60,000 bases of DNA. Origin: Bolinopsis microptera. Its lineage: Eukaryota > Ctenophora > Tentaculata > Lobata > Bolinopsidae. Positions 1-60,000 of the stretch are shown in pieces (position 1 is the first letter of the stretch; every line of letters begins with the position of its first letter). Under the pieces are notes generated by a model that had not been told where the DNA came from, searched no databases, and saw nothing but the letters and a program-made list of their open reading frames with translations. The stretch covers positions 12,252,983 to 12,312,982 of the forward strand of contig NC_087077.1 in the NCBI RefSeq assembly GCF_026151205.1. Reading direction: 5' to 3'. Both the position numbers and the translations under genes were made by a program.

Positions 1-2600
1 CCTATATCCTTCCCTAGACCGTCCTCCAATCTGAAGTTATACAATTGTTATGCAATCTGAATTCTGAAGTTGTAGCAATTCGACTTCTAAACACCTTTCC
101 TTTCTGTCAATATTTCAACAGCAGGAAAATTCTGTGATATAATAGTATGAAACACTCAGAATTGTAACCACAAGTCTATATTTATGAAAAGAATCTAGAC
201 TTGTGGTTAAAATTCTGAGTCTCTTTCTGTCCTCTGAAGCATGTCGGTACCACATGACCTCACCTATTATGTTTTAAAGACCCGAGGGCCACACTAAAGG
301 GCTTTGAAACCGGTTTATTGAATACAATATAATATAAAAATAAATAAAACTGCAATCGTAACATTCATGTCGATACTAACTGAAATGATATAATCTGTAG
401 TTAAAATAATAATACTGTCACTTAATTAAGATATATGATATAGGTAATAAAATAAATATCTCTTTTATTTCCACACTAATTCTCACACCAAGCTTTAATT
501 CACACACAAAAACTTTAAATTTTATCAGATTACAAATGTCCTAATATATACGTCTCTTATCTTTAGTTAAAAAGTCAGGGGTGCAGCCGTTATACTTCAA
601 TTAAAATAATTGATCACGCCGGATCACGATGTTATTTTATCAAAATCAGCTAGCCGTTTAGAATTGATTGCTGAGCTCTGTGCAGGCTGTGTGTGGTACT
701 GTGTAGTGGGTGTGTGTGTCTGAAGTGAGCGGTAACAGTCCTTGCGAGTGGTTGTTATTATGATGCGCTGAGATCAAGTTGATGATATATTATGTGATTG
801 TGCGTGTTGTGCTGATAAGGCTTTGATTGAGCGATGTTACAGTTTTTGAAAATAAACACATTGCACGAGCACATAAAAGTGTTTTATAAACATTACAGTA
901 ATGTGTATCTTTTTTCGCTCTTGTGAGTGGGTCCATCATATTTCATTTTTGGGGACGAAGTGAGAGTCTCCTACAATCAAATATTAGCATATCGCATTGC
1001 ACTGGATGATATCAGAGTTGAAGTATTAAATCAGATTTCGGAGCGTACAGACTACAGGGTGTTCAAAAATATTGCAAGGATATACTTTTGAATAACTCTT
1101 TATCCACTAGGATTGCCGACTAGGATCAGCTACTACAAAAGTAAACTGCAGTTTAGACAAATGACTTGTCTAAACTTGATTTTGTGAAAAGTTATTGGTA
1201 GTTCTAAGGTTTAATGGCTAATTTTGAGTTATATTTTTCTCGAAGAAATATGGGCAATTTATTCCATGGTCCTATATGGCTGATGGCACACCAAACCATA
1301 ACTTTTTCCTTGGAATTTACTTTGGAAAGACCTGCATAAACAGTGAGCTAGTGAATTGACGATGATTAAAATTGTGAAACAGTACCAAGGATTAATTAGG
1401 TAAATCACCCAAATTTGCCTCGGTTGCTAGGGCACTGATTGTGGTTGCTATGGGGCCATGGCAACGTGTTATCGAGTTATAAGACCTTGATTTTAGAATT
1501 TAATCCCACCAAACCTGCATAATATCGAAGATCCCCTGTACTTTAAAGTAATGCTTACGACGTTTGTGAAATCATTCTTAATTGTGAATAATGGAAAAAT
1601 CAAATAAATGGAATGGAAAATGGTTTCAAAAAGTCGAAAAATGTGACTAAAATTGTTGTAGACTAAAAATTTTCAAAATTATGGTAACCAAATTTATTGT
1701 CAACAAAATTTATTGGCCCTAAGGTAATAGGAGCACAAGGCTCAGTCTGTTCAATAATAAAAAATACTGACAATAAATCATTGCTTCTAAGTTGGTTGTA
1801 ATTGTGGAGGAAAGCTTGAAGGTACACAATTAAGAATAACTAATATTAACTAACCAGGTTACAAGTAAGACAGTCAGTTTGTTGCAGAGGTACATCAGTC
1901 ACAGTCATAGTGTGAACTAAAGCATCTGGCTCTGGTGTCCATCACACTTGTCCACCGACCACTGTAGATTGTAGCACCGCTTCAAATCATCTCCTAAACA
2001 GTTTAAAGCTAAAGTAGTTTAAACGAAGAGTAGCGCAATATATTTTTATCAAGAATAGACCACATTAAAATCAATAAAATCTTGGGCTGCAACTTCAAAT
2101 TGCCACCTCAATCAAAATGAGCACTTGATTCCTACGTGGATAAGAACAATATCCTTTGAGGAGCTATAAAATAATGACATTATAAATCTTACAATATCAT
2201 ACATTTAAAACACTGCGTGGGGAAGTTAAACATAACTTTCGAGATACAAATCGAAAAGTTCAAACATCCAAACAAGATATATTACTATTAAGTATCTGTG
2301 CTCCCAAAAATCTTAACAACCCTCTAACACCAGGCTAGTAGCCAGCTGTTACGGTAATAGCCCAGTCCTCTAACAACCCTCTAATAGCCATAACACCACC
2401 AGTAGTTATCAGGTATAATCCACGATTCTGCCTTCACTGATTATCAGCCAGTGTCCACAAATATTTAATAAAGGATAACACTACACAGTGTAACTGTATA
2501 TATATATGATATGATATTTATGATAAATACAATGTATTTAAACATAAAATCGAGGGTTTAGCTGACACCTACATTTCCCTGGTATCATAAGCCACAATTA
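1..2600. other. AT-rich non-coding stretch
   Basis: I see no supportable gene here. The stretch contains a perfect-looking hairpin near its start (listed separately), a GT-rich patch near 680-720, and scattered simple AT-rich sequence. There is no long open frame on either strand and no exon I could recognise by splice sites plus coding content. Confidence 0.6.
155..219. repeat. inverted repeat (hairpin)
   Basis: Two arms of about 24 nt (CTCAGAATT..CCACAAGTCTA and its complement TAGACTTGTGG..AATTCTGAG) are separated by an AT-rich loop of about 17 nt. It could be a small MITE remnant or just a foldback. I saw no target duplication. Confidence 0.6.
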
Positions 2601-2609
2601 TTTTTTTAC

Positions 2610-2830
2610 ATCACACCAGTTATCCCCAATCGATGAAGATCATTTTCCAGATGTCTTGAAAAACTACAGACCAGTGTCAAACCTTGGGAAAACTAATTAA
2701 AAGAGAAGGCTACAGGAGCAATGAGCATGTAATGATGACCTCAATTGTCCTGGACAATATGCTTACAAAAGAGATCATATTTCACTTGTTATTAAGATAG
2801 TGTTCATGATATCTTCATAGCAGCTGATGA
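2610..2830 (+). pseudogene. LINE reverse transcriptase fragment
   Basis: Conceptual reading gives LKNYRPVSNL followed a little later by a CPGQYAYKRDHIS-like stretch. These correspond to the LKNYRPVSNL..FLSK and Q.AYR..HST blocks at the start of the RT domain in L2/CR1/Jockey-like non-LTR retrotransposons. Stops and indels interrupt the frame, so this is a dead fragment of about 70 codons with no ORF1, endonuclease or tail visible. The exact clade cannot be told from so short a piece. Confidence 0.65.
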
Positions 2831-3226
2831 AAATATGAACATATTTCTGTTCTTCAGATTAAGTCAAAACCTTCGTCAACCGACCGAGAAATTGTTTCTT
2901 GAGGACAAAGAACTGGATGTTTAAATAGGTACCGCGACAATTGACCCCCTGACAATTGACTTCCCGACAATTGACCCCCTAGGTAGTTAAACTGGGGTCA
3001 ATTGTCTCGAAATCTAGGGTTTAGTACGACAATTGACCCCCGACAATTGACCCCCTATGTAATTACACTGGGGTCAATTGTCACGAAATCTAGGGCTTAG
3101 TACGACAATTGACCGCCCGACAATTGACCCCCCAACAATTGACCGCCCGAAAATTGACCCCCCGACAAGTGACCCCCTGACAATTGACCCCCCATGTAAT
3201 TACACAGGGATCAATTGATCGGGTCA

Positions 3227-3604
3227 TGGTCAGGGTCAGGGTCAGGGTCAGGGTCAGGGTCAGGGTCAGGGTCAGGGTCAGGGTCAGGGTCAGGGTCAGG
3301 GTCAGGGTCAGGGTCAGGGTCAGGGTCAGGGTCAGGGTCAGGGTCAGGCCTCAGGGTCAGGCCTCAGGGTCAGGCCTCAGGGTCAGGGTCAGGGTCAGGG
3401 TCAGGGTCAGGGTCAGGTTCAGGGTCAGGGTCAGGGTCAGGGTCAGGGTCAGGGTCAGGGTCAGGGTCAGGGTCAGGGTCAGGGTCAGGGTCAGGGTCAG
3501 GGTCAGGGTCAGGGTCAGGGTCAGGGTCAGGGTCATGGTCAGGGTCAGGGTCAGGGTCAGGGTCAGGGTCAGGGTCAGGGTCAGTAAAGGGTCAGGGTCA
3601 GTAA
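3227..3604 (+). repeat. (GGGTCA)n hexamer array
   Basis: About 60 tandem copies of GGGTCA, interrupted by a few variants (GCCTCA at 3348-3380, GTTCA near 3418, GTCATG near 3535). It runs directly into the TTAGGG-type array. It differs from the telomeric hexamer at one position. Confidence 0.95.
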
Positions 3605-3719
3605 AGGGTTAGGGTTAGGGTTAGGGTTAGGGTTAGGGTTAGGGTTAGGGTTAGGGTTAGGGTTAGGGTTAGGGTTAGGGTTAGGGTTAGGGTTAGGATA
3701 AGGGTTAGGGTTAGGGTTA
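3605..3719 (+). repeat. (GGGTTA)n interstitial telomere-type repeat
   Basis: About 18 near-perfect copies of GGGTTA, the animal telomere hexamer read on the G-rich strand. One GGATAA variant lies near 3696. Because it sits inside an element with inverted ends and target duplications, it is interstitial rather than a chromosome end. Confidence 0.95.
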
Positions 3720-4368
3720 ATTGTATTAAATTATATTGTCGGGGGGCTAATTGTCGGGGGTCAATTGTCGGGGGGATAATTGTTGGGGGTCAATTGTCGG
3801 GGGAAAATTGTCGGGGGGTCAATTTACGGGGGGTCAATTGTTGCCCACCCGTTTAAATACTATCTGCAGCTAATGTACATGATTCTAAAACTAATATAAA
3901 TAATTCTAAAACTCAAATTAAAGTCTTTCGGTCTAATATAGTATTGCTCAATGAGATGGTGTGGAAATCGCTCATAAAACATTAGTAATGCAGACCGAAT
4001 GATCTGGCAATCACTGTATATCAAGCAGTTACTTCCTAAAATAAACACTCAGCTCTCACCTGAAGCAGACTCGTGGCAAAAGACCACATGGGCTATTATG
4101 TAAATGTCATCAAAATATATGTACGTGGCACCCTTTCAGTTTCCCCGAAAATGTTAGGGAGTAGGAAGCTATTTTCGTTGCTGTTCTGTGTACGTTGGTC
4201 TAGCTCTCAAATATTGGACAGTTCTAGATTCTTTGGCCTAACATCTATCTTTTGCTTTAAAATTTTCTACCGCTTAGAATCTTCCCATTTATTTTTAATG
4301 TTTCTCAGAGTTTTATGTATTAATTTGGATATTTACCAGGTCACTATGTAACAAAGTTTTTGTTCCGC

Positions 4369-4402
4369 CTTGAAGAAGCCATGGGGGCGAAACGTCGGCA
4401 AT
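4369..4402 (+). other. Penelope-like element relic, hammerhead-like motif
   Basis: The sequence has a TTGAAGAAGCC..GGGGGC..GAAACGTCGG arrangement. It resembles the CUGAUGA-stem II-GAAAC-GUC core of the hammerhead ribozymes known from the long terminal repeats of Penelope-like elements, but the first box (TTGAAGA) departs from CUGAUGA, so self-cleavage is doubtful. A looser second copy (CTGACAAGGGCAAAGCGTC) lies at 4475-4493. No RT or GIY-YIG domain is seen nearby. Confidence 0.45.
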
Positions 4403-5049
4403 AACGTGTGTTATTTGTATTCAATTCAGAGGAGATTAGCCAATTTCAATCTAAACTCATAATGATAGACCCTCTGACAAGGGCAAAGCGTCATAATCGA
4501 TAAACTGATCACCCAGAATTTTGAACGGAAAATCTTACATAGACATCTTAAATTATTTATTAACAGTCAACCAGCGTGCATCTTTAAACACTGGCACAAT
4601 TTCACAGTAAATGACTTCATGTAATTATATTGTGTGTGAGGCCAAACCTTGTAATTCCTTATGCATGTTACCTCGTCCGTGATCTATTCACTTCCCCCTT
4701 TGATCGTTTTGGAACAGTTTTATATCACGTTAACGATTCTTTGGCAGTTTATTATTTAGCTTTCTAGCAGTATATATTTTGTTTTCTATATTCTTTCAGA
4801 CTTTTACTTAAGTCTAGTTATACATTACTTTATCATATTTTATCGAACTAAGGTGTAGTATTGCCAGATCCCAGTTCATTTTGTAACGGAGTTTTATATT
4901 AACAGGAAACGATGTAACAGAGTCGATATATTTTAATGTTGCCATGGGGTGGCAAGTCCCCATACATCGTGGTCCGGTAGTTTCATTGCGTCTTAATATA
5001 CGCTACAAACTCAATTAGTAATGTTTGTGCCTACTATTAAAAGCCAGGG

Positions 5050-5829
5050 AGTGTTTTAGATGAGATTTGTAGTGAAATCAACAAGAAAATGTACGAGGAA
5101 ATTCAATCTTGCAATTTGATGAACAAGAGATCAGTAACGAAAGAGAAACCATGCGAATGCTTGGAAACTGTTTGTTGTATATTGGACCAGTTCAGTATCA
5201 CCTGGCTAAGGAAGGCGATACCTCTTGCAGAAGAAATTGACAAGTTGAAAAGTGAGAAGATTTCAGATCAGAGTATTATCATCGATCTTCAGAATAAGGC
5301 TATTTAAAAAAGCAACAAACAGCTCAAATCAATGCAGAATACCGTGCAAACGGAGATGAAAAGCTACTCTTCAGTCGTTAGAAAAAGCATCAATGCTGCT
5401 TTCGCCCCGAAGAAGATCCACGCTGCAGTTAAAAAATTAGAAAACCAGATTGAGTGAAGCAAGAACGTAATCATTTATGGTCTATCAGAATCAGAGAACG
5501 AGCAACTGCTGAGTAATGTTGAGGAGGTTCTGAATGAAATTAGTGAGAAGCCTTTAGTCAGGGACTGCTGCTGTATTGGAGCTCCGAAAGAAAATGTATC
5601 CAGACCAGTAAAGTTCGCATTGAGCAGTTCTGACCATGCAACACCAGTGATCAGAAACACCAGTACACTACGCTCAAAGGAGGGGAACAGCTCAGTTTAC
5701 ATCTGCCCTGATAGGACTGCCACAGAACGAAAAGCTTATAAAAAGCTTGTAGAAGAACTGAGACTGAAACGAACTACAGAGCCTGACAAGTTTCATAGTA
5801 TTAGGAACAATAAGATAGTCAGCTTGTAG
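5050..5829 (+). pseudogene. LINE ORF1 (nucleic-acid-binding protein) remnant
   Basis: An open piece at 5089-5307 encodes a helical, Lys/Glu-rich segment. After several stops a second piece (about 5470-5829) reads SNVEEVLNEISEKPLV, RPVKFALSSSDHATPV, SSVYICPDRTATERKAYKKL and NNKIVSL. This is the conserved C-terminal part of the ORF1 protein of L2/CR1-type elements in many invertebrates. In-frame stops between the two halves show it is inactive. The likely 3' tail of the element follows at 5990-6026. Confidence 0.65.
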
Positions 5830-5995
5830 AGAGTATAACTAGAGGCGAGACTGGCTAAAATGATTATTCCTACTTATCTAAATTTAAACATTATTATTGA
5901 TTTCGATCTTGAAGGGACCATAATTTTTGAGGCCATTACTTGCCAATGATGTCAATGTTTATTTCAGGATTACCACTTTTGGAACTCAATAAATG

Positions 5996-6026
5996 TATCC
6001 TTGTATCCTTGTATCCTTGTATCCTA
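5996..6026 (+). repeat. short tandem LINE-type 3' tail
   Basis: About four copies of TATCCTTG, following AATAAATG. CR1/L2-class LINEs and their SINEs commonly end in short tandem repeats instead of poly(A), so this probably marks the 3' end of the fragment just upstream. Confidence 0.6.
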
Positions 6027-6029
6027 TCA

Positions 6030-6380
6030 GGTCCAGTTACTACAAAATGCCGTAGCCAAAGCTGTTGATAGGCAATATAAACATTACCATCTTGAGGATG
6101 AACTGATCAATCTTTACTGGTTGGATAATGGATATAGAGAAGAGGATTGAATTCAAAATCTCACTACAAAATCTCACAAATCCATACTAGGATTGGCTCC
6201 AACTTATCTGCAAGATATGTTCGGATTTATGTTTGGTGTAGGTAGCCTCTCTGTAGTAGCTTCTAAGATGTACAATCAATTTGCTAATTCTTTGAAATCA
6301 TTAAAGCTCTTCTAAAAACTTTGTCGAAAAACTATTCAAGTCATATTTGGTGAAAGACCTTCAATTTAAAAAATATAACC
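6030..6380 (+). pseudogene. LINE ORF2 C-terminal fragment
   Basis: Reading gives VQLLQNAVAKAVDRQYKHYH, then LINLYWLDNGYREE, then TKSHKSILGLAPTYLQDMF. This follows the LQN.AARL..L..LHWLP...R...K......GLAP.YL.D pattern found after the RT fingers-palm region in CR1/L2-like ORF2 proteins. Stops are present, no start is seen, and the match ends near 6380. Confidence 0.65.
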
Positions 6381-6399
6381 TCATCGAATATTTTGAAAT

Positions 6400-7765
6400 G
6401 GCCACAACCCATTTAAATATTTTAGTTTCTCTTATTCCGTCACATCTTACTATACATTTCTAACAAAGTAATCGTATAGTATCAATTAAACCAATTCAGT
6501 ATCAACAAACCACGATAAACTATGTAGAAGATAAGAGGTATGTCACAAATAGAGCCGACTCTAGAGGAAAAAGCATATGATAAAAACGATAGGAAATAGT
6601 ATGAATGGGTACTCCACATCAAAGAGAATACATGAAAACATAGTTAGTAATCAAATTACACATCAAAAAGATAACCAAATAGGGTGAAAAGGAGTTTCGA
6701 AATGCGACAATAATACTGAAAAACAACCTAGGTATTCTTGTGACAATATGACAGTATTTGCTTTAGCGCTCGATTTTCATACCACGGTGTAAATATTCGA
6801 AAATATGCGCGGCGCACCTAAAATTTTGGTTCCATTAAACATGAATTTTTTGGTCAAAATTATATTAAATATACTTTAATTAATTGTTATTACAAGATAT
6901 AAGTTTAAAAATTTTCAAAATATAGCATATAAGTACCAAAAATAAATTGCGCGCAAAAAAGTCAAAATTTTTACCACTTTTTTGGATTTTTACCTCAGAA
7001 CAAATAGAGGGATTTGTTTTATTTTTACACAATCTTGTGCGGCTGTCTTTTAGCTATCTTCATGCAAGTTTTGCCGACATACCAACAAAATTAACTTGCT
7101 CAAAATATCAAAAAACATGGTTTTTTGGCCTATTTTTGGCCCAAAAATCGGTTTTTTGCAATTTTACCCCAGAACAATCAGTCCAATCATTTTAAAACCA
7201 CTTTCAATCGATTCTACGGTCAAAAATACGTCTAGTAAGGTGTATCTGGGGTCCCTAGCGTATCGAGCAGACAATGCCCGTAAGAGCCTCTACTAGAAGC
7301 TTGGATACGCTAAAATTATTAATTACATCAATATGATATCAATTATTGCGCGCGGCTCGGTTATATTGCGCGTGGTTGCTAGGCGCCAGCGGAAGAATTG
7401 CTTACAATTTTTTTTCCGTTCGGCAGAAAGATAATTGTGACTGACAAACATGTAGAAAACTCTCCCAAAACTTCTAGTATATTCTTTAGGGCGGGAAATA
7501 CATCGTATGCAATGTCTGTGATTATCCCGCCAAATCCGAATTTCTTCCTAAATATATCACAAAGGCGCGTTCACAATTTTTGCGCGTTATAAACCGCTTC
7601 ATTTTAGGTCGTTCTATAGTTAATCTCACTACTTCAAAAGGGTAAAACTGGTTAGAGAAGAACTCAACCTTTGGTTTCTTCACAAGTAGAAGCACTAAGA
7701 AAACACCCAAGTTGTCCATGATAGAGACAAGAAACAAACTTTGCAAAGCAAACTAAACAGGCTGA
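6400..7765. other. no supported gene
   Basis: AT-rich sequence with two overlapping open stretches (6947-7195 and 7096-7296) that look accidental: their composition is that of the surrounding Phe/Lys-rich AT sequence, and no domain or splice signal supports them. Confidence 0.5.
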
Positions 7766-8545
7766 CTGAGCTTAAGAGGTTTATTTACATTTGTATACCT
7801 ATGGAACTGTAGAACTGTTGAAATCCAGAGAAGGTTATTGACATTGTTCTCTTGAGGGTGCTGGCATTTTACCTTATAATCATTCTGGAGACGGGAACGA
7901 GCATGTTACTGTTAACAAGAGTCAAAAATACCGGCAGGGCACTCATTTGAATTCCGTAAGTGTTCTGGCCGGCGTGAAACATTGTCTTCAGGATAAGGAA
8001 TCTGTTGCTCCAAGTTATCAACAGGATAAGAAAACGGTTCACTGAATTACTTTAAATGCTTTACTGTTTCGAGGAGAATTGGTATTTGGTGCACTACTGT
8101 TCTCGGGAGAAGGAAACCCTTGGTCTACTGTTTTGAAGAGAACTAGTATACTACTGTTCTCAGGAGAAGGAAACCAGTGGTCTACTGTTTTGAAGAGAAC
8201 TATTGCGTTACTGTTCTCAGGAGAATAAAACCGGTGGTCTACTGTTTTGAAGAGAACTAGTGCGTTACTGTTCTTAGGAGAAGGAAACCGTTGGTCTACT
8301 ATTTTGAAGAGAACTGGTACACTACTGTTCTTCGGAGAAGAAACCGTTGGTCTACTGTTTTGAAGAAAACTGGTGCACTTCTGTTCCCAGGAGAAAAAAA
8401 CTGATGCTCTAATATTTTCAAAAGAAAAGAAGTGGTACTTTAGAAAGATTACTGGTAAACAGTAATAAAAGTCGACAATTAGTTTTGGCGAAATTTGGAA
8501 AACATTTTGGCTTTGGCCTTCAGCTGTCAGCAGAAAAACTATCTG
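7766..8545 (+). repeat. second, degraded copy of the minisatellite element
   Basis: The sequence parallels the interior of the element at 9384-11073. It shares the left segment (CTTAAGAGGTTTATTTACAT..), about six 57-bp units at 8090-8390, and the right segment (AAAGTCGACAAT..TTGGCCTTCAGC). The terminal TAGGCTATCC ends are missing, so it is a fragment or an internally duplicated piece. Confidence 0.7.
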
Positions 8546-8653
8546 AAATAGGGGCGGTTAAATTGTGAGCTTTAATTCGAGGGTCAACATAAAATCATGG
8601 CAAATGGTATCTTACAAGCAATGGCAATATAACCGGGCTTTTTTAAAGTAATG

Positions 8654-9100
8654 GCTAGGGTACTAAGTAGCTAGGGTACTAAGTAGCTAGGGTACTAAGT
8701 AGCTAGGGTACTAAGTAGCTAGGGTACTAAGTAGCTAGGGTACTAAGTAGCTAGGGTACTAAGTAGCTAGGGTACTAAGTAGCTAGGGTACTAAGTAGCT
8801 AGGGTACTAAGTAGCTAGGGTAATAAGTAGCTAGGGTACTAAGTAGCTAGGGTACTAAGTAGCTAGGGTACTAAGTAGCTAGGGTACTAAGTAGCTAGGG
8901 TAATAAGTAGCTAGGGTAATAAGTAGCTAGGGTACTAAGTAGCTAGGGTACTAAGTAGCTAGGGTACTAAGTAGCTAGGGTACTAAGTAGCTAGGGTACT
9001 AAGTAGCTAGGGTGCTAAGTAGCTAGGGTACTAAGTAGCTAGGGTACTAAGTAGCTAGGGTACTAAGTAGCTAGGGTATCAAGTGGCTAGGGTACTAAGA
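8654..9100 (+). repeat. 16-bp tandem array
   Basis: About 28 head-to-tail copies of CTAGGGTACTAAGTAG with very few changes (TAATAAG variants near 8820, 8900 and 8916; a GTGCTAAG variant near 9012; degenerate last units). Such low divergence suggests recent expansion. Confidence 0.95.
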
Positions 9101-9209
9101 GCTGCAACAATTAAGCAAATGTGTTCAGGATAAACTAAGGACTTCATCCCTCAATTATAATATATAAAGGCTGTAGTCATGTGCAGTTAATACTAACAAA
9201 TAAGCAATA

Positions 9210-9252
9210 GGTGTGTGTGTGTGTGTGTGTGTACTGTGTACTGTGTGTGTGG
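9210..9252. repeat. (GT)n microsatellite
   Basis: A GT dinucleotide run followed by two ACTGTGT interruptions. Confidence 0.85.
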
Positions 9253-9383
9253 CATGTGTATGAACCAAAACACAATAAATTCAGTCAAACACTGCACTGT
9301 ACAAAATAATAGTTCATCTGAATGTTAACAGGTACATTTATACAATATATCATTTTATCAACAATGATTGTAAACACAGGTAC

Positions 9384-11073
9384 TAGGCTATCCACTCCGA
9401 TAATCGTTACCGATAATTATCTCCGATAATTCGTTAAAAAAGGTTATCTGTTTATCTAGATAAAACATATTTTTATCGGTATAAAAATTCACTAGAAATT
9501 ACCGAAAAAACTGCCACAATACCGTAAAATTTTAAAGAAATATTAGTGTTTTTTGCCTTCCCAAGTAATCCAAGAAACAGTCCCAAACGTTTTATAGTAT
9601 GATAGAAGAGGTAGTTTACTTAAATGTGAGCTTAAGAGGTTTATTTACATTTGTATACCTATGGAACTGTAGAACTGTAGAACTGTAGAAGTCTAGAGAA
9701 AGTTATTGACATTGTTATCTTGAGGCTAGGGTGCTGGCGTTCTACCTTACTTGAACTATTCTGGAGACAGGAACGAGCATGTTACTGTTAACAAGAGTCA
9801 AAAATACCGGCAGGCGGCAGGGCACTCAATTAAATTCCGTAAGTGTTCTAGGCGTGAAACATTGTCTTCAGGAGAAGGAATCTGTTGCTCCAAGTTATCC
9901 ACAGGATAAGGAAACGGTTCACTGAATCACTTTAAATGTTTTACTGTTTCGAGGAGAATTGGTATTTGTTGCACTACTGTTCTCAAGAGAAGGATACCGG
10001 TGGTCTACTGTTTTGAAGAGAACTGGTGCACTACTGTTCTCAGGAGAAGGAAACCGGTGGTCTAATGTTTTGAAGAGAACTGGTGCACTACTGTTCTCAG
10101 GAGAAGGAAACCGGTGGTCTACTGTTTTGAAGAGAACTGGTGCACTACTGTTCTCAGGAGAAGGAAACCGGTGGTCTAATGTTTTGAAGAGAACTGGTGC
10201 ACTACTGTTCTCAGGAGAAGGAAACCGGTGATCTACTGTTTTGAAGAGAACTAGTGCGTTACTGTTCTCAGGAGAAGGAAACCGGTGGTCTACTGTTTTG
10301 AAGAGAACTAGTGCGTTACTGTTCTCAGGAGAAGGAAACCCTTGGTCTACTGTTTTGAAAAGAACTGGTGCACTACTGTTCTCAGGAGAAGGAAACCGGT
10401 GGTCTACTGTTTTGAAGAGAACTAGTGCGTTACTGTTCTCAGGAGAAGGAAACCGGTGGTCTAATGTTTTGAAGAGAACTAGTGCGTTACTGTTCTCATG
10501 AGAAGGATACCAGTGGTCTACTGTTTTGAAGAGAACTGTTGCACTACTGTTTTCAGGAGAAGGAAACCGGTGGTCTACTGTTTTGAAGAGAACTAGTGCG
10601 TTACTGTTCTCAGGAGAAGGAAACCGGTGGTCTACTGTTTTGAAGAGAACTAGTGCGTTACTGTTCTCAGGAGAAGGAAACCCTTGGTCTACTGTTTTGA
10701 AGAGAACTGGTACACTACTGTTTTTAGGAGAAGGAAACCGGTGATCTACTGTTTTGAAGAGAACTGGTACACTACTGTTCTTAGGAGAAGACAAACCGTT
10801 GGTCTACTGTTTTGAAGAGAACTGGTACACTATTGTTCCCCGGAGAAGAAAACTGATGCTCTAATATTTTCAAAAGAAAGGAAATTGTACTTTAGCAAGA
10901 TTACTGGTAAACAGTAATAAAAGTCGACAATCAGTTTTTGTGAAATTTGGAAAACATTTTGGCTTTGGCCTTCAGCAGAAAAATTATCGGTTTTATCGGT
11001 TTTATCTAGATAAAACCTAAATTTTTATCTGTTTATCAAGATAAAAGATTTCATACCGATAATGGATAGCCTA
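9384..11073. mobile_element. hAT-like non-autonomous element
   Basis: Terminal inverted repeats TAGGCTATCCA / TGGATAGCCTA are bounded by a perfect 8-bp direct repeat ACAGGTAC (9376-9383 and 11074-11081), the duplication length typical of hAT transposons. Subterminal regions hold complementary CCGATAAT and TTATCTAGATAAAAC blocks at both ends. The interior is a segment shared with 7766-8545 plus a 57-bp minisatellite. No transposase frame is present, so it must have moved in trans. Confidence 0.75.
9950..10850. repeat. 57-bp minisatellite, about 15-16 units
   Basis: The unit contains GAAGAGAACTGGTGCACTAC and GGAGAAGGAAACCGGTGG blocks. Because 57 is a multiple of three and the unit lacks stops in some frames, long open frames arise on both strands. 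The longest is 291 codons on the minus strand with a 19-residue period containing FPSPENSSAPVLFKTVDHR. Openness on both strands and a location inside a transposon argue against a real protein. Confidence 0.9.
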
Positions 11074-11395
11074 ACAGGTACTGTTATGTAGTTATATCAA
11101 ACATTACAATATTCTACCAATTACATGCCTACATAAGTACATATAAGTATTATATTACATAAATAATTATATATCGCAACCTTTAAAAGTGTCGCAGTAT
11201 CTTTTAAATCTAATACTCTACTAACTAGGTAAGATAACTTCTGGCATTCTGGTTTACTTGAAAACCACCAGTCAAGAACAGCAGAAAAGGTGTTAAAGTA
11301 ATCAAATACATTCCCATGTGATGTACCTGTCATTGTAAATTAGCCACAGCAAGTAATCTATCCAGGGAACTTCCAAACAGGAAAAAACATATTTT

Positions 11396-11436
11396 GTACA
11401 TTTTTGTACATTTTTGTACATGTACAATGTACATTT
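11396..11436. repeat. TTTTTGTACA short tandem repeat
   Basis: Three to four imperfect copies of TTTTTGTACA, followed by a GTACATGTACAATGTAC palindrome. Confidence 0.7.
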
Positions 11437-11475
11437 GGCAAAAATCTGGTGGCCACGTACAAAAATGTAGTTGGA

Positions 11476-11501
11476 CCCCCCCCCCCCCCCCCCCCCCCCC
11501 C
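11476..11501 (-). repeat. long C-run, possible element end
   Basis: A run of more than 20 C after GTTGGA. Similar G/C runs mark the ends of several inverted-repeat elements elsewhere in the window, but no matching partner end was found here. Confidence 0.6.
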
Positions 11502-13539
11502 TTGATTATTTTGATGAACTGTTTAGGGCCTGTCGTGATATCATGGATCGCTTAGGTTCCACCAGGATCTGGTAGTCCTCATAATTCTGCGGCCTCTATG
11601 TGTCGTCATCTCGCACAACTCCGAAAAACCGTTGTGAGTTTGGCATGTGAAAATTTGCAGCCTTCCAGACATCGATTGGGTTAACGAGTTGTCGTACGTC
11701 ACCTCAAGATCGGGTGACAGGGGGCTGAACAGGCCAGAACCCAATTGATTGGGTCTGAGGTCACGTGATTATGAGCCTGAGGTCACGTGACTATGACGTC
11801 ACCAGAGCTCGTTCTCCGTTTCCCGCTCTTTGGACCAGGTGAGCTTGCATGCATGTGAAAGTGGGTGTAAGTACAGCTGTACTGTAGTTACATCCAATTA
11901 CCCCTAATAGAACGAAGATTTATTTTCTGACAGAAAGCTAGAAATTTACCAAAATATCGACTTTGTTCAAAATTTATTTTGATGACCACTCCTGACCTAA
12001 AATTGCACGAGAAATCGATTAAACTTGGTTTCAGAACTCAACAATGCTTCCTTATGCCTTAAAATCCATGTTTTATCGATACAATAAACATTTTGATCCT
12101 GTGGATTAATTAGTAACAGGTAACAAATGCACAGAAAAAACCATCGCACTTACATTGCAATCTTAACGGGTCGATTTCGAGTGACCAATAATCGTCGTGA
12201 TGATATTTATACGTCATGCGTTCCTGATCATCATCAGCAATCAAGAGACAGGAGCGGCGGTTGCTTCAAATCAATGGTTTACGTTATTTTTGTGAATTCG
12301 ACCCCTGTTTTAACGGTTATCAGACTTTGTAATTGAATGTATTGAGGATATCTTTACAAATAAGAGGACCAGTAAATAAAATTGCCACAAGTGTTTCTCT
12401 CACTCACTTTCGATAAGACACAATGAAAATTCTTACTTAACCATAAGATTCGGAATTTTTCAACCGTTGAAGAATATCGGAATTTTATAAAATCTAAGTT
12501 CAATTTTTACAAAACTTCTGACTTAGTCTACGGATATTGAATTAAAAATTCACGTGTAAAGTTACAACTAATAATATATCTAATAGCTGGATCATATATT
12601 CAGCGACAATATTTACAAGGGAAACTGAAACTACATACTTGAATATGTTAGCTTTACTGTTAAGAGATATCAAAAAGTCTGATTCGGCGTAGACTGTCAC
12701 GAGCTCCTCCGCTACTAGAGTCAGTACCGCGTTAATAGGCAGCCTGGGGTGCTGGTTACTTCTAAGCAGTAGTAACTGCAGCACTCTTCTAGTGGAAGGG
12801 CTCGTCTGAGGTAACTCCAGTGGCTCTCCGACTAAGGACGAAAATTTCATATTTGATTCTGACTAGCTTAACTTAAAACGAATTGAAAATGTAACGATTA
12901 AAATAATGCTTGCATTTCTTGCGAATTTCAGCAGCCTTTTTTTAGTGTAATCTTAATTAAAACTGCTGCCATTGGTCGATTTCTTCTATCAGTAGAATAA
13001 GCTGTTGCAATTGGACACAAATTGCTAACTAATGCACCCGACTAACGCGTGTCTTACTCCGCAAAACCATCCAAAAGCTATACACTAATCCTACCTAATC
13101 TTACACTCAGCTCTTATGGCAATTCTACACTCAAACTAGAACATTCTAAAAGATCGATTATTACGCTAAAACCCTGCTGTAAACAGCGTACCAAATTGGC
13201 CACTGTGTATGTGCTTGTAGTGATATTATATATAATATGTGTGAAAAGATGCCGATAATACTTCCAGATTATTTCTCGAATAAATTCATAAGTTACTTTA
13301 TAAAATAAATCATTATATTATTTTATAAAGAGAGGCTGGGCCAAGATAGCCCACGAGAGGATAGCATTGAGATGCTCTGCCTACCTCTGGGGTGTGGCAA
13401 CCTTGGGGAAGGTTGCCGGTGAAATCAGAGTGATTGGTGGAGGATGGTGTAAGATGATATATGAGTCAAAATGATACGCTTAAATGCCAGCTGGGTTTGG
13501 AAAAGTAAAACGAGACGAGACAGCATATGAGATAATACT
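11502..13539. other. largely unassigned; one weak minus-strand coding candidate
   Basis: No gene can be supported firmly. A minus-strand segment at about 12680-12850 starts with an ATG at 12850 and reads VGEPLELPQTSPSTRR, then VLQLLLLRSNQHPRLPINAV, then LTLVAEELVTVYAESD. It is less AT-rich and more protein-like than its surroundings and could be an exon. I could not identify its family or fix its splice sites. Confidence 0.3.
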
Positions 13540-13662
13540 TTAAGTCACCCCGGTCTGATCCAGCTCTTCCGGCACAAGTAAGCGTTTGGTGCGGTTTGCG
13601 AAATTGACAATTGTGGTGATGTGTTGGTTGTCGAATATGTCATTGACAGAGAGGTAGTAGTC
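13540..13662 (-). CDS. candidate terminal coding exon, unidentified
   Basis: On the minus strand an acceptor (ATATTTCCAG) is followed in phase 0 by 40 codons and a TAA stop at 13542-13540. The reading runs from DYYLSVNDIFDNQHIT through TIVNFANRTKRLLV to PEELDQTGVT. The composition is protein-like and the acceptor is good, but I do not recognise the family. It lies 0.6 kb downstream of the exchanger exon on the same strand. It does not resemble the hydrophobic C-terminus of that family, so it may belong to another gene. Confidence 0.35.
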   Translation of the reverse strand, partial: DYYLSVNDIFDNQHITTIVNFANRTKRLLVPEELDQTGVT

Positions 13663-13884
13663 CTGGAAATATTGACCTCTAATTTGATAGTAAGATGCTG
13701 AAAGATTAGATAATAGCTGATTTTACATTTTCCCGAGTATAGCTTTTGACTAGTATCTCTTACAATTACCAACAAGCAGAGGGTACCATTCAGAGGTTAC
13801 TACAATTATAACGTGCTGGTGCAGTGGCAGCTGGGTAAAGTTGGCATAGAGGTAGCAGAAAGTAACTACTAGAAACATCTACTA

Positions 13885-13916
13885 GAAAGTAGACGTAGAA
13901 TTTACGTCTACTTTCC
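13885..13916. repeat. short palindrome
   Basis: GAAAGTAGACGTA and TACGTCTACTTTC are separated by a few bases (GAATT). This gives a near-perfect hairpin of 13-bp arms. Confidence 0.7.
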
Positions 13917-14260
13917 AGACTAAAAAGTGCATGTTAGGATGGAAAAAATAATCAGGGAACTTGATTTGCGAACCTAACCATGGTAATATTACAATGAGTC
14001 GGAGTGTTCCAAGGATATTGATGTATACACTATACATACATTGTAATAACTATAGAATGTTCTGTACTCTCTGCACTATATAAGGTCACAACAATTGTGA
14101 CGTCAAAATCGCATCTGTTTTCTTTTGTTTCAAATCTAAGTTTCATGAGACTAATCTAATTTAGACCTTCGAAGGTAATGACTTGAACTTGTGTGTTCAC
14201 TGTGTAAAGAACACACACAAAAAGTAAGAGTTTAACAAACTATTTGAAGTGTAGACAAAC

Positions 14261-14386
14261 CTCTGGTTTCTCTCCCAAGCCAAGAGTTCGGCCGAGTGTC
14301 TCAGTCCACCAAACCATGAGGTAGGAGAATACTGCGATCCACAGGATGGACATGATGAAGGTCACTGGGAAGAACATCTTCCATTT
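14261..14386 (-). CDS. exon of a K+-dependent Na+/Ca2+ exchanger (SLC24/NCKX type)
   Basis: A minus-strand exon of exactly 42 codons, phase 0 at both ends, with an acceptor ending TGATGTTTCAG and a donor GAG|GTTTGTC. It reads KWKMFFPVTFIMSILW, then IAVFSYLMVWWTETLGRTLG, then LGEKPE. NCKX exchangers have a closely similar stretch (VTF..SI.WIA.FSYLMVWWA...GET.GI..) just before the second alpha repeat, where the membrane helix carries the SYLMVWW motif. The protein would be a plasma or intracellular membrane Ca2+ extruder. No other exon of it was found: the alpha repeats should lie in exons on either side, hidden by long repeat-filled introns, outside the window, or lost. It may therefore be part of a large gene or a stranded fragment. 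Confidence 0.7.
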
Positions 14387-14754
14387 CTGAAACATCAGGT
14401 TATTTATAGCTTGCCAGATAATACCTGGTTTAGATCACAGCTGTGTTGAAAGCATTAAAAGGGTTTACTTTCAACACTTCTATGATAATGTTGATTCCTA
14501 CATTAGAATTTACTGCTTACAAATTGAGAAGCAGAATATTGAGGATATACTCATTTTGGCAGTACTAAAATCTAAAATTAGTTGACAAGAAAAGTTTTAC
14601 CGTAGATTCTGCTACGGATTGGAGTTCACTTGCCATAATAGCCAAACAGTACTATAGAGAGCACAACAAGCTATAATGAGATGGTTAGATACATTTGAGG
14701 ATTGCTGCATTATATAGGGACAGGACTATATAGTGACAAGCACTTTATAGTGAC

Positions 14755-15530
14755 ACTAGTGTAACCCGGCCTACGGCCGGGATTTCACTGCCGCAGTTAA
14801 AAAGGGTAGGAGTAATTACCCGCAGAGTCAAAACCCGCATTAGGTGACCCAATAGTTTCTTAAACAATAATCTCATAATCAGTTATTTCTTGTGGATAAT
14901 TAAGTCATTATTAGCCATGAGGCACCACACTCCATGATCATAAGGTCTGAACACCGATTATTACACCTCATCACTCCCGTCTTGAACCGCTTTCTATTTT
15001 TATTTAAATCGTTATAGAAATTAACCCTTGTTAACTCCGCACCACACCCGCATATTATATTTGAAAACACGCATAACATTGTCGTATGAACTCTCTCTCT
15101 CTCTCTCTCTCTCTGCAGTCCAAACAGACCCCAAACACTAACAGTCCCCCCTCCCCTAATAAGCTTAAGGTATAACATTACAGCAAATCTTCCAGGCTAA
15201 TCCAATTATGACGCTACTTAAATGCAGCTATAACATATTACACAGTAATGAGAGAGAGAGAGCAAGTCCCGTAACTCTTGCCGTTCTGCTCACGCAATTT
15301 TATGTAACATTTGTGGTACAAAACCATCAATTAAACCACTTACCATCGGCCGATTTTAAAAAAAATTTCCTATGGGCTTCATCAGAGTTTTGTCGACACT
15401 ATACCGAAAAAATCAGTCCCGTAACTCTTACCGTTTTTTTTGTATAACCGACCGGAAATTACACACGGACAGACAGACAGACAGACACACACACACACAC
15501 ACACACACATTCTGGTGTTATTAAGGTGAT
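14755..15530. repeat. simple-repeat-rich interspersed repeat
   Basis: The stretch starts with a strong hairpin (ACCCGGCCTACGGCCGGG) near 14764. It contains a CT run (15092-15115), a GA run (15249-15262) and two copies of a CCCGTAACTCTT..CCG block, and ends in (GACA)n(CA)n at 15470-15508. This arrangement looks like a dispersed non-LTR or SINE-like repeat with a microsatellite tail. No coding region is visible. Confidence 0.4.
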
Positions 15531-17910
15531 GTGAGACGGCTGCAAATTTACAAAATTTTGTACATCCATTCAGACTTATTAAACAATGATCTACATTCTA
15601 CATAAATGATAGAATAATATCTCTCTGGATCATTATTAACCACCATTTTACAGCACTTCATTATTATCAGTACAAATGAATAATGAAGCTCGTATCATGA
15701 CATGTGAGTATACAGATAGATAAACCACCTAAATAGCCATATTTTAATAAATAAATAAATAAATTCTAACATTTATTACACGCTTCGACATTAAAATATA
15801 CCCAACAAAGATGTACATTTAAGTCATTCAAGCGATGATTAAGCTCTGAAATTCAACTCAGTACGTCAGAATAATTGTTAAGGGAGGATACGTATCAAAT
15901 GTAGATACGTGGTTTCATATATGTGGGTAATTGCACGTTTCAAACCAATTTAACCGCTGTTTTCAGCACATATATGGTATCTTTTAAACCACATTTGGTA
16001 CACGAATTACAATAAATTGAATAAAATATGTGACTAATTGTCAACAAATGGTCGGTTTTGATCAATATTAACCACCAATTATCGACACCTTAGAACTTAC
16101 AGTAATAATCAATTATGAAGCTGCTATGACTATGGTATAGCAATCAAATAAACCACTAAAACAGCCACTTACGCCATAATAATTAATACCAGGCTACATT
16201 AGGCTCAAAATTGAGTTTGTCAGTTTAAGATGCATTTAAAATGATCTGATAGGAAAACTGGCTAAACTGTTAAAATACAAATTATCCAATATTCATGATA
16301 TCATGTGCCAACTTAGGTAAGGTTTAAAAGCAAATTTTTATGAAAGTAGTAATTACAGAGCTTTTCATAGATCAAAGTATAAACGAACTTACGAATTATA
16401 ATTATAAGTTATAAATGATTAGTAAATACCTCATGATTATCAAATAATCTGAAGAGTAAGGGTTATCTGCTGATGCATGTTATCTGCTGATGAATGCCAA
16501 GGTTGTCTTTCACCGTGTGAAGTGCCGGTCGTGTGTTCATTCTAATTGAAGATTTATTGGTTTTACAATAAATTAAAAGCACTTAAGTTTTCTTGCCACA
16601 TTGATCTTTATTAAATGTAGTTAACAAGGGTATGAATGAATTTGAATCCTAAAATAGAGTTGATCCCGTAAATTAAATCAACACCAAACGGTTCTCAACT
16701 TTTCATAACCAGCTGCACACATACAGCTGAAGATAATAAAATTACGGAACAGAGCCATTTGTACACGTTAGTAGAATTACAACTTTATTGCAATGAGTAA
16801 CAGTCTTTCGACAGACTATTACTTTGTTTTACTAATGAAATATAAATTAAAATCCGTTTTATCTGGATTTTAGTCATTGAACATTAATGAGCAAAAAACG
16901 ATCAAAAAAAGGAAGCTGCAAATAATTTAAATTTGACATTCCAAAACACATGAAGTTCCTGGCAATAGTTTAAATTTGCACCATCTAAAGTCATTTCAAA
17001 GGCCCTGTAGCAATACTTGAAAATTTTCATAAAACCGATATTTAACTAACGTTTTGACTTGTCAAGTCAATAGAAATAATTATTGAAAGACAACAAACGC
17101 AGTTAAAATGAATTTAATCAAATTTGTGTTTGACAAAACAGGTTTTAAATTCGTTGCTACTGTACAGCTAGCAGCACACTTTTGTAAATTCCAAGCCGAA
17201 GTTATGCGGAGGATATTCCAAGATTGCAGATTGTAAAATCAAGCAAAACATGCGCGCATCTGAAAATAAAAAACCAATCTTGGACTAAAATTTAACGAAT
17301 GATACTTGGAGTTAATATCAAATCATTATTTCACAAAATTTATGTTCAATACTAATTATAAGAAAAATGAACAGGGCAGAATTTGTGGTATATAAAAAGT
17401 TGTTATAATGACAAAATGCCGTACAAATCGGCGCGTGGCTTTGTCATTTGTGTTTTCAGTTTACAGTTTAGTGATTTGTAACTTAAATATGATTGCAGAA
17501 AAAACATTTGTTACTTCCTTTTTGATGCAAAACCAGAATTATATATTTATATAATTCTAATGTAATGTAAGAATGATACTTGTGTCATATATTTAAAATC
17601 ATATTACTACCATATTTATCAACACACAACATTGAATTGAACGCGTATTTGTCAATAACAAATAACAAAAACTATTATTACTCATCAATTTAAAACATAA
17701 ATTGGCTCATTATACAAAAAAATCTTACAACACAATATAATATTAAATTGTAAGTGTTGACACATAATTGATCGCTATGCTATTCATATTTCGCGCGGCG
17801 CAAGTGACCGTCCGTTAACAGTTAAACACACTTGACACTCGATGCTTATAATGTATGCGTCTAATGCATCATTAATGGAAGGCGCGCCGATGAAATTTTT
17901 GCGCGCGAAT
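15531..17910. other. AT-rich non-coding stretch
   Basis: No open frame or exon I can support on either strand. The stretch is mostly AT-rich single-copy-looking DNA with short runs such as (AATA)n near 15748. Confidence 0.5.
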
Positions 17911-18474
17911 TTACGATTTAAACGAAAAGAAACTGCAGGGAGGGATTAATCTGCATGCAGTGAACTCTTTCAGACAGCTATGATGGATATCTTCTCTACA
18001 AAGGCGCCTTGCAACAATTGCTATAGACTCAGCAAGTGTCACTGATGCTTTGCCAAATGATTTGCTGCAGATGATATGCTTCCACAAATCTGAGTCCGTT
18101 AGTGTTGGGCCGCCTGATCCATCCAAATATAAACAAGCCCTCTTGACAGTCTCTGCGTCAATCCTCTCAAATGTCACTTCCTGAGGTGGAGGAGTACCGT
18201 GAGGGTGCAGAACAACTGGATCTGCTTTAACAGCTGGAGGGTGTTTCTCCCCAAGGACCTGTTTAATGTTTGCTGTTAGGCTGTGAACTCCTAAGGTGTC
18301 ATTGGAACTGTCAACATATTTGGTGGCTTGTTTAACTTTCCCAAGAAGCATTAGTCGGCAGAAACTCTTCTTCCTGGATTCCTCGCTGATTTTTTGTTGC
18401 TGCACCAAGGCTTTCTGAATACTCCTGCACTCCATCATTAGATCGTCAAGTTCTCCATTTTTCCATTTAACCAA
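17911..18474 (-). pseudogene. LINE polyprotein fragment upstream of the RT domain
   Basis: A 187-codon open frame reads LGVHSLTANIKQVLGEKHPP, ITFERID-type residues (VTFERIDAETVKRA), GSGGPTLTDSDLWKHIICSK and CREDIHHSCLKEFTACRLIP. This series (EKHPPA.PAD.., F..ID...I..A.......GPSG.D...W..IL.SK.FG, LC.E.I....L..F.A.RLIPLDK) is the conserved linker just before the reverse transcriptase in a common invertebrate LINE group. After ACRLIP the similarity stops: the expected DKNPG..RPIG is replaced by unrelated residues. The fragment is therefore truncated and inactive. It is the longest intact transposon reading frame in the window. Confidence 0.65.
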
Positions 18475-18479
18475 ACGCT

Positions 18480-20105
18480 TGGTGAGATATGTAAATATTG
18501 AATTATGTGCGGTCCATTCTGTAAATATTGTTACTAAAATTATGGCTTAATGCTGATTAAATTTGGAATATGTTTTCTGATTGAAATGCTAATTAATTAA
18601 TTGTAATGTCCTGCACAGTGCACAGCAGATCGAGGCATCTCTAATTTATTTACTATTTTTATTATATTGGTGTATAAATTTAATTATAATTATAATTTGA
18701 AGAATGCTTTCTTGTCTCAAACTCAATTCCAAGACTTGACTGTTCACACACTTAAGCCTGGGGTCCCCAAGTAAGCAAGTAAGAATAAGATGGAGAGAGA
18801 GTTGCAAGTTCAAAAATTGTGAATAGTTGGGGGTTAAGCTTTTCTGTTAATTGTGATCACATCATCGAAGAAGTCGACATACAACGTCAAATAGTCTAGA
18901 ACCTTCTAAATGTGACTCTACCGTACTCGCGGTGACAATTAAGTATTGAATCTATGACCTCGCGCACGCGAGTTCTTCTCCTTCCATTGCACCTGAGATT
19001 TCTCGCGTGTCTCGCAAATTACTTGACACCCACCATAGTGAAACGACCGTGGGGGTCGCAACGTGATACAAAATATAACGACGTCGTCGTAATGACACAA
19101 GTAACTGATCAACCACCTTATTTGATATAGTGTTTTTAAAATAAAGTATTTCAATTTTTAACTTGGGGTGTAAATATTTTTAGGGATTTTATTTTTTTTA
19201 ATTTTCAGATCTTTCATACTATTTGTTACTAAAATGCTCATTGTAGCCTATAATATTTAGATTTTCATCATCATCATATTACATATTAGTTATAGTATTC
19301 ACTAAGTGGCGGAAGCCACAATACAGCCGCGCACTCGTGCGCGGCAGGTCTACAACGTGTGACAAGCTTGAACCTGAATTTTTTAAATTAGACTTTAGAG
19401 TTCTTTTTGGTTATTAAAAAAGCTTTTTGGTGCATTATGAAAATTATGTAAAAAATGTTGTTTTTAATGACAAAGGTTATAAAATGTTTTAACGGGTGAT
19501 ACTCGTAAAATATCTGTTCCATATTGCTGCTATGTGAAGAACAGTCCAACTCGGCGCGCGTCCTGCAATTAACCTACAAAAATGTTCTGATAATGAAAAA
19601 ATTAGGAATATAATGTTGTGTTAGTTTATGTTTTTACCTAGCTTAGGAACCCTATAATTGAGTATTAAAAGCATATGCTTCAGTTAGGGTCAGTGTAGAG
19701 GTTTAGTGTTCCGAACAGTCCTTTAGGGCCACCAAAGCTAGAGAACGTTTAAAAAGTCACGCGACAGCCTAGTATAGTGTAGAATGATTAATCATTTAAG
19801 TTTTAGTGATGGTGCCTAATCTGATCTCTAAAAATGTTTTCATGTATCTATATCCCTTACCGATGAGTAAGAAGAGGGAACGGAGCTCAACCTATTTGAA
19901 GTAATTCCCATGAAGGAAACTCCAAATTTTCTTTTCATTAATTAAACAGTCAAAATCATCCAAATTTTGTATAGAATTTATAAATTTAATTTTGTTAAAG
20001 TAAAGTAAAGTAAAGTACAAATTATGACACAACATCATCACACATGTATCAAATCACTACGTGGAAAAATATAAATATCTTACCACCAAAATTAATAAAT
20101 TATCA
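18480..20105. other. non-coding, with a LINE 3'-end-like segment
   Basis: No gene is supported. The part at about 19440-19860 (TTTTTAATGACAAAGGTTATAAAATG .. TAATCTGATCTCTAAA) resembles 21990-22130, which follows LINE C-terminal coding debris. Both probably are 3' untranslated ends of the same LINE family. A GC-rich CGCGCAC..GTGCGCG patch sits at about 19328-19345. Confidence 0.45.
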
Positions 20106-20109
20106 ACTA

Positions 20110-20480
20110 CAACTTTATTTTAAAATGTCCAGAGTAGGTTCACACGCTTTATTGATGATATTAGAACACTTCCTTACAGTGAAAGGTTGGATGCCTTACA
20201 GATTACAACACTCGCAGAGAGACGGGTTAGAGGAGATTTGATTGAAGCCTACAAAATTGTAAATGGATTTGTTGAGCATGGAAAAGATATTTTCAATTTA
20301 AGTAGATCGGGAGATAAAATTGTTAGCACTAAATCTAACAATATTGATAGAAATATTAAAAGCTTGTCTAATAATTTTTTATCATATAATGGAGTAGATC
20401 ATGCAATGTGTTTTGTTAAAATGTTTTTTGAAAAAATTATTGGTAGTAATGAATTGTGCTCTGCCAATTGCAACACTTAA
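20110..20480 (+). pseudogene. LINE ORF2 C-terminal fragment
   Basis: The reading RRVRGDLIEAYKIVNGFV at about 20227-20278 matches the well-conserved R..RGDLIE.YKI..G motif downstream of the RT domain in L2/CR1-like elements. It is followed by the expected variable region (FNLSRSGDKIVSTKS) and ends in stops. The segment before it is out of frame (CLTDYNT..), a sign of decay. Confidence 0.7.
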
Positions 20481-20481
20481 A

Positions 20482-21638
20482 ATTTGATTGTGCTCTGCCA
20501 ATTGCATCACTTGATTTAATTGAATTGAACAGGTTAATCTTTTGACATGGAATAAGCCAATTCCCCTTATAGTTGTTCTAAACTTCTTTAACTTAAGCCA
20601 GTGGGATCAAATGGTTTTTTACCCCACGGTTCCCAAAAAAAAAGTGAAACAAATTTAGTGAAACAAATTTAAAATTTTATCCTTTATTTTACAAGCATAA
20701 TATAATAATATTTATAAGCCTCCGTTTTGAAAGTTTTAAATTTTAATACATTCACATTTCTATTTAAAATTCAATTTTATGTACAAGTCAATAATTGGCC
20801 GCCAAAGCCGCGCATTCTTTAAAACAGGATTAACTTGATTATAGTTATACGACTATGTAAATTTAAAACTATCCGTGGTTTTTTCTTTAAAATAAATAAA
20901 TTATAATTTTACCTAAGTCCAAAGCCAGCTTTGAAAAATTTACTATTAAATCATAATATATCGTCAACTTTAAATATTTACAATGCAACAATTCATTAAT
21001 CTGTAAACACGCGTACTCCAGCCCCTAAACGCATAAATTGTTATGCGGCGCGGCTCAAGCCGCGCACGCACGTATTATTTTATACTGTTTGCTTTCTAAT
21101 AAATATCGTGCCAATGTGTACGTCTAAATTGTAAACGTTCATGTTTTGTGTAAAGTGAATCCAATTGGGACTAGTGACAAGGATAAGGACCCAAGTGCCT
21201 GTACGGCTTTTTCGGACCCCTGTGGACCACTACTCTTGAAATCACTCTACAACATTGAACATCTATATCTACTACGTCATTTGGCAATTATTGTCATTAA
21301 TCTAACTTTCTAATTAATTGCCGAGGGGGAAGAGTAAACGCTTCACATTAAAATTCAATTTACAAAATTCAAAACCATCAATACGGTATTAAATATGATG
21401 GACAAATCTATAGATCTATTTCGTAGTCATACATTCACATGATTTGCTTTATATTATCTTAATACTGTAATGAAGTACAGTAGGATTTGTGTTTCGAGAA
21501 AGAAAGGTTGCGGTCAAATCATTAACAAAAGTCCATCAGGGACTCCGTGGAGTCGAAAAAGGTACACGGCCGCTGTCTGGTGCTGCTAGGCATTTATTGA
21601 TCAAGATGTTTTATTGTATTGATTTATAATGAAAAAAA
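20482..21638. other. non-coding stretch
   Basis: AT-rich DNA with a GC-rich GCGGCGCGGCTC..GCCGCGCACG patch near 21043-21069, similar in kind to the patches near 19328 and 20805. No gene seen. Confidence 0.45.
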
Positions 21639-21639
21639 A

Positions 21640-22130
21640 AAAAATCCGAGCGTGTTATCAGCTTTTGGAATAAATTGCCATCTTTTATTAGAAATTCAGT
21701 GTCTGTTATTGATTTTTAAATTAATCTAGAAGAATTTAAAAATACTAATAATTTAGTAGACACAGGCAACTTTTGGGAAGTGTCAAATATAGTTTTAGCA
21801 GAAATAGAGGGTGTAAATTATATCGAAAAGAAGAAGCAACAAGTCCAATATTTATATAAAAATCCGTGTGTTGCCAAGAGAAAGGGAATAAATATCTCAT
21901 GAATTTGTTTTTATTTATTTATTTTTAAAATTAACGGTTTTAACTTTAAAAACTTTTTATATGTAAATAAATTATGACAATTATGTTAGTTATAGAATTT
22001 GTTTGTTTTTAATGACGAAGGCTGTGAAATGTTCACAGTTCTGATAATGAGGAAATCAGAAAGAATGTTTAAAACTAGTGATGATGTTTATGTCATTATT
22101 CTTAATCTAATCTAATCTCTAATCTAAAAA
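21640..22130 (+). pseudogene. LINE ORF2 extreme C-terminus and 3' end
   Basis: RVISFWNKLPSFIRNSVSVI (from about 21650) matches the RV...WN.LP..V....S...F motif that ends ORF2 in L2/CR1-like LINEs. It is followed by stops and an AT-rich tail ending in repeated TCTAATC near 22108-22130. It could be the end of the same insertion as 20110-20480, interrupted by about 1.2 kb. Confidence 0.6.
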
Positions 22131-22447
22131 ATTTCAAATAAATTCAAAAAGCATCCCCAAAAGATAACCCTATTCACACTTCCAAGTGGAATAAAGATTC
22201 ATAAATCGCTTTTTTGCCACAAAAGGGTGGAAATAAAGATAATCGTTATGCTCCTCTTTATTACTAACATAGCTAGGTCATTCAATTCTCCCTAATACTT
22301 TATTTGAAACATTCCAAAATGTGAATCATTAGAATTATCTTTAGAAATCATATCTTTCTTAAACCCTTCTAAGTGTTATTATAAGACTGAATGATCAATT
22401 ACCAATTAAATTCAGGTGTAGTAAAGCGGTATTAGATTTGTTTAAAA

Positions 22448-22562
22448 AAGGGGACTCCCAACCCATGCAGCTGAGACACATCAAAGCAAATAGACCAAAG
22501 TGGCTCGTTCTTGCGAAAGTTGGACCAAATACCTGCCAAAGCGGTGGGTTGGGGTGTCCCTT
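22448..22562. repeat. small inverted-repeat element
   Basis: The ends GGGGACTCCCAACCCA and TGGGTTGGGGTGTCCC are imperfect complements enclosing about 80 bp, so the unit would fold into a hairpin. No target duplication was recognised, so MITE status is only suggested. Confidence 0.5.
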
Positions 22563-23410
22563 GGGATCATTTCGTCTGTAAAATTATATACAATATAAAA
22601 CTTCAATAAAATATCTACAAAATTTACTTAAACAAATCTACTCGAAGCTCGTGTTTTGAGGGATGAGGTTGGAGGATACATCTTGCAGTCCGAGATGCTG
22701 GGCTGTTGATCTTCCTCAGCTCTGATTCCCCCAGTGCAATGAGTGTGCTTCTTAACATCAATGATCCCTAGAACATATCCTGAAAGTTTCAGGGTGATTG
22801 CTCAAAAAATGTAGAAGATAGATTTTAGACTCGATTTTCAGGGCGCGCAATACAATTACACATAAGCGCTGACCTTTGACTGGCGATAATTTCAGGTAGG
22901 AACAATATTTTTCCATCGGACTAAAAGCAGCTGATAGACCTCGCTCCCTTCTATCAGAAACAACTATAAAATCAATTTCGAGAGAATTTTGATGAAGACC
23001 CCTGGCCCGGCCCCCTTAAATCTAAAAATTATCTATCTAAAAAATTATCTTCAAAATTATGTTAATTTTCAAGTGGATCCAACTTTTTAGATGATCACAA
23101 ATTCTGTTGCCACCTTTTTTTACCCTCATTTTACTATTTCAATTTAAATTTAATTTATTATTTTGTAATAGGGTCGAAAATTACTATTGCTTGTTTGTTT
23201 AAATTGTTTGATTGTATATTCTTGAATGACATTTTCGTTAGTGACTGGTATAGTAAAATATGTTGTTCTCTGAACAATTCTTCTATTACTTTTATTTGAA
23301 GTTTGATTTGATTTGATTTAACACTCCTCTTATGATCTAGGAGTGTTGATCAGATTAAGGTCCAAATCACTTACTGCACCTCTGTATTGCCTGATAGAGA
23401 TTATACAAGT
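22563..23410. other. no supported gene
   Basis: The minus strand at about 22640-22750 reads HCTGGIRAEEDQQPSISDCK and continues briefly. It looks like protein of mobile-element origin but is too short to assign. The rest is AT-rich. Confidence 0.35.
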
Positions 23411-23746
23411 TTAGAGCAGATCTAATTGCAGTCTGTGTCTGATAAAAGGTTTCCGTCGTCCAAGATTGTACATGTAGGTCTTTTTACTAAAAATTGTCAG
23501 ATTTTGCTGGTGCGGTAAAGTTACGCCACTGGTGTTTAACACATCTGTGATGGTACCATCTTGTAATTGTCTATTGGTACTATTTGATAATTTGAGTGTG
23601 TTACAGAGAGGTATAGAGAGCATCTGGTATTCTTTTTCAACATCTTTGCACACAGAGGTTAAGAGTTCTGCAATTGTGTCTATGGGCGAATTGTGTCTAA
23701 GTGGAACATAGCCTCCAATTTGGCAAGTTTGGTTTTCCACAAACAC
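23411..23746 (-). pseudogene. LINE RT-downstream fragment
   Basis: A 111-codon minus-strand frame begins with ENQTCQIGGYVPLRHNSPID followed by IAELLTSVCKDVEKEYQML. In the LINE group also represented at 17911-18474 the RT is followed by a C-K-GGF...RHN..RD..A.LL.EVC.DV..EP.L.P block, and the match is good over about 40 residues. The remainder (PLCNTLKLSNSTN..) also fits the region after that block. No intact element surrounds it. Confidence 0.5.
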
Positions 23747-23864
23747 CCAGGGGCCTTAAATTTTAACTGAGACATTGTTAGTTAATTATATCTGAGTGAT
23801 TATAGGGTGTTGAAGAATTTTTTATTGTTGAGATTCATAACTGCTAATTCAGCGAAGAAAAAAA

Positions 23865-23960
23865 CTTCCATTGGCGGGAGTTGAACTTACAATCCCATTA
23901 TATGCATAAGGAATCGAAACTTAAGACTGCTAGGTAACGTGTCCGTTGCACAATTTGCAT
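23865..23960 (-). repeat. tRNA-like / SINE head
   Basis: On the minus strand a GTAAGTTCAACTCCCGCC segment resembles a tRNA T-arm (B box GGTTCAANTCC), with a GCAACGGACACG stretch upstream in the position of an A box. The arms do not pair well enough for a functional tRNA. It is most likely a tRNA-derived SINE piece or a decayed tRNA. Confidence 0.3.
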
Positions 23961-25551
23961 TATTTAGATTAATGTTAATGTATGTGTGATAAGGTAGCCA
24001 TGGCATGGCTGCCTATCGTGAATTTTTGAAAGCGCAATGGAATATTTAGGGCAATTTGTTATTTGCTCCTTGTGTTGGATGTGCCATAGATGAATGCAGA
24101 ATAAGCTAGCTGGGGTACCTTTGCAGATATATCAAACCCTAGAATGACTGATATCCAGCTGTTGGCCTCTAATACACCCCCCGCGCGTGAGGGCACGTTT
24201 TTGCTAGTAATTTGCGACATTACTTTATGGATATCGAATCTCGCGACTTCAACGAAGTGCCGGGGACAAGTTTTCAATAATTCATAAACTTTTCAGTTCC
24301 TATCGTTTTAAGCATCGTTAGGGCTTTCCCAGAAACTAACTCTCATCATCCTAGGATAATCATGTGTCGCACAGCACTTGTTTCAGTAGAGAGTGTACTC
24401 GCCTTTACGAGAGAATGACGTGTACGTTACGGTCACCTGCGGAAAAAGGAAGTGAGATATCGAAAATCTGAGACAAACCCGATCGATAAAATCCTTTCAG
24501 GTAGGTGCTAGTCAAGATTTCATCTCTTTAGACATTAAGATGGCTTCAAACACCTCACAAAAAGTTTTCAAAAGTAAAATCTACTCGCGACTTACAAAAC
24601 CACCATAAAACGTGCCCTCATAGATTTTTGAGGGCAAGTTTTTGAGCGCGCCGTGTGACTTTGTCTCAGCAACAGCGAGTATAGTTACAATCTCGCAACT
24701 ATGAACAGACAAGGAAAATATTGTATTAATATCTGTCAAAGGAATTTAATGTATTTTAACAACTTGTTCTAATAATGCTAATAACTAATTGATGATCCAC
24801 ACAAATGGTCGGCCCGGTGTGAGTGTATAGTATTGATTGTGCTCTGAAATGGGGCGCTGTTATTGGTTAATACAGCGGCCAATCAGGATCGAGCTGGTTT
24901 GTGGCTGCAGTCCAAATTTAGGATCATATCTGATTAGGTACCTAATTGGTGATTAGGTGATTATTATTCACTTTAAAGTAAGATTAACTCGGTATTCACA
25001 ATCCACATCAACAATTGTCTGCAACCAATCAAGGTCAAGCTGACTACTCACTACTTAACGTGAAAATTATATTATATAGTGTTTGTATCATTATAAGACG
25101 ACTCATGTTTCTGACATGTCACTTGTCAGTTAAGAGGTTAAATGAGAAGACAGTTAGACTCTCATTTGATGTACACATTTTTCTGAATTGTACATGTAAC
25201 AATCTTTATCAGTAATCTGTAATCAGCATATCAATCACATACCAATGTATCAAAGTGCAAACTGAAATCTTACCTGACAACACAAATTATTATAGTACCA
25301 TTTTAACTCTCATGCAAGTTTACTCTTCTACTGCACTGGTTTTAATTGAACTTCCAAGAACTGTCCGGAAGATAAATCAGTCAAAAGCTAAGCCCCCGAA
25401 TGCACAGTTCCAATTAAATGCAGAAGAGTTGTTTAATGTTCCCACTTCCCAATTACAATCATGTCGAACTCGAAATTGAGGATTGTATACAGTACTAATT
25501 TCTGCCAAATAAGCACTATATAGACATCACAATTTTAGTCAGTACATCACC

Positions 25552-25625
25552 CGAGTGGCGTGAAGGTTAGAGCGTCGACCTCCCCGCAGGGTGGTCGCAT
25601 GTTCGATGCCCCGTGGGGGTCGAGC
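25552..25625 (+). repeat. tRNA-derived SINE head
   Basis: The sequence GAGTGGCGTGAAGGTTAGAG (A-box-like) followed by GGTCGCATGTTCGATGCCCC (B-box-like, GTTCGAT) has the spacing of a tRNA gene's internal promoter. The acceptor stem does not close, so I read it as the 5' head of a SINE. It sits in the loop of the foldback element. Confidence 0.5.
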
Positions 25626-26196
25626 TAATTTTTGCCCAGATCACAATCATTTTTCACAATCATTTTTCATGATAAAAAGATCATAAACAAAACTGACATG
25701 GGCCTGGCTATATCTAATTTTAAAACATAACCCAGGCCAGAATTTTCTTGAATAACTGTTGAGTATCAGTAACCAGTGCAGAAAAAGAGAAGATATTTAT
25801 CTCACTCCACTCTTTCTGCTGTTCTTACTGTTCTCCACTTCTGTTTTAGTGTCATTAACCGCTGCTGGTTCTTCTATCCTGAATGCTTGTTAAACTGGGG
25901 AGCTGTATAAATATATAAGTTACAATTATTTTTTAAAGTTACAAATATCAGCTGATTTGCAACATGTAGCGATTTAATGTGGATTGTGAATACCGAGTTA
26001 ATCTTACTTTAAAGTGCATAATCACTAATTAGGTACCTAATCAGATATGATCCTAAATTTGGACTGCAGCCACAAACCAGCTCGATCCTGATTGGCCGCT
26101 GTATTAACCAATAACAGCGCCCCATTTCAGAGCACAATCAATACTATACACTCACACCGGGCCGACCATTTGTGTGGTTCATCGATTAGTTATTAG

Positions 26197-26702
26197 GGGG
26201 GGGGGGGGGTCCAAGGGGAACTTTGGGAACTTTGGGAAAGTCCCCCAAGATTTCTGAAGTTCCCCAAAAAAAAGTTCCCCAAAACTCCCCAAAGTTCCCC
26301 AAAATTCCCCAAAATTATCAAAATTATTCAAAATTATTCAAAATTATTCAAAATTATTCAAAATTATTCAAAATTATTCAAAATTTCTCTAATATACATT
26401 AATACCCATTAATGTTAACTGTATGTATGTTATTATAAGGTATAATCTTAACTTACTTGTTGATACTTGCAGCATGATAATTTGTTTGGCATAATAATTT
26501 TTTTGGGGAACTTTGGGGAACTTTGGGGAACTTTCTGAAGTTCCCCAAAAAAAAGTTCCCCAAAATTCCCCAAAATTATTTGTTTCATTGATAATTTTTT
26601 GGGGAACTTTGGGAAAGTCCCCCAGGTTTCCTGAAGTTCCCCAAAAAAAAGTTCCCCAAAACTCCCCAAAGTTCCCCTTGGACCCCCCCCCCCCCCCCCC
26701 CC
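26197..26702. mobile_element. nested G-run-terminated inverted-repeat element
   Basis: The ends are a G-run plus TCCAAGGGGAACTTTGGG on the left and the exact complement plus a C-run on the right. A 7-bp duplication TTATTAG flanks it (26190-26196, 26703-26709). The empty site is preserved in the other arm of the foldback element (GCTAATAACTAATTG near 24777), which proves insertion. Inside are repeated AGTTCCCCAAAA blocks and an (AAAATTATTC)n array at 26313-26388. No coding capacity: frames through it merely read the repeats. Confidence 0.85.
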
Positions 26703-27312
26703 TTATTAGCATTATTAGAACAAGTTGTTAAAATACATTAAATTCCTTTGACAGATATTAATACAATATTTTCCTTGTCTGTTCATAGTTGCGAGATTGT
26801 AACTATACTCGCTGTTGCTGAGACAAAGTCACACGGCGCGCTCAAAAACTTGCCCTCAAAAATCTATGAGGGCACGTTTTATGGTGGTTTTGTAAGTCGC
26901 GAGTAGATTTTACTTTTGAAAACTTTTTGTGAGGTGTTTGAAGCCATCTTAATGTCTAAAGAGATGAAATCTTGACTAGCACCTACCTGAAAGGATTTTA
27001 TCGATCGGGTTTGTCTCAGATTTTCGATATCTCACTTCCTTTTTCCGCAGGTGACCGAAACGTACACGTCATTCTCTCGTAAAGGCGAGTACACTCTCTA
27101 CTGAAACAAGTGCTGTGCGACACATGATTATCCTAGGATGATGAGAGTTAGTTTCTGGGAAAGCCCTAACGATGCTTAAAACGATAGGAACTGAAAAGTT
27201 TATGAATTATTGAAAACTTGTCCCCGGCACTTCGTTGAAGTCGCGAGATTCGATATCCATAAAGTAATGTCGCAAATTACTAGCAAAAACGTGCCCTCAC
27301 GCGCGGGGGGTG

Positions 27313-28077
27313 TAATATGTACCTTTCAACTCCTTATTCATATCCAATACATGACACAAGCCTTCTTTAGTTATCTGTATATCTGTTAATAGAGCTTTTG
27401 CTTTTGGTAATATGTTCTGTTTTTTACAATCAACCAAGTCCTGCTTCTTTTAGGGTAAGTTGAAAATAGGGATTTTTTAGAAAATATGGGTTACTTATTT
27501 TGTAGCCAAGCTAGGCTTACCAGATATTCCATCCGCAGTAAAGGGTCATTCTGCATGCTCATTAATAGATAATAATAATAAAATTTGGTAGCTTAAACAC
27601 AAACTCTAAGCCCAGTGGATAAACCACAAAACTTATGCTCTATTGTGTGAAACAAAGATACTAGATCAAGATAACTATCAAGGAGTGTATGCATAGGACA
27701 TAAAAAGTTTTGGAACAAAGATGACATGCTGAGGGAGATAAGAGATGAATTTTCTGATATGTATTGATTTTTAAACCCCTACCTAGCCTGCCAAAGGAGC
27801 ATAACTTTTGCAGGAAGCATTCTGGGAAACTGTTTTTAAAAAAAAGTGTAGATGCCTCTGTTTCAACACATTTCACTCTTAGTTATTTAAGAAACAAATA
27901 TTCATGGTAAATTGTAAGATCATACTGCAAAACCATGATAGTCAATTTCATTAATTTACAATATAATGCTGTCCGACAATTTGTATAACATAATACTTTT
28001 GTTTATTTTTCTTCCGCCTGGTTTAAAACTTACTTATAATTTACTTTTTTTTATAAATAACCTATTTTATTGTTCAG
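27313..28077. other. upstream region of RPF1
   Basis: No gene is seen in the first part. The last 60 bases form an AT/pyrimidine-rich tract ending in TTGTTCAG immediately before the RPF1 start codon. It reads as the end of an upstream intron or outron rather than a classical promoter. Confidence 0.45.
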
Positions 28078-28078
28078 A

Positions 28079-31000
28079 ATGTCAGAATTAGATGGTGATA
28101 GCGATGAAGCAGAAATGGTTGAACGCCCTGGCCCTTCTCTCGCTGCAAGACCATCCCTCTCTGCAACCATGGGCTATCACAAGCTTAGTATCAATAACAG
28201 AAAATGCAAGATCGTCAAAAGAGACACATTTACAAAAATGAAACATGAGAAAGCAAAGGTTGGTTGTTTCATAAATATTTTAAGTTGAGGGAAAGAGAAA
28301 CCAAAGCTTGGTACTGTAAGATTTAACTGTTGGAAATTCTAACATTTATTAATAAATTCTAACATTAGTTAGAATTAGTTAGATATAATACAATAAGCTA
28401 GATATGTAAAAACAAACAAGTGGCTGGGCCCCACCCCTCATGCTCTCTTGTTTCATTGATACGGGGGGGGGGGGGGGGGATCATACAGTCAGTATCGTAC
28501 GTGACGTTGGGTGGGTGGGTCATTATTTTCTTCCAAAACACAGTTAGTACATGGTACATTTCCCAGAAAAACAGTTAGTACATGGTATAAGGGGGGTGTT
28601 CAACCCCAAAAACCCATATCCAAAAAATTTTTAATTTCCTACATTCTCAATTTTTTCGTTTTCTGTGGCCCGCTCGCTTCGCTCGCATAAAAAGTCTTTG
28701 TATTCGGGCGGTTCAAAGATTTTTCATGGCGGATTCCAGATTCTCAATTTTACTTTTTTAGGGCCCGGAATGCTTTTTAATAGATAATCCTAGGTTACTT
28801 TTGGGGGCGAAGCCCCCGAAAATTTTGGAAATTTAAACTAGATTTGGCCTCCTGGAACGAATCTGACAATGGAGAACGATTTTAGCATACTATTTTCTGA
28901 TTTCAATTTTTATTGGGATAAATTGTCTGGATTCTAGAATCCCTAAACACTTGGCTTAACCAAAGCACGAAATAGGAGACAGCATGAAGTATCAAGAGTC
29001 TATAATTTTGGCAAAAATGTTTTCTCATCTACTACCATCACTTTCTGCTTTCAAGCTATAAACTAATACAGGGTTAAGGGAATTTGGAGAAGGAAGCAAG
29101 TATGAGACCAAATATTCAAGAAACAAGGAATTTAAATTTTCCAAAAATATAATAATGACTATTAGTATTTACTATTTAAATAAGATAGGAAACGCAACAA
29201 AGAATGCTTCTGCATTATGCATGTTTAGACGTATTACATCAACTCATAATACTAAATACTATATAATGTTCTTTGAACTCCTAACATAAAATTATTACAA
29301 TTGCATTGATGACCGTTCACAACATTACATGATTGATAACGCTATTATCAAAACTGGAATGGTAGTCTATATTGGTTTAGTGGTTACTTGATGCACAGAT
29401 TTTGTAGCTAATAGCAACAAACTTTGGTCTGTGAAACGAAATTTGATAGACTGGATCAGTGGATCCCTGACTAAGGACATTTAAATAACGGTCCAGCAAC
29501 TTTTAGTCTGCTCTTTCACTTAAATTCCTACTGAAATATTATCGAAAATTCTCAGAGTTGGCTCTCGAATTTCCTACTTTTTGTCAAAAATTTCCTACTT
29601 TTAAAAATTTCCTACATTCTTAGAATGCGAGAATGCGGGTTTTTGGATATGGGCCCAAAAAACCCATTTTACCTCCAATTTCAATTTTGGGAATGGGTTT
29701 TTAGTTTTTTTTGGGTTTTTTAAAAATTTTGTCCTGTTTTTGTAACTTTTCATATAATTCGACTACATTGAAAACAAAACCCCTACTAAATAGTGGGTAA
29801 AAATTACCCATTTCCCAATGTTAAATGAGCTGTTTAAAGCTATTTATGGGTGGGTATCTTATTTTATATACCAAGACACAGTTAGTACCGTGATTTCTCT
29901 ACAGTTAGTACCGGAAAAGGGGTGGGTGTCCTAAATATTATCCGAAAAAACAGTTAGTACCACAAAGGGGCCGGGGTGGGTGGGTCTTTTATGTAAATTC
30001 CAAAGTTACACTTAGTCGACGTCACGTACGAAACTTAGTACCTGATCCCCCCCCCCCCCGGCCCCCCCCCCCCCCCCCCCCCTTTGTTAATTGCACATGA
30101 TGTTTTTGCCCAGGAGAAGAAAAAACGTCGGAAAACAGCAGCAGAGATGCGTGAAGCACTGGGGGATGCAGCACCTCCCAAGCCAGTTCCTCATACAACT
30201 GAGTCTCTAAGAGCACCAGATGTGACTGCTGTTGAAGAAGGAGATGAGGAGGTAAAGTTTAACTCACATTTCACTTTCACTTTATCAATTTCGCTTTTCT
30301 TTTTCACATGATGAAAATCATTGCATTGCCATTGGGGGTTCCTCTGTTTGTGATTCAAACTAAAACCGGGATTCTATTACAATGACGATGGCCTCCGTAA
30401 ACATTTGCATCCCCTCTTAAGTACTACAGCCTACATTATTCACTTCTTCTCTATTTTGGTTATAAATTGTAATTGAAATGACAAAACCTCAAACCAGGTC
30501 GCAGCAGACGCACAGAATGATGAGTTTGCTGGATATTTCGATTGTCAGACAACCCCCAAAATACTAATTACAACCAACAAAAAGTCATCCTTAGTAAGTT
30601 TAGATTTAAAATATCTCCATTATTATTTTTTACATCAACTGTCTTTTTCTTTAAAAAGGCATAAGATGTATAGAAGTGGAAGGAATTGAGAATGGGTATA
30701 GTAGGTTGATATGTTTTTCGTTCGGTGTCACAAAGGAAAACATGCATAACCCTCCGCATACGTTATTTTAATGCATATTCTCCGCGCGCAGAGCAGTTAC
30801 AGTGTCGTCGACATGGTTACCCTCCGCATACGTTTGCACGATTTGACGATTGATTGAATTACACCTCAAATGCGCGGCGCCTAGCATACAATTTGAATTC
30901 TATGGTAATTGATTTGAATAACAAGCGATTTCCCGAATCTTATAAATGCTCACGCTTTTCTTTCCTTGATCATTGATCATGATGCAGTACAACATACTAA

Positions 31001-33143
31001 CTTCTTGTTTTGTTGTGAGTGCTTGATTTGTTATACGAAATGGACCATAAATGTTATTATGAGTTGCATTACCTACTACGGATAACTGCATATCACCACA
31101 CAGGCACAGGCTACGGTTTCCGCGCGCCGGTCATTTAACTTTTTAAATTTGACTAATTGACAATGGCAACCCCTCCATTTTGTGTTCCGTAGCGCCCCAA
31201 GAATGGTGAATAAAGAACCATTATTTAATATTTTGACCAACATAAAACTATCGTTAATTTTAATTTTAAATTCACTACGGTTGATGGAAATCTAGCGTCC
31301 GCTAACCGGCGCAATTCTTGTAAAGTATTAACACGCCCCCCATCAAAATCCAACTTGGCCAAAGCAGACAAATGGTATGCTTCATTTAGAATGGCGCCTT
31401 CATTTTATTAAATCAACTATGTAATTCTTTAATTATTTGTAAAATCACTCAGAAACTTAATCAATTTAGTAACAATGTATGTTAACATGTGAACCTCTCA
31501 GGAAACTAGGAAGCTGTTAGACGAGCTTGTTAATATGATGCCAAACAGCGAGTACATAAAACGAGGCAAGGTTGATATGAAGCAACTTGTTAAGGAGTCA
31601 GTGGACAAGGAGTACACACACGTTGTGGTGATTAACGAGGATATGAAGAAGCCTAGTATCCTTTACATTGCATTGAATAGAGGGGGCCGGGGGGGGGGGA
31701 GCCCGGGAGCAATTACATGGTAAATTTGTCTCTTACGTTGAACACAAATCTCCCCTGGAAATGATAACGGTAGTACTACATGCTGGTCGTTTTTACCTCT
31801 AAACCTTAATTTTTAGCTTAGCTACTAAACGTCGTGAAGACTTAAACGAAACTCAGTAGATGCATATATTCCTTAGGGAGATTAATCGCTTGGAATCTGT
31901 ACCTCTTTAAATAAAGTAGCCTCAAACAGTGTTAACGCGATGGACAAATCTTTCTTAATTTTGTTGTGAACATATTTGACAGTTCCAGAATCCAGATAGG
32001 TGCAAAATACTGCACATTCTATATAACTTACAATAAAATATGCAGCCAGTAAACTTTACATTTCCAAGAAAAATATGAAGAATTGTTCACGTCTGAACCA
32101 GCTACTAAGGCGAATTTTATTAACTTCTGCCCAGAACCTGTTATTAGAGATTTTAACAAAGTTTAAGAAAAGTACAAAATACCTGCTTAGTATACCTTGA
32201 GCAAAATTTGTATTTACTGTGCCCCTCCTAATCATATTAATATTATTTCATATTATGTTATAAATTCCTTAACCTCAAATACAGTGTAGTAGTGTGTCAT
32301 CTACCGGAGGGCCCCACTGCGACCTTCAGACTCACATCTGTCAAACTCAAGAAACAATTAAAGGTAGGAACCCAGTTCTCGACTTTTGGCAGGAATGTGG
32401 AAGGGGCGTCATCGCCAAAAATTTCGCCTCCATTTTTTGCCGTAGATCGCGAAATACACATTTTCACCACGAAAGTGGCCAAACTTTTTGTTCAAAAATA
32501 CACAAAAGCGAAAGTGGCGATGATAGCCTCAACATTTTGTTTCCTTACAATCATTAGCCAAAGCTTTGGTCAAAGGTAACTATATTTACTATACTTTTTG
32601 TCAGCCAGCAACTTCAGACCATCTTAATCAATACCCAATTTCAGAGGCACGGAAACGCTACGAGACATCGGCCGGAAGTAATCCTCAATAATTTCAAAAC
32701 TAGGCTTGGTCATTCTGTTGGAAGGATGTTAGGGTCTCTATTTCACATGGACCCTGAATTCAAAGGACGCAATGTGGTTACTTTTCATAATCAGAGGGAC
32801 TTTATCTTTCTTCGAAGACATAGGTGATTAGTCCTCGGGAAACGTAGGGACTTCTTTCTTATATTTCTTAGGGAACAAGTAATTCCTTTTTATCTTCCTG
32901 GGTGACTTAGCATGGATGCTCGATGCTTCCATAATCCATAATCTATTTCATTTGAAACCATGTTTACTGTTTAGGTACATTTTCAAGAACAGTGCAAGAG
33001 TTGGCCTCCAAGAACTGGGACCACGGTTAACCCTCAAACTAAGACGGTTCCAGACCGGCACTTTCGACACTACTGGTGGAGAGTATGAATGGTACCACAA
33101 TCACAAAACCATGGACGTCAGCAGAAGGACATTCTTCTTGTAA
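28079..33143 (+). CDS. RPF1: ribosome production factor 1 (Brix domain), seven coding exons
   Basis: RPF1 acts in the nucleolus in 60S subunit assembly. Coding exons, all with GT-AG borders and compatible phases: 28079-28258, 30114-30251, 30498-30593, 31502-31655, 32290-32363, 32645-32823 and 32975-33143, together about 329 residues (human about 349). The N-terminal part is charged ([17 protein letters not shown]). The Brix domain follows with [71 protein letters not shown] and the C-terminal [24 protein letters not shown]. All these are hallmark RPF1 segments. The exon 4/5 join is the least certain: donor CCTA|GTATCC is weak, and two acceptors 3 nt apart are possible. The first coding exon begins one base after an acceptor AG, so a leader is spliced on upstream. 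Intron 1 contains a 1.6 kb inverted-repeat element. Confidence 0.92.
28463..30082. mobile_element. G-run-terminated element in RPF1 intron 1
   Basis: The left end is a 17-base G-run plus ATCATACAGTC..TCGTACGTGACG. The right end is CGTCACGTACGA..GATC plus a long C-run (with GG at 30060-30061). These are imperfect inverted repeats of about 35 bp plus homopolymer. CAGTTAGTAC motifs recur near both ends. A second inverted pair (ACCCATATCCAAAAA at about 28612, TTTTTGGATATGGG at about 29640) suggests another element nested inside. I could not define target duplications. No transposase frame is present. Confidence 0.65.
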
Positions 33144-34641
33144 CCGGTAAGTTTTTTATGTGTGTTATTTGTTTTATTTACTTAATTAAGTTTTATTTTA
33201 TAAGTAGTCTGTTGGTTTGTTATATTATTGTCTGGAGAGAGGCTTCCTACCCGACAGAAAGACTGGGCTGAAATGTTAAATTGTGTTCCACTATGTTAAT
33301 CAGTAGGAGTAGTGGTATTGGTATACATTATAATAGAGTGGGTATACAATACATTCCAAGGATATGTGTTGTGGGGTGGCGGTGCGCTATAAACTAACTT
33401 TTTACAGTTGGTGTGCAAGTGAAGTGCTAGCTGGAAGCTAGAAATGTGTCAAATATCAGAGGTGCTACATCAGTGTTCTGCTGCCAGGGAGTTTTAGATT
33501 TATTTATTGTATAATGGGACAAGACAAGATTATTGCACTTTGTTTATGAGAGATACGGTTTTTATTTTACTGTGGCGAAGGTTCTGTTCTGCAATACTAT
33601 TTCTGGAACGCTGTACAGTCTGTTTCATTGGTCATTTTCTTATGTCTCCGAATTGTTTGTTAGATATATAGGCTGTACTGAATTAGTTTCAGGTAATGTA
33701 TACAAATTACACTTCGATCGAGAGGAAGCTTTTCACGTGCGTATCTTTTAGGACTAGCAAGACTTCCCGCCTTACAGTTTGAACAAAACTACTGTCCAGC
33801 ACTTTTCGTACATTTTGTGCGCGCGTGGTAAGGTTTGGCGGTACTGATAACAAAGGTTTGGCTGACTTGTTTCAATTTAAACTACCGCTTGGAATTTGAT
33901 TCCTGTTCAAATCAAAACATAGTGCACATGGTCCGAAAAACTTCTTGGGAATCTCCATCTGACATGTTCATATTATAGGAATTACCACCTCAATTATTTT
34001 TATTATTACTAAATTGTTAAACCACGAGGGTATGTACCGAGCTGCTGCCAGAGACAAGATAACCGCTCATTTTACATTGTCAACAGCTTATACTGTACAA
34101 AAAAACATGGAATATTGCAGTACATTTACCCTGCAATATTTGCATCGATGCACTCTAGATGAACATTTTTTAGATTTAGAAACATATCCAGCATAAACAG
34201 AATGCAAATGAAATTTGAGATCTTAAATATTACGCTTTTAGTAGACTTATACCCCTTTTATTTCTTAAATTCAATGTTCGCTTAGGTGGGGAGGAAAATA
34301 TTGTGCTTGAGCGTGTAGTTTACCACTAATTTATTCATGAGAACGGACTCTGAAGACGTATGTTCATGGTAAATAACATACCTACGGTATAAACTGCGTT
34401 GTATTTCGATTGTTTTAGACATATCTTTTCAAAAATAAATACTTCCTGTGAATAAAGGTGCGAGGCGCTCAGTCACTACTTACTTGTGGTTTTGCGACTG
34501 ATTAAATTATATACGTTCTATCCAAGTTTACTTCCTCTCGATCGGCTTTGGAAAATGTTGAGTTACATATGTAACATAAAAATTATATAATTGTAGGTAA
34601 CCTTGAATTTTATTACTGTCATTTAAAACAATTCCTCCAGG
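33144..34641. other. intergenic region between RPF1 and the zinc-finger cluster
   Basis: This 1.5 kb has no supportable gene. It should contain the RPF1 3' untranslated region and poly(A) site and whatever drives the downstream gene. It ends in ACAATTCCTCCAG one base before the next start codon, that is, at a 3' splice acceptor. A GTAGGTAACC motif lies at about 34594. Confidence 0.5.
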
Positions 34642-35814
34642 ATGTCTCAGTCAGATTACTATGGCGGTTATAACAACACTCCAACATCCCAACAAGCCGC
34701 CTTCAACCCCACACCAATGCCCCCAGGAATGCCACCAATGCCTCCTGGCTCTATAAGTGGGATGCCGGCATTTCCACCTGGTTTTCCATTGCCTCCACCA
34801 CCTATGGCAGGGTCACAGCAGCCAGCAGCGGGGGGTAATCAGTACGGGGCTTCTCAGCCGGACCAGCAATTCAATCAACAGAGTCAGTACCAGCAGCAGC
34901 CTCCGAGCAAACCTAGCTTCGGACAACAGAACAATTCCAATGCCCCGAGTCAGCAGGAGATTGATTTTGCTGCAGCTTCTAAGAATGAAAACAGAGATGT
35001 TATTGAAAATCAAATATTCATTACTAATCTAAATACAAATGCGCCGCCCACTCAGGACGATCTGAAGGAGCGTTTTGGAAGTATCGGTATTATTAAGATG
35101 GATAAGAAAACTCGCACACCGAGGATCAAGGTATGGCCAGAGAAAGGATGTGCGAGTGTAACATACGAGGACCCCAGCGCAGCAAGTGCGGCAATCTCCT
35201 GGTTTAGCGGGAAAGACTTTGCAGGTTCAGTGATAACAGTGGAGCTAGCAACTAAATCTGAGGAGTGGAGTGGGGGCAGACGGGGAGAGCGTTCAGGAGG
35301 ACGGGGAGGGGGACGAGGTGGAGGTGGCTTCGGAGGAGGAGACCGTGGCAGTAGAGGTGGTGGCAGAGACTTTGAGCGAGGAGGTGGTAGAGACAGGTCA
35401 CCAAGACGCAGGTCTCGTTCTCGATCTCCTAACCGAGGTGGTGGCGGACAGAAGGAGGGTGACTGGTCGTGTGCGGAATGTAGCAACAGCAACTTTGCAC
35501 GCAGAACGGAATGTAACAGATGCAAGGCTCCAAAACCTGGTGGTGGATACGGTGGAGGAGAACGACGAGGCAGTGATAGAGGGGGCTATGAAAGGAGAGA
35601 CAGAGACAGGAGAGACGATAGAAGGGATGATCGCCGGGGTGGTGATCGTCGGGACGACAGAAGGGGGGACGACAGGAGAAGTGGTGGGTTCGGAGGTCGG
35701 GGAGGAGGGCGTGGTGGTGGCAACGTGCGTGACGGTGACTGGCCTTGTCCCAAGTGCGGGGTAAACAACTTCGCCAGTCGGTCAGAGTGTTTCAAATGTC
35801 ATGCCTCCAAATAG
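34642..35814 (+). CDS. FET-family RNA-binding protein (FUS/EWSR1/TAF15/Cabeza-like)
   Basis: 390 residues in one exon. Residues 1-115 are a low-complexity Gln/Pro/Gly/Tyr/Ser region of the prion-like type that drives FET condensation. An RRM follows at about 120-205 (IFITNLNTNAPP, DDLKERFGSIGIIKMDKKT, GCASVTYEDPSAASAAISWF, KDFAGSVITVELA), with the IGIIK and AAI.WF.GK.F.G signatures of FUS/TAF15. Next come RGG repeats with an RS patch (RSPRRRSRSRSP, about 252-263), a RanBP2 finger at about 272-296 (W-C-x2-C-x3-N-FARR-x2-C-x2-C), an Arg/Asp-rich DRRDDRR stretch and a second finger at about 365-388. FET proteins act in nuclear transcription and splicing and bind GGU-type RNA. Two fingers instead of one and the absence of a C-terminal PY nuclear signal (it ends FKCHASK) are unusual. 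The ATG lies one base after an acceptor (TCCTCCAG). Confidence 0.88.
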   Translation: MSQSDYYGGYNNTPTSQQAAFNPTPMPPGMPPMPPGSISGMPAFPPGFPLPPPPMAGSQQPAAGGNQYGASQPDQQFNQQSQYQQQPPSKPSFGQQNNSNAPSQQEIDFAAASKNENRDVIENQIFITNLNTNAPPTQDDLKERFGSIGIIKMDKKTRTPRIKVWPEKGCASVTYEDPSAASAAISWFSGKDFAGSVITVELATKSEEWSGGRRGERSGGRGGGRGGGGFGGGDRGSRGGGRDFERGGGRDRSPRRRSRSRSPNRGGGGQKEGDWSCAECSNSNFARRTECNRCKAPKPGGGYGGGERRGSDRGGYERRDRDRRDDRRDDRRGGDRRDDRRGDDRRSGGFGGRGGGRGGGNVRDGDWPCPKCGVNNFASRSECFKCHASK

Positions 35815-36929
35815 ACTCTATTTTCCTCTCAGTTACCCACTTTTATCTGGCTTCTCTGTTTTTACGGACGATGTCGCTTCTCATGCGGATATTTTGTTCA
35901 AAGGTCAGAAGTAAAAATAAGTTTAGTACAGAGAATCACTTCTCTATATCTATCAACTGTTAATCTGCAAAATATGACCGTGAACTCGAATGCCTGCCTT
36001 ATAATTTGAATTCACTTGTTCCACGATATTATCTGATGTGTACAGCACAGTGAACATATTATTCAGCGCTGTTGTTATATTGAAAATGTCATCAAGTTGA
36101 TTTAAAATTTTTATATATCCATGTCGAGTATGTTGTGTCATATTGTTTTCGATTAATCTTGAGTTATTCACCTTATCATTTATTTCTTCGATATAATAGT
36201 AATAGAAACGTAGATGTCCTTTATATCTGTTGACACACGCAGTTAAAAGTTGCATTTGAATTTGCCTGTTATCGTAGGATTAGCTCGTCGGTCTAAATCA
36301 TAACAATCAATTGATGTTTTCTGAAAGAGAAAGGAGAGATCTACCAAATGCGTTTTATTATATTTATTTTTTCAGCTTCAATCCCAAACTACTCCAACAG
36401 CTTTCAAGGGATCATCCTGAAACTTGGAAGGCACAAACTTGACACTTCTTCAAAGATTTTGGCCTGAAGAGAATTTTGTTTCATGTCACCAGTAAAACTG
36501 TTAAGAGAAATGAATTGGGATTTAAGCTGTGAAATCGCACGCATTGTAGACATGCAGATTGATATTTTAATGAGATATAGTAGATCTCACTTTCATATCC
36601 CAGAAATCATGAAATCGATCATTGTTATCAAACTCCTCAATACCTGCACATTGCACATCTACTCCTATTATGCTATTAGTATTACACTTGACTTCATACC
36701 CTTAGCACTAGAATATGCACCATGAGTGTACATTATATGGACTGTTCGTAGATATATGCCCTTCTTTAGTCTGATTAGATTCCTAGCTTAACTTCGTCAA
36801 ACGGCATTGTTCTAATTGGTTTAGAATTATGAGAAGGTAAGGTATACCTGCTCAAGGTGAGAGTAATGGTGGAGGGGTGATATTGTTGAGACTAACATTA
36901 CAACTGTTCCCTAGGAGTGTGTTGTGGGT
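35815..36929. other. intergenic region, cluster genes 1 and 2
   Basis: AT-rich, with only accidental open frames (for example 36483-36725). It presumably holds the 3' end of gene 1. It ends with an acceptor-like CAACTGTTCCCTAG at 36914, 15 bases before the next ATG. Confidence 0.5.
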
Positions 36930-38642
36930 ATGATCTCGGATAACCCTGAGGTGCAGGTGGTGGATGATGGTGTTAAAGCTGGTTCCAACTGGGACTGTTC
37001 TAACTGTGGGTTCAGTAACCTGGAGGATAGATCCAGGTGCAAGGAGTGCTCTCTTCCTGGCAGTACCTGTGTAGTTACTGTAGAGCAGCCACCCAGCCTG
37101 CACAAGCGAAAGCACCCTACCCTAATTGAAGGCGACCAGAGCACCTGGAAGTGCGATACTTGCGCTCACAGGAACTTTGCGAGTGCGAGTGAGTGCTTCA
37201 AGTGCAAGACTTCGCAGGAGGTGCAGCTGAAGCGCAAGAAAGAGAACCCCAACAACTGGACCTGTACCGAGTGCAGGAACAGTAACTGGCCCCACAGGAC
37301 CGTATGTAACCGCTGCTCAGCGCCCAAGTCTGGCTACGAGAACCAGATAAACAGGAACGGAGGTGGCGATGCGGACTGGACCTGTCTGAACTGCGACAAC
37401 ATCAACCGACCCTTCCGACAGGAGTGCAACAAGTGCAAAATGAGCAAACAAGAGGCAGTTGACCCACGCACCCAGCATGGGAGGACCAATCAGGATTGGT
37501 TGTGTATGAGCTGTGGAAACAGCAACTACCCGTACAGAATAGCCTGCAACAAGTGCAAGTTACCCAAGCAGCAAGCCATGACTGCTACCAGATCTTTTGA
37601 TAGTGATAAGCCGGAAAACTGGCTGTGTTTTAACTGTGATAACGTGAACCTGCCTTTCCGTACGGAGTGCAACAAATGCAAGCTGGAGAAAAAGGAAGCG
37701 ATTAACCCGGAGACTGCCTTCAAGCGAACAAACAGGGACTGGAAGTGCACCGTATGTGAGAACGTTAACTTTTACTACCGAGTCTTCTGTAACAAGTGTC
37801 AGCTACCTAAAAGTGAGATTGGAGAAGAGATGGGACGGGGTGGGGACAGTGAAGGAGTGAAATGTAACAACTACACTTCCTACGGGGGAATACCCCACAC
37901 TGGAGGTCCCAACCCTGCAGTGCCCCACACGGGAGTAGCCCACACTGGAGTTCACAACCCTGCAGTGCCCCACTCAGCAGTGCCCCTCCCCTCAGAGCTG
38001 CGCGGTGTCCCCACGGAACCCATAGAGCAAGCTGCTGCACAGATGTTCCAAGAGCAGGTCCAGAAGGGAACAGTTCCCGCCAGTGCAGCTAGCTTTACCA
38101 TGGAGCACGATATTGTCAACAACAGAACAGACAACTGGACCTGCTATAACTGTGATAACCTCAACTATCCTCTCAGAACTCAGTGTAATAAGTGTAGTAT
38201 GTCAAAAGCAGAAGCGGTGGCGCCAGAGACGCGCGCAGGACGCTTAGCCTCAGGGGACACGCAGTGGCAGTGCGCCGGGTGCGGCAACAACAACTATCAC
38301 TTCAGATTGGCGTGCAACAAGTGCAAGGCCGATCGTCCGCCCAGAAACGCAAGTGAGCTGTACACCTGCAGCGATCAGGCCTACAGTGGTGGGTATCCTG
38401 TACAGCAATACGACTCTTCTTACAACACAGGGGGGTCTGTTGCCCGGACAACTAATGCGCCAACTTCAAACTGGATCTGTAGTGATTGTGAGAATGTCAA
38501 CTGGCCTAAACGGACCAAATGTAATAAGTGTGGTGTGGAAAAGAGCGCTCAGAATCCCAATTGGCTATGTGCTTACTGTAAACACATCAACTATTCCTTT
38601 GTTTCTCACTGTAACAGTTGCAAAGCTGCTAAAGATAGCTGA
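36930..38642 (+). CDS. protein with eleven RanBP2-type zinc fingers
   Basis: 570 residues in one exon, starting at ATG 36930, the first ATG after the acceptor at 36914. Eleven fingers of the W-x-C-x2-C-x3-N-x6-C-x2-C pattern begin near residues 21, 73, 109, 149, 188, 230, 270, 402, 445, 514 and 545. They are joined by short linkers, except for a Pro/Thr/His-rich spacer at about 310-370 with repeated PHTG..VPH. Most fingers carry NKC at the second Cys pair and an aromatic-Pro-x-Arg core (NLPFR, NYPYR, NWPHR) in place of the NFARR seen in its neighbours, so they form a separate subclass. There is no RRM, RGG or recognised catalytic domain. RanBP2 fingers of this spacing bind single-stranded RNA or ubiquitin. 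The Arg after the aromatic residue favours RNA, but substrate and role are inference. I know no named protein with this architecture. Confidence 0.85.
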   Translation: MISDNPEVQVVDDGVKAGSNWDCSNCGFSNLEDRSRCKECSLPGSTCVVTVEQPPSLHKRKHPTLIEGDQSTWKCDTCAHRNFASASECFKCKTSQEVQLKRKKENPNNWTCTECRNSNWPHRTVCNRCSAPKSGYENQINRNGGGDADWTCLNCDNINRPFRQECNKCKMSKQEAVDPRTQHGRTNQDWLCMSCGNSNYPYRIACNKCKLPKQQAMTATRSFDSDKPENWLCFNCDNVNLPFRTECNKCKLEKKEAINPETAFKRTNRDWKCTVCENVNFYYRVFCNKCQLPKSEIGEEMGRGGDSEGVKCNNYTSYGGIPHTGGPNPAVPHTGVAHTGVHNPAVPHSAVPLPSELRGVPTEPIEQAAAQMFQEQVQKGTVPASAASFTMEHDIVNNRTDNWTCYNCDNLNYPLRTQCNKCSMSKAEAVAPETRAGRLASGDTQWQCAGCGNNNYHFRLACNKCKADRPPRNASELYTCSDQAYSGGYPVQQYDSSYNTGGSVARTTNAPTSNWICSDCENVNWPKRTKCNKCGVEKSAQNPNWLCAYCKHINYSFVSHCNSCKAAKDS

Positions 38643-38770
38643 TGGTAACCTTGTTGCTCTGGTAACACACTTGTTGCTCCATTCCATGATATTTTCTGTC
38701 TCGTATAGGTCGGCTGCTGTGGTAAGGTAAACATCCGAGGTTCTGTTACTAAGGTAAAATAACCTAGTTT
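38640..38770 (+). promoter_or_regulatory. GGT/GGTAA-rich 3' flank of cluster gene 2
   Basis: About eight GGT trinucleotides in 130 nt, several as GGTAAC or GGTAAGGTAAAC, against two ACC. They begin right after the stop codon, so they should lie in the 3' UTR. GGU and AGGUAA are the known ligands of ZRANB2/FUS-type fingers. Function here is inferred only. Confidence 0.4.
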
Positions 38771-39243
38771 CGGTTACTATATTTGCTTACCTTAATTTGT
38801 ACATGGGTATTTGACCAAGTTGTCTGTTTGTTGGTTTTGCATTTTATAAACATATAATTATACTTTATTGTGTGCTTTTGTTTATATGTATTTTTAAATT
38901 CGCTGTAAATTTTGCATTTTAAGCGAATAATGTTAGATATTGATTAGCCTAGGATATATATATTTTGGAAATTTATCTGTGGTTTTCAATGTGATCCCTT
39001 AAAATAGGGCTTGTGGAAGTTTTTAGATCTGTCTGTAAAATTGAGGGTAAGATGGTTTGTCAGTGTTAGTATAGAAAATGTTGTGTCAGTTTACCCAGTT
39101 TTCTATTTGTGATTGTGATAATATGAAAATAGTGCTTACTGTAAAGCATCTCCACTCCGATCCATAGCTAATTTTTACCTTTTTCTCGGCATTTTGTAGA
39201 GAAAAACTGTCTGGAGCTAAGATTAAAGTGGAAATGTGTCGGG
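38771..39243. other. AT-rich intergenic DNA
   Basis: No gene is seen. It is probably the remainder of the gene 2 3' UTR and intergenic sequence. Confidence 0.5.
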
Positions 39244-39472
39244 TGCTAAGATTAAAGCGGAAATGTGCTGTGTTGGGTCTGTTAGTTTGAACTGGAACTG
39301 TGCTGTGTTGGGTCTGTTAGTTTGAACGGGAACTGTGCTGTGTTGGGTCTGTTAGTTTAAAGTGGAACTATTTCGGGATCTGTAAGTCAAAGTGAAAACT
39401 GGAACTGTGTGGTTGTGGAGTCTGTTAGTTTAAAGTGGAACTGTGTGGAGTCTGTCAGTTTAAAGTGGGTTG
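39244..39472 (+). repeat. about 36-bp degenerate tandem repeat upstream of cluster gene 3
   Basis: Five to six imperfect units carrying GGAACTGTG, TGTTGGGTCTGTTAGTTT and AAGTGGAACT blocks. The last ends just before the acceptor of the next gene, so the repeat lies in its promoter, intron or outron. Confidence 0.8.
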
Positions 39473-39502
39473 CCATGGTAACAAACAATTATTTAGGTTG
39501 CC

Positions 39503-40057
39503 ATGAGTGGTCGATATGAAGATAGAGACTATGGTGGTCGATATGATCGGCGGGACGACAGAATGGGGGGCGGCGGGCCTCAGCGAAGAGCAGGAGATTG
39601 GGACTGTGATGACTGTGGGTTCCACAACTATGCTAGCAGAAGTGAGTGTTTTAAGTGCAGAGTGCCTAAGAGTGGAGGCGGTGGTGGTGGTGGTGGTGGT
39701 GGAGGAGGAGGTGGCAGGCGAAGGTCCAGGTCCAGATCCCCACCACGCAGACGGGGTGGTTCCAGGTCCCCTCCCCGTGGTTACGGTGGCGGCTACAACA
39801 ATGCCAACGATCGGGGAGACAACTGGGAATGTTCTAAGTGTTTTTTCAGTAATTTTGCACGAAGGTTTGAGTGTATGAAGTGCAGGACGCCTAAAAGTGG
39901 AGGCTCTGGTGGCGGAGGCAGAGTGGGTGGTGGTGATCGTGGTGATCGACGGGGCGGTGGGCCAGAACGCAGAGCTGGGGATTGGAATTGCAAAGAATGT
40001 GACTTCAGTAACTTCGCCAGCCGAGATGCCTGCTACAAGTGCAACGCTCCTAAATAG
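39503..40057 (+). CDS. small RGG/RS protein with three RanBP2 fingers
   Basis: 184 residues, single exon. Fingers lie at about 33-53 (DWDCDDCGFHNYASRSECFK), 107-127 (NWECSKC..NFARRFECMKC) and 160-180 (DWNCKECDFSNFASRDACYK), each with the N-[FY]-A-[RS]-R core of RNA-binding RanBP2 fingers. Between fingers 1 and 2 are a long Gly run, an RRRSRSRSPPRRR stretch and RSPP repeats; Gly/Arg stretches follow finger 2. It resembles the C-terminal half of the FET-like gene with the RRM removed. The protein is very basic and probably nuclear. The ATG lies six bases after an acceptor (ATTTAG|GTTGCC). It is the third same-strand gene of the cluster, 0.86 kb after the stop of gene 2. Confidence 0.85.
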   Translation: MSGRYEDRDYGGRYDRRDDRMGGGGPQRRAGDWDCDDCGFHNYASRSECFKCRVPKSGGGGGGGGGGGGGGRRRSRSRSPPRRRGGSRSPPRGYGGGYNNANDRGDNWECSKCFFSNFARRFECMKCRTPKSGGSGGGGRVGGGDRGDRRGGGPERRAGDWNCKECDFSNFASRDACYKCNAPK

Positions 40058-40232
40058 AGCAATCCTCCAGCCTATGCCTGACAATGTCTTGTTTGGAACT
40101 TTTATTGGACTCCGTGAAACTTACAAAGGATTTGACCAATTATGACTGATCTTATGATGCAAACTGAATTTTTCAGAATTTTTCACGTTTTAAAACTTTT
40201 TAAGATGTTTTAAATGTAAAACATGCTACTAT

Positions 40233-40356
40233 GGGGGGAAGCCAAGGGGAATTTTGTGGTATTTTGGGAAATACCTTCATGGATTTTGGAAAACCTCCAT
40301 AATAGAGTCCCGCATAATACCACAAAATAGCACAAAATTCCCCTTGGCTTCCCCCC
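40233..40356. mobile_element. 124-bp MITE with G-run ends
   Basis: Inverted ends GGGGGGAAGCCAAGGGGAAT and its complement, with further complementary GGTATTTTG/CATAATACCAC parts inside, give an almost complete hairpin. The unit is flanked by TACTAT (40227-40232 and 40357-40362). It is related in style to the element at 26197 (CCAAGGGGAA shared). It lies in the 3' region of cluster gene 3. Confidence 0.75.
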
Positions 40357-40769
40357 TACTATTATATCATATGTTATCTCGCCGAATGCTTATTCTATTT
40401 TTCAATGATAATTATCTGTATTCTAAAGGTTGATTTTATTGCATCGATTATCGTCCGTAGATACTGCAATTGCCATTTGCATTGATCAATTGTTTAGATA
40501 CTCACTTTTCAAGGGATCGTTCACATAAAACGTAACCAGACTTTTGTCTTTTTTTTATAAAGACCCCTCCTCCCCACAAAGCTTACAATTTTTCTAAACC
40601 CCCTCCCCTAGCTATGAACGATCCCTAAATGTGATGGTGTAACTTAGAGGAAGGACGAAGACCAAACTTTATTGGCTGCTTATAAACCCCTTCAAACTCA
40701 TCCTCCGTATTCCTGAAATAAAATATTGCATATTTATGTTATTTATGTATTTAGTTGCGAGTTTTGAGT
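40357..40769. other. 3' flank of cluster gene 3
   Basis: Non-coding. It contains an AATAAA at 40717-40722, a plausible poly(A) signal, and no open frame worth listing. Confidence 0.5.
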
Positions 40770-40810
40770 AATAAAATTATCCATGAGCGTAAATTGTAAA
40801 TGTTTTAGGT
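40770..40810 (+). promoter_or_regulatory. poly(A) signal followed closely by splice acceptor
   Basis: AATAAA at 40770-40775 is followed 33 nt later by TGTTTTAG (AG at 40807-40808), two bases before the ATG of cluster gene 4. Such close poly(A)-signal/acceptor coupling is the arrangement seen between genes of trans-spliced operons, though a leader intron would also explain the acceptor. Confidence 0.4.
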
Positions 40811-41470
40811 ATGGGTGACCGGTACGGTAGTCGAGGCGGCGATAGTCGGCCAGGAGATTGGGTCTGCTACCAGTGCGAGACCAACAACTTTGCACGCCGC
40901 GATAAGTGCTTCAAATGTCAGGCCTCCAAAGGTGAAGATGACGGCGGTTATGGAGATGATGGGTACGGTCACGGCGGTGGCGGTGGTGGAGGCTATGGCG
41001 GTGGTGGTGGGGGTGGTGGTTACGGTCGCCGTGGGGGTTACGGTGGTGGTGGTGGTGGTGGAGGCGGCGGTGGCGGTTATAGAGGTGGTTATGATGACGG
41101 ATATGGTGATGACTACGGACACCGGCGGATGAGAAATAGGTCACGCTCACCCCCTAGATTCGAGAGCAGAGACCGTGGCAGCGGCGGTGGTGGCGGCGAG
41201 TACAGGGAGGGAGACTGGGAATGTTACAAGTGTGGTACCAACAACTTCGCTCGTCGCGAGGAGTGCTTCAAGTGCAGTCATTCTAGAGGCGGCGGTGGTC
41301 GAGGCGGCGGCGGACGTGGTGGTGGTGGTGGTGGTCGGGGCTCTGGTAGAGGCGGCGGCGGCGGTGGTGGAGAGGACAACTGGCGAGAGGGCGACTGGAG
41401 TTGTAATAGCTGCCAGCAACATAACTTTGCGAGAAGGGATCAGTGCTACAAGTGCGGGGAGCCTAAGTAA
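40811..41470 (+). CDS. glycine-rich protein with three RanBP2 fingers
   Basis: 219 residues, single exon. Fingers lie at about 16-36 (DWVCYQCETNNFARRDKCFK), 134-154 (DWECYKCGTNNFARREECFK) and 195-215 (DWSCNSCQQHNFARRDQCYK). All three have the intact NNFARR or HNFARR core that contacts GGU RNA in ZRANB2/FUS-type fingers. Between fingers 1 and 2 lie about 60 residues of G/Y/D-rich repeats and a RNRSRSPP motif; between 2 and 3 is a pure Gly/Arg (RGG) stretch. Charge and composition suggest a nuclear, phase-separating RNA-binding protein. It is a close relative of cluster genes 3 and 5. The start is clear: acceptor TTTTAG|GT then ATG. Confidence 0.88.
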   Translation: MGDRYGSRGGDSRPGDWVCYQCETNNFARRDKCFKCQASKGEDDGGYGDDGYGHGGGGGGGYGGGGGGGGYGRRGGYGGGGGGGGGGGGYRGGYDDGYGDDYGHRRMRNRSRSPPRFESRDRGSGGGGGEYREGDWECYKCGTNNFARREECFKCSHSRGGGGRGGGGRGGGGGGRGSGRGGGGGGGEDNWREGDWSCNSCQQHNFARRDQCYKCGEPK

Positions 41471-42096
41471 ACTGCAGCTAGCTGAATAGTTGATACCTTA
41501 CTGCAATCTAATACTCTATTACAGTATAGCTGTTTATCGTATAATTTTATCAAACCTTTATGTCTGCACTGGCGATGTTGTGACAATGTTTTTAAAGTAC
41601 GTCATTCCTCCAATTCCTTCACCCAGTTCCTATTTGAATCTTTCGCTTTTGTATAACTTATTCAATTATTTTATAACATAATTTTATATATCTTATCTTA
41701 TTTGTTAAAATTAGAAGCAAAGTTGAAAATTGAATTGAAAAGTTAGAAATGAGCTGAAACTACTTTGAAAAGTTATCCTCTATAATGCATCTGTCAAATT
41801 ATTAATAGTTATACATATGATTGTTTATAACCCAGGCTATAGTTTTCTTTTAGATAGTGCTTGTCCCTCAATTACAACAGATAACTTTTCTAAGTAAAAT
41901 TTGTGACAATATATTGACCTTGTAATAGGAAATTTTAACAAATCATTTGTAAGCTTTGCAGTGATTTGTGCTAGGTAAGCTGGTATGGTGTGGGCTTATC
42001 ATGTTAACAGTGGTGGGGTAGGAATGGTCTGGTGGGCGGGTGTGGTGGTGGGTTACCATAGTAACGGTACAGGACTAACACTATGTAACAGGTAGG
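41471..42096 (+). promoter_or_regulatory. intergenic region ending in a GGT-dense 5' flank
   Basis: The first 480 bases are AT-rich without a gene. The final 130 (about 41967-42096) contain some 13 GGT trinucleotides (GGTAAG, GGTATGG, GGTGGGG, GGTAGG) up to the acceptor AACAG|GTAGG in front of the gene 5 ATG. This density of the motif recognised by RanBP2-type RNA-binding fingers, right before a finger gene, is suggestive of autoregulation. Confidence 0.4.
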
Positions 42097-42588
42097 ATGA
42101 GTAGGAGGCGGCGGAACAGTGAGGAGCGTGATTGGTTTCCAGAAGGTTCTCGGGCCTCCAGGCGGGACAGCCTCAATGGAGCGCGGGAGTTCAAACAAGA
42201 GTTCAGACCCGGGGACTGGGACTGTGAGAGCTGCCAGGCCCACAACTTCGCCCGCAGAGACACTTGCTTCAAGTGTGACCGGGGCAGATCAGGTGGTGGT
42301 CGCAGGAGCAGATCTCCAGTTCGGCGGAGAGGGTCGCCAATATACCGGGACTACCGGGATCAACCCAGCTATTCGTATAAGGAGGGAGACTGGCAGTGTT
42401 CTAAGTGCTCCTTTGACAACTACGCCCGGCGGACTAGATGTTTTAAATGTGACAGGGTTAGATCAAACGGGGGCGGCGGGTCACGCAACGCCTCCAATTA
42501 CAGGGAGGGGGACTGGTTTTGTAGAGGCTGCGGCAAGGACAACTTCGCCAGTCGGACTGAATGTTTCAGATGTGGGCAGCGAAAGTGA
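42097..42588 (+). CDS. small arginine-rich protein with three RanBP2 fingers
   Basis: 163 residues, single exon. Fingers lie at about 40-60 (DWDCESCQAHNFARRDTCFK), 98-118 (DWQCSKCSFDNYARRTRCFK) and 138-158 (DWFCRGCGKDNFASRTECFR). The N-terminus is very basic (MSRRRRNSEERDW), and an RRSRSPVRRRGSP segment separates fingers 1 and 2. It has less Gly than genes 3 and 4. The ATG is five bases after CAG (or immediately after GTAG plus one base). It is probably a nuclear RNA-binding protein of the same group; no partner can be inferred beyond the cluster itself. Confidence 0.86.
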   Translation: MSRRRRNSEERDWFPEGSRASRRDSLNGAREFKQEFRPGDWDCESCQAHNFARRDTCFKCDRGRSGGGRRSRSPVRRRGSPIYRDYRDQPSYSYKEGDWQCSKCSFDNYARRTRCFKCDRVRSNGGGGSRNASNYREGDWFCRGCGKDNFASRTECFRCGQRK

Positions 42589-42890
42589 ATGTTCCCTCCT
42601 TGTGTTGGTTTTTGGGGAAACTAGTCGCTATGTTGGAAGGGATTTTAGGTTTTCTCCCATGTGCCAACAGCATGAGTTATTTTAGATTTGCTGCAAGTTT
42701 ACTCATGAAGTTTATTAGTAATTAGTATCACACATACCCGGGCCAGACTATTTAACTTTTTACAAATGTATGATATAGCTTTAATGATGTTTTTATTCTA
42801 GAGTTATAATTTCCGTGGAATTAAATTTTTGATTTTGATGACTATTTACAAGTTTATGAATTGTAGATTATTGTTTACGCGTTGTGGAAT
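42589..42890. other. proximal 3' flank of cluster gene 5
   Basis: AT-rich non-coding sequence leading into the GGT-rich block. Confidence 0.5.
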
Positions 42891-43105
42891 TTTGGTTACC
42901 GTTAATAGGGTGTGTAAGTGTATACTGTAAGTACAGTGATTGTTGGTGAGGTTGGTAATTATAGTAAATACAGGTGGGTCGGTCAATATAATCATTTTTT
43001 GTAGACTTAACTTATTGTTGGTAAGGTTGTTAAATATAGTCACAGTTGGTAACATTATGTAAATATCTGTAGGGTTGGTAACTAAGGTAATTGCTGGTAG
43101 GTTAA
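42891..43105 (+). promoter_or_regulatory. GGT-dense 3' flank of cluster gene 5
   Basis: By eye I count 16 GGT against one ACC in about 215 nt, with TTGGTAA, AAGGTAATT and GGTTGGTAACT recurring at intervals of 10-30 nt. The strand bias means the motif is dense in the sense RNA. The block lies 300-520 nt after the stop codon, where a 3' UTR or downstream outron would be. Binding by the cluster's own fingers is inference. Confidence 0.45.
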
Positions 43106-43767
43106 GAATTGTATTTTGGTTTGTAAACTATATTTATAGCTCTATTTTGCACTTTTGAGCTCTCAAAACTGTGGCACATGGGTATCAGGTAGCGTCCCCG
43201 GTGCTGAGACCCACATATTTAAGATAAAATCAAGCTCGTTGTAAGTGCCTTCAAGTCCAAAACAGAAATAACGAACACATTTTTAAATGTCTCACGCTTA
43301 ACTTTTCGGGTTTCTATGGCAATCCTAGTCTTACTTAAGCACCTCTTTGATTATCATGGGCGGACAAACTTTGAGGTACATTTAATTAACAGTAATTCAC
43401 ACGAACCTAGATATGATAAGCTGATTTCTTTTCAGGCCAAAGTTTGTAACCCTTTTCGAGCTGAGCTGTTGATGCTTACAAGTAAAATCCCGCATAAATA
43501 TATGCCCAATCTGTATGAGATAAAGATGGTATTGCAATGACCAGAAACTGAATTGTAAATACAATTTCTGTAGATAGATATGACTCAGTATCAGTTCCAT
43601 CATTGCTTATCAGTGTATGAACGTTATAGTCCCTACTTTGTATCTGAAACTATGAAGTATGAGTCCTTTAAAGGGGTACAATTAGTACAATACCGGTAAC
43701 TGTATGTTGGTTGGTATGGTTACTATTAAGTGCACTACTAACGAGAGTATCTCAGGTAAGGTGAGGT
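43106..43767. other. intergenic region before cluster gene 6
   Basis: No gene is seen: the short open frames at 43316-43540 lack support. The last 100 bases again hold many GGT (CCGGTAAC, TTGGTTGGTATGG) and end CTCAGGTAAGGTGAGGTATG, where the final ATG is the gene 6 start. Confidence 0.45.
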
Positions 43768-45312
43768 ATGTCAGGAATGCCCGGAGGTGAGGTTTGGAGG
43801 TGTGGTAGCTGTCACTCCCCCAACTCCCCTCTCCACAGGATGTGTACTAGCTGTAAGAAGTGGCGTGACCTTGACTGGAGTTGTGTGATGTGTGGTTATA
43901 AGAACTTCTCTAAAAGAGATACGTGTAAGGAGTGTGGGGCCGGTCACGTGCCCGAGTTTAACAAGGAGGAAGGTAACTATAATGTTAGTAACCATGGCAA
44001 CTATAGTAACCATGGTAGTGTTTATCAGGAGGTTGACGAGGCAGGAGGTTACCAGGACCCGCACTCAGTGCCAGCTCAACCCTCCTTTCAGGCTGGAATC
44101 CTTGATACCCCTTACCAGGCGCCCGTAGAACCCCCCTACCAGGAGCAAGGTGAACTCCCGTGGATGTGTGGGATGTGCAATACGGAGAACACCCCCAAGA
44201 GAATCCTCTGTTTCGAGTGTTCGGGACACAGAGAGAGAGTAGAGGTCAGGAACAGAGCCGCGGAGAATCGCAGGCACAGCCTCCCTCCTCCCTTTCTCTC
44301 CCCTCACAGGGATGTGAGTAGAGTTCAGTACCACCAGGGAGGAGCTGTTGAGGACCAAACTCTGGACTGGCTGTGCTCCAACTGCAATAACCGGAACTTT
44401 GCTAAGAGGACGAATTGTAACGTCTGTAAGAAGGAGAGGGATGAGGTAGAGATGAGAAGAGAGGTTCCGCCCTGGATAGAACCCTCACTGAGTATCTCTC
44501 ACATAAGAGACCAGCCGCGTCACGGTTCATCCTCCAGTATTCCACTTGAGAGGCCTGAGGACAAAACTAAAGACTGGTCCTGCTCTGGCTGCAGCAACAG
44601 GAACTTCGCCAAACGACAAGAGTGCAACAGATGCAAGAAGCCTCGAGCAGAAGTGGAAGATAAGACGGTGGACTACGCTTGCGAAGAGACTCCCTCCCTG
44701 AAGAGGGGTCCTGACCCATTTATTAGAGCTCCAGTAAAAGCCCCGAGATACGGTCCCATCCCCCAAAGATACAGTCTCACCCCTCCAAAACAGGACTTTT
44801 ATCCGCAAAGACAAAGTGTCATGCCTCCGAGACACGGTCCCACTCCTCGTCAGGAGGACTTATCTAACGACTGGGTGTGCGGGAAATGTAAAATTAACTG
44901 CTTTGCCAAGAAGACAAACTGCTTCAGATGTGGAAAGCCCCGCTCAGAAGTGGAGAACAGAGAGGCAGATTTGAGGGAGTTTGACAGGCCGGTGGTCAGC
45001 TATCCAGCTCCACCTGTCTCCAGACCTCAACAGCACAACCTCTCCGGACACAACCTCCGTCTTAACACGGGCTCCTCCTGGAACCACCACCCTCCAGCCC
45101 CCTTGGAGCAGAAACGCAAATGGGTGGACGAAGACAAGGCTAACGATTGGAATTGCAAGCTCTGTAAAATAAACAACTTTGCAAAGAGAAAGTCTTGTTT
45201 TTCGTGCAATAAGAGCAGAGGAGAGTGTGAAGAGAGAAACGAGAAGTCAGATAACGTAAAAGTTGGTTCTGAGACAGAGGTTACAAATCTAGTCGAGGGA
45301 GCAGGGGACTGA
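43768..45312 (+). CDS. protein with seven RanBP2-type fingers
   Basis: 514 residues, single exon. Fingers begin near residues 9, 36, 131, 200, 269, 368 and 460. Fingers 4, 5 and 7 carry the NFAKR core; finger 2 has NFSKR. Finger 1 (SPNSPLHRMC) and finger 3 (ENTPKRILC) are divergent. In finger 6 (CKINCFAKKTNC) the conserved Asn of the C-x3-N position is replaced by Cys. Linkers of 50-90 residues are Pro/Arg/Gln/Tyr-rich, with repeated PPRHGP/PQRYS-type motifs and pairs such as RSEVENRE and RAEVEDK after several fingers, suggesting duplication of a finger-plus-linker module. There is no RRM and no RGG run, so it is distinct from genes 3-5. The ATG follows an acceptor CTCAG by 12 nt (or a TGAG by 3). 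AATAAA lies at 45550-45555, about 240 nt after the stop. Confidence 0.85.
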   Translation: MSGMPGGEVWRCGSCHSPNSPLHRMCTSCKKWRDLDWSCVMCGYKNFSKRDTCKECGAGHVPEFNKEEGNYNVSNHGNYSNHGSVYQEVDEAGGYQDPHSVPAQPSFQAGILDTPYQAPVEPPYQEQGELPWMCGMCNTENTPKRILCFECSGHRERVEVRNRAAENRRHSLPPPFLSPHRDVSRVQYHQGGAVEDQTLDWLCSNCNNRNFAKRTNCNVCKKERDEVEMRREVPPWIEPSLSISHIRDQPRHGSSSSIPLERPEDKTKDWSCSGCSNRNFAKRQECNRCKKPRAEVEDKTVDYACEETPSLKRGPDPFIRAPVKAPRYGPIPQRYSLTPPKQDFYPQRQSVMPPRHGPTPRQEDLSNDWVCGKCKINCFAKKTNCFRCGKPRSEVENREADLREFDRPVVSYPAPPVSRPQQHNLSGHNLRLNTGSSWNHHPPAPLEQKRKWVDEDKANDWNCKLCKINNFAKRKSCFSCNKSRGECEERNEKSDNVKVGSETEVTNLVEGAGD

Positions 45313-45549
45313 GCTCAGCTAGTGGTTTAATATTTTGGACATTAATTCATACGTTTACTTTTTCATAATTACAGAATACAGTTGCATAAATATGCCGTTG
45401 ACTTATGCGCTATTTTTAGAACTGGTTGTTAGCAAAACGAAGTTTATTTTCATTGATAACCTTGAGCATGAATATTGAAGTGTATGATATTTATTTCGTA
45501 TCCTTTCAGTGATTCTACCTCTTTGTTTTAATACCGGGAATTCATTAAT

Positions 45550-45555
45550 AATAAA
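45550..45555 (+). terminator. poly(A) signal AATAAA
   Basis: A canonical hexamer in AT-rich sequence 240 nt after the stop of cluster gene 6, overlapping a second copy (AATAAATAAAT). Confidence 0.5.
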
Positions 45556-45628
45556 TAAATTTACGAATATTTCCCTCAGAATTAGTGCCGTAATGTCAGG
45601 TTCATGTGTCCTTATTAGTAAATTCCAA

Positions 45629-45660
45629 GGTTGGTTGAAGTTAGGTCAACGAAACGTCAT
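45629..45660 (+). other. hammerhead-like motif, Penelope-type relic
   Basis: GGTTGAAGTTAGGTCAACGA followed by AACGTCAT parallels the motif at 4369-4402 (TTGAAG, a short stem-loop, CGAAACGTC). The two share spacing rather than overall sequence. It is degenerate relative to the hammerhead consensus. Confidence 0.3.
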
Positions 45661-45704
45661 TGGTGTAGGTTGACTTTTTAATCAATTGTTTTACCAGGAG
45701 ATTT

Positions 45705-46421
45705 GGGGGTGATGCAACGTCAATTAATGTCAGTATTCCATAAAAACCCCAAACTGACATTGACATTAATTGACATTAATTGACATTAATTGACATTAAT
45801 TGACATTAATTGACATTAATATGTCTTGAAATTTGAGATTATCATTATTCGATAAATATTCAAGATATTCACGTCTATGTAAGTTAGACCGGTTCAAAAA
45901 AACAAAATGTCCTTGAATAATTATGAGTATGTTCTTATCTGTTGATCCTTAGGTTCAAAGACCACCAAAAAAAATTTCAGCTTCCAACTCTTCCATCTTC
46001 GGTCCCCACCGGCCACGCCCATATTTTATTGGTTTCTTATACAGGTAAAATATCTAGAATCGGCTTTTTTAGTATGAAGGAGTAATGTTAGCTGTTTAAG
46101 ATTCGTTATTCAAATATAAATGTCATGAAGGCATTTCGTTTAATGTGGGTTTTAAGTTCTGATGATGTTGAGAACCACGCCCTTGGATGGCCACGCCCAT
46201 TTAAGAAAATTAAATTTCGGGAAACCGTATTATTTTAGTTTTATTGATATAAACGTTCTAAAGTGCTAAAAATATGGTAGAACTACATAATCTCTGGTCG
46301 AAAAATATCGTGTCAATTAATGTCAGTATTCCAAAATTTTGCAAAACTGACATTGACATTAATTGACATTAATTGACATTAATTGACATTAATTGACATT
46401 AATTGACGTTGCATTCCCCCC
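45705..46421. mobile_element. 717-bp inverted-repeat element with 8-bp target duplication
   Basis: The ends are GGGGGTGATGCAACGTCAAT and the complement of GGGGGGAATGCAACGTCAAT, flanked by a perfect 8-bp repeat GGAGATTT (45697-45704 and 46422-46429). Each end is followed by TTAATGTCAGTATTCC, a short spacer and a 10-bp tandem array (ATTAATTGAC, about six copies, at 45768-45822 and 46350-46410) that can pair back with the terminal repeat. There is no coding capacity. The 8-bp duplication fits hAT or P superfamilies. It separates cluster genes 6 and 7. Confidence 0.8.
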
Positions 46422-46541
46422 GGAGATTTTTAGTCGTCTTTTCCACCGAATTTCCAACCAATTAACCGATGAAGGCAAATGTCATACATAAGGTTAAACT
46501 ATTTAAATTAAGACCTCTAATAAGCTTTCTTCGTGCAGGTC

Positions 46542-48680
46542 ATGTCAGACCGCTGGATATGCGGCGAGTGTGGAGAGAAGAACATTCCAGAGCGTGTGAA
46601 TTGTTACAGTTGTCTGGCGTTCAAACCGGGACCCCGCACTCCGCCAGGCCCTGTACCCCAGACTCCGCCTGATCCTCCTGATCACTCTAACGGGATATCC
46701 AGCAAGAAGACGTGGTCCTGTAAGTTCTGCAATTCTATCAACAATAACAAGACGAGGGAGTGTTATCTTTGTAGTACGGTTAGACCTAGTAAGAGTTCTG
46801 TGGAGGACTGGGTCTGTAGGTTTTGTAGGACAAGTAATGGAGTCAGAGAGGAGGACTGCAGGACTTGTAATGCTGTGCGGGAGGCTTCAGTTAGAACACC
46901 AAACAACGTGACGCCAGAGACGTCTGTCAATGATGAGGTACGTGAATCTTCAGTCAGTGATATGGTGCGACGGCCCTCAGTCAGCGATGAGGTACCCAAG
47001 GCCTCAATCAGTGATGGGGTGCGCGAGGCGTCAGTTAGCACCCCCACTACTCCAAGTGAGCCTGATGTCGACTACTGGTTATGTTCTGTTTGTTCTTACA
47101 AAGCCTCACACGGCCCTCACTGCTTCCAGTGCGGCTCCGTCAAAAACCCTGGCATTCAGCCATGCCCTGGGAACTGGCAGTGTTCCAAATGTCAGACCAC
47201 AAACTTTGCGAAGCGAGTGCAATGTTACAGTTGTCACAAGAAGCTAAGAAAGCGGTCCCCTGCTTCAGTTCCGGTGACCTGCCCAACATGTAAGTTTTGT
47301 AACCAGCCCTCCTCCAAGGAGTGCTTGTTGTGTGGCTCTGCTTTACCGGCTCCTCCCCCTAAACCGGCTCCTCAGAAACGGAGGATGTTGAAAACTTCCA
47401 GCTCCAGTGGCTCTGCTCCTCTCTCTACTCCTCTTCCTCACTGCTCTACATCCGCTAGCTCTAACCATGTCTCTCTTACATCGAACAATGTTATATCTAA
47501 CAATATTCCCAAAAACTTGTTTATTACTCCCAAGGATTGGAAATGTCAGAGTTGTGACTATAAGAATATCGCACTTCGGAACTTCTGTAAAGATTGCGAT
47601 ACTCCCCGCAAATGTATTGCGAAATTGTACATCAAGTACAAGAAACATGGAATATCAGCTTTAACTAATGTCCCTAGAAATGATAAGTGTCTAACTAGTC
47701 CGCCTCCACAGAGTCCCCTACCTGTAACTAAGAAGAGTTCTCTACGAGGGTGCTCTAAGTGCGGTAGACCTCACGAGGGCTCACATCACGTGTGCAGAGA
47801 CTGTAACACTAAGTTGACTGACCAGCCCGCGCCCTCCACTGGGGAGAGTGTTATGTTGAAGAAGTGCGCTGAGTGCGGGTTGGAGTGCGATGGTCAGTAC
47901 TGCTACACGTGTGCCAAGCAAATGGGAATCAAACTGGAGCACGACACTTGGGAATGTCAGAACTGCCACCTTGTCGATGAGAACACCGCCATCTGCATGG
48001 GCTGCGGGCATAACAAGGCAGAGTCTGCCGTGGTGGCCAACAAGTTCCTCACCTGTAATCACTGTCAGACCAAGAATCACCCCCACAAATCTAACTGTGT
48101 GAGATGTATGAAAGTACTGGCGAAGAAAGAAGTTTCTTGGTCAGCGTCAGGTGCTGAGGAGCGCCCTGCTGTTAAGGAAACCTGGACTTGTGTGTATTGT
48201 GAGATATCAGTACTTGCTAAGTGTACTCATTGTAGGGGCTGTAATAGAGCTAGGGTTAATGCTGCCAAGGAGGGCAAGGAGAAGGGAGGGAGTGTGGAGG
48301 ATCAGGAGGAAGAAGAAGAAGAAGGAGAGTGGGTTGAGGAGGAGCAGTACCCTTCTCCTGAGAAGCAGCACCAACCACTACCAGTGGACAAAAGTAACAA
48401 TAATCAGGAGCAGTATTTTGAAGAGGATTACAGTTACTCGCCCCGCCCCCACTTCCTCCCGCCTCCCCCAATGAGACAGCGGTACCCCCCTCCGGGACCT
48501 CCCCGCCTCCCTCCACGCTTCTCTCAGCCACGTTACCCCCCGCTGCGCCCCCTCCTGCCACATCGGCCCCGTCACCCACCTCACCAGAGACTCAGGGTCC
48601 CCTCCCACCGGCCCAGGGCTACTCATTCTACTCGCAGACAACCCATGAACCTGATGATGCAGCCCGGCCAGGGCCACTAG
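46542..48680 (+). CDS. large protein with about twelve RanBP2-type or degenerate fingers
   Basis: 712 residues in one exon, starting at ATG 46542, three bases after an acceptor (TCGTGCAG|GTC). Cys4 modules begin near residues 4, 57, 89, 178, 210, 247, 331, 403, 440, 469, 502 and 547. About half keep the RanBP2 pattern with Trp and Asn (best: NWQCSKCQTTNFAKRVQCYS near 210). Others lack Trp, the Asn or residues between the pairs (GCSKCGRPHEGSHHVCRDC; KKCAECGLECDGQYCYTC), resembling short zinc ribbons. A repeated Ser/Val/Glu segment (VREASVS, VRRPSVS, VPKASIS) lies at about 120-165. The C-terminus is acidic (DQEEEEEEGEW, about 590) and then Pro/Arg-rich (640-712). This is the most divergent member of the cluster; its role is unknown. 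AATAAA is at 48932. Confidence 0.82.
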   Translation: MSDRWICGECGEKNIPERVNCYSCLAFKPGPRTPPGPVPQTPPDPPDHSNGISSKKTWSCKFCNSINNNKTRECYLCSTVRPSKSSVEDWVCRFCRTSNGVREEDCRTCNAVREASVRTPNNVTPETSVNDEVRESSVSDMVRRPSVSDEVPKASISDGVREASVSTPTTPSEPDVDYWLCSVCSYKASHGPHCFQCGSVKNPGIQPCPGNWQCSKCQTTNFAKRVQCYSCHKKLRKRSPASVPVTCPTCKFCNQPSSKECLLCGSALPAPPPKPAPQKRRMLKTSSSSGSAPLSTPLPHCSTSASSNHVSLTSNNVISNNIPKNLFITPKDWKCQSCDYKNIALRNFCKDCDTPRKCIAKLYIKYKKHGISALTNVPRNDKCLTSPPPQSPLPVTKKSSLRGCSKCGRPHEGSHHVCRDCNTKLTDQPAPSTGESVMLKKCAECGLECDGQYCYTCAKQMGIKLEHDTWECQNCHLVDENTAICMGCGHNKAESAVVANKFLTCNHCQTKNHPHKSNCVRCMKVLAKKEVSWSASGAEERPAVKETWTCVYCEISVLAKCTHCRGCNRARVNAAKEGKEKGGSVEDQEEEEEEGEWVEEEQYPSPEKQHQPLPVDKSNNNQEQYFEEDYSYSPRPHFLPPPPMRQRYPPPGPPRLPPRFSQPRYPPLRPLLPHRPRHPPHQRLRVPSHRPRATHSTRRQPMNLMMQPGQGH

Positions 48681-48931
48681 CTCCGCACCCCATTTGTATA
48701 TTGTACATATTATCACCACTTGCAGATTTATTAAGGTTTCGAGTTGCATTGTTCATCATTATCACCCATGTTATTTTCATGAAATTTAGGAATTTACATT
48801 TTACAGTGAGCAACATATAATTTTATGATTAACTGTATGATTATGGCACAACATTTTAAACTACCTTTGTTATTGCTGGAGCACCGTCAAACCTCAATTT
48901 ACCGGTTCTTCATAGAATGCAAAAAATGGAC

Positions 48932-48937
48932 AATAAA
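48932..48937 (+). terminator. poly(A) signal AATAAA
   Basis: A canonical signal 250 nt after the stop of cluster gene 7, in the context GGACAATAAACC. Confidence 0.5.
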
Positions 48938-49860
48938 CCGAACTTTACTGTAAATGGACGCATTGCGTAAGGAAATAATACCGGTAAATAGTTGTTTGAC
49001 TGTGTTTGTTAAAGGAGTATATTGGGCAATGATTCAGGTTAATGATATATTATATGATATTCAACGTTTTATATGATATTCAACGTCATATTTATTTTTG
49101 TATTATTCACACTGCAATTTTATGATTATATTCGGAATCTAAGTAGCTTATCTACTGTAATATATAATAAAAAGTAATATATAATATTATAAAGTTTTAA
49201 CATTCGAAAGGTTGAATGTGGTAACTGGCACTCCTCATTAGAACAAGGTCCTTTCAGATTATAAAGAGATCAGGCGGAATGATTGTCGCACAATATATGA
49301 CGTATTTGTATCTAATATAAGTAACAACGATCATGAAAATCATTTGTTAACATAATTATATGTAAGTTATGCGTAGCGCGTAAAATATGTACATTTTGGA
49401 TACAAATAGTGAAGGTTAATGTGCCTTTCCGGCTCTTAATGAGTATACAAATATATACACGCTACACTTGCACTGTTAATTGTTACCATGACATTTTATT
49501 TTGTTTGATTTAATTTATTTCTTTTTCGAATTGTCGGCTGGTTTTATATTTTTAACACTTTAATTTGTCCTATTTTTTCGCTTCACTAATTAGGGGCAAA
49601 TATATATAATATGGTGAGAAAGGAAATATTTGAGGAGGTAGAAAAGAGAAATACTTGGTAAATTTCAACTTCTAACCCTTACGACCGATTTATCTACCGA
49701 TGCGATGTCACATGATATGGCTGAGAGTAATTGAAACGAACGGCAATTTCCCAACTTAAAGTTTTATTTTCCCAGTTTTGAAACTTTAAATTTAGAAACT
49801 AACCAAATAACCGTTCGTTTCACTCCAGCTAGCTCATCATTATTCCTCATAATATACGAA
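48938..49860. other. AT-rich intergenic DNA
   Basis: No coding region is supported. It contains short direct repeats (ATATGATATTCAACGT twice, near 49050-49085). Confidence 0.5.
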
Positions 49861-50587
49861 GGGGGGAGGGGGGGCCAAGTCAGTACCCATAGGTCGGCCT
49901 TAATAGCTCAATCACTGAGTGCCCAATTGAAATAATTCTTTCTGGTTTGACTTACTACCACCACTGGTTCGAGGAATTTGTCAAATCGAAAAATATTCGT
50001 GTTCATTTTCTTCAAATGAAGGTTCATTTTCGCATTTATTAAATAGTTTGGATAGTCGGATCGAGCCAAATTTTATTAAATGGTGTTTGTCCTGAAAAAA
50101 ATGAGAGTTCTAGCTTCTCAGATGACCGAGATATGAAGCATAACGAGTGGTTCATTACGTGTGGTCAGGTGATTGGGTTGAGGCTAGATCCGCATTACGG
50201 GAATCGTGCAGAGAGCCCAATTACGGTGTCATAATTGGGTAATCAATGAGTACCCAATCAATTTTGCTAACGAGATAAACAAATTGCTTGATAACTTCGT
50301 CATTTTAAATCCGTTTCGCACCATATTTTCAGATTATATTTCGGATTAAATGACCTATTGCAATATGTTACAATGGAGTCTCTAACATATTCACCAACAC
50401 CTGTTTAAGCAATTCAATGTTGATTGGGTGTAGCCCCCAAAAATCGAATTTTCAAATTTTAGTGACTTAATCTTTGAACAAGTATGTACAGTATGCCATC
50501 TGCAAAGCAACAACTCTCAAATATAAAACACGGCGGTGGTATAAGACCCAACGTATGGGTAGTGACTTTTGCCCCCCCCCCCCCCCC
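49861..50587. mobile_element. G-run-terminated inverted-repeat element
   Basis: The left end is a G-rich run plus CCAAGTCAGTACCCATAGG. The right end, read on the other strand, is a G-run plus CAAAAGTCACTACCCATACG. Over the first 30 or so positions most bases match. It contains a tRNA-like SINE at its left. No target duplication could be identified and no protein frame is convincing. Confidence 0.6.
49893..49985 (+). repeat. tRNA-derived SINE head
   Basis: TTAATAGCTCAATCACTGAG resembles a tRNA D-arm/A box, and CCACTGGTTCGAGGAATTTG a T-arm/B box at about the right distance. A similar A-box segment (ATTAATAGCTCACCAAACGA) occurs at 59932, suggesting a repeated family. Confidence 0.45.
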
Positions 50588-50792
50588 TGTACATAGTTGA
50601 TAGTTGGAGGCTTTGTGTTGTGCTAGCAGTGATCGAATATTATGAGATATCAGAACACATGATACATGAATCACGTCCTCATCATTTTAATATCCTAACA
50701 CCTACCTAGCCAGGTTAGAATGACTGATCTGATGGATACAAGTTGAAGAGAGGTGGAGATGAGGACGTGTTCTATCAGTGTCACGTGATCTG
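50588..50792 (+). other. 5' flank with short upstream open frames
   Basis: An acceptor-like CCTAGCCAG|GTTAG lies at 50715. Two tiny upstream ATG frames (MTDLMDTS and MRTCSISVT) precede the main start and could limit its translation. Confidence 0.35.
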
Positions 50793-51506
50793 ATGAACTG
50801 TGATAGGAAAAGGAAGCTTGGTGATGAGGAGCAGTATATCATGGCTCTGTTAAAACGTCTCCATCTTCAGCAAACCTCTGAGTTGTACGAGAAAGCTCCT
50901 AGCCACAACAAGAGATCTGTTCCTGCTAGGGGCCCCAGTGCTGTTCCTGCTAGGGGCCCCAGTGGTGGTAAGGCTAGAGGCTCAGAAACTGGGGGTTCCG
51001 GTCATGTTAGGGGCCCACGTGCTGGTCATGGTGGGGTTCCGGGTGCGGCTACGGGCAACAAGCGATGGCGGCTGAGTCCCATTGTAGAAGAAGAGGAAGG
51101 ATCGGCTAAAAGACGCCGGATAGACACCGAGATGGCAGACAATCTGTTCAATAACCTGTGGATATCTGACAGCAAGAAAGATAACCAAATTATATCAGAC
51201 AGTCAGGAAGATGAAGAAATTATGGGATCTGATAAAGATGCAGCAACTGGGGATGTTGAGGCTACAGTCAGTGAGGCTGATGAACTGCCCGAAACTTTTA
51301 AGAGTGTGAATTTGAGGGTGGGTGTGCAGAATGGGAGATCATTAGAGGATGCATTTATAAAGAACCAGTTACGAGAACACAGACTCCAAGTAGTACTCTG
51401 GACTCCCCCCATCACTCTAGATACTATGATTCAGAACGGACTCCACACGGTCCATCCTGCAGAAACTTTTCAAAACGAGGAGGGAGAACAAGAGTACATG
51501 TGCTAA
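50793..51506 (+). CDS. HCFC1R1/CCDC117-like small nuclear protein
   Basis: 237 residues in one exon; ATG 50793 is the first in frame (MNCDRKRKLGDEEQYIMALL). Three blocks align with the vertebrate HCFC1R1/CCDC117 family in the same order: a basic N-terminal KRKL.DEE, a KRRRIDTEMADNLFNNLWIS segment at about 108-126 (family: KR.......ENMA..F..LSI), and a C-terminal REHRLQVVLWTPP at about 195-207 (family: hydrophobic-LLW-x-P), ending shortly after with an acidic tail. HCFC1R1 binds host cell factor through a (D/E)HxY motif, which I do not see here, so that function should not be assumed. Residues 38-80 carry short duplicated ARGPS/ARGPR repeats. The similarity is from memory of short motifs and needs a profile search. 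Confidence 0.45.
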   Translation: MNCDRKRKLGDEEQYIMALLKRLHLQQTSELYEKAPSHNKRSVPARGPSAVPARGPSGGKARGSETGGSGHVRGPRAGHGGVPGAATGNKRWRLSPIVEEEEGSAKRRRIDTEMADNLFNNLWISDSKKDNQIISDSQEDEEIMGSDKDAATGDVEATVSEADELPETFKSVNLRVGVQNGRSLEDAFIKNQLREHRLQVVLWTPPITLDTMIQNGLHTVHPAETFQNEEGEQEYMC

Positions 51507-52211
51507 CTTCTATCTTGACCAGAACACTTATACTATCCTCCTGTCCCAACCAGAACGCTTGGGTTTAGTGCTTGCTGACTATTTGCCCCATTTCACAGAA
51601 CTCAGTAACATTGAGTAATTTAAATGATTCATTATATTTTGGGGTAAATTAAAGTATTTCTCATTAAGGGTAATCTGATCTATCGCCAATCTTTTTAAAA
51701 GACAGAACGATGTTTCCAGGTCGACTTTCTATATTTTAAATTAAATTATTTAAAAAAGGGTAAGCTGATTAATCGCCAATCTTTATATGAGACCTGACAA
51801 TTTTTCCAGGTCAACTGTTTCTGTATGGCGATTATTGAAAAAGCTTGATCTGACAATATGTCTCATTTATTTTTAGTTTCACTTTCTGTTTAATGTGTAT
51901 TAAAGTTTATTTAATTTTTACTTGTTGCAATTTATATTCAATTCAATTTCTTGATAAAGTCAAAAGTTTATTTATATTTCTGACCGATTTCTTGAAAACT
52001 TACATCAGACAACCTTGATATAACAAACATGCACATAGCTAGGATTGGACTTATTATAAAACTTCTTTCATATCATAAACCTAAACCCACCTCAGGAAGG
52101 TAGTGCTAGTCACGTGACATGTCACAGCACCAGTAACTGTGCTTAAGAAGATTACTTATTCCTAGATACACTGCTTGTTAACTTCACTGTCCGGATACTA
52201 TACTCATAACA
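51507..52211. other. intergenic region before the Tudor gene
   Basis: Non-coding. It contains an imperfect direct repeat of about 90 nt (GGTAATCTGATCTATCGCCA near 51669 and GGTAAGCTGATTAATCGCCA near 51757, both followed by CCAGGTC..CT). The Tudor gene ATG at 52212 sits in the context ATAACAATGGCT. Confidence 0.5.
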
Positions 52212-55200
52212 ATGGCTACAGCTATAAGTAGCCTCACTGTAGAGGAGCTTAAAGACATCGTCACCAAGTCAATCGATCAGAAACTGCAGGAGAGCATGGG
52301 AAAAGAAACATTCCACAACTCTCAGAATCACCCTCAGAATCCGTCTCCTAATCGTCAAGATTACAACAACAACAACAACAACAATACCCATTACAGGAAC
52401 ACCCCCCGCTTCCAGAACTATCAAAACTCTACTCCCCACTACAATAACAATAATCCTTCCTACAATAATTCTTCCTACAATAATCCTTCCTACAATAACA
52501 ATTACCAAACAAGAGGCACTCCCAGAACTACACATCATCAGAATAGTACACAGAATAACATCCGACCATACAACAACCAGAACAGTTACAATAACAACCA
52601 GAATAGTTACCATAGTAACCAGAATAGTCATGGCAACCAGAATAGTCCTAACAAATATTACAACCAACGCAGGTAGGCTCATTATTAATCACTTTACTAG
52701 ACGAATTTGACAGCAGAATTAAGGATTTACTTGATAGTCAGAGGTCTTCAGAATCCTAATTTTATGGAATGTTTTAACTAGGTAACTATAGCTGAATCTA
52801 TTTGTGGGCAAATAATAATATTACTAATAATAAAAGGAATAATACTTCTTTTACATGTTTCAGGTTCCACGAGGTCCAGCCTTTGAAGATAATGATTACA
52901 TATGTGGAAACAGCCTGCACTTTCTGGGGCCAGGTTCTTACTCCGGATCTACTGGACACTACAAGACAGCTGGAGACAGATCTACAAGATGTAAGTAACA
53001 GACAACTAGAGACAGATCTCCAAGATGTAAGTAACAGACAACTAGAGACAGATCTACAACTCTACAAGATGCAAGTACCGGACAACTAGAGACAGATCTG
53101 CAAGATGTAAGTACCAGACAACTAGAGACATATCTACAAGATGTAAGTAACAGACAACCAGAGACAGATCTACAAGATGTAAGTACCGGACAACTAGAGA
53201 CAGATATATACAAGATGTAAGTACCAGACAACAAGAGACAGATATAATACAAGATGTAAGTAACAGACAACTAGAGACATATCTACAAGATGTAAGTACC
53301 GGACAACAAGAGACATATCTACAAGATGTAAGTACCAGACAACTAGAGACAGATCTACAAGATGTAAGTACCGGACAACTAGAGACAGATCTCCAAGATG
53401 TAAGTACCAGACAACTAGAGACAGATCTCCAAGATGTAAGTACCGGACAACAAGAGACAGATATACAAGATGTAAGTAACCGACAACTAGAGACAGATCT
53501 ACAAGATGTAAGTACCGGACAACAAGAGACAGATCTACAAGATGCAAGTACCGGACAACTAGAGACAGATCTACAAGATGTAAGTACCGGACAACTAGAG
53601 ACATATCTACAAGATGTAAGTACCAGACAACTAGAGACAAATCTACAAGATGTAAGTACCAGACAACAAGAGACAGATATACAAGATGCAAGTACCGGAC
53701 AACTAGAGACATATCTACAAGATGTAAGTACCAGACAACTAGAGACAGATCTACAAGATGCAAGTACCGGACAACTAGAGACATATCTACAAGATGTAAG
53801 TACCAGACAACTAGAGACATATCTACAAGATGTAAGTACCGGACAACTAGAGACATATCTACAAGATGTAAGTACCAGACAACTAAAGACAAATCTACAA
53901 GATGCAAGTACCGGACAACTAGAGACATATCTACAAGATGTAAGTACCAGACAACTAGAGACATATCTACAAGATGTAAGTACCGGACAACTAGAGACAT
54001 ATCTACAAGATGTAAGTACCGGACAACTAGAGACATATCTACAAGATGTAAGTACCAGACAACTAGAGACAAATCTACAAGATGCAAGTACCGGACAACT
54101 AGAGACATATCTACAAGATGTAAGTACCAGACAACTAGAGACAGATCTGCAAGATGTAAGTACCGGACAACTAGAGACATATCTACAAGATGTAAGTACC
54201 AGACAACTAGAGACATATCTACAAGATGTAAGTACCGGACAACTAGAGACATATCTACAAGATGTAAGTACCAGACAACTAGAGACAAATCTACAAGATG
54301 CAAGTACCGGACAACTAGAGACATATCTACAAGATGTAAGTACCAGACAACTAGAGACATATCTACAAGATGTAAGTACCGGACAACTAGAGACATATCT
54401 ACAAGATGTAAGTACCGGACAACTAGAGACATATCTACAAGATGTAAGTACCACACAACTAGAGACAGATCTACAAGATGTAAGTACCACACAACCAGAG
54501 ACAGATCTACAAGATGTAAGTACCGGACAACTAGAGACATATCTACAAGGTGTAAGTACCAGACAACTAGAGACATATCTACAAGATGTAAGTACCAGAC
54601 AACTAGAGACAGATCTACAAGATGTAAGTACCAGACAACTAGAGACATATCTACAAGATGTAAGTACCAGACAACTAGAGACAGATATAATACAAGATGT
54701 AAGTAACAGACAACTAGAGACATATCTACAAGATGTAAGTACCGGACAACAAGAGACATATCTACAAGATGTAAGTACCAGACAACTAGAGACAGATCTA
54801 CAAGATGTAAGTACCGGACAACTAGAGACAGATCTCCAAGATGTAAGTACCGGACAACAAGAGACAGATATACAAGATGTAAGTACCAGACAACTAGAGA
54901 CATATCTACAAGATGCAAGTACCAGACAACTAGAGACAGATCTACAAGATGTAAGTACCAGACAACTAGAGACATATCTACAAGATGTAAGTACCAGACA
55001 ACTAGAGACAGATCTACAAGATGTAAGTACCAGACAACTAGAGACATATCTACAAGATGTAAGTACCAGACAACTAGAGACAGATATAATACAAGATGTA
55101 AGTAACAGACAACTAGAGACATATCTACAAGATGTAAGTACCGGACAACAAGAGACATATCTACAAGATGTAAGTACCAGACAACTAGAGACAGATCTAC

Positions 55201-58200
55201 AAGATGTAAGTACCGGACAACTAGAGACAGATCTCCAAGATGTAAGTACCGGACAACAAGAGACAGATATACAAGATGTAAGTACCAGACAACTAGAGAC
55301 ATATCTACAAGATGCAAGTACCAGACAACTAGAGACAGATCTACAAGGTGTAAGTACCAGACAACTAGAGACATATCTACAAGATGTAAGTACCAGACAA
55401 CTAGAGACAGATCTACAAGATGTAAGTACCAGACAACTAGAGACATATCTACAAGATGTAAGTACCAGACAACTAGAGACAGATATAATACAAGATGTAA
55501 GTAACAGACAACTAGAGACATATCTACAAGATGTAAGTACCGGACAACAAGAGACATATCTACAAGATGTAAGTACCAGACAACTAGAGACAGATCTACA
55601 AGATGTAAGTACCGGACAACTAGAGACAGATCTCCAAGATGTAAGTACCGGACAACAAGAGACAGATATACAAGATGTAAGTACCAGACAACTAGAGACA
55701 TATCTACAAGATGCAAGTACCAGACAACTAGAGACAGATCTACAAGATGTAAGTACCAGACAACTAGAGACATATCTACAAGATGTAAGTACCAGACAAC
55801 TAGAGACAGATCTACAAGATGTAAGTACCAGACAACTAGAGACATATCTACAAGATGTAAGTACCAGACAACTAGAGACAGATATAATACAAGATGTAAG
55901 TAACAGACAACTAGAGACATATCTACAAGATGTAAGTACCGGACAACAAGAGACATATCTACAAGATGTAAGTACCAGACAACTAGAGACAGATCTACAA
56001 GATGTAAGTACCGGACAACTAGAGACAGATCTCCAAGATGTAAGTACCGGACAACAAGAGACAGATATACAAGATGTAAGTACCAGACAACTAGAGACAT
56101 ATCTACAAGATGCAAGTACCAGACAACTAGAGACAGATCTACAAGATGTAAGTACCAGACAACTAGAGACATATCTACAAGATGTAAGTACCAGACAACT
56201 AGAGACAGATCTACAAGATGTAAGTACCAGACAACTAGAGACATATCTACAAGATGCAAGTACCAGACAACTAGAGACAGATCTACAAGATGGGGAAGAT
56301 GCAATATATGTTGCATGGTAACAGTGCCCAACTTCAGATGTGTCCGGGACTGCCACCAGTAGCTCACATCACCAAAGGGGGACTGTACGGGACCATGTGG
56401 TGTGAAAGGTGGTACAGATGTATCACATGTCAGATTCCTGATGAACAGGGGAATACTGACGTTCTGTTTGTCGACTACGGGAACAAGGAGAAGAAAAACA
56501 TCGCCGATTTGGTAAGTTTCATAGTATTACTATGCAGTATGCTCATGCAATGGTCACAAGTTTCACTAGTCACTACTAAAATTTTTCTGAATATCTGGTC
56601 CTGCTACTTAAATAAGCTCTGATAATTGTTGTTGTTGCAGGTTGCTCTAAAGAGCCCTAAACTGTTGGAGGTCCCGTTCTTCGCGTATCCGTTCAGATTC
56701 CCTAAACTGGAAGCACTACCAGACAAACTTACGGAGGCAGTTGGCAGTTTCGACACTGAGTCCATTCTTACAGGTATGTAGTTTTACAAACTAACTGAAC
56801 TGACCACATCACCCCCGCCCACCCCCCCCCCCCCCCAACGTAGTCTAGATTTTTGTTCTTTAATGGCCATCAATTTCCGGAAAGCTTTGAAAACATGTGT
56901 CACGTATAGTGTTTCAGGGTTTGTCAGTCAGACCCCACTGCCTGATCTCTACACGGACATCTACGTAAACAGACCTCAACTAACAAACCAGCCCTCCTGT
57001 ACTACCTACAATGAGCTGATGGTGGAGCTGGGGTTCGCAAAGAAGAGCGAGGAGAGCGCGACAGTGCGCAGAACCCAGCCTAGCTACTACACCCAGGCGC
57101 TCCACCAGCGCATCAAGATGCTCTCCACCCTCTGCAGAGACAAGGACCTGGAAATGGCCAAGCTTTGCGGAGATCAGCCTCCAGATACTCCTGCTAGATC
57201 ACCCTTCCATGACATCAGGTACCTGCTATTTTCACTCTCAGCCGGAAAACAAATACAATTAAACCTTACAAGATAATATAAGAAGATAGTATACCCTAAA
57301 TTATTGCTACTATACGGCATGAGGGGTAGCTGAATTCATCTGAACATCTTTATTGCCACCATAAGAACCCTAAGCAACATTTCACACGAGGTACACTTAG
57401 TACAGTATATAGGCTTTACTGTCTGCTATAGGTTTACACACAAATACAAACGCAATATAGTCCGATTTTAATTCAATTTAATGCAGGTACGCGGAATCTA
57501 ATGGTGACTCTACTCCCACACAAACTACTAGTCCATCTCAATCTTTGACTGAAGTTGTAAAAGATAAGAACGTTGTTGAAGACGCAGTAGAAGTCGTAAA
57601 GGAAGAGGTAGTGACGGAAGAGGATGTGAAGATAGACTTAGTGAAGGAAGACGTGGTGACGGAAGAGATAGTTAGCGAGAAGAGTTTGGACCCGGTAGAA
57701 AGTATAGAGGAGCAAATACAGATCTACATATTGTCCCTGATAGATAAGATAGATAAATATAACAGTACTGCAGCTGACATAGTGACTGGTACTGACACCA
57801 GAGCAATCAAGAGTGTGTTGGAGCAGCTCCAGTCTGTGGAAGTTAGCTCTGAACTAGCAGATCTCCGCTCCTCCGTGGAAATGGAGCTGGAGAGTCTAAC
57901 GCAGAGCAGCGCCGCGATCCAGGGCTGCGCTGATTCTGCTTCGTTAGAGCGCGCAGTTGAGAAGCGGGATGCGAACCTGCTCGCTGTGAGTGAGGCTGTG
58001 GAGCTTTACACGGAGTTGGCGGAGCAGTCAGAGCTGAAGAACAAGTTCCAACTCATTAACGAGATAGTTGCGGCCTACGAACAACCTCAAGCTGATTCTG
58101 GATTACCTGAACAATCACTAGGTTTGGAAGAAATGTAGTTACTGAGTTTATCTCTAATATTTCATTCATAATATGTATACGGTTATATTTCTTCTATTTC

Positions 58201-58935
58201 ACTGATAACTGAACGCAAAAGAGTTATATCATTGTAGAGTGCTGAATGCGGATGAACATTAAATATAATTTCAGACTCGTTGCTGGATGGTGTTGATGAG
58301 ATGAGTAGCGGCTTCCTAAGCGATGTCATTAAAGTTCAAGGAAACTGTCGCGAACACTTGACTGTGTTGAACGGACAACTGGTCAGCTGCAGCAGACTTC
58401 TCAGCAACAACACTGTCAGGTATAAACTTTACTGTAACCAGATAGAAGTGCTCCTGCCAGTGGCCTAACCAACCCACTATGGTGGCACAAGCCACGGTCA
58501 ACTGTAACCATAGTGACCGTTACCACGGTCAACTGTAACCATGGTAACTGTGTAGGTTATTCGGAGAGAGCAAGATAGTTGAGGTGGGGGAGGATAGTGC
58601 TGATGAGAATGGTTTTGTCGTGGTGACTGATCAACAAAACGATAAAGAAAACATCACCTCTCTCGGTTAGTCGAAAAATCCGCCATTTCTCAACCACACG
58701 ACAACCAAATTTCTCCAGTAGTGATTATGTCAGACACAGATTTAACTATCTCTGGCTAAATGTTAGTTAATTGTGATTGGTAATAAATACCTCCTTACAG
58801 TATTGCAGTATTGTGTTATATAAACTATCCTTCACTCTGTTCAGGAAATAGTTTGAAGACAGTTTGTTCGTTGTTAGAGGAGCTGTTAACCACATCTCAA
58901 CATCACTACAACGACCTCTCACCCGTATCAGCCAG
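52212..58935 (+). CDS. Tudor-domain protein, STK31-like, right end outside window
   Basis: Nine exons with consistent phases: 52212-52672, 52864-52990, 56299-56511, 56641-56773, 56918-57218, 57487-58121, 58275-58419, 58556-58665, 58845-58935 (about 738 codons, continuing past the window). Exon 1 encodes a short helix (SLTVEELKDIVTKSID) and a prion-like Asn/Gln/Tyr-rich region (residues 40-154). Exons 2-5 form one extended Tudor domain: ITYVETACTFWGQVL, then MWCERWYRC and VLFVDYGNKEKKN (the FVDYGN cage that binds dimethylarginine), then LPDLYTDIYV..ELMVELGFAKKS. Exons 6-9 are acidic and helical (LSLIDKIDKYN, ELADLRSSVEMELESLTQ). HVE.A.TFW.Q, GGL....CWYRC and the helical region after Tudor resemble STK31, whose kinase-like domain would lie beyond the window. 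Tudor proteins of this kind act in germ granules and the piRNA pathway. The exon 6 donor (CTAG|GTTTGG) is weak; otherwise translation stops at 58138. Introns 2 and 9 begin with donor-bearing minisatellites. Confidence 0.75.
52955..56290 (+). repeat. 36-bp minisatellite built from an exon end plus 5' splice donor
   Basis: About 92 copies. Each carries ACTAGAGACAGATCTACAAG, then AT|GTAAGTACC or AACC-type continuation: the last 20 or so bases of Tudor exon 2 and the first 9 or so of its intron. The first copy is still part of the exon (RQLETDLQD|GT at 52990). Read on the plus strand the unit is RQLETDLQDVST, open without stops from about 53230 to 56324 but with no start codon. An 8-nt insertion near 53060 shifts frame, so a retained intron would end at 53089. 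Two minus-strand frames are also open for over 1000 codons purely because of the 36-bp period and are not genes. From 54684 the array has a 399-bp higher-order period. Confidence 0.95.
54684..56280 (+). repeat. 399-bp higher-order repeat within the donor minisatellite
   Basis: The marker variant GATATAATACAAGATG (with 3 extra bases) occurs at 54684, 55083, 55482 and 55881, exactly 399 bp apart (11 units of 36 plus 3). The order of intervening variants is almost the same in each block, so whole blocks were recently duplicated. Confidence 0.85.
58502..58548 (+). repeat. short tandem duplication in intron 7 of the Tudor gene
   Basis: CACGGTCAACTGTAACCAT occurs twice within about 35 bases, separated by AGTGACCGTTAC, close to the acceptor of the next exon. 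Confidence 0.7.
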
Positions 58936-59591
58936 GTAATATCACCATTATAACGACCTCTCACCCGTATCAGCCAGGTAATATTCACCATTACAACAAC
59001 CTCTCACCCGTATCAGCCAGGTAATATCACCATTACAACAACCTCTCGCCCGTATCAGCCAGGTAATATCACCATTATAACGACCTCTCGCCCGTATCAG
59101 CCAGGTAATATTCACCATTACAACAACCTCTCACCCGTATCAGCCAGGTAATATCACCATTATAACGACCTCTCACCCGTATCAGCCAGGTAATATTCAC
59201 CATTACAACAACCTCTCACCCGTATCAGCCAGGTAATATCACCATTACAACAACCTCTCACCCGTATCAGCCAGGTAATATCACCATTATAACGACCTCT
59301 CACCCGTATCAGCCAGGTAATATCACCATTATGACGACCTCTCACCCGTATCAGCCAGGTAATATTCACCATTACAACAACCTCTCACCCGTATCAGCCA
59401 GGTAATATTCACCATTACAACAACCTCTCACCCGTATCAGCCAGGTAATATCACCATTATAACGACCCTCACCCGTATCAGCCAGGTAATATCACCATTA
59501 TAACGACCTCTCACCCGTATCATTCAGGTAATATCACCATTATGACGACCTCTCACCCGTATCAGCCAGGTAATACCACCATTATAACGAT
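58905..59591 (+). repeat. 42-bp minisatellite built from exon 9 end plus 5' splice donor
   Basis: About 16 copies. Each includes CCTCTCACCCGTATCAGCCAG|GTAATATCACC, that is the last 28 or so bases of exon 9 and the first 14 of the intron. The first copy contains the actual exon border at 58935. Variants are few (TATAACG/TACAACA, ATATTCAC). In the exon frame each unit gives a stop straight after the donor (AGG TAA), so only splicing at a donor keeps the frame open. A G-run interrupts the array at 59592. Confidence 0.93.
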
Positions 59592-60000
59592 GGGGGGGGG
59601 GGTACCAATGGCATAAATGGCATAATGGAGAATTGGCCAAACAAAATTTCCATTTATGCCATGAAATTCTATGCCATTTGATGAATTTTATGCCATTTGT
59701 CTCCATTCTATGCCATTCGAAATATGAAATTTTAAAACTTTGAACTGAGAATTTAATAACGAATAGTCTGCACCCCACTAGTACTGTCCACCTTTATCTC
59801 TATTTATTGTACTACAACATCTATTTTCACCCATTAATTTCCTCAAAATATCCCTAGCAATGGGCATTATTGATCATAATTACGTTCAATGTATGTCCTC
59901 CATTGTAGCGGCCCAAAACCGTTGACCCGGCATTAATAGCTCACCAAACGAGTTAAGTTTACTAGTTCCAAAGGCTAGGTGGCCAGTATTGGAATCACCG
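59592..60000. other. G-run, ATGCCATTT repeats and a SINE-like end
   Basis: A run of 11 G followed by TACCAATGGCATAAATGGCA interrupts the minisatellite, like the ends of the G-run elements elsewhere; no closing end is seen. Several TATGCCATTT motifs follow to 59717. From 59930 a tRNA-like A box (TTAATAGCTCACCAAACGAG) resembles the SINE at 49893. Confidence 0.4.

Follow-up and report, generated by a model that had tools for sequence, protein, structure and literature searches.

Seven RanBP2-type zinc-finger genes arrayed in tandem in the ctenophore Bolinopsis microptera appear to be a genuine expansion, specific to the lineage, of a type of RNA-binding protein that is already known. They occupy part of a 60,000-nucleotide stretch of contig NC_087077.1 (hereafter the window). 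We consider it probable that they belong to a multi-finger RNA-binding family of ctenophores that arose by repeated duplication, with relatives shared among loci, and that would bind GGU-like RNA multivalently in a likely pre-mRNA or mRNP role. The first-pass annotation had proposed an origin by local duplication seeded by a FET-family gene, which proves only partly right.

Seven finger genes and their modules

The cluster consists of seven uninterrupted same-strand open reading frames (Table 1), and both their places and their numbers of Cys4 modules (2, 11, 3, 3, 3, 7 and 12 in genes 1 to 7, together 41, counted as non-overlapping CxxC-x8-12-CxxC) are as the annotation gave them. Shuffling each protein 2000 times gave at most 0, 2, 1, 1, 1, 1 and 2 modules, respectively. 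That the proteins carry several fingers joined by RGG/RS or Pro-rich linkers, as the annotation described, can be read directly from the translations. Given the base composition, stop-free runs of these lengths would arise by chance with probabilities from 1e-3 (gene 5) to 1e-14 (gene 7); long open frames are ordinary in this genome, with glutamate-receptor matches in frames of 904–989 codons in 10 of 32 rows. A full-length receptor query had kainate receptor GluK2 as its top PDB match, and a Mnemiopsis chain consisting of a ligand-binding domain ranked first for that part of the query. A codon-usage score did not distinguish the true frame from the +1 frame in genes 3 and 7 and was dropped as evidence. 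A viral origin was considered and rejected: a scan of viral contigs with gene 2 returned three pattern-matching stretches, none of which encodes a relative by tblastn.

Table 1. Features of the cluster, in window coordinates.
Feature	Position	Strand	Description
Gene 1	34642..35814	+	390 aa; FET-like, with a P/Q-rich N-terminus followed by RRM, RGG/RS, a finger, RGG and a finger at the extreme C-terminus
RRM of gene 1	35014..35235	+	aa 125-198; Pfam, PDB sequence matches, Foldseek
Gene 2	ORF 36924-38642, first ATG 36930	+	570 aa from ATG; 11 fingers, the third and later ones in the FET-type group
Unit copy 1, gene 2 (fingers 4-5)	37371..37595	+	conserved linker
Unit copy 2, gene 2 (fingers 6-7)	37614..37838	+	52% identity to copy 1
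Unit copy 3, gene 2 (fingers 8-9)	38130..38363	+	preceded by longer spacer; 51% identity to copy 1
Gene 3	39503..40057	+	184 aa, 3 fingers, Gly/RS linkers
Gene 4	40811..41470	+	219 aa, 3 NFARR fingers, Gly-rich linkers
Gene 5	42097..42588	+	163 aa, 3 fingers
Gene 6	43768..45312	+	514 aa, 7 fingers, Pro-rich linkers; closest kin in C10 array
Gene 7	ORF 46533-48680, first ATG 46542	+	712 aa from ATG; 12 Cys4 modules, diverged; tail acidic and rich in Pro/Arg
YAGG acceptor-like, gene 1	34624..34641	+	
YAGG acceptor-like, gene 2	36912..36929	+	CTAAC upstream
YAGG acceptor-like, gene 3	39485..39502	+	block of ~25 bases similar to four C6B copies
YAGG acceptor-like, gene 4	40793..40810	+	
YAGG acceptor-like, gene 5	42079..42096	+	CTAAC upstream
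YAGG acceptor-like, gene 6	43750..43767	+	CTAAC upstream
YAGG acceptor-like, gene 7	46524..46541	+	CTAAT upstream

All seven proteins score above the cut-off for the RanBP2 zinc-finger profile (PF00641), the match of gene 7 being weak (30.8 bits against a cut-off of 27). The canonical W-x-C-x2-C-x10-C-x2-C form is found in 35 of the 41 modules, and all six exceptions are in gene 7. The W-x-C-x2-4-C-x3-N-x6-C-x2-C ribbon of RNA-binding RanBP2 fingers is present, with the Asn missing in two of the 35 canonical modules.

The earlier description of the genes as intronless can be kept for their coding parts alone; a splice-acceptor-like YAGG precedes the start codon in 7/7. This candidate acceptor signature, read from the DNA, is new here. 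A stricter pattern that combines a branch point with the acceptor occurs at four of the seven cluster genes, one of the four C6B copies described below and three of four C10 starts examined, compared with 47/524, 50/520, 11/165 and 8/109 in controls. Ctenophores make heavy use of spliced-leader trans-splicing. With up to three mismatches, the 3′ portion of the Hormiphora leader followed by GT was found at four places in the genome and at one in a reversed control; that leader is therefore not plainly conserved in this genome. Allowing one mismatch, AATTTGAGGT occurs at 15 places in the window (7.4 expected; 15 reached in 0 of 100 shuffles), with no exact occurrence, and it is exact at one place in 54 loci.

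Gene 1 is FET-like. Its RRM matches RRM_1 in Pfam (E 2.4e-6), the nine top rows of a phmmer search against the PDB are all FUS, TAF15 or EWS (FUS, E 6.2e-22), and in Foldseek the RRM model (pLDDT 83.9) retrieves FUS in places 1 to 3, EWS in place 4 and TAF15 in place 8 (FUS, E 6.2e-9). As in FUS, EWSR1, TAF15 and Drosophila Cabeza, the FET-type RRM is accompanied by RGG runs and downstream RanBP2-type fingers, the best stretch at residues 271–300 and a second from about residue 363, with RGG between them. The FUS/TAF15 finger is C-x4-C, whereas gene 1 has two fingers, each C-x2-C. A C-terminal RGG plus PY nuclear signal, a feature of the FET family, is absent from gene 1, which ends in a finger (...FKCHASK). 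The N-terminus is SYGQ-rich in FET proteins, whereas residues 1–110 of gene 1, judged by eye rather than by a composition test, are rich in Pro, Gln, Asn and Gly with few Tyr and not clearly SYGQ-rich. Since a second finger is present and the PY signal is missing from the C-terminus, we call the gene FET-like despite its RRM of FUS/EWS/TAF15 type, assigned by sequence and by fold. A second FET-like gene is located on C5.

Gene 2 contains a putative two-finger unit in three copies, suggested mainly by the linker, some residues of which are invariant across all copies in the alignment; agreement between fingers averages 43% in the same phase (22% for one pair), a modest margin over the 34% of the other phase. 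The model of this unit is of low confidence (pLDDT 67.6, best Foldseek E 0.1) and lies near ZRANB2 finger 2, including the RNA-bound structure 3g9y (0.6 Å over 26 columns).

Relatives elsewhere and the origin of the cluster

Four tandem relatives of gene 3 (C6B) lie 6.5 Mb away, at C6:18764692-18768787. Gene 3 and these relatives are under purifying selection, with dN/dS of 0.06–0.12 between gene 3 and the four copies and 0.14–0.24 among the copies; the measurement covers only gene 3 and its C6B copies, in which the linkers are also fairly similar. A further finger array, apparently with introns, is present on C10. Its paralogues T08 and T11 correspond finger by finger, with means of 46% in register and 26% out of register; the in-register values span 30–61%, and a single pair out of register is as high as 48%. 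A repeat with copies 98–100% identical on C6, C9 (two), C7 and C1 encodes a two-module relative; it is recently dispersed and new here. Diverged single finger frames are scattered over C5, C7, C8, C9 and C11. The young repeat and the scattered frames would suit a selfish or neutral amplification in which finger genes are carried by mobile DNA and mostly decay, yet the dN/dS values for gene 3 and its relatives are low, the cluster frames are long and intact, T08 and T11 have kept their correspondence, and the repeat, used as a DNA query, hit nothing within the cluster; we regard such an amplification as highly improbable.

The common descent proposed for several cluster genes is borne out by a shared C-terminal ending in genes 1, 3, 4 and 5 (four residues after the last Cys, with terminal Lys) and by gene 4, which is closer to gene 3 (E 2e-18) than to any other relative. 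One of the scattered frames, L019, also ends four residues past its last Cys, but in Arg. The fingers of genes 3–5 mostly have CFKC-type ends. In a finger tree, one group (SH-aLRT 90) unites the first finger of gene 1, the C5 FET-like finger, fingers 3–11 of gene 2 and fingers 4–5 of gene 6, which would fit seeding by a FET finger; the fingers of genes 3–5 lie outside that group, as do 25 of the 26 C10 fingers. Duplication in place of the FET-type finger module of one gene, giving rise to all six other genes, would account for the group, for the shared ending and for the best non-self matches of gene 1, which are the C6B relatives of gene 3. We consider it unlikely, given the fingers outside the group and the matches to C10, which provides the best non-self match of gene 6 (E 1e-10, compared with 6e-5 for gene 1) and the top two of gene 2. 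Moreover, placing the four cluster labels on the finger tree takes 19 changes, against a possible minimum of three, the tree being built on 28 columns with 40 of 66 inner branches open. The C6B and C10 relatives likewise speak against purely local growth. The expansion, which may be restricted to ctenophores, would instead have proceeded both within genes, as in the three copies of the gene 2 unit, and by duplication of whole genes, as for genes 1, 3, 4 and 5, the four C6B copies and the C10 pair.

RNA recognition and protein contacts

One study places RNA contacts of RanBP2 fingers at Asp in position 4 and an aromatic residue in position 17 (PMC6384913). The transfer of these positions to the present fingers, and an additional Arg criterion, are our own. 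Of the 35 canonical window fingers, 25 have the stacking aromatic and 28 end the core with Arg; 16 combine both with Asp or Glu before the Trp, and 19 lack at least one of the three. All three features occur in 2/2, 2/11, 2/3, 3/3, 3/3, 4/7 and 0/6 fingers of genes 1 to 7, respectively, and in 20 of the 26 C10 fingers. In the same study, mouse RBM10 lacking the Asp before the Trp has a five-fold lower affinity, and the natural fingers tested, with differing contact residues, recognize GGU, closely related motifs or, as for ZRANB1-B and T0B2.5, no RNA (PMC6384913). The fingers of EWS, FUS, ZRANB2 and ABI3-5Sup are all reported there to read GGU or a related GGN (PMC6384913), which weakens the suggestion that finger subclasses of the cluster read different RNA motifs.

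The D-W-x-C...N-F-x-R-R...C core is common to the cluster, ZRANB2 and RBM5/RBM10, and chains of RBM10, FUS and ZRANB2 rank among the top PDB matches of the cluster fingers. ZRANB2 and RBM5/RBM10 carry one or two such fingers, whereas the cluster genes carry two to twelve modules. Plant SRP1, of the SRP1/SRZ proteins, is also multi-finger; it is described as plant-specific, carries four C2C2 fingers of similar form (DWxC-x1-4-C-x3-N-x6-C-x2-C) and binds a 3′UTR (PMC5258706).

Nup358/RanBP2 and Nup153 likewise have fingers in series, solved with Ran-GDP according to PDB entry titles, and full-length RanBP2/Nup358 is the top PDB match of gene 4 (E 5.6e-8; RBM10 is lower, at 1.8e-6). With Nup153, TAB2 and Nup358 fingers among the structural matches and a fold common to both finger classes, the cluster fingers could be protein-interaction modules, for Ran-GDP as in Nup153/Nup358 or for ubiquitin as in NZF fingers, and not RNA readers. 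However, the NFARR core is missing from the matched Nup358 fingers, Pfam shows no nucleoporin domain in the cluster proteins, and the TF dipeptide after the second Cys, the ubiquitin-binding NZF motif, occurs in 0 of 76 fingers. D-W and NFARR-like cores in genes 1 and 3–6 resemble those of ZRANB2, RBM10 and TAF15, and the cluster includes RGG/RS linkers and a FET-type RRM. A general role in protein binding in place of RNA binding is thus distinctly unlikely; gene 7, together with the numerous fingers in genes 2 and 6 that lack the RNA-contact residues, may have another role, such as protein contacts.

In the RNA-binding reading that we favor, an intact finger would weakly grip one GGU-like trinucleotide of single-stranded RNA, and chains of 3–11 fingers, with RGG/RS or conserved linkers between them, would bind multivalently to G-rich or 5′-splice-site-like RNA. 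The likely role would be in nuclear processing of pre-mRNA or in the assembly of mRNPs, like that of ZRANB2, FET proteins and RBM5/10. It is a long shot that comb jellies possess their own arrayed GGU readers, spaced at fixed intervals for splice-site-like runs and perhaps serving spliced-leader trans-splicing, with the module borne on a young mobile element that exchanges it with host genes.

RNA-binding RanBP2 fingers in animals are, according to the first-pass annotation, normally single or paired. Among the matches listed in the open PMC literature, none was a report of clustered or expanded RanBP2-finger genes in ctenophores, and the string 'RanBP' is absent (0 occurrences) from the main texts of five papers on ctenophore genomes (PMC10232365, PMC12221973, PMC11184263, PMC11797021, PMC8527503). 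Arrays of RanBP2 fingers have been attempted by engineering (PMC6384913); the natural series of 2, 3, 7, 11 and 12 modules, with its conserved-linker unit, would test how finger number and spacing relate to RNA affinity and specificity. A FET-type gene sits inside this expansion, and ctenophores may be the sister group of all other animals (PMC10232365).

The seven-gene array and its counterparts in the genome

The window covers bases 12252983-12312982 of contig C6. For the ligand-binding part of one glutamate receptor of this genome, a Mnemiopsis leidyi chain is the top match (215 bits; next protein 192), and the best genomic place shares 77% identity with one half of that chain and 73% with the other. 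This is in line with a lobate ctenophore, probably Bolinopsis microptera (13 chromosome-scale scaffolds; PMC10232365). The seven genes are as the first-pass annotation described them, with 41 Cys4 modules distributed as 2, 11, 3, 3, 3, 7 and 12, a number that shuffled proteins never come near. PF00641 scores above the Pfam cut-off in all seven proteins, and the genes lie 626–1229 bases apart. A PF00641 search of the genome (264.65 Mb, 232 contigs) returned at least 48 matches, 33 of these 48 in three places; the window array is one of the three.

C6B, a second locus on the same contig, carries four tandem relatives of gene 3. Their fingers are identical to those of gene 3 at 64–70 of 78 residues and their linkers at 68–74 of 93–95, with a further 22–38 gapped columns; one gapped column (copies 1 and 3 against gene 3) is an extra residue within finger 3. 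The dN/dS ratio is 0.06–0.12 between gene 3 and these copies, at a saturated dS of 1.2–2.3, and 0.14–0.24 among the copies. Judged from these comparisons, the finger genes are under selection where this is measurable, namely in gene 3 and the C6B copies. Copies 1 and 3 (dS 0.22) and copies 2 and 4 (dS 0.28) are the closest pairs, followed by 1 and 2 (dS 0.34); the first two pairings suggest that C6B probably arose via duplication of a gene pair. In the C10 array, many fingers sit in short open segments, so introns are probable. Its long paralogues T08 and T11 have open segments of 503 and 520 codons, and their fingers match in order (mean identity 46% in register and 26% out). A GEMIN5-like gene adjoins this array.

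Positions of finger loci, related frames and neighboring features (C, contig; L, examined locus)
Feature	Position	Remarks
Seven-gene array	window 34642-48680	12 PF00641 matches
C6B	C6:18.765-18.769 Mb	12 PF00641 matches
C10 array	C10:13.079-13.098 Mb	minus strand; 9 PF00641 matches
Second FET-like gene	C5:17084 kb	one finger, weaker RRM region, Tyr-rich start
Two-module repeat	L006:7025-7778 (C6:18775024-18775777)	
Two-module repeat	C9:3594157-3594900; C9:10886096-10886785	
Two-module repeat	C1:1401997-1402729; C7:8390505-8392066	
Diverged scattered frames	L016, L017, L019, L045, L047, L048, L050, L051	whole or partial degenerate module 1, short linker, second finger
RS-rich open frame	L046 (C11:2299300-2300700)	250 codons, one NFAR-core finger; possibly a ZRANB2-like protein
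Direct tandem duplication	L006:5050-6075 (C6:18773049-18774074)	515 bases, 99.8% identical; just upstream of two-module repeat
57-base minisatellite	window 8089-8395 and 9970-10878; C10:13083571-13084401	dispersed tandem-repeat family; its translation recurs inside C10 array
36-base minisatellite	window 52960-56292	about 92 copies; several frames open, both strands
Tudor-domain fragment	window 56275-56622	PF00567, E 3.8e-6; downstream of array

FET-like genes and the origin of the fingers

The top sequence matches of the gene 1 RRM are PDB chains of FUS (E 6.2e-22), TAF15 and EWS, and FUS and EWS RRMs fill PDB places 1–4 for its structural model (built from two sequences, pLDDT 83.9). Gene 1 is nevertheless FET-like and not a standard FET protein, because it has two fingers, both C-x2-C, and stops just past the second. 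The finger of the C5 gene scores 25 bits in the protein (Pfam cut-off 27) and 29.5 bits in the genome search; its RRM region is matched less well (EWS 0.0016, FUS 0.0025), and Pfam reports no RRM there at E 0.01. By RRM score, gene 1 would be the nearer of the two to FET.

A finger tree was built from 28 columns and 70 of the 76 canonical fingers (W-x-C-x2-C-x10-C-x2-C), leaving out five from copies 3 and 4 of C6B, one near-identical single finger and all non-canonical modules; 40 of its 66 inner branches are open. One group (SH-aLRT 90) unites gene 1 finger 1, the C5 finger, gene 2 fingers 3–11, gene 6 fingers 4–5 and one C10 finger, and outside it fall the fingers of genes 3–5 and 25 of the 26 C10 fingers. 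The second Cys pair reads CFKC or CYKC in 9 of 35 window fingers and 17 of 26 C10 fingers. Locus labels are clustered on the tree, yet change 19 times (minimum 3; shuffle average 28.5). Gene 6 matches T11 at E 1e-10 and gene 1 at E 6e-5, gene 2 matches C10 genes at E 3e-13 and 6e-13, and gene 7 has two weak matches only (E 0.006 and 0.009). Genes 1, 3, 4 and 5, like each of the four genes of C6B, terminate in a Lys four residues past the last Cys; the scattered frame L019 likewise stops at this distance, but in Arg. Overall, these relationships make local duplication within the array likely, but finger types are mixed in it and it has relatives in common with C10.

Predicted RNA contacts and the gene 2 repeat

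Three contact features (an acidic residue preceding Trp, an aromatic for stacking and the final Arg of the core) occur together in 16 of 35 canonical window fingers, and the corresponding figures are 6 of 10 for C6B and 20 of 26 for C10; for genes 1–7 the counts are 2/2, 2/11, 2/3, 3/3, 3/3, 4/7 and 0/6. Core subclasses had been suggested to read different RNA motifs. As stated this is less likely, though still possible, because gene 2 cores of the 'aromatic-Pro-x-Arg' type look like the FUS finger (N-F-S-W-R), which binds GGU, and because natural fingers with differing contact residues are reported to have similar specificity, so that a simple code cannot be set up (PMC6384913).

Gene 2 contains three copies of a two-finger unit (fingers 4–5, 6–7 and 8–9); copies 2 and 3 share 52% and 51% identity, respectively, with copy 1. 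Finger starts are spaced 40, 41 and 40 residues from finger 4 to finger 7; the third copy comes after 132 residues and has a spacing of 43. The constancy of the linker, in which K, EA, P, T and R are invariant, suggests a fixed geometry on RNA. A weak model of the unit (pLDDT 67.6) has ZRANB2 finger 2, free and RNA-bound, among its nearest structures.

Start sites, a mobile relative and the standing of the array

[CT]AGG occurs within 18 bases before the first ATG in 7/7 genes, whereas its frequency among control ATGs is 6.75% (82 of 1214; binomial 6e-9, for a motif picked after viewing the seven sites). A stricter branch-point pattern precedes the start in four. Gene 3 and the four C6B copies have in common a block of ∼25 bases at this site, with AAGG as the acceptor in copy 4. 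Many ctenophore mRNAs receive a spliced leader, a figure of at least 56% being given for Hormiphora Iso-Seq reads (PMC8527503). These observations suggest that each array gene probably has either a leader added or an intron directly before its start codon.

A recently dispersed repeat has copies, 98–100% identical, at one place each on C1, C6 and C7 and at two on C9. It carries a 189-codon frame with two RanBP2-like Cys4 modules, in which Pfam found one finger below the cut-off and nothing else. Its terminal 171 bases stand alone at four more places (98, 98, 98 and 86%). A 791-base stretch of L006 that ends in CCCAG two bases before the ATG is absent from the L053 copy on C9; the absence resembles that in a spliced copy, with the other boundary ambiguous. 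Older scattered frames (C5, C7, C8, C9 and C11) retain either both modules of this plan or its linker and second finger, and two are 91% identical across 889 bases. In the diverged frames, the linker is often G-E-S and the second finger mostly NFARR-like. Frames for hAT-dimerisation and PIF1-helicase domains lie near two scattered frames (L016 and L019).

In the open literature searched, we found no description of a ctenophore RanBP2-finger cluster or expansion. The array proteins are not a new kind of molecule; the array represents a genuine expansion, in an unusual genomic form, of an RNA-binding module that is already known, with RNA binding here predicted.
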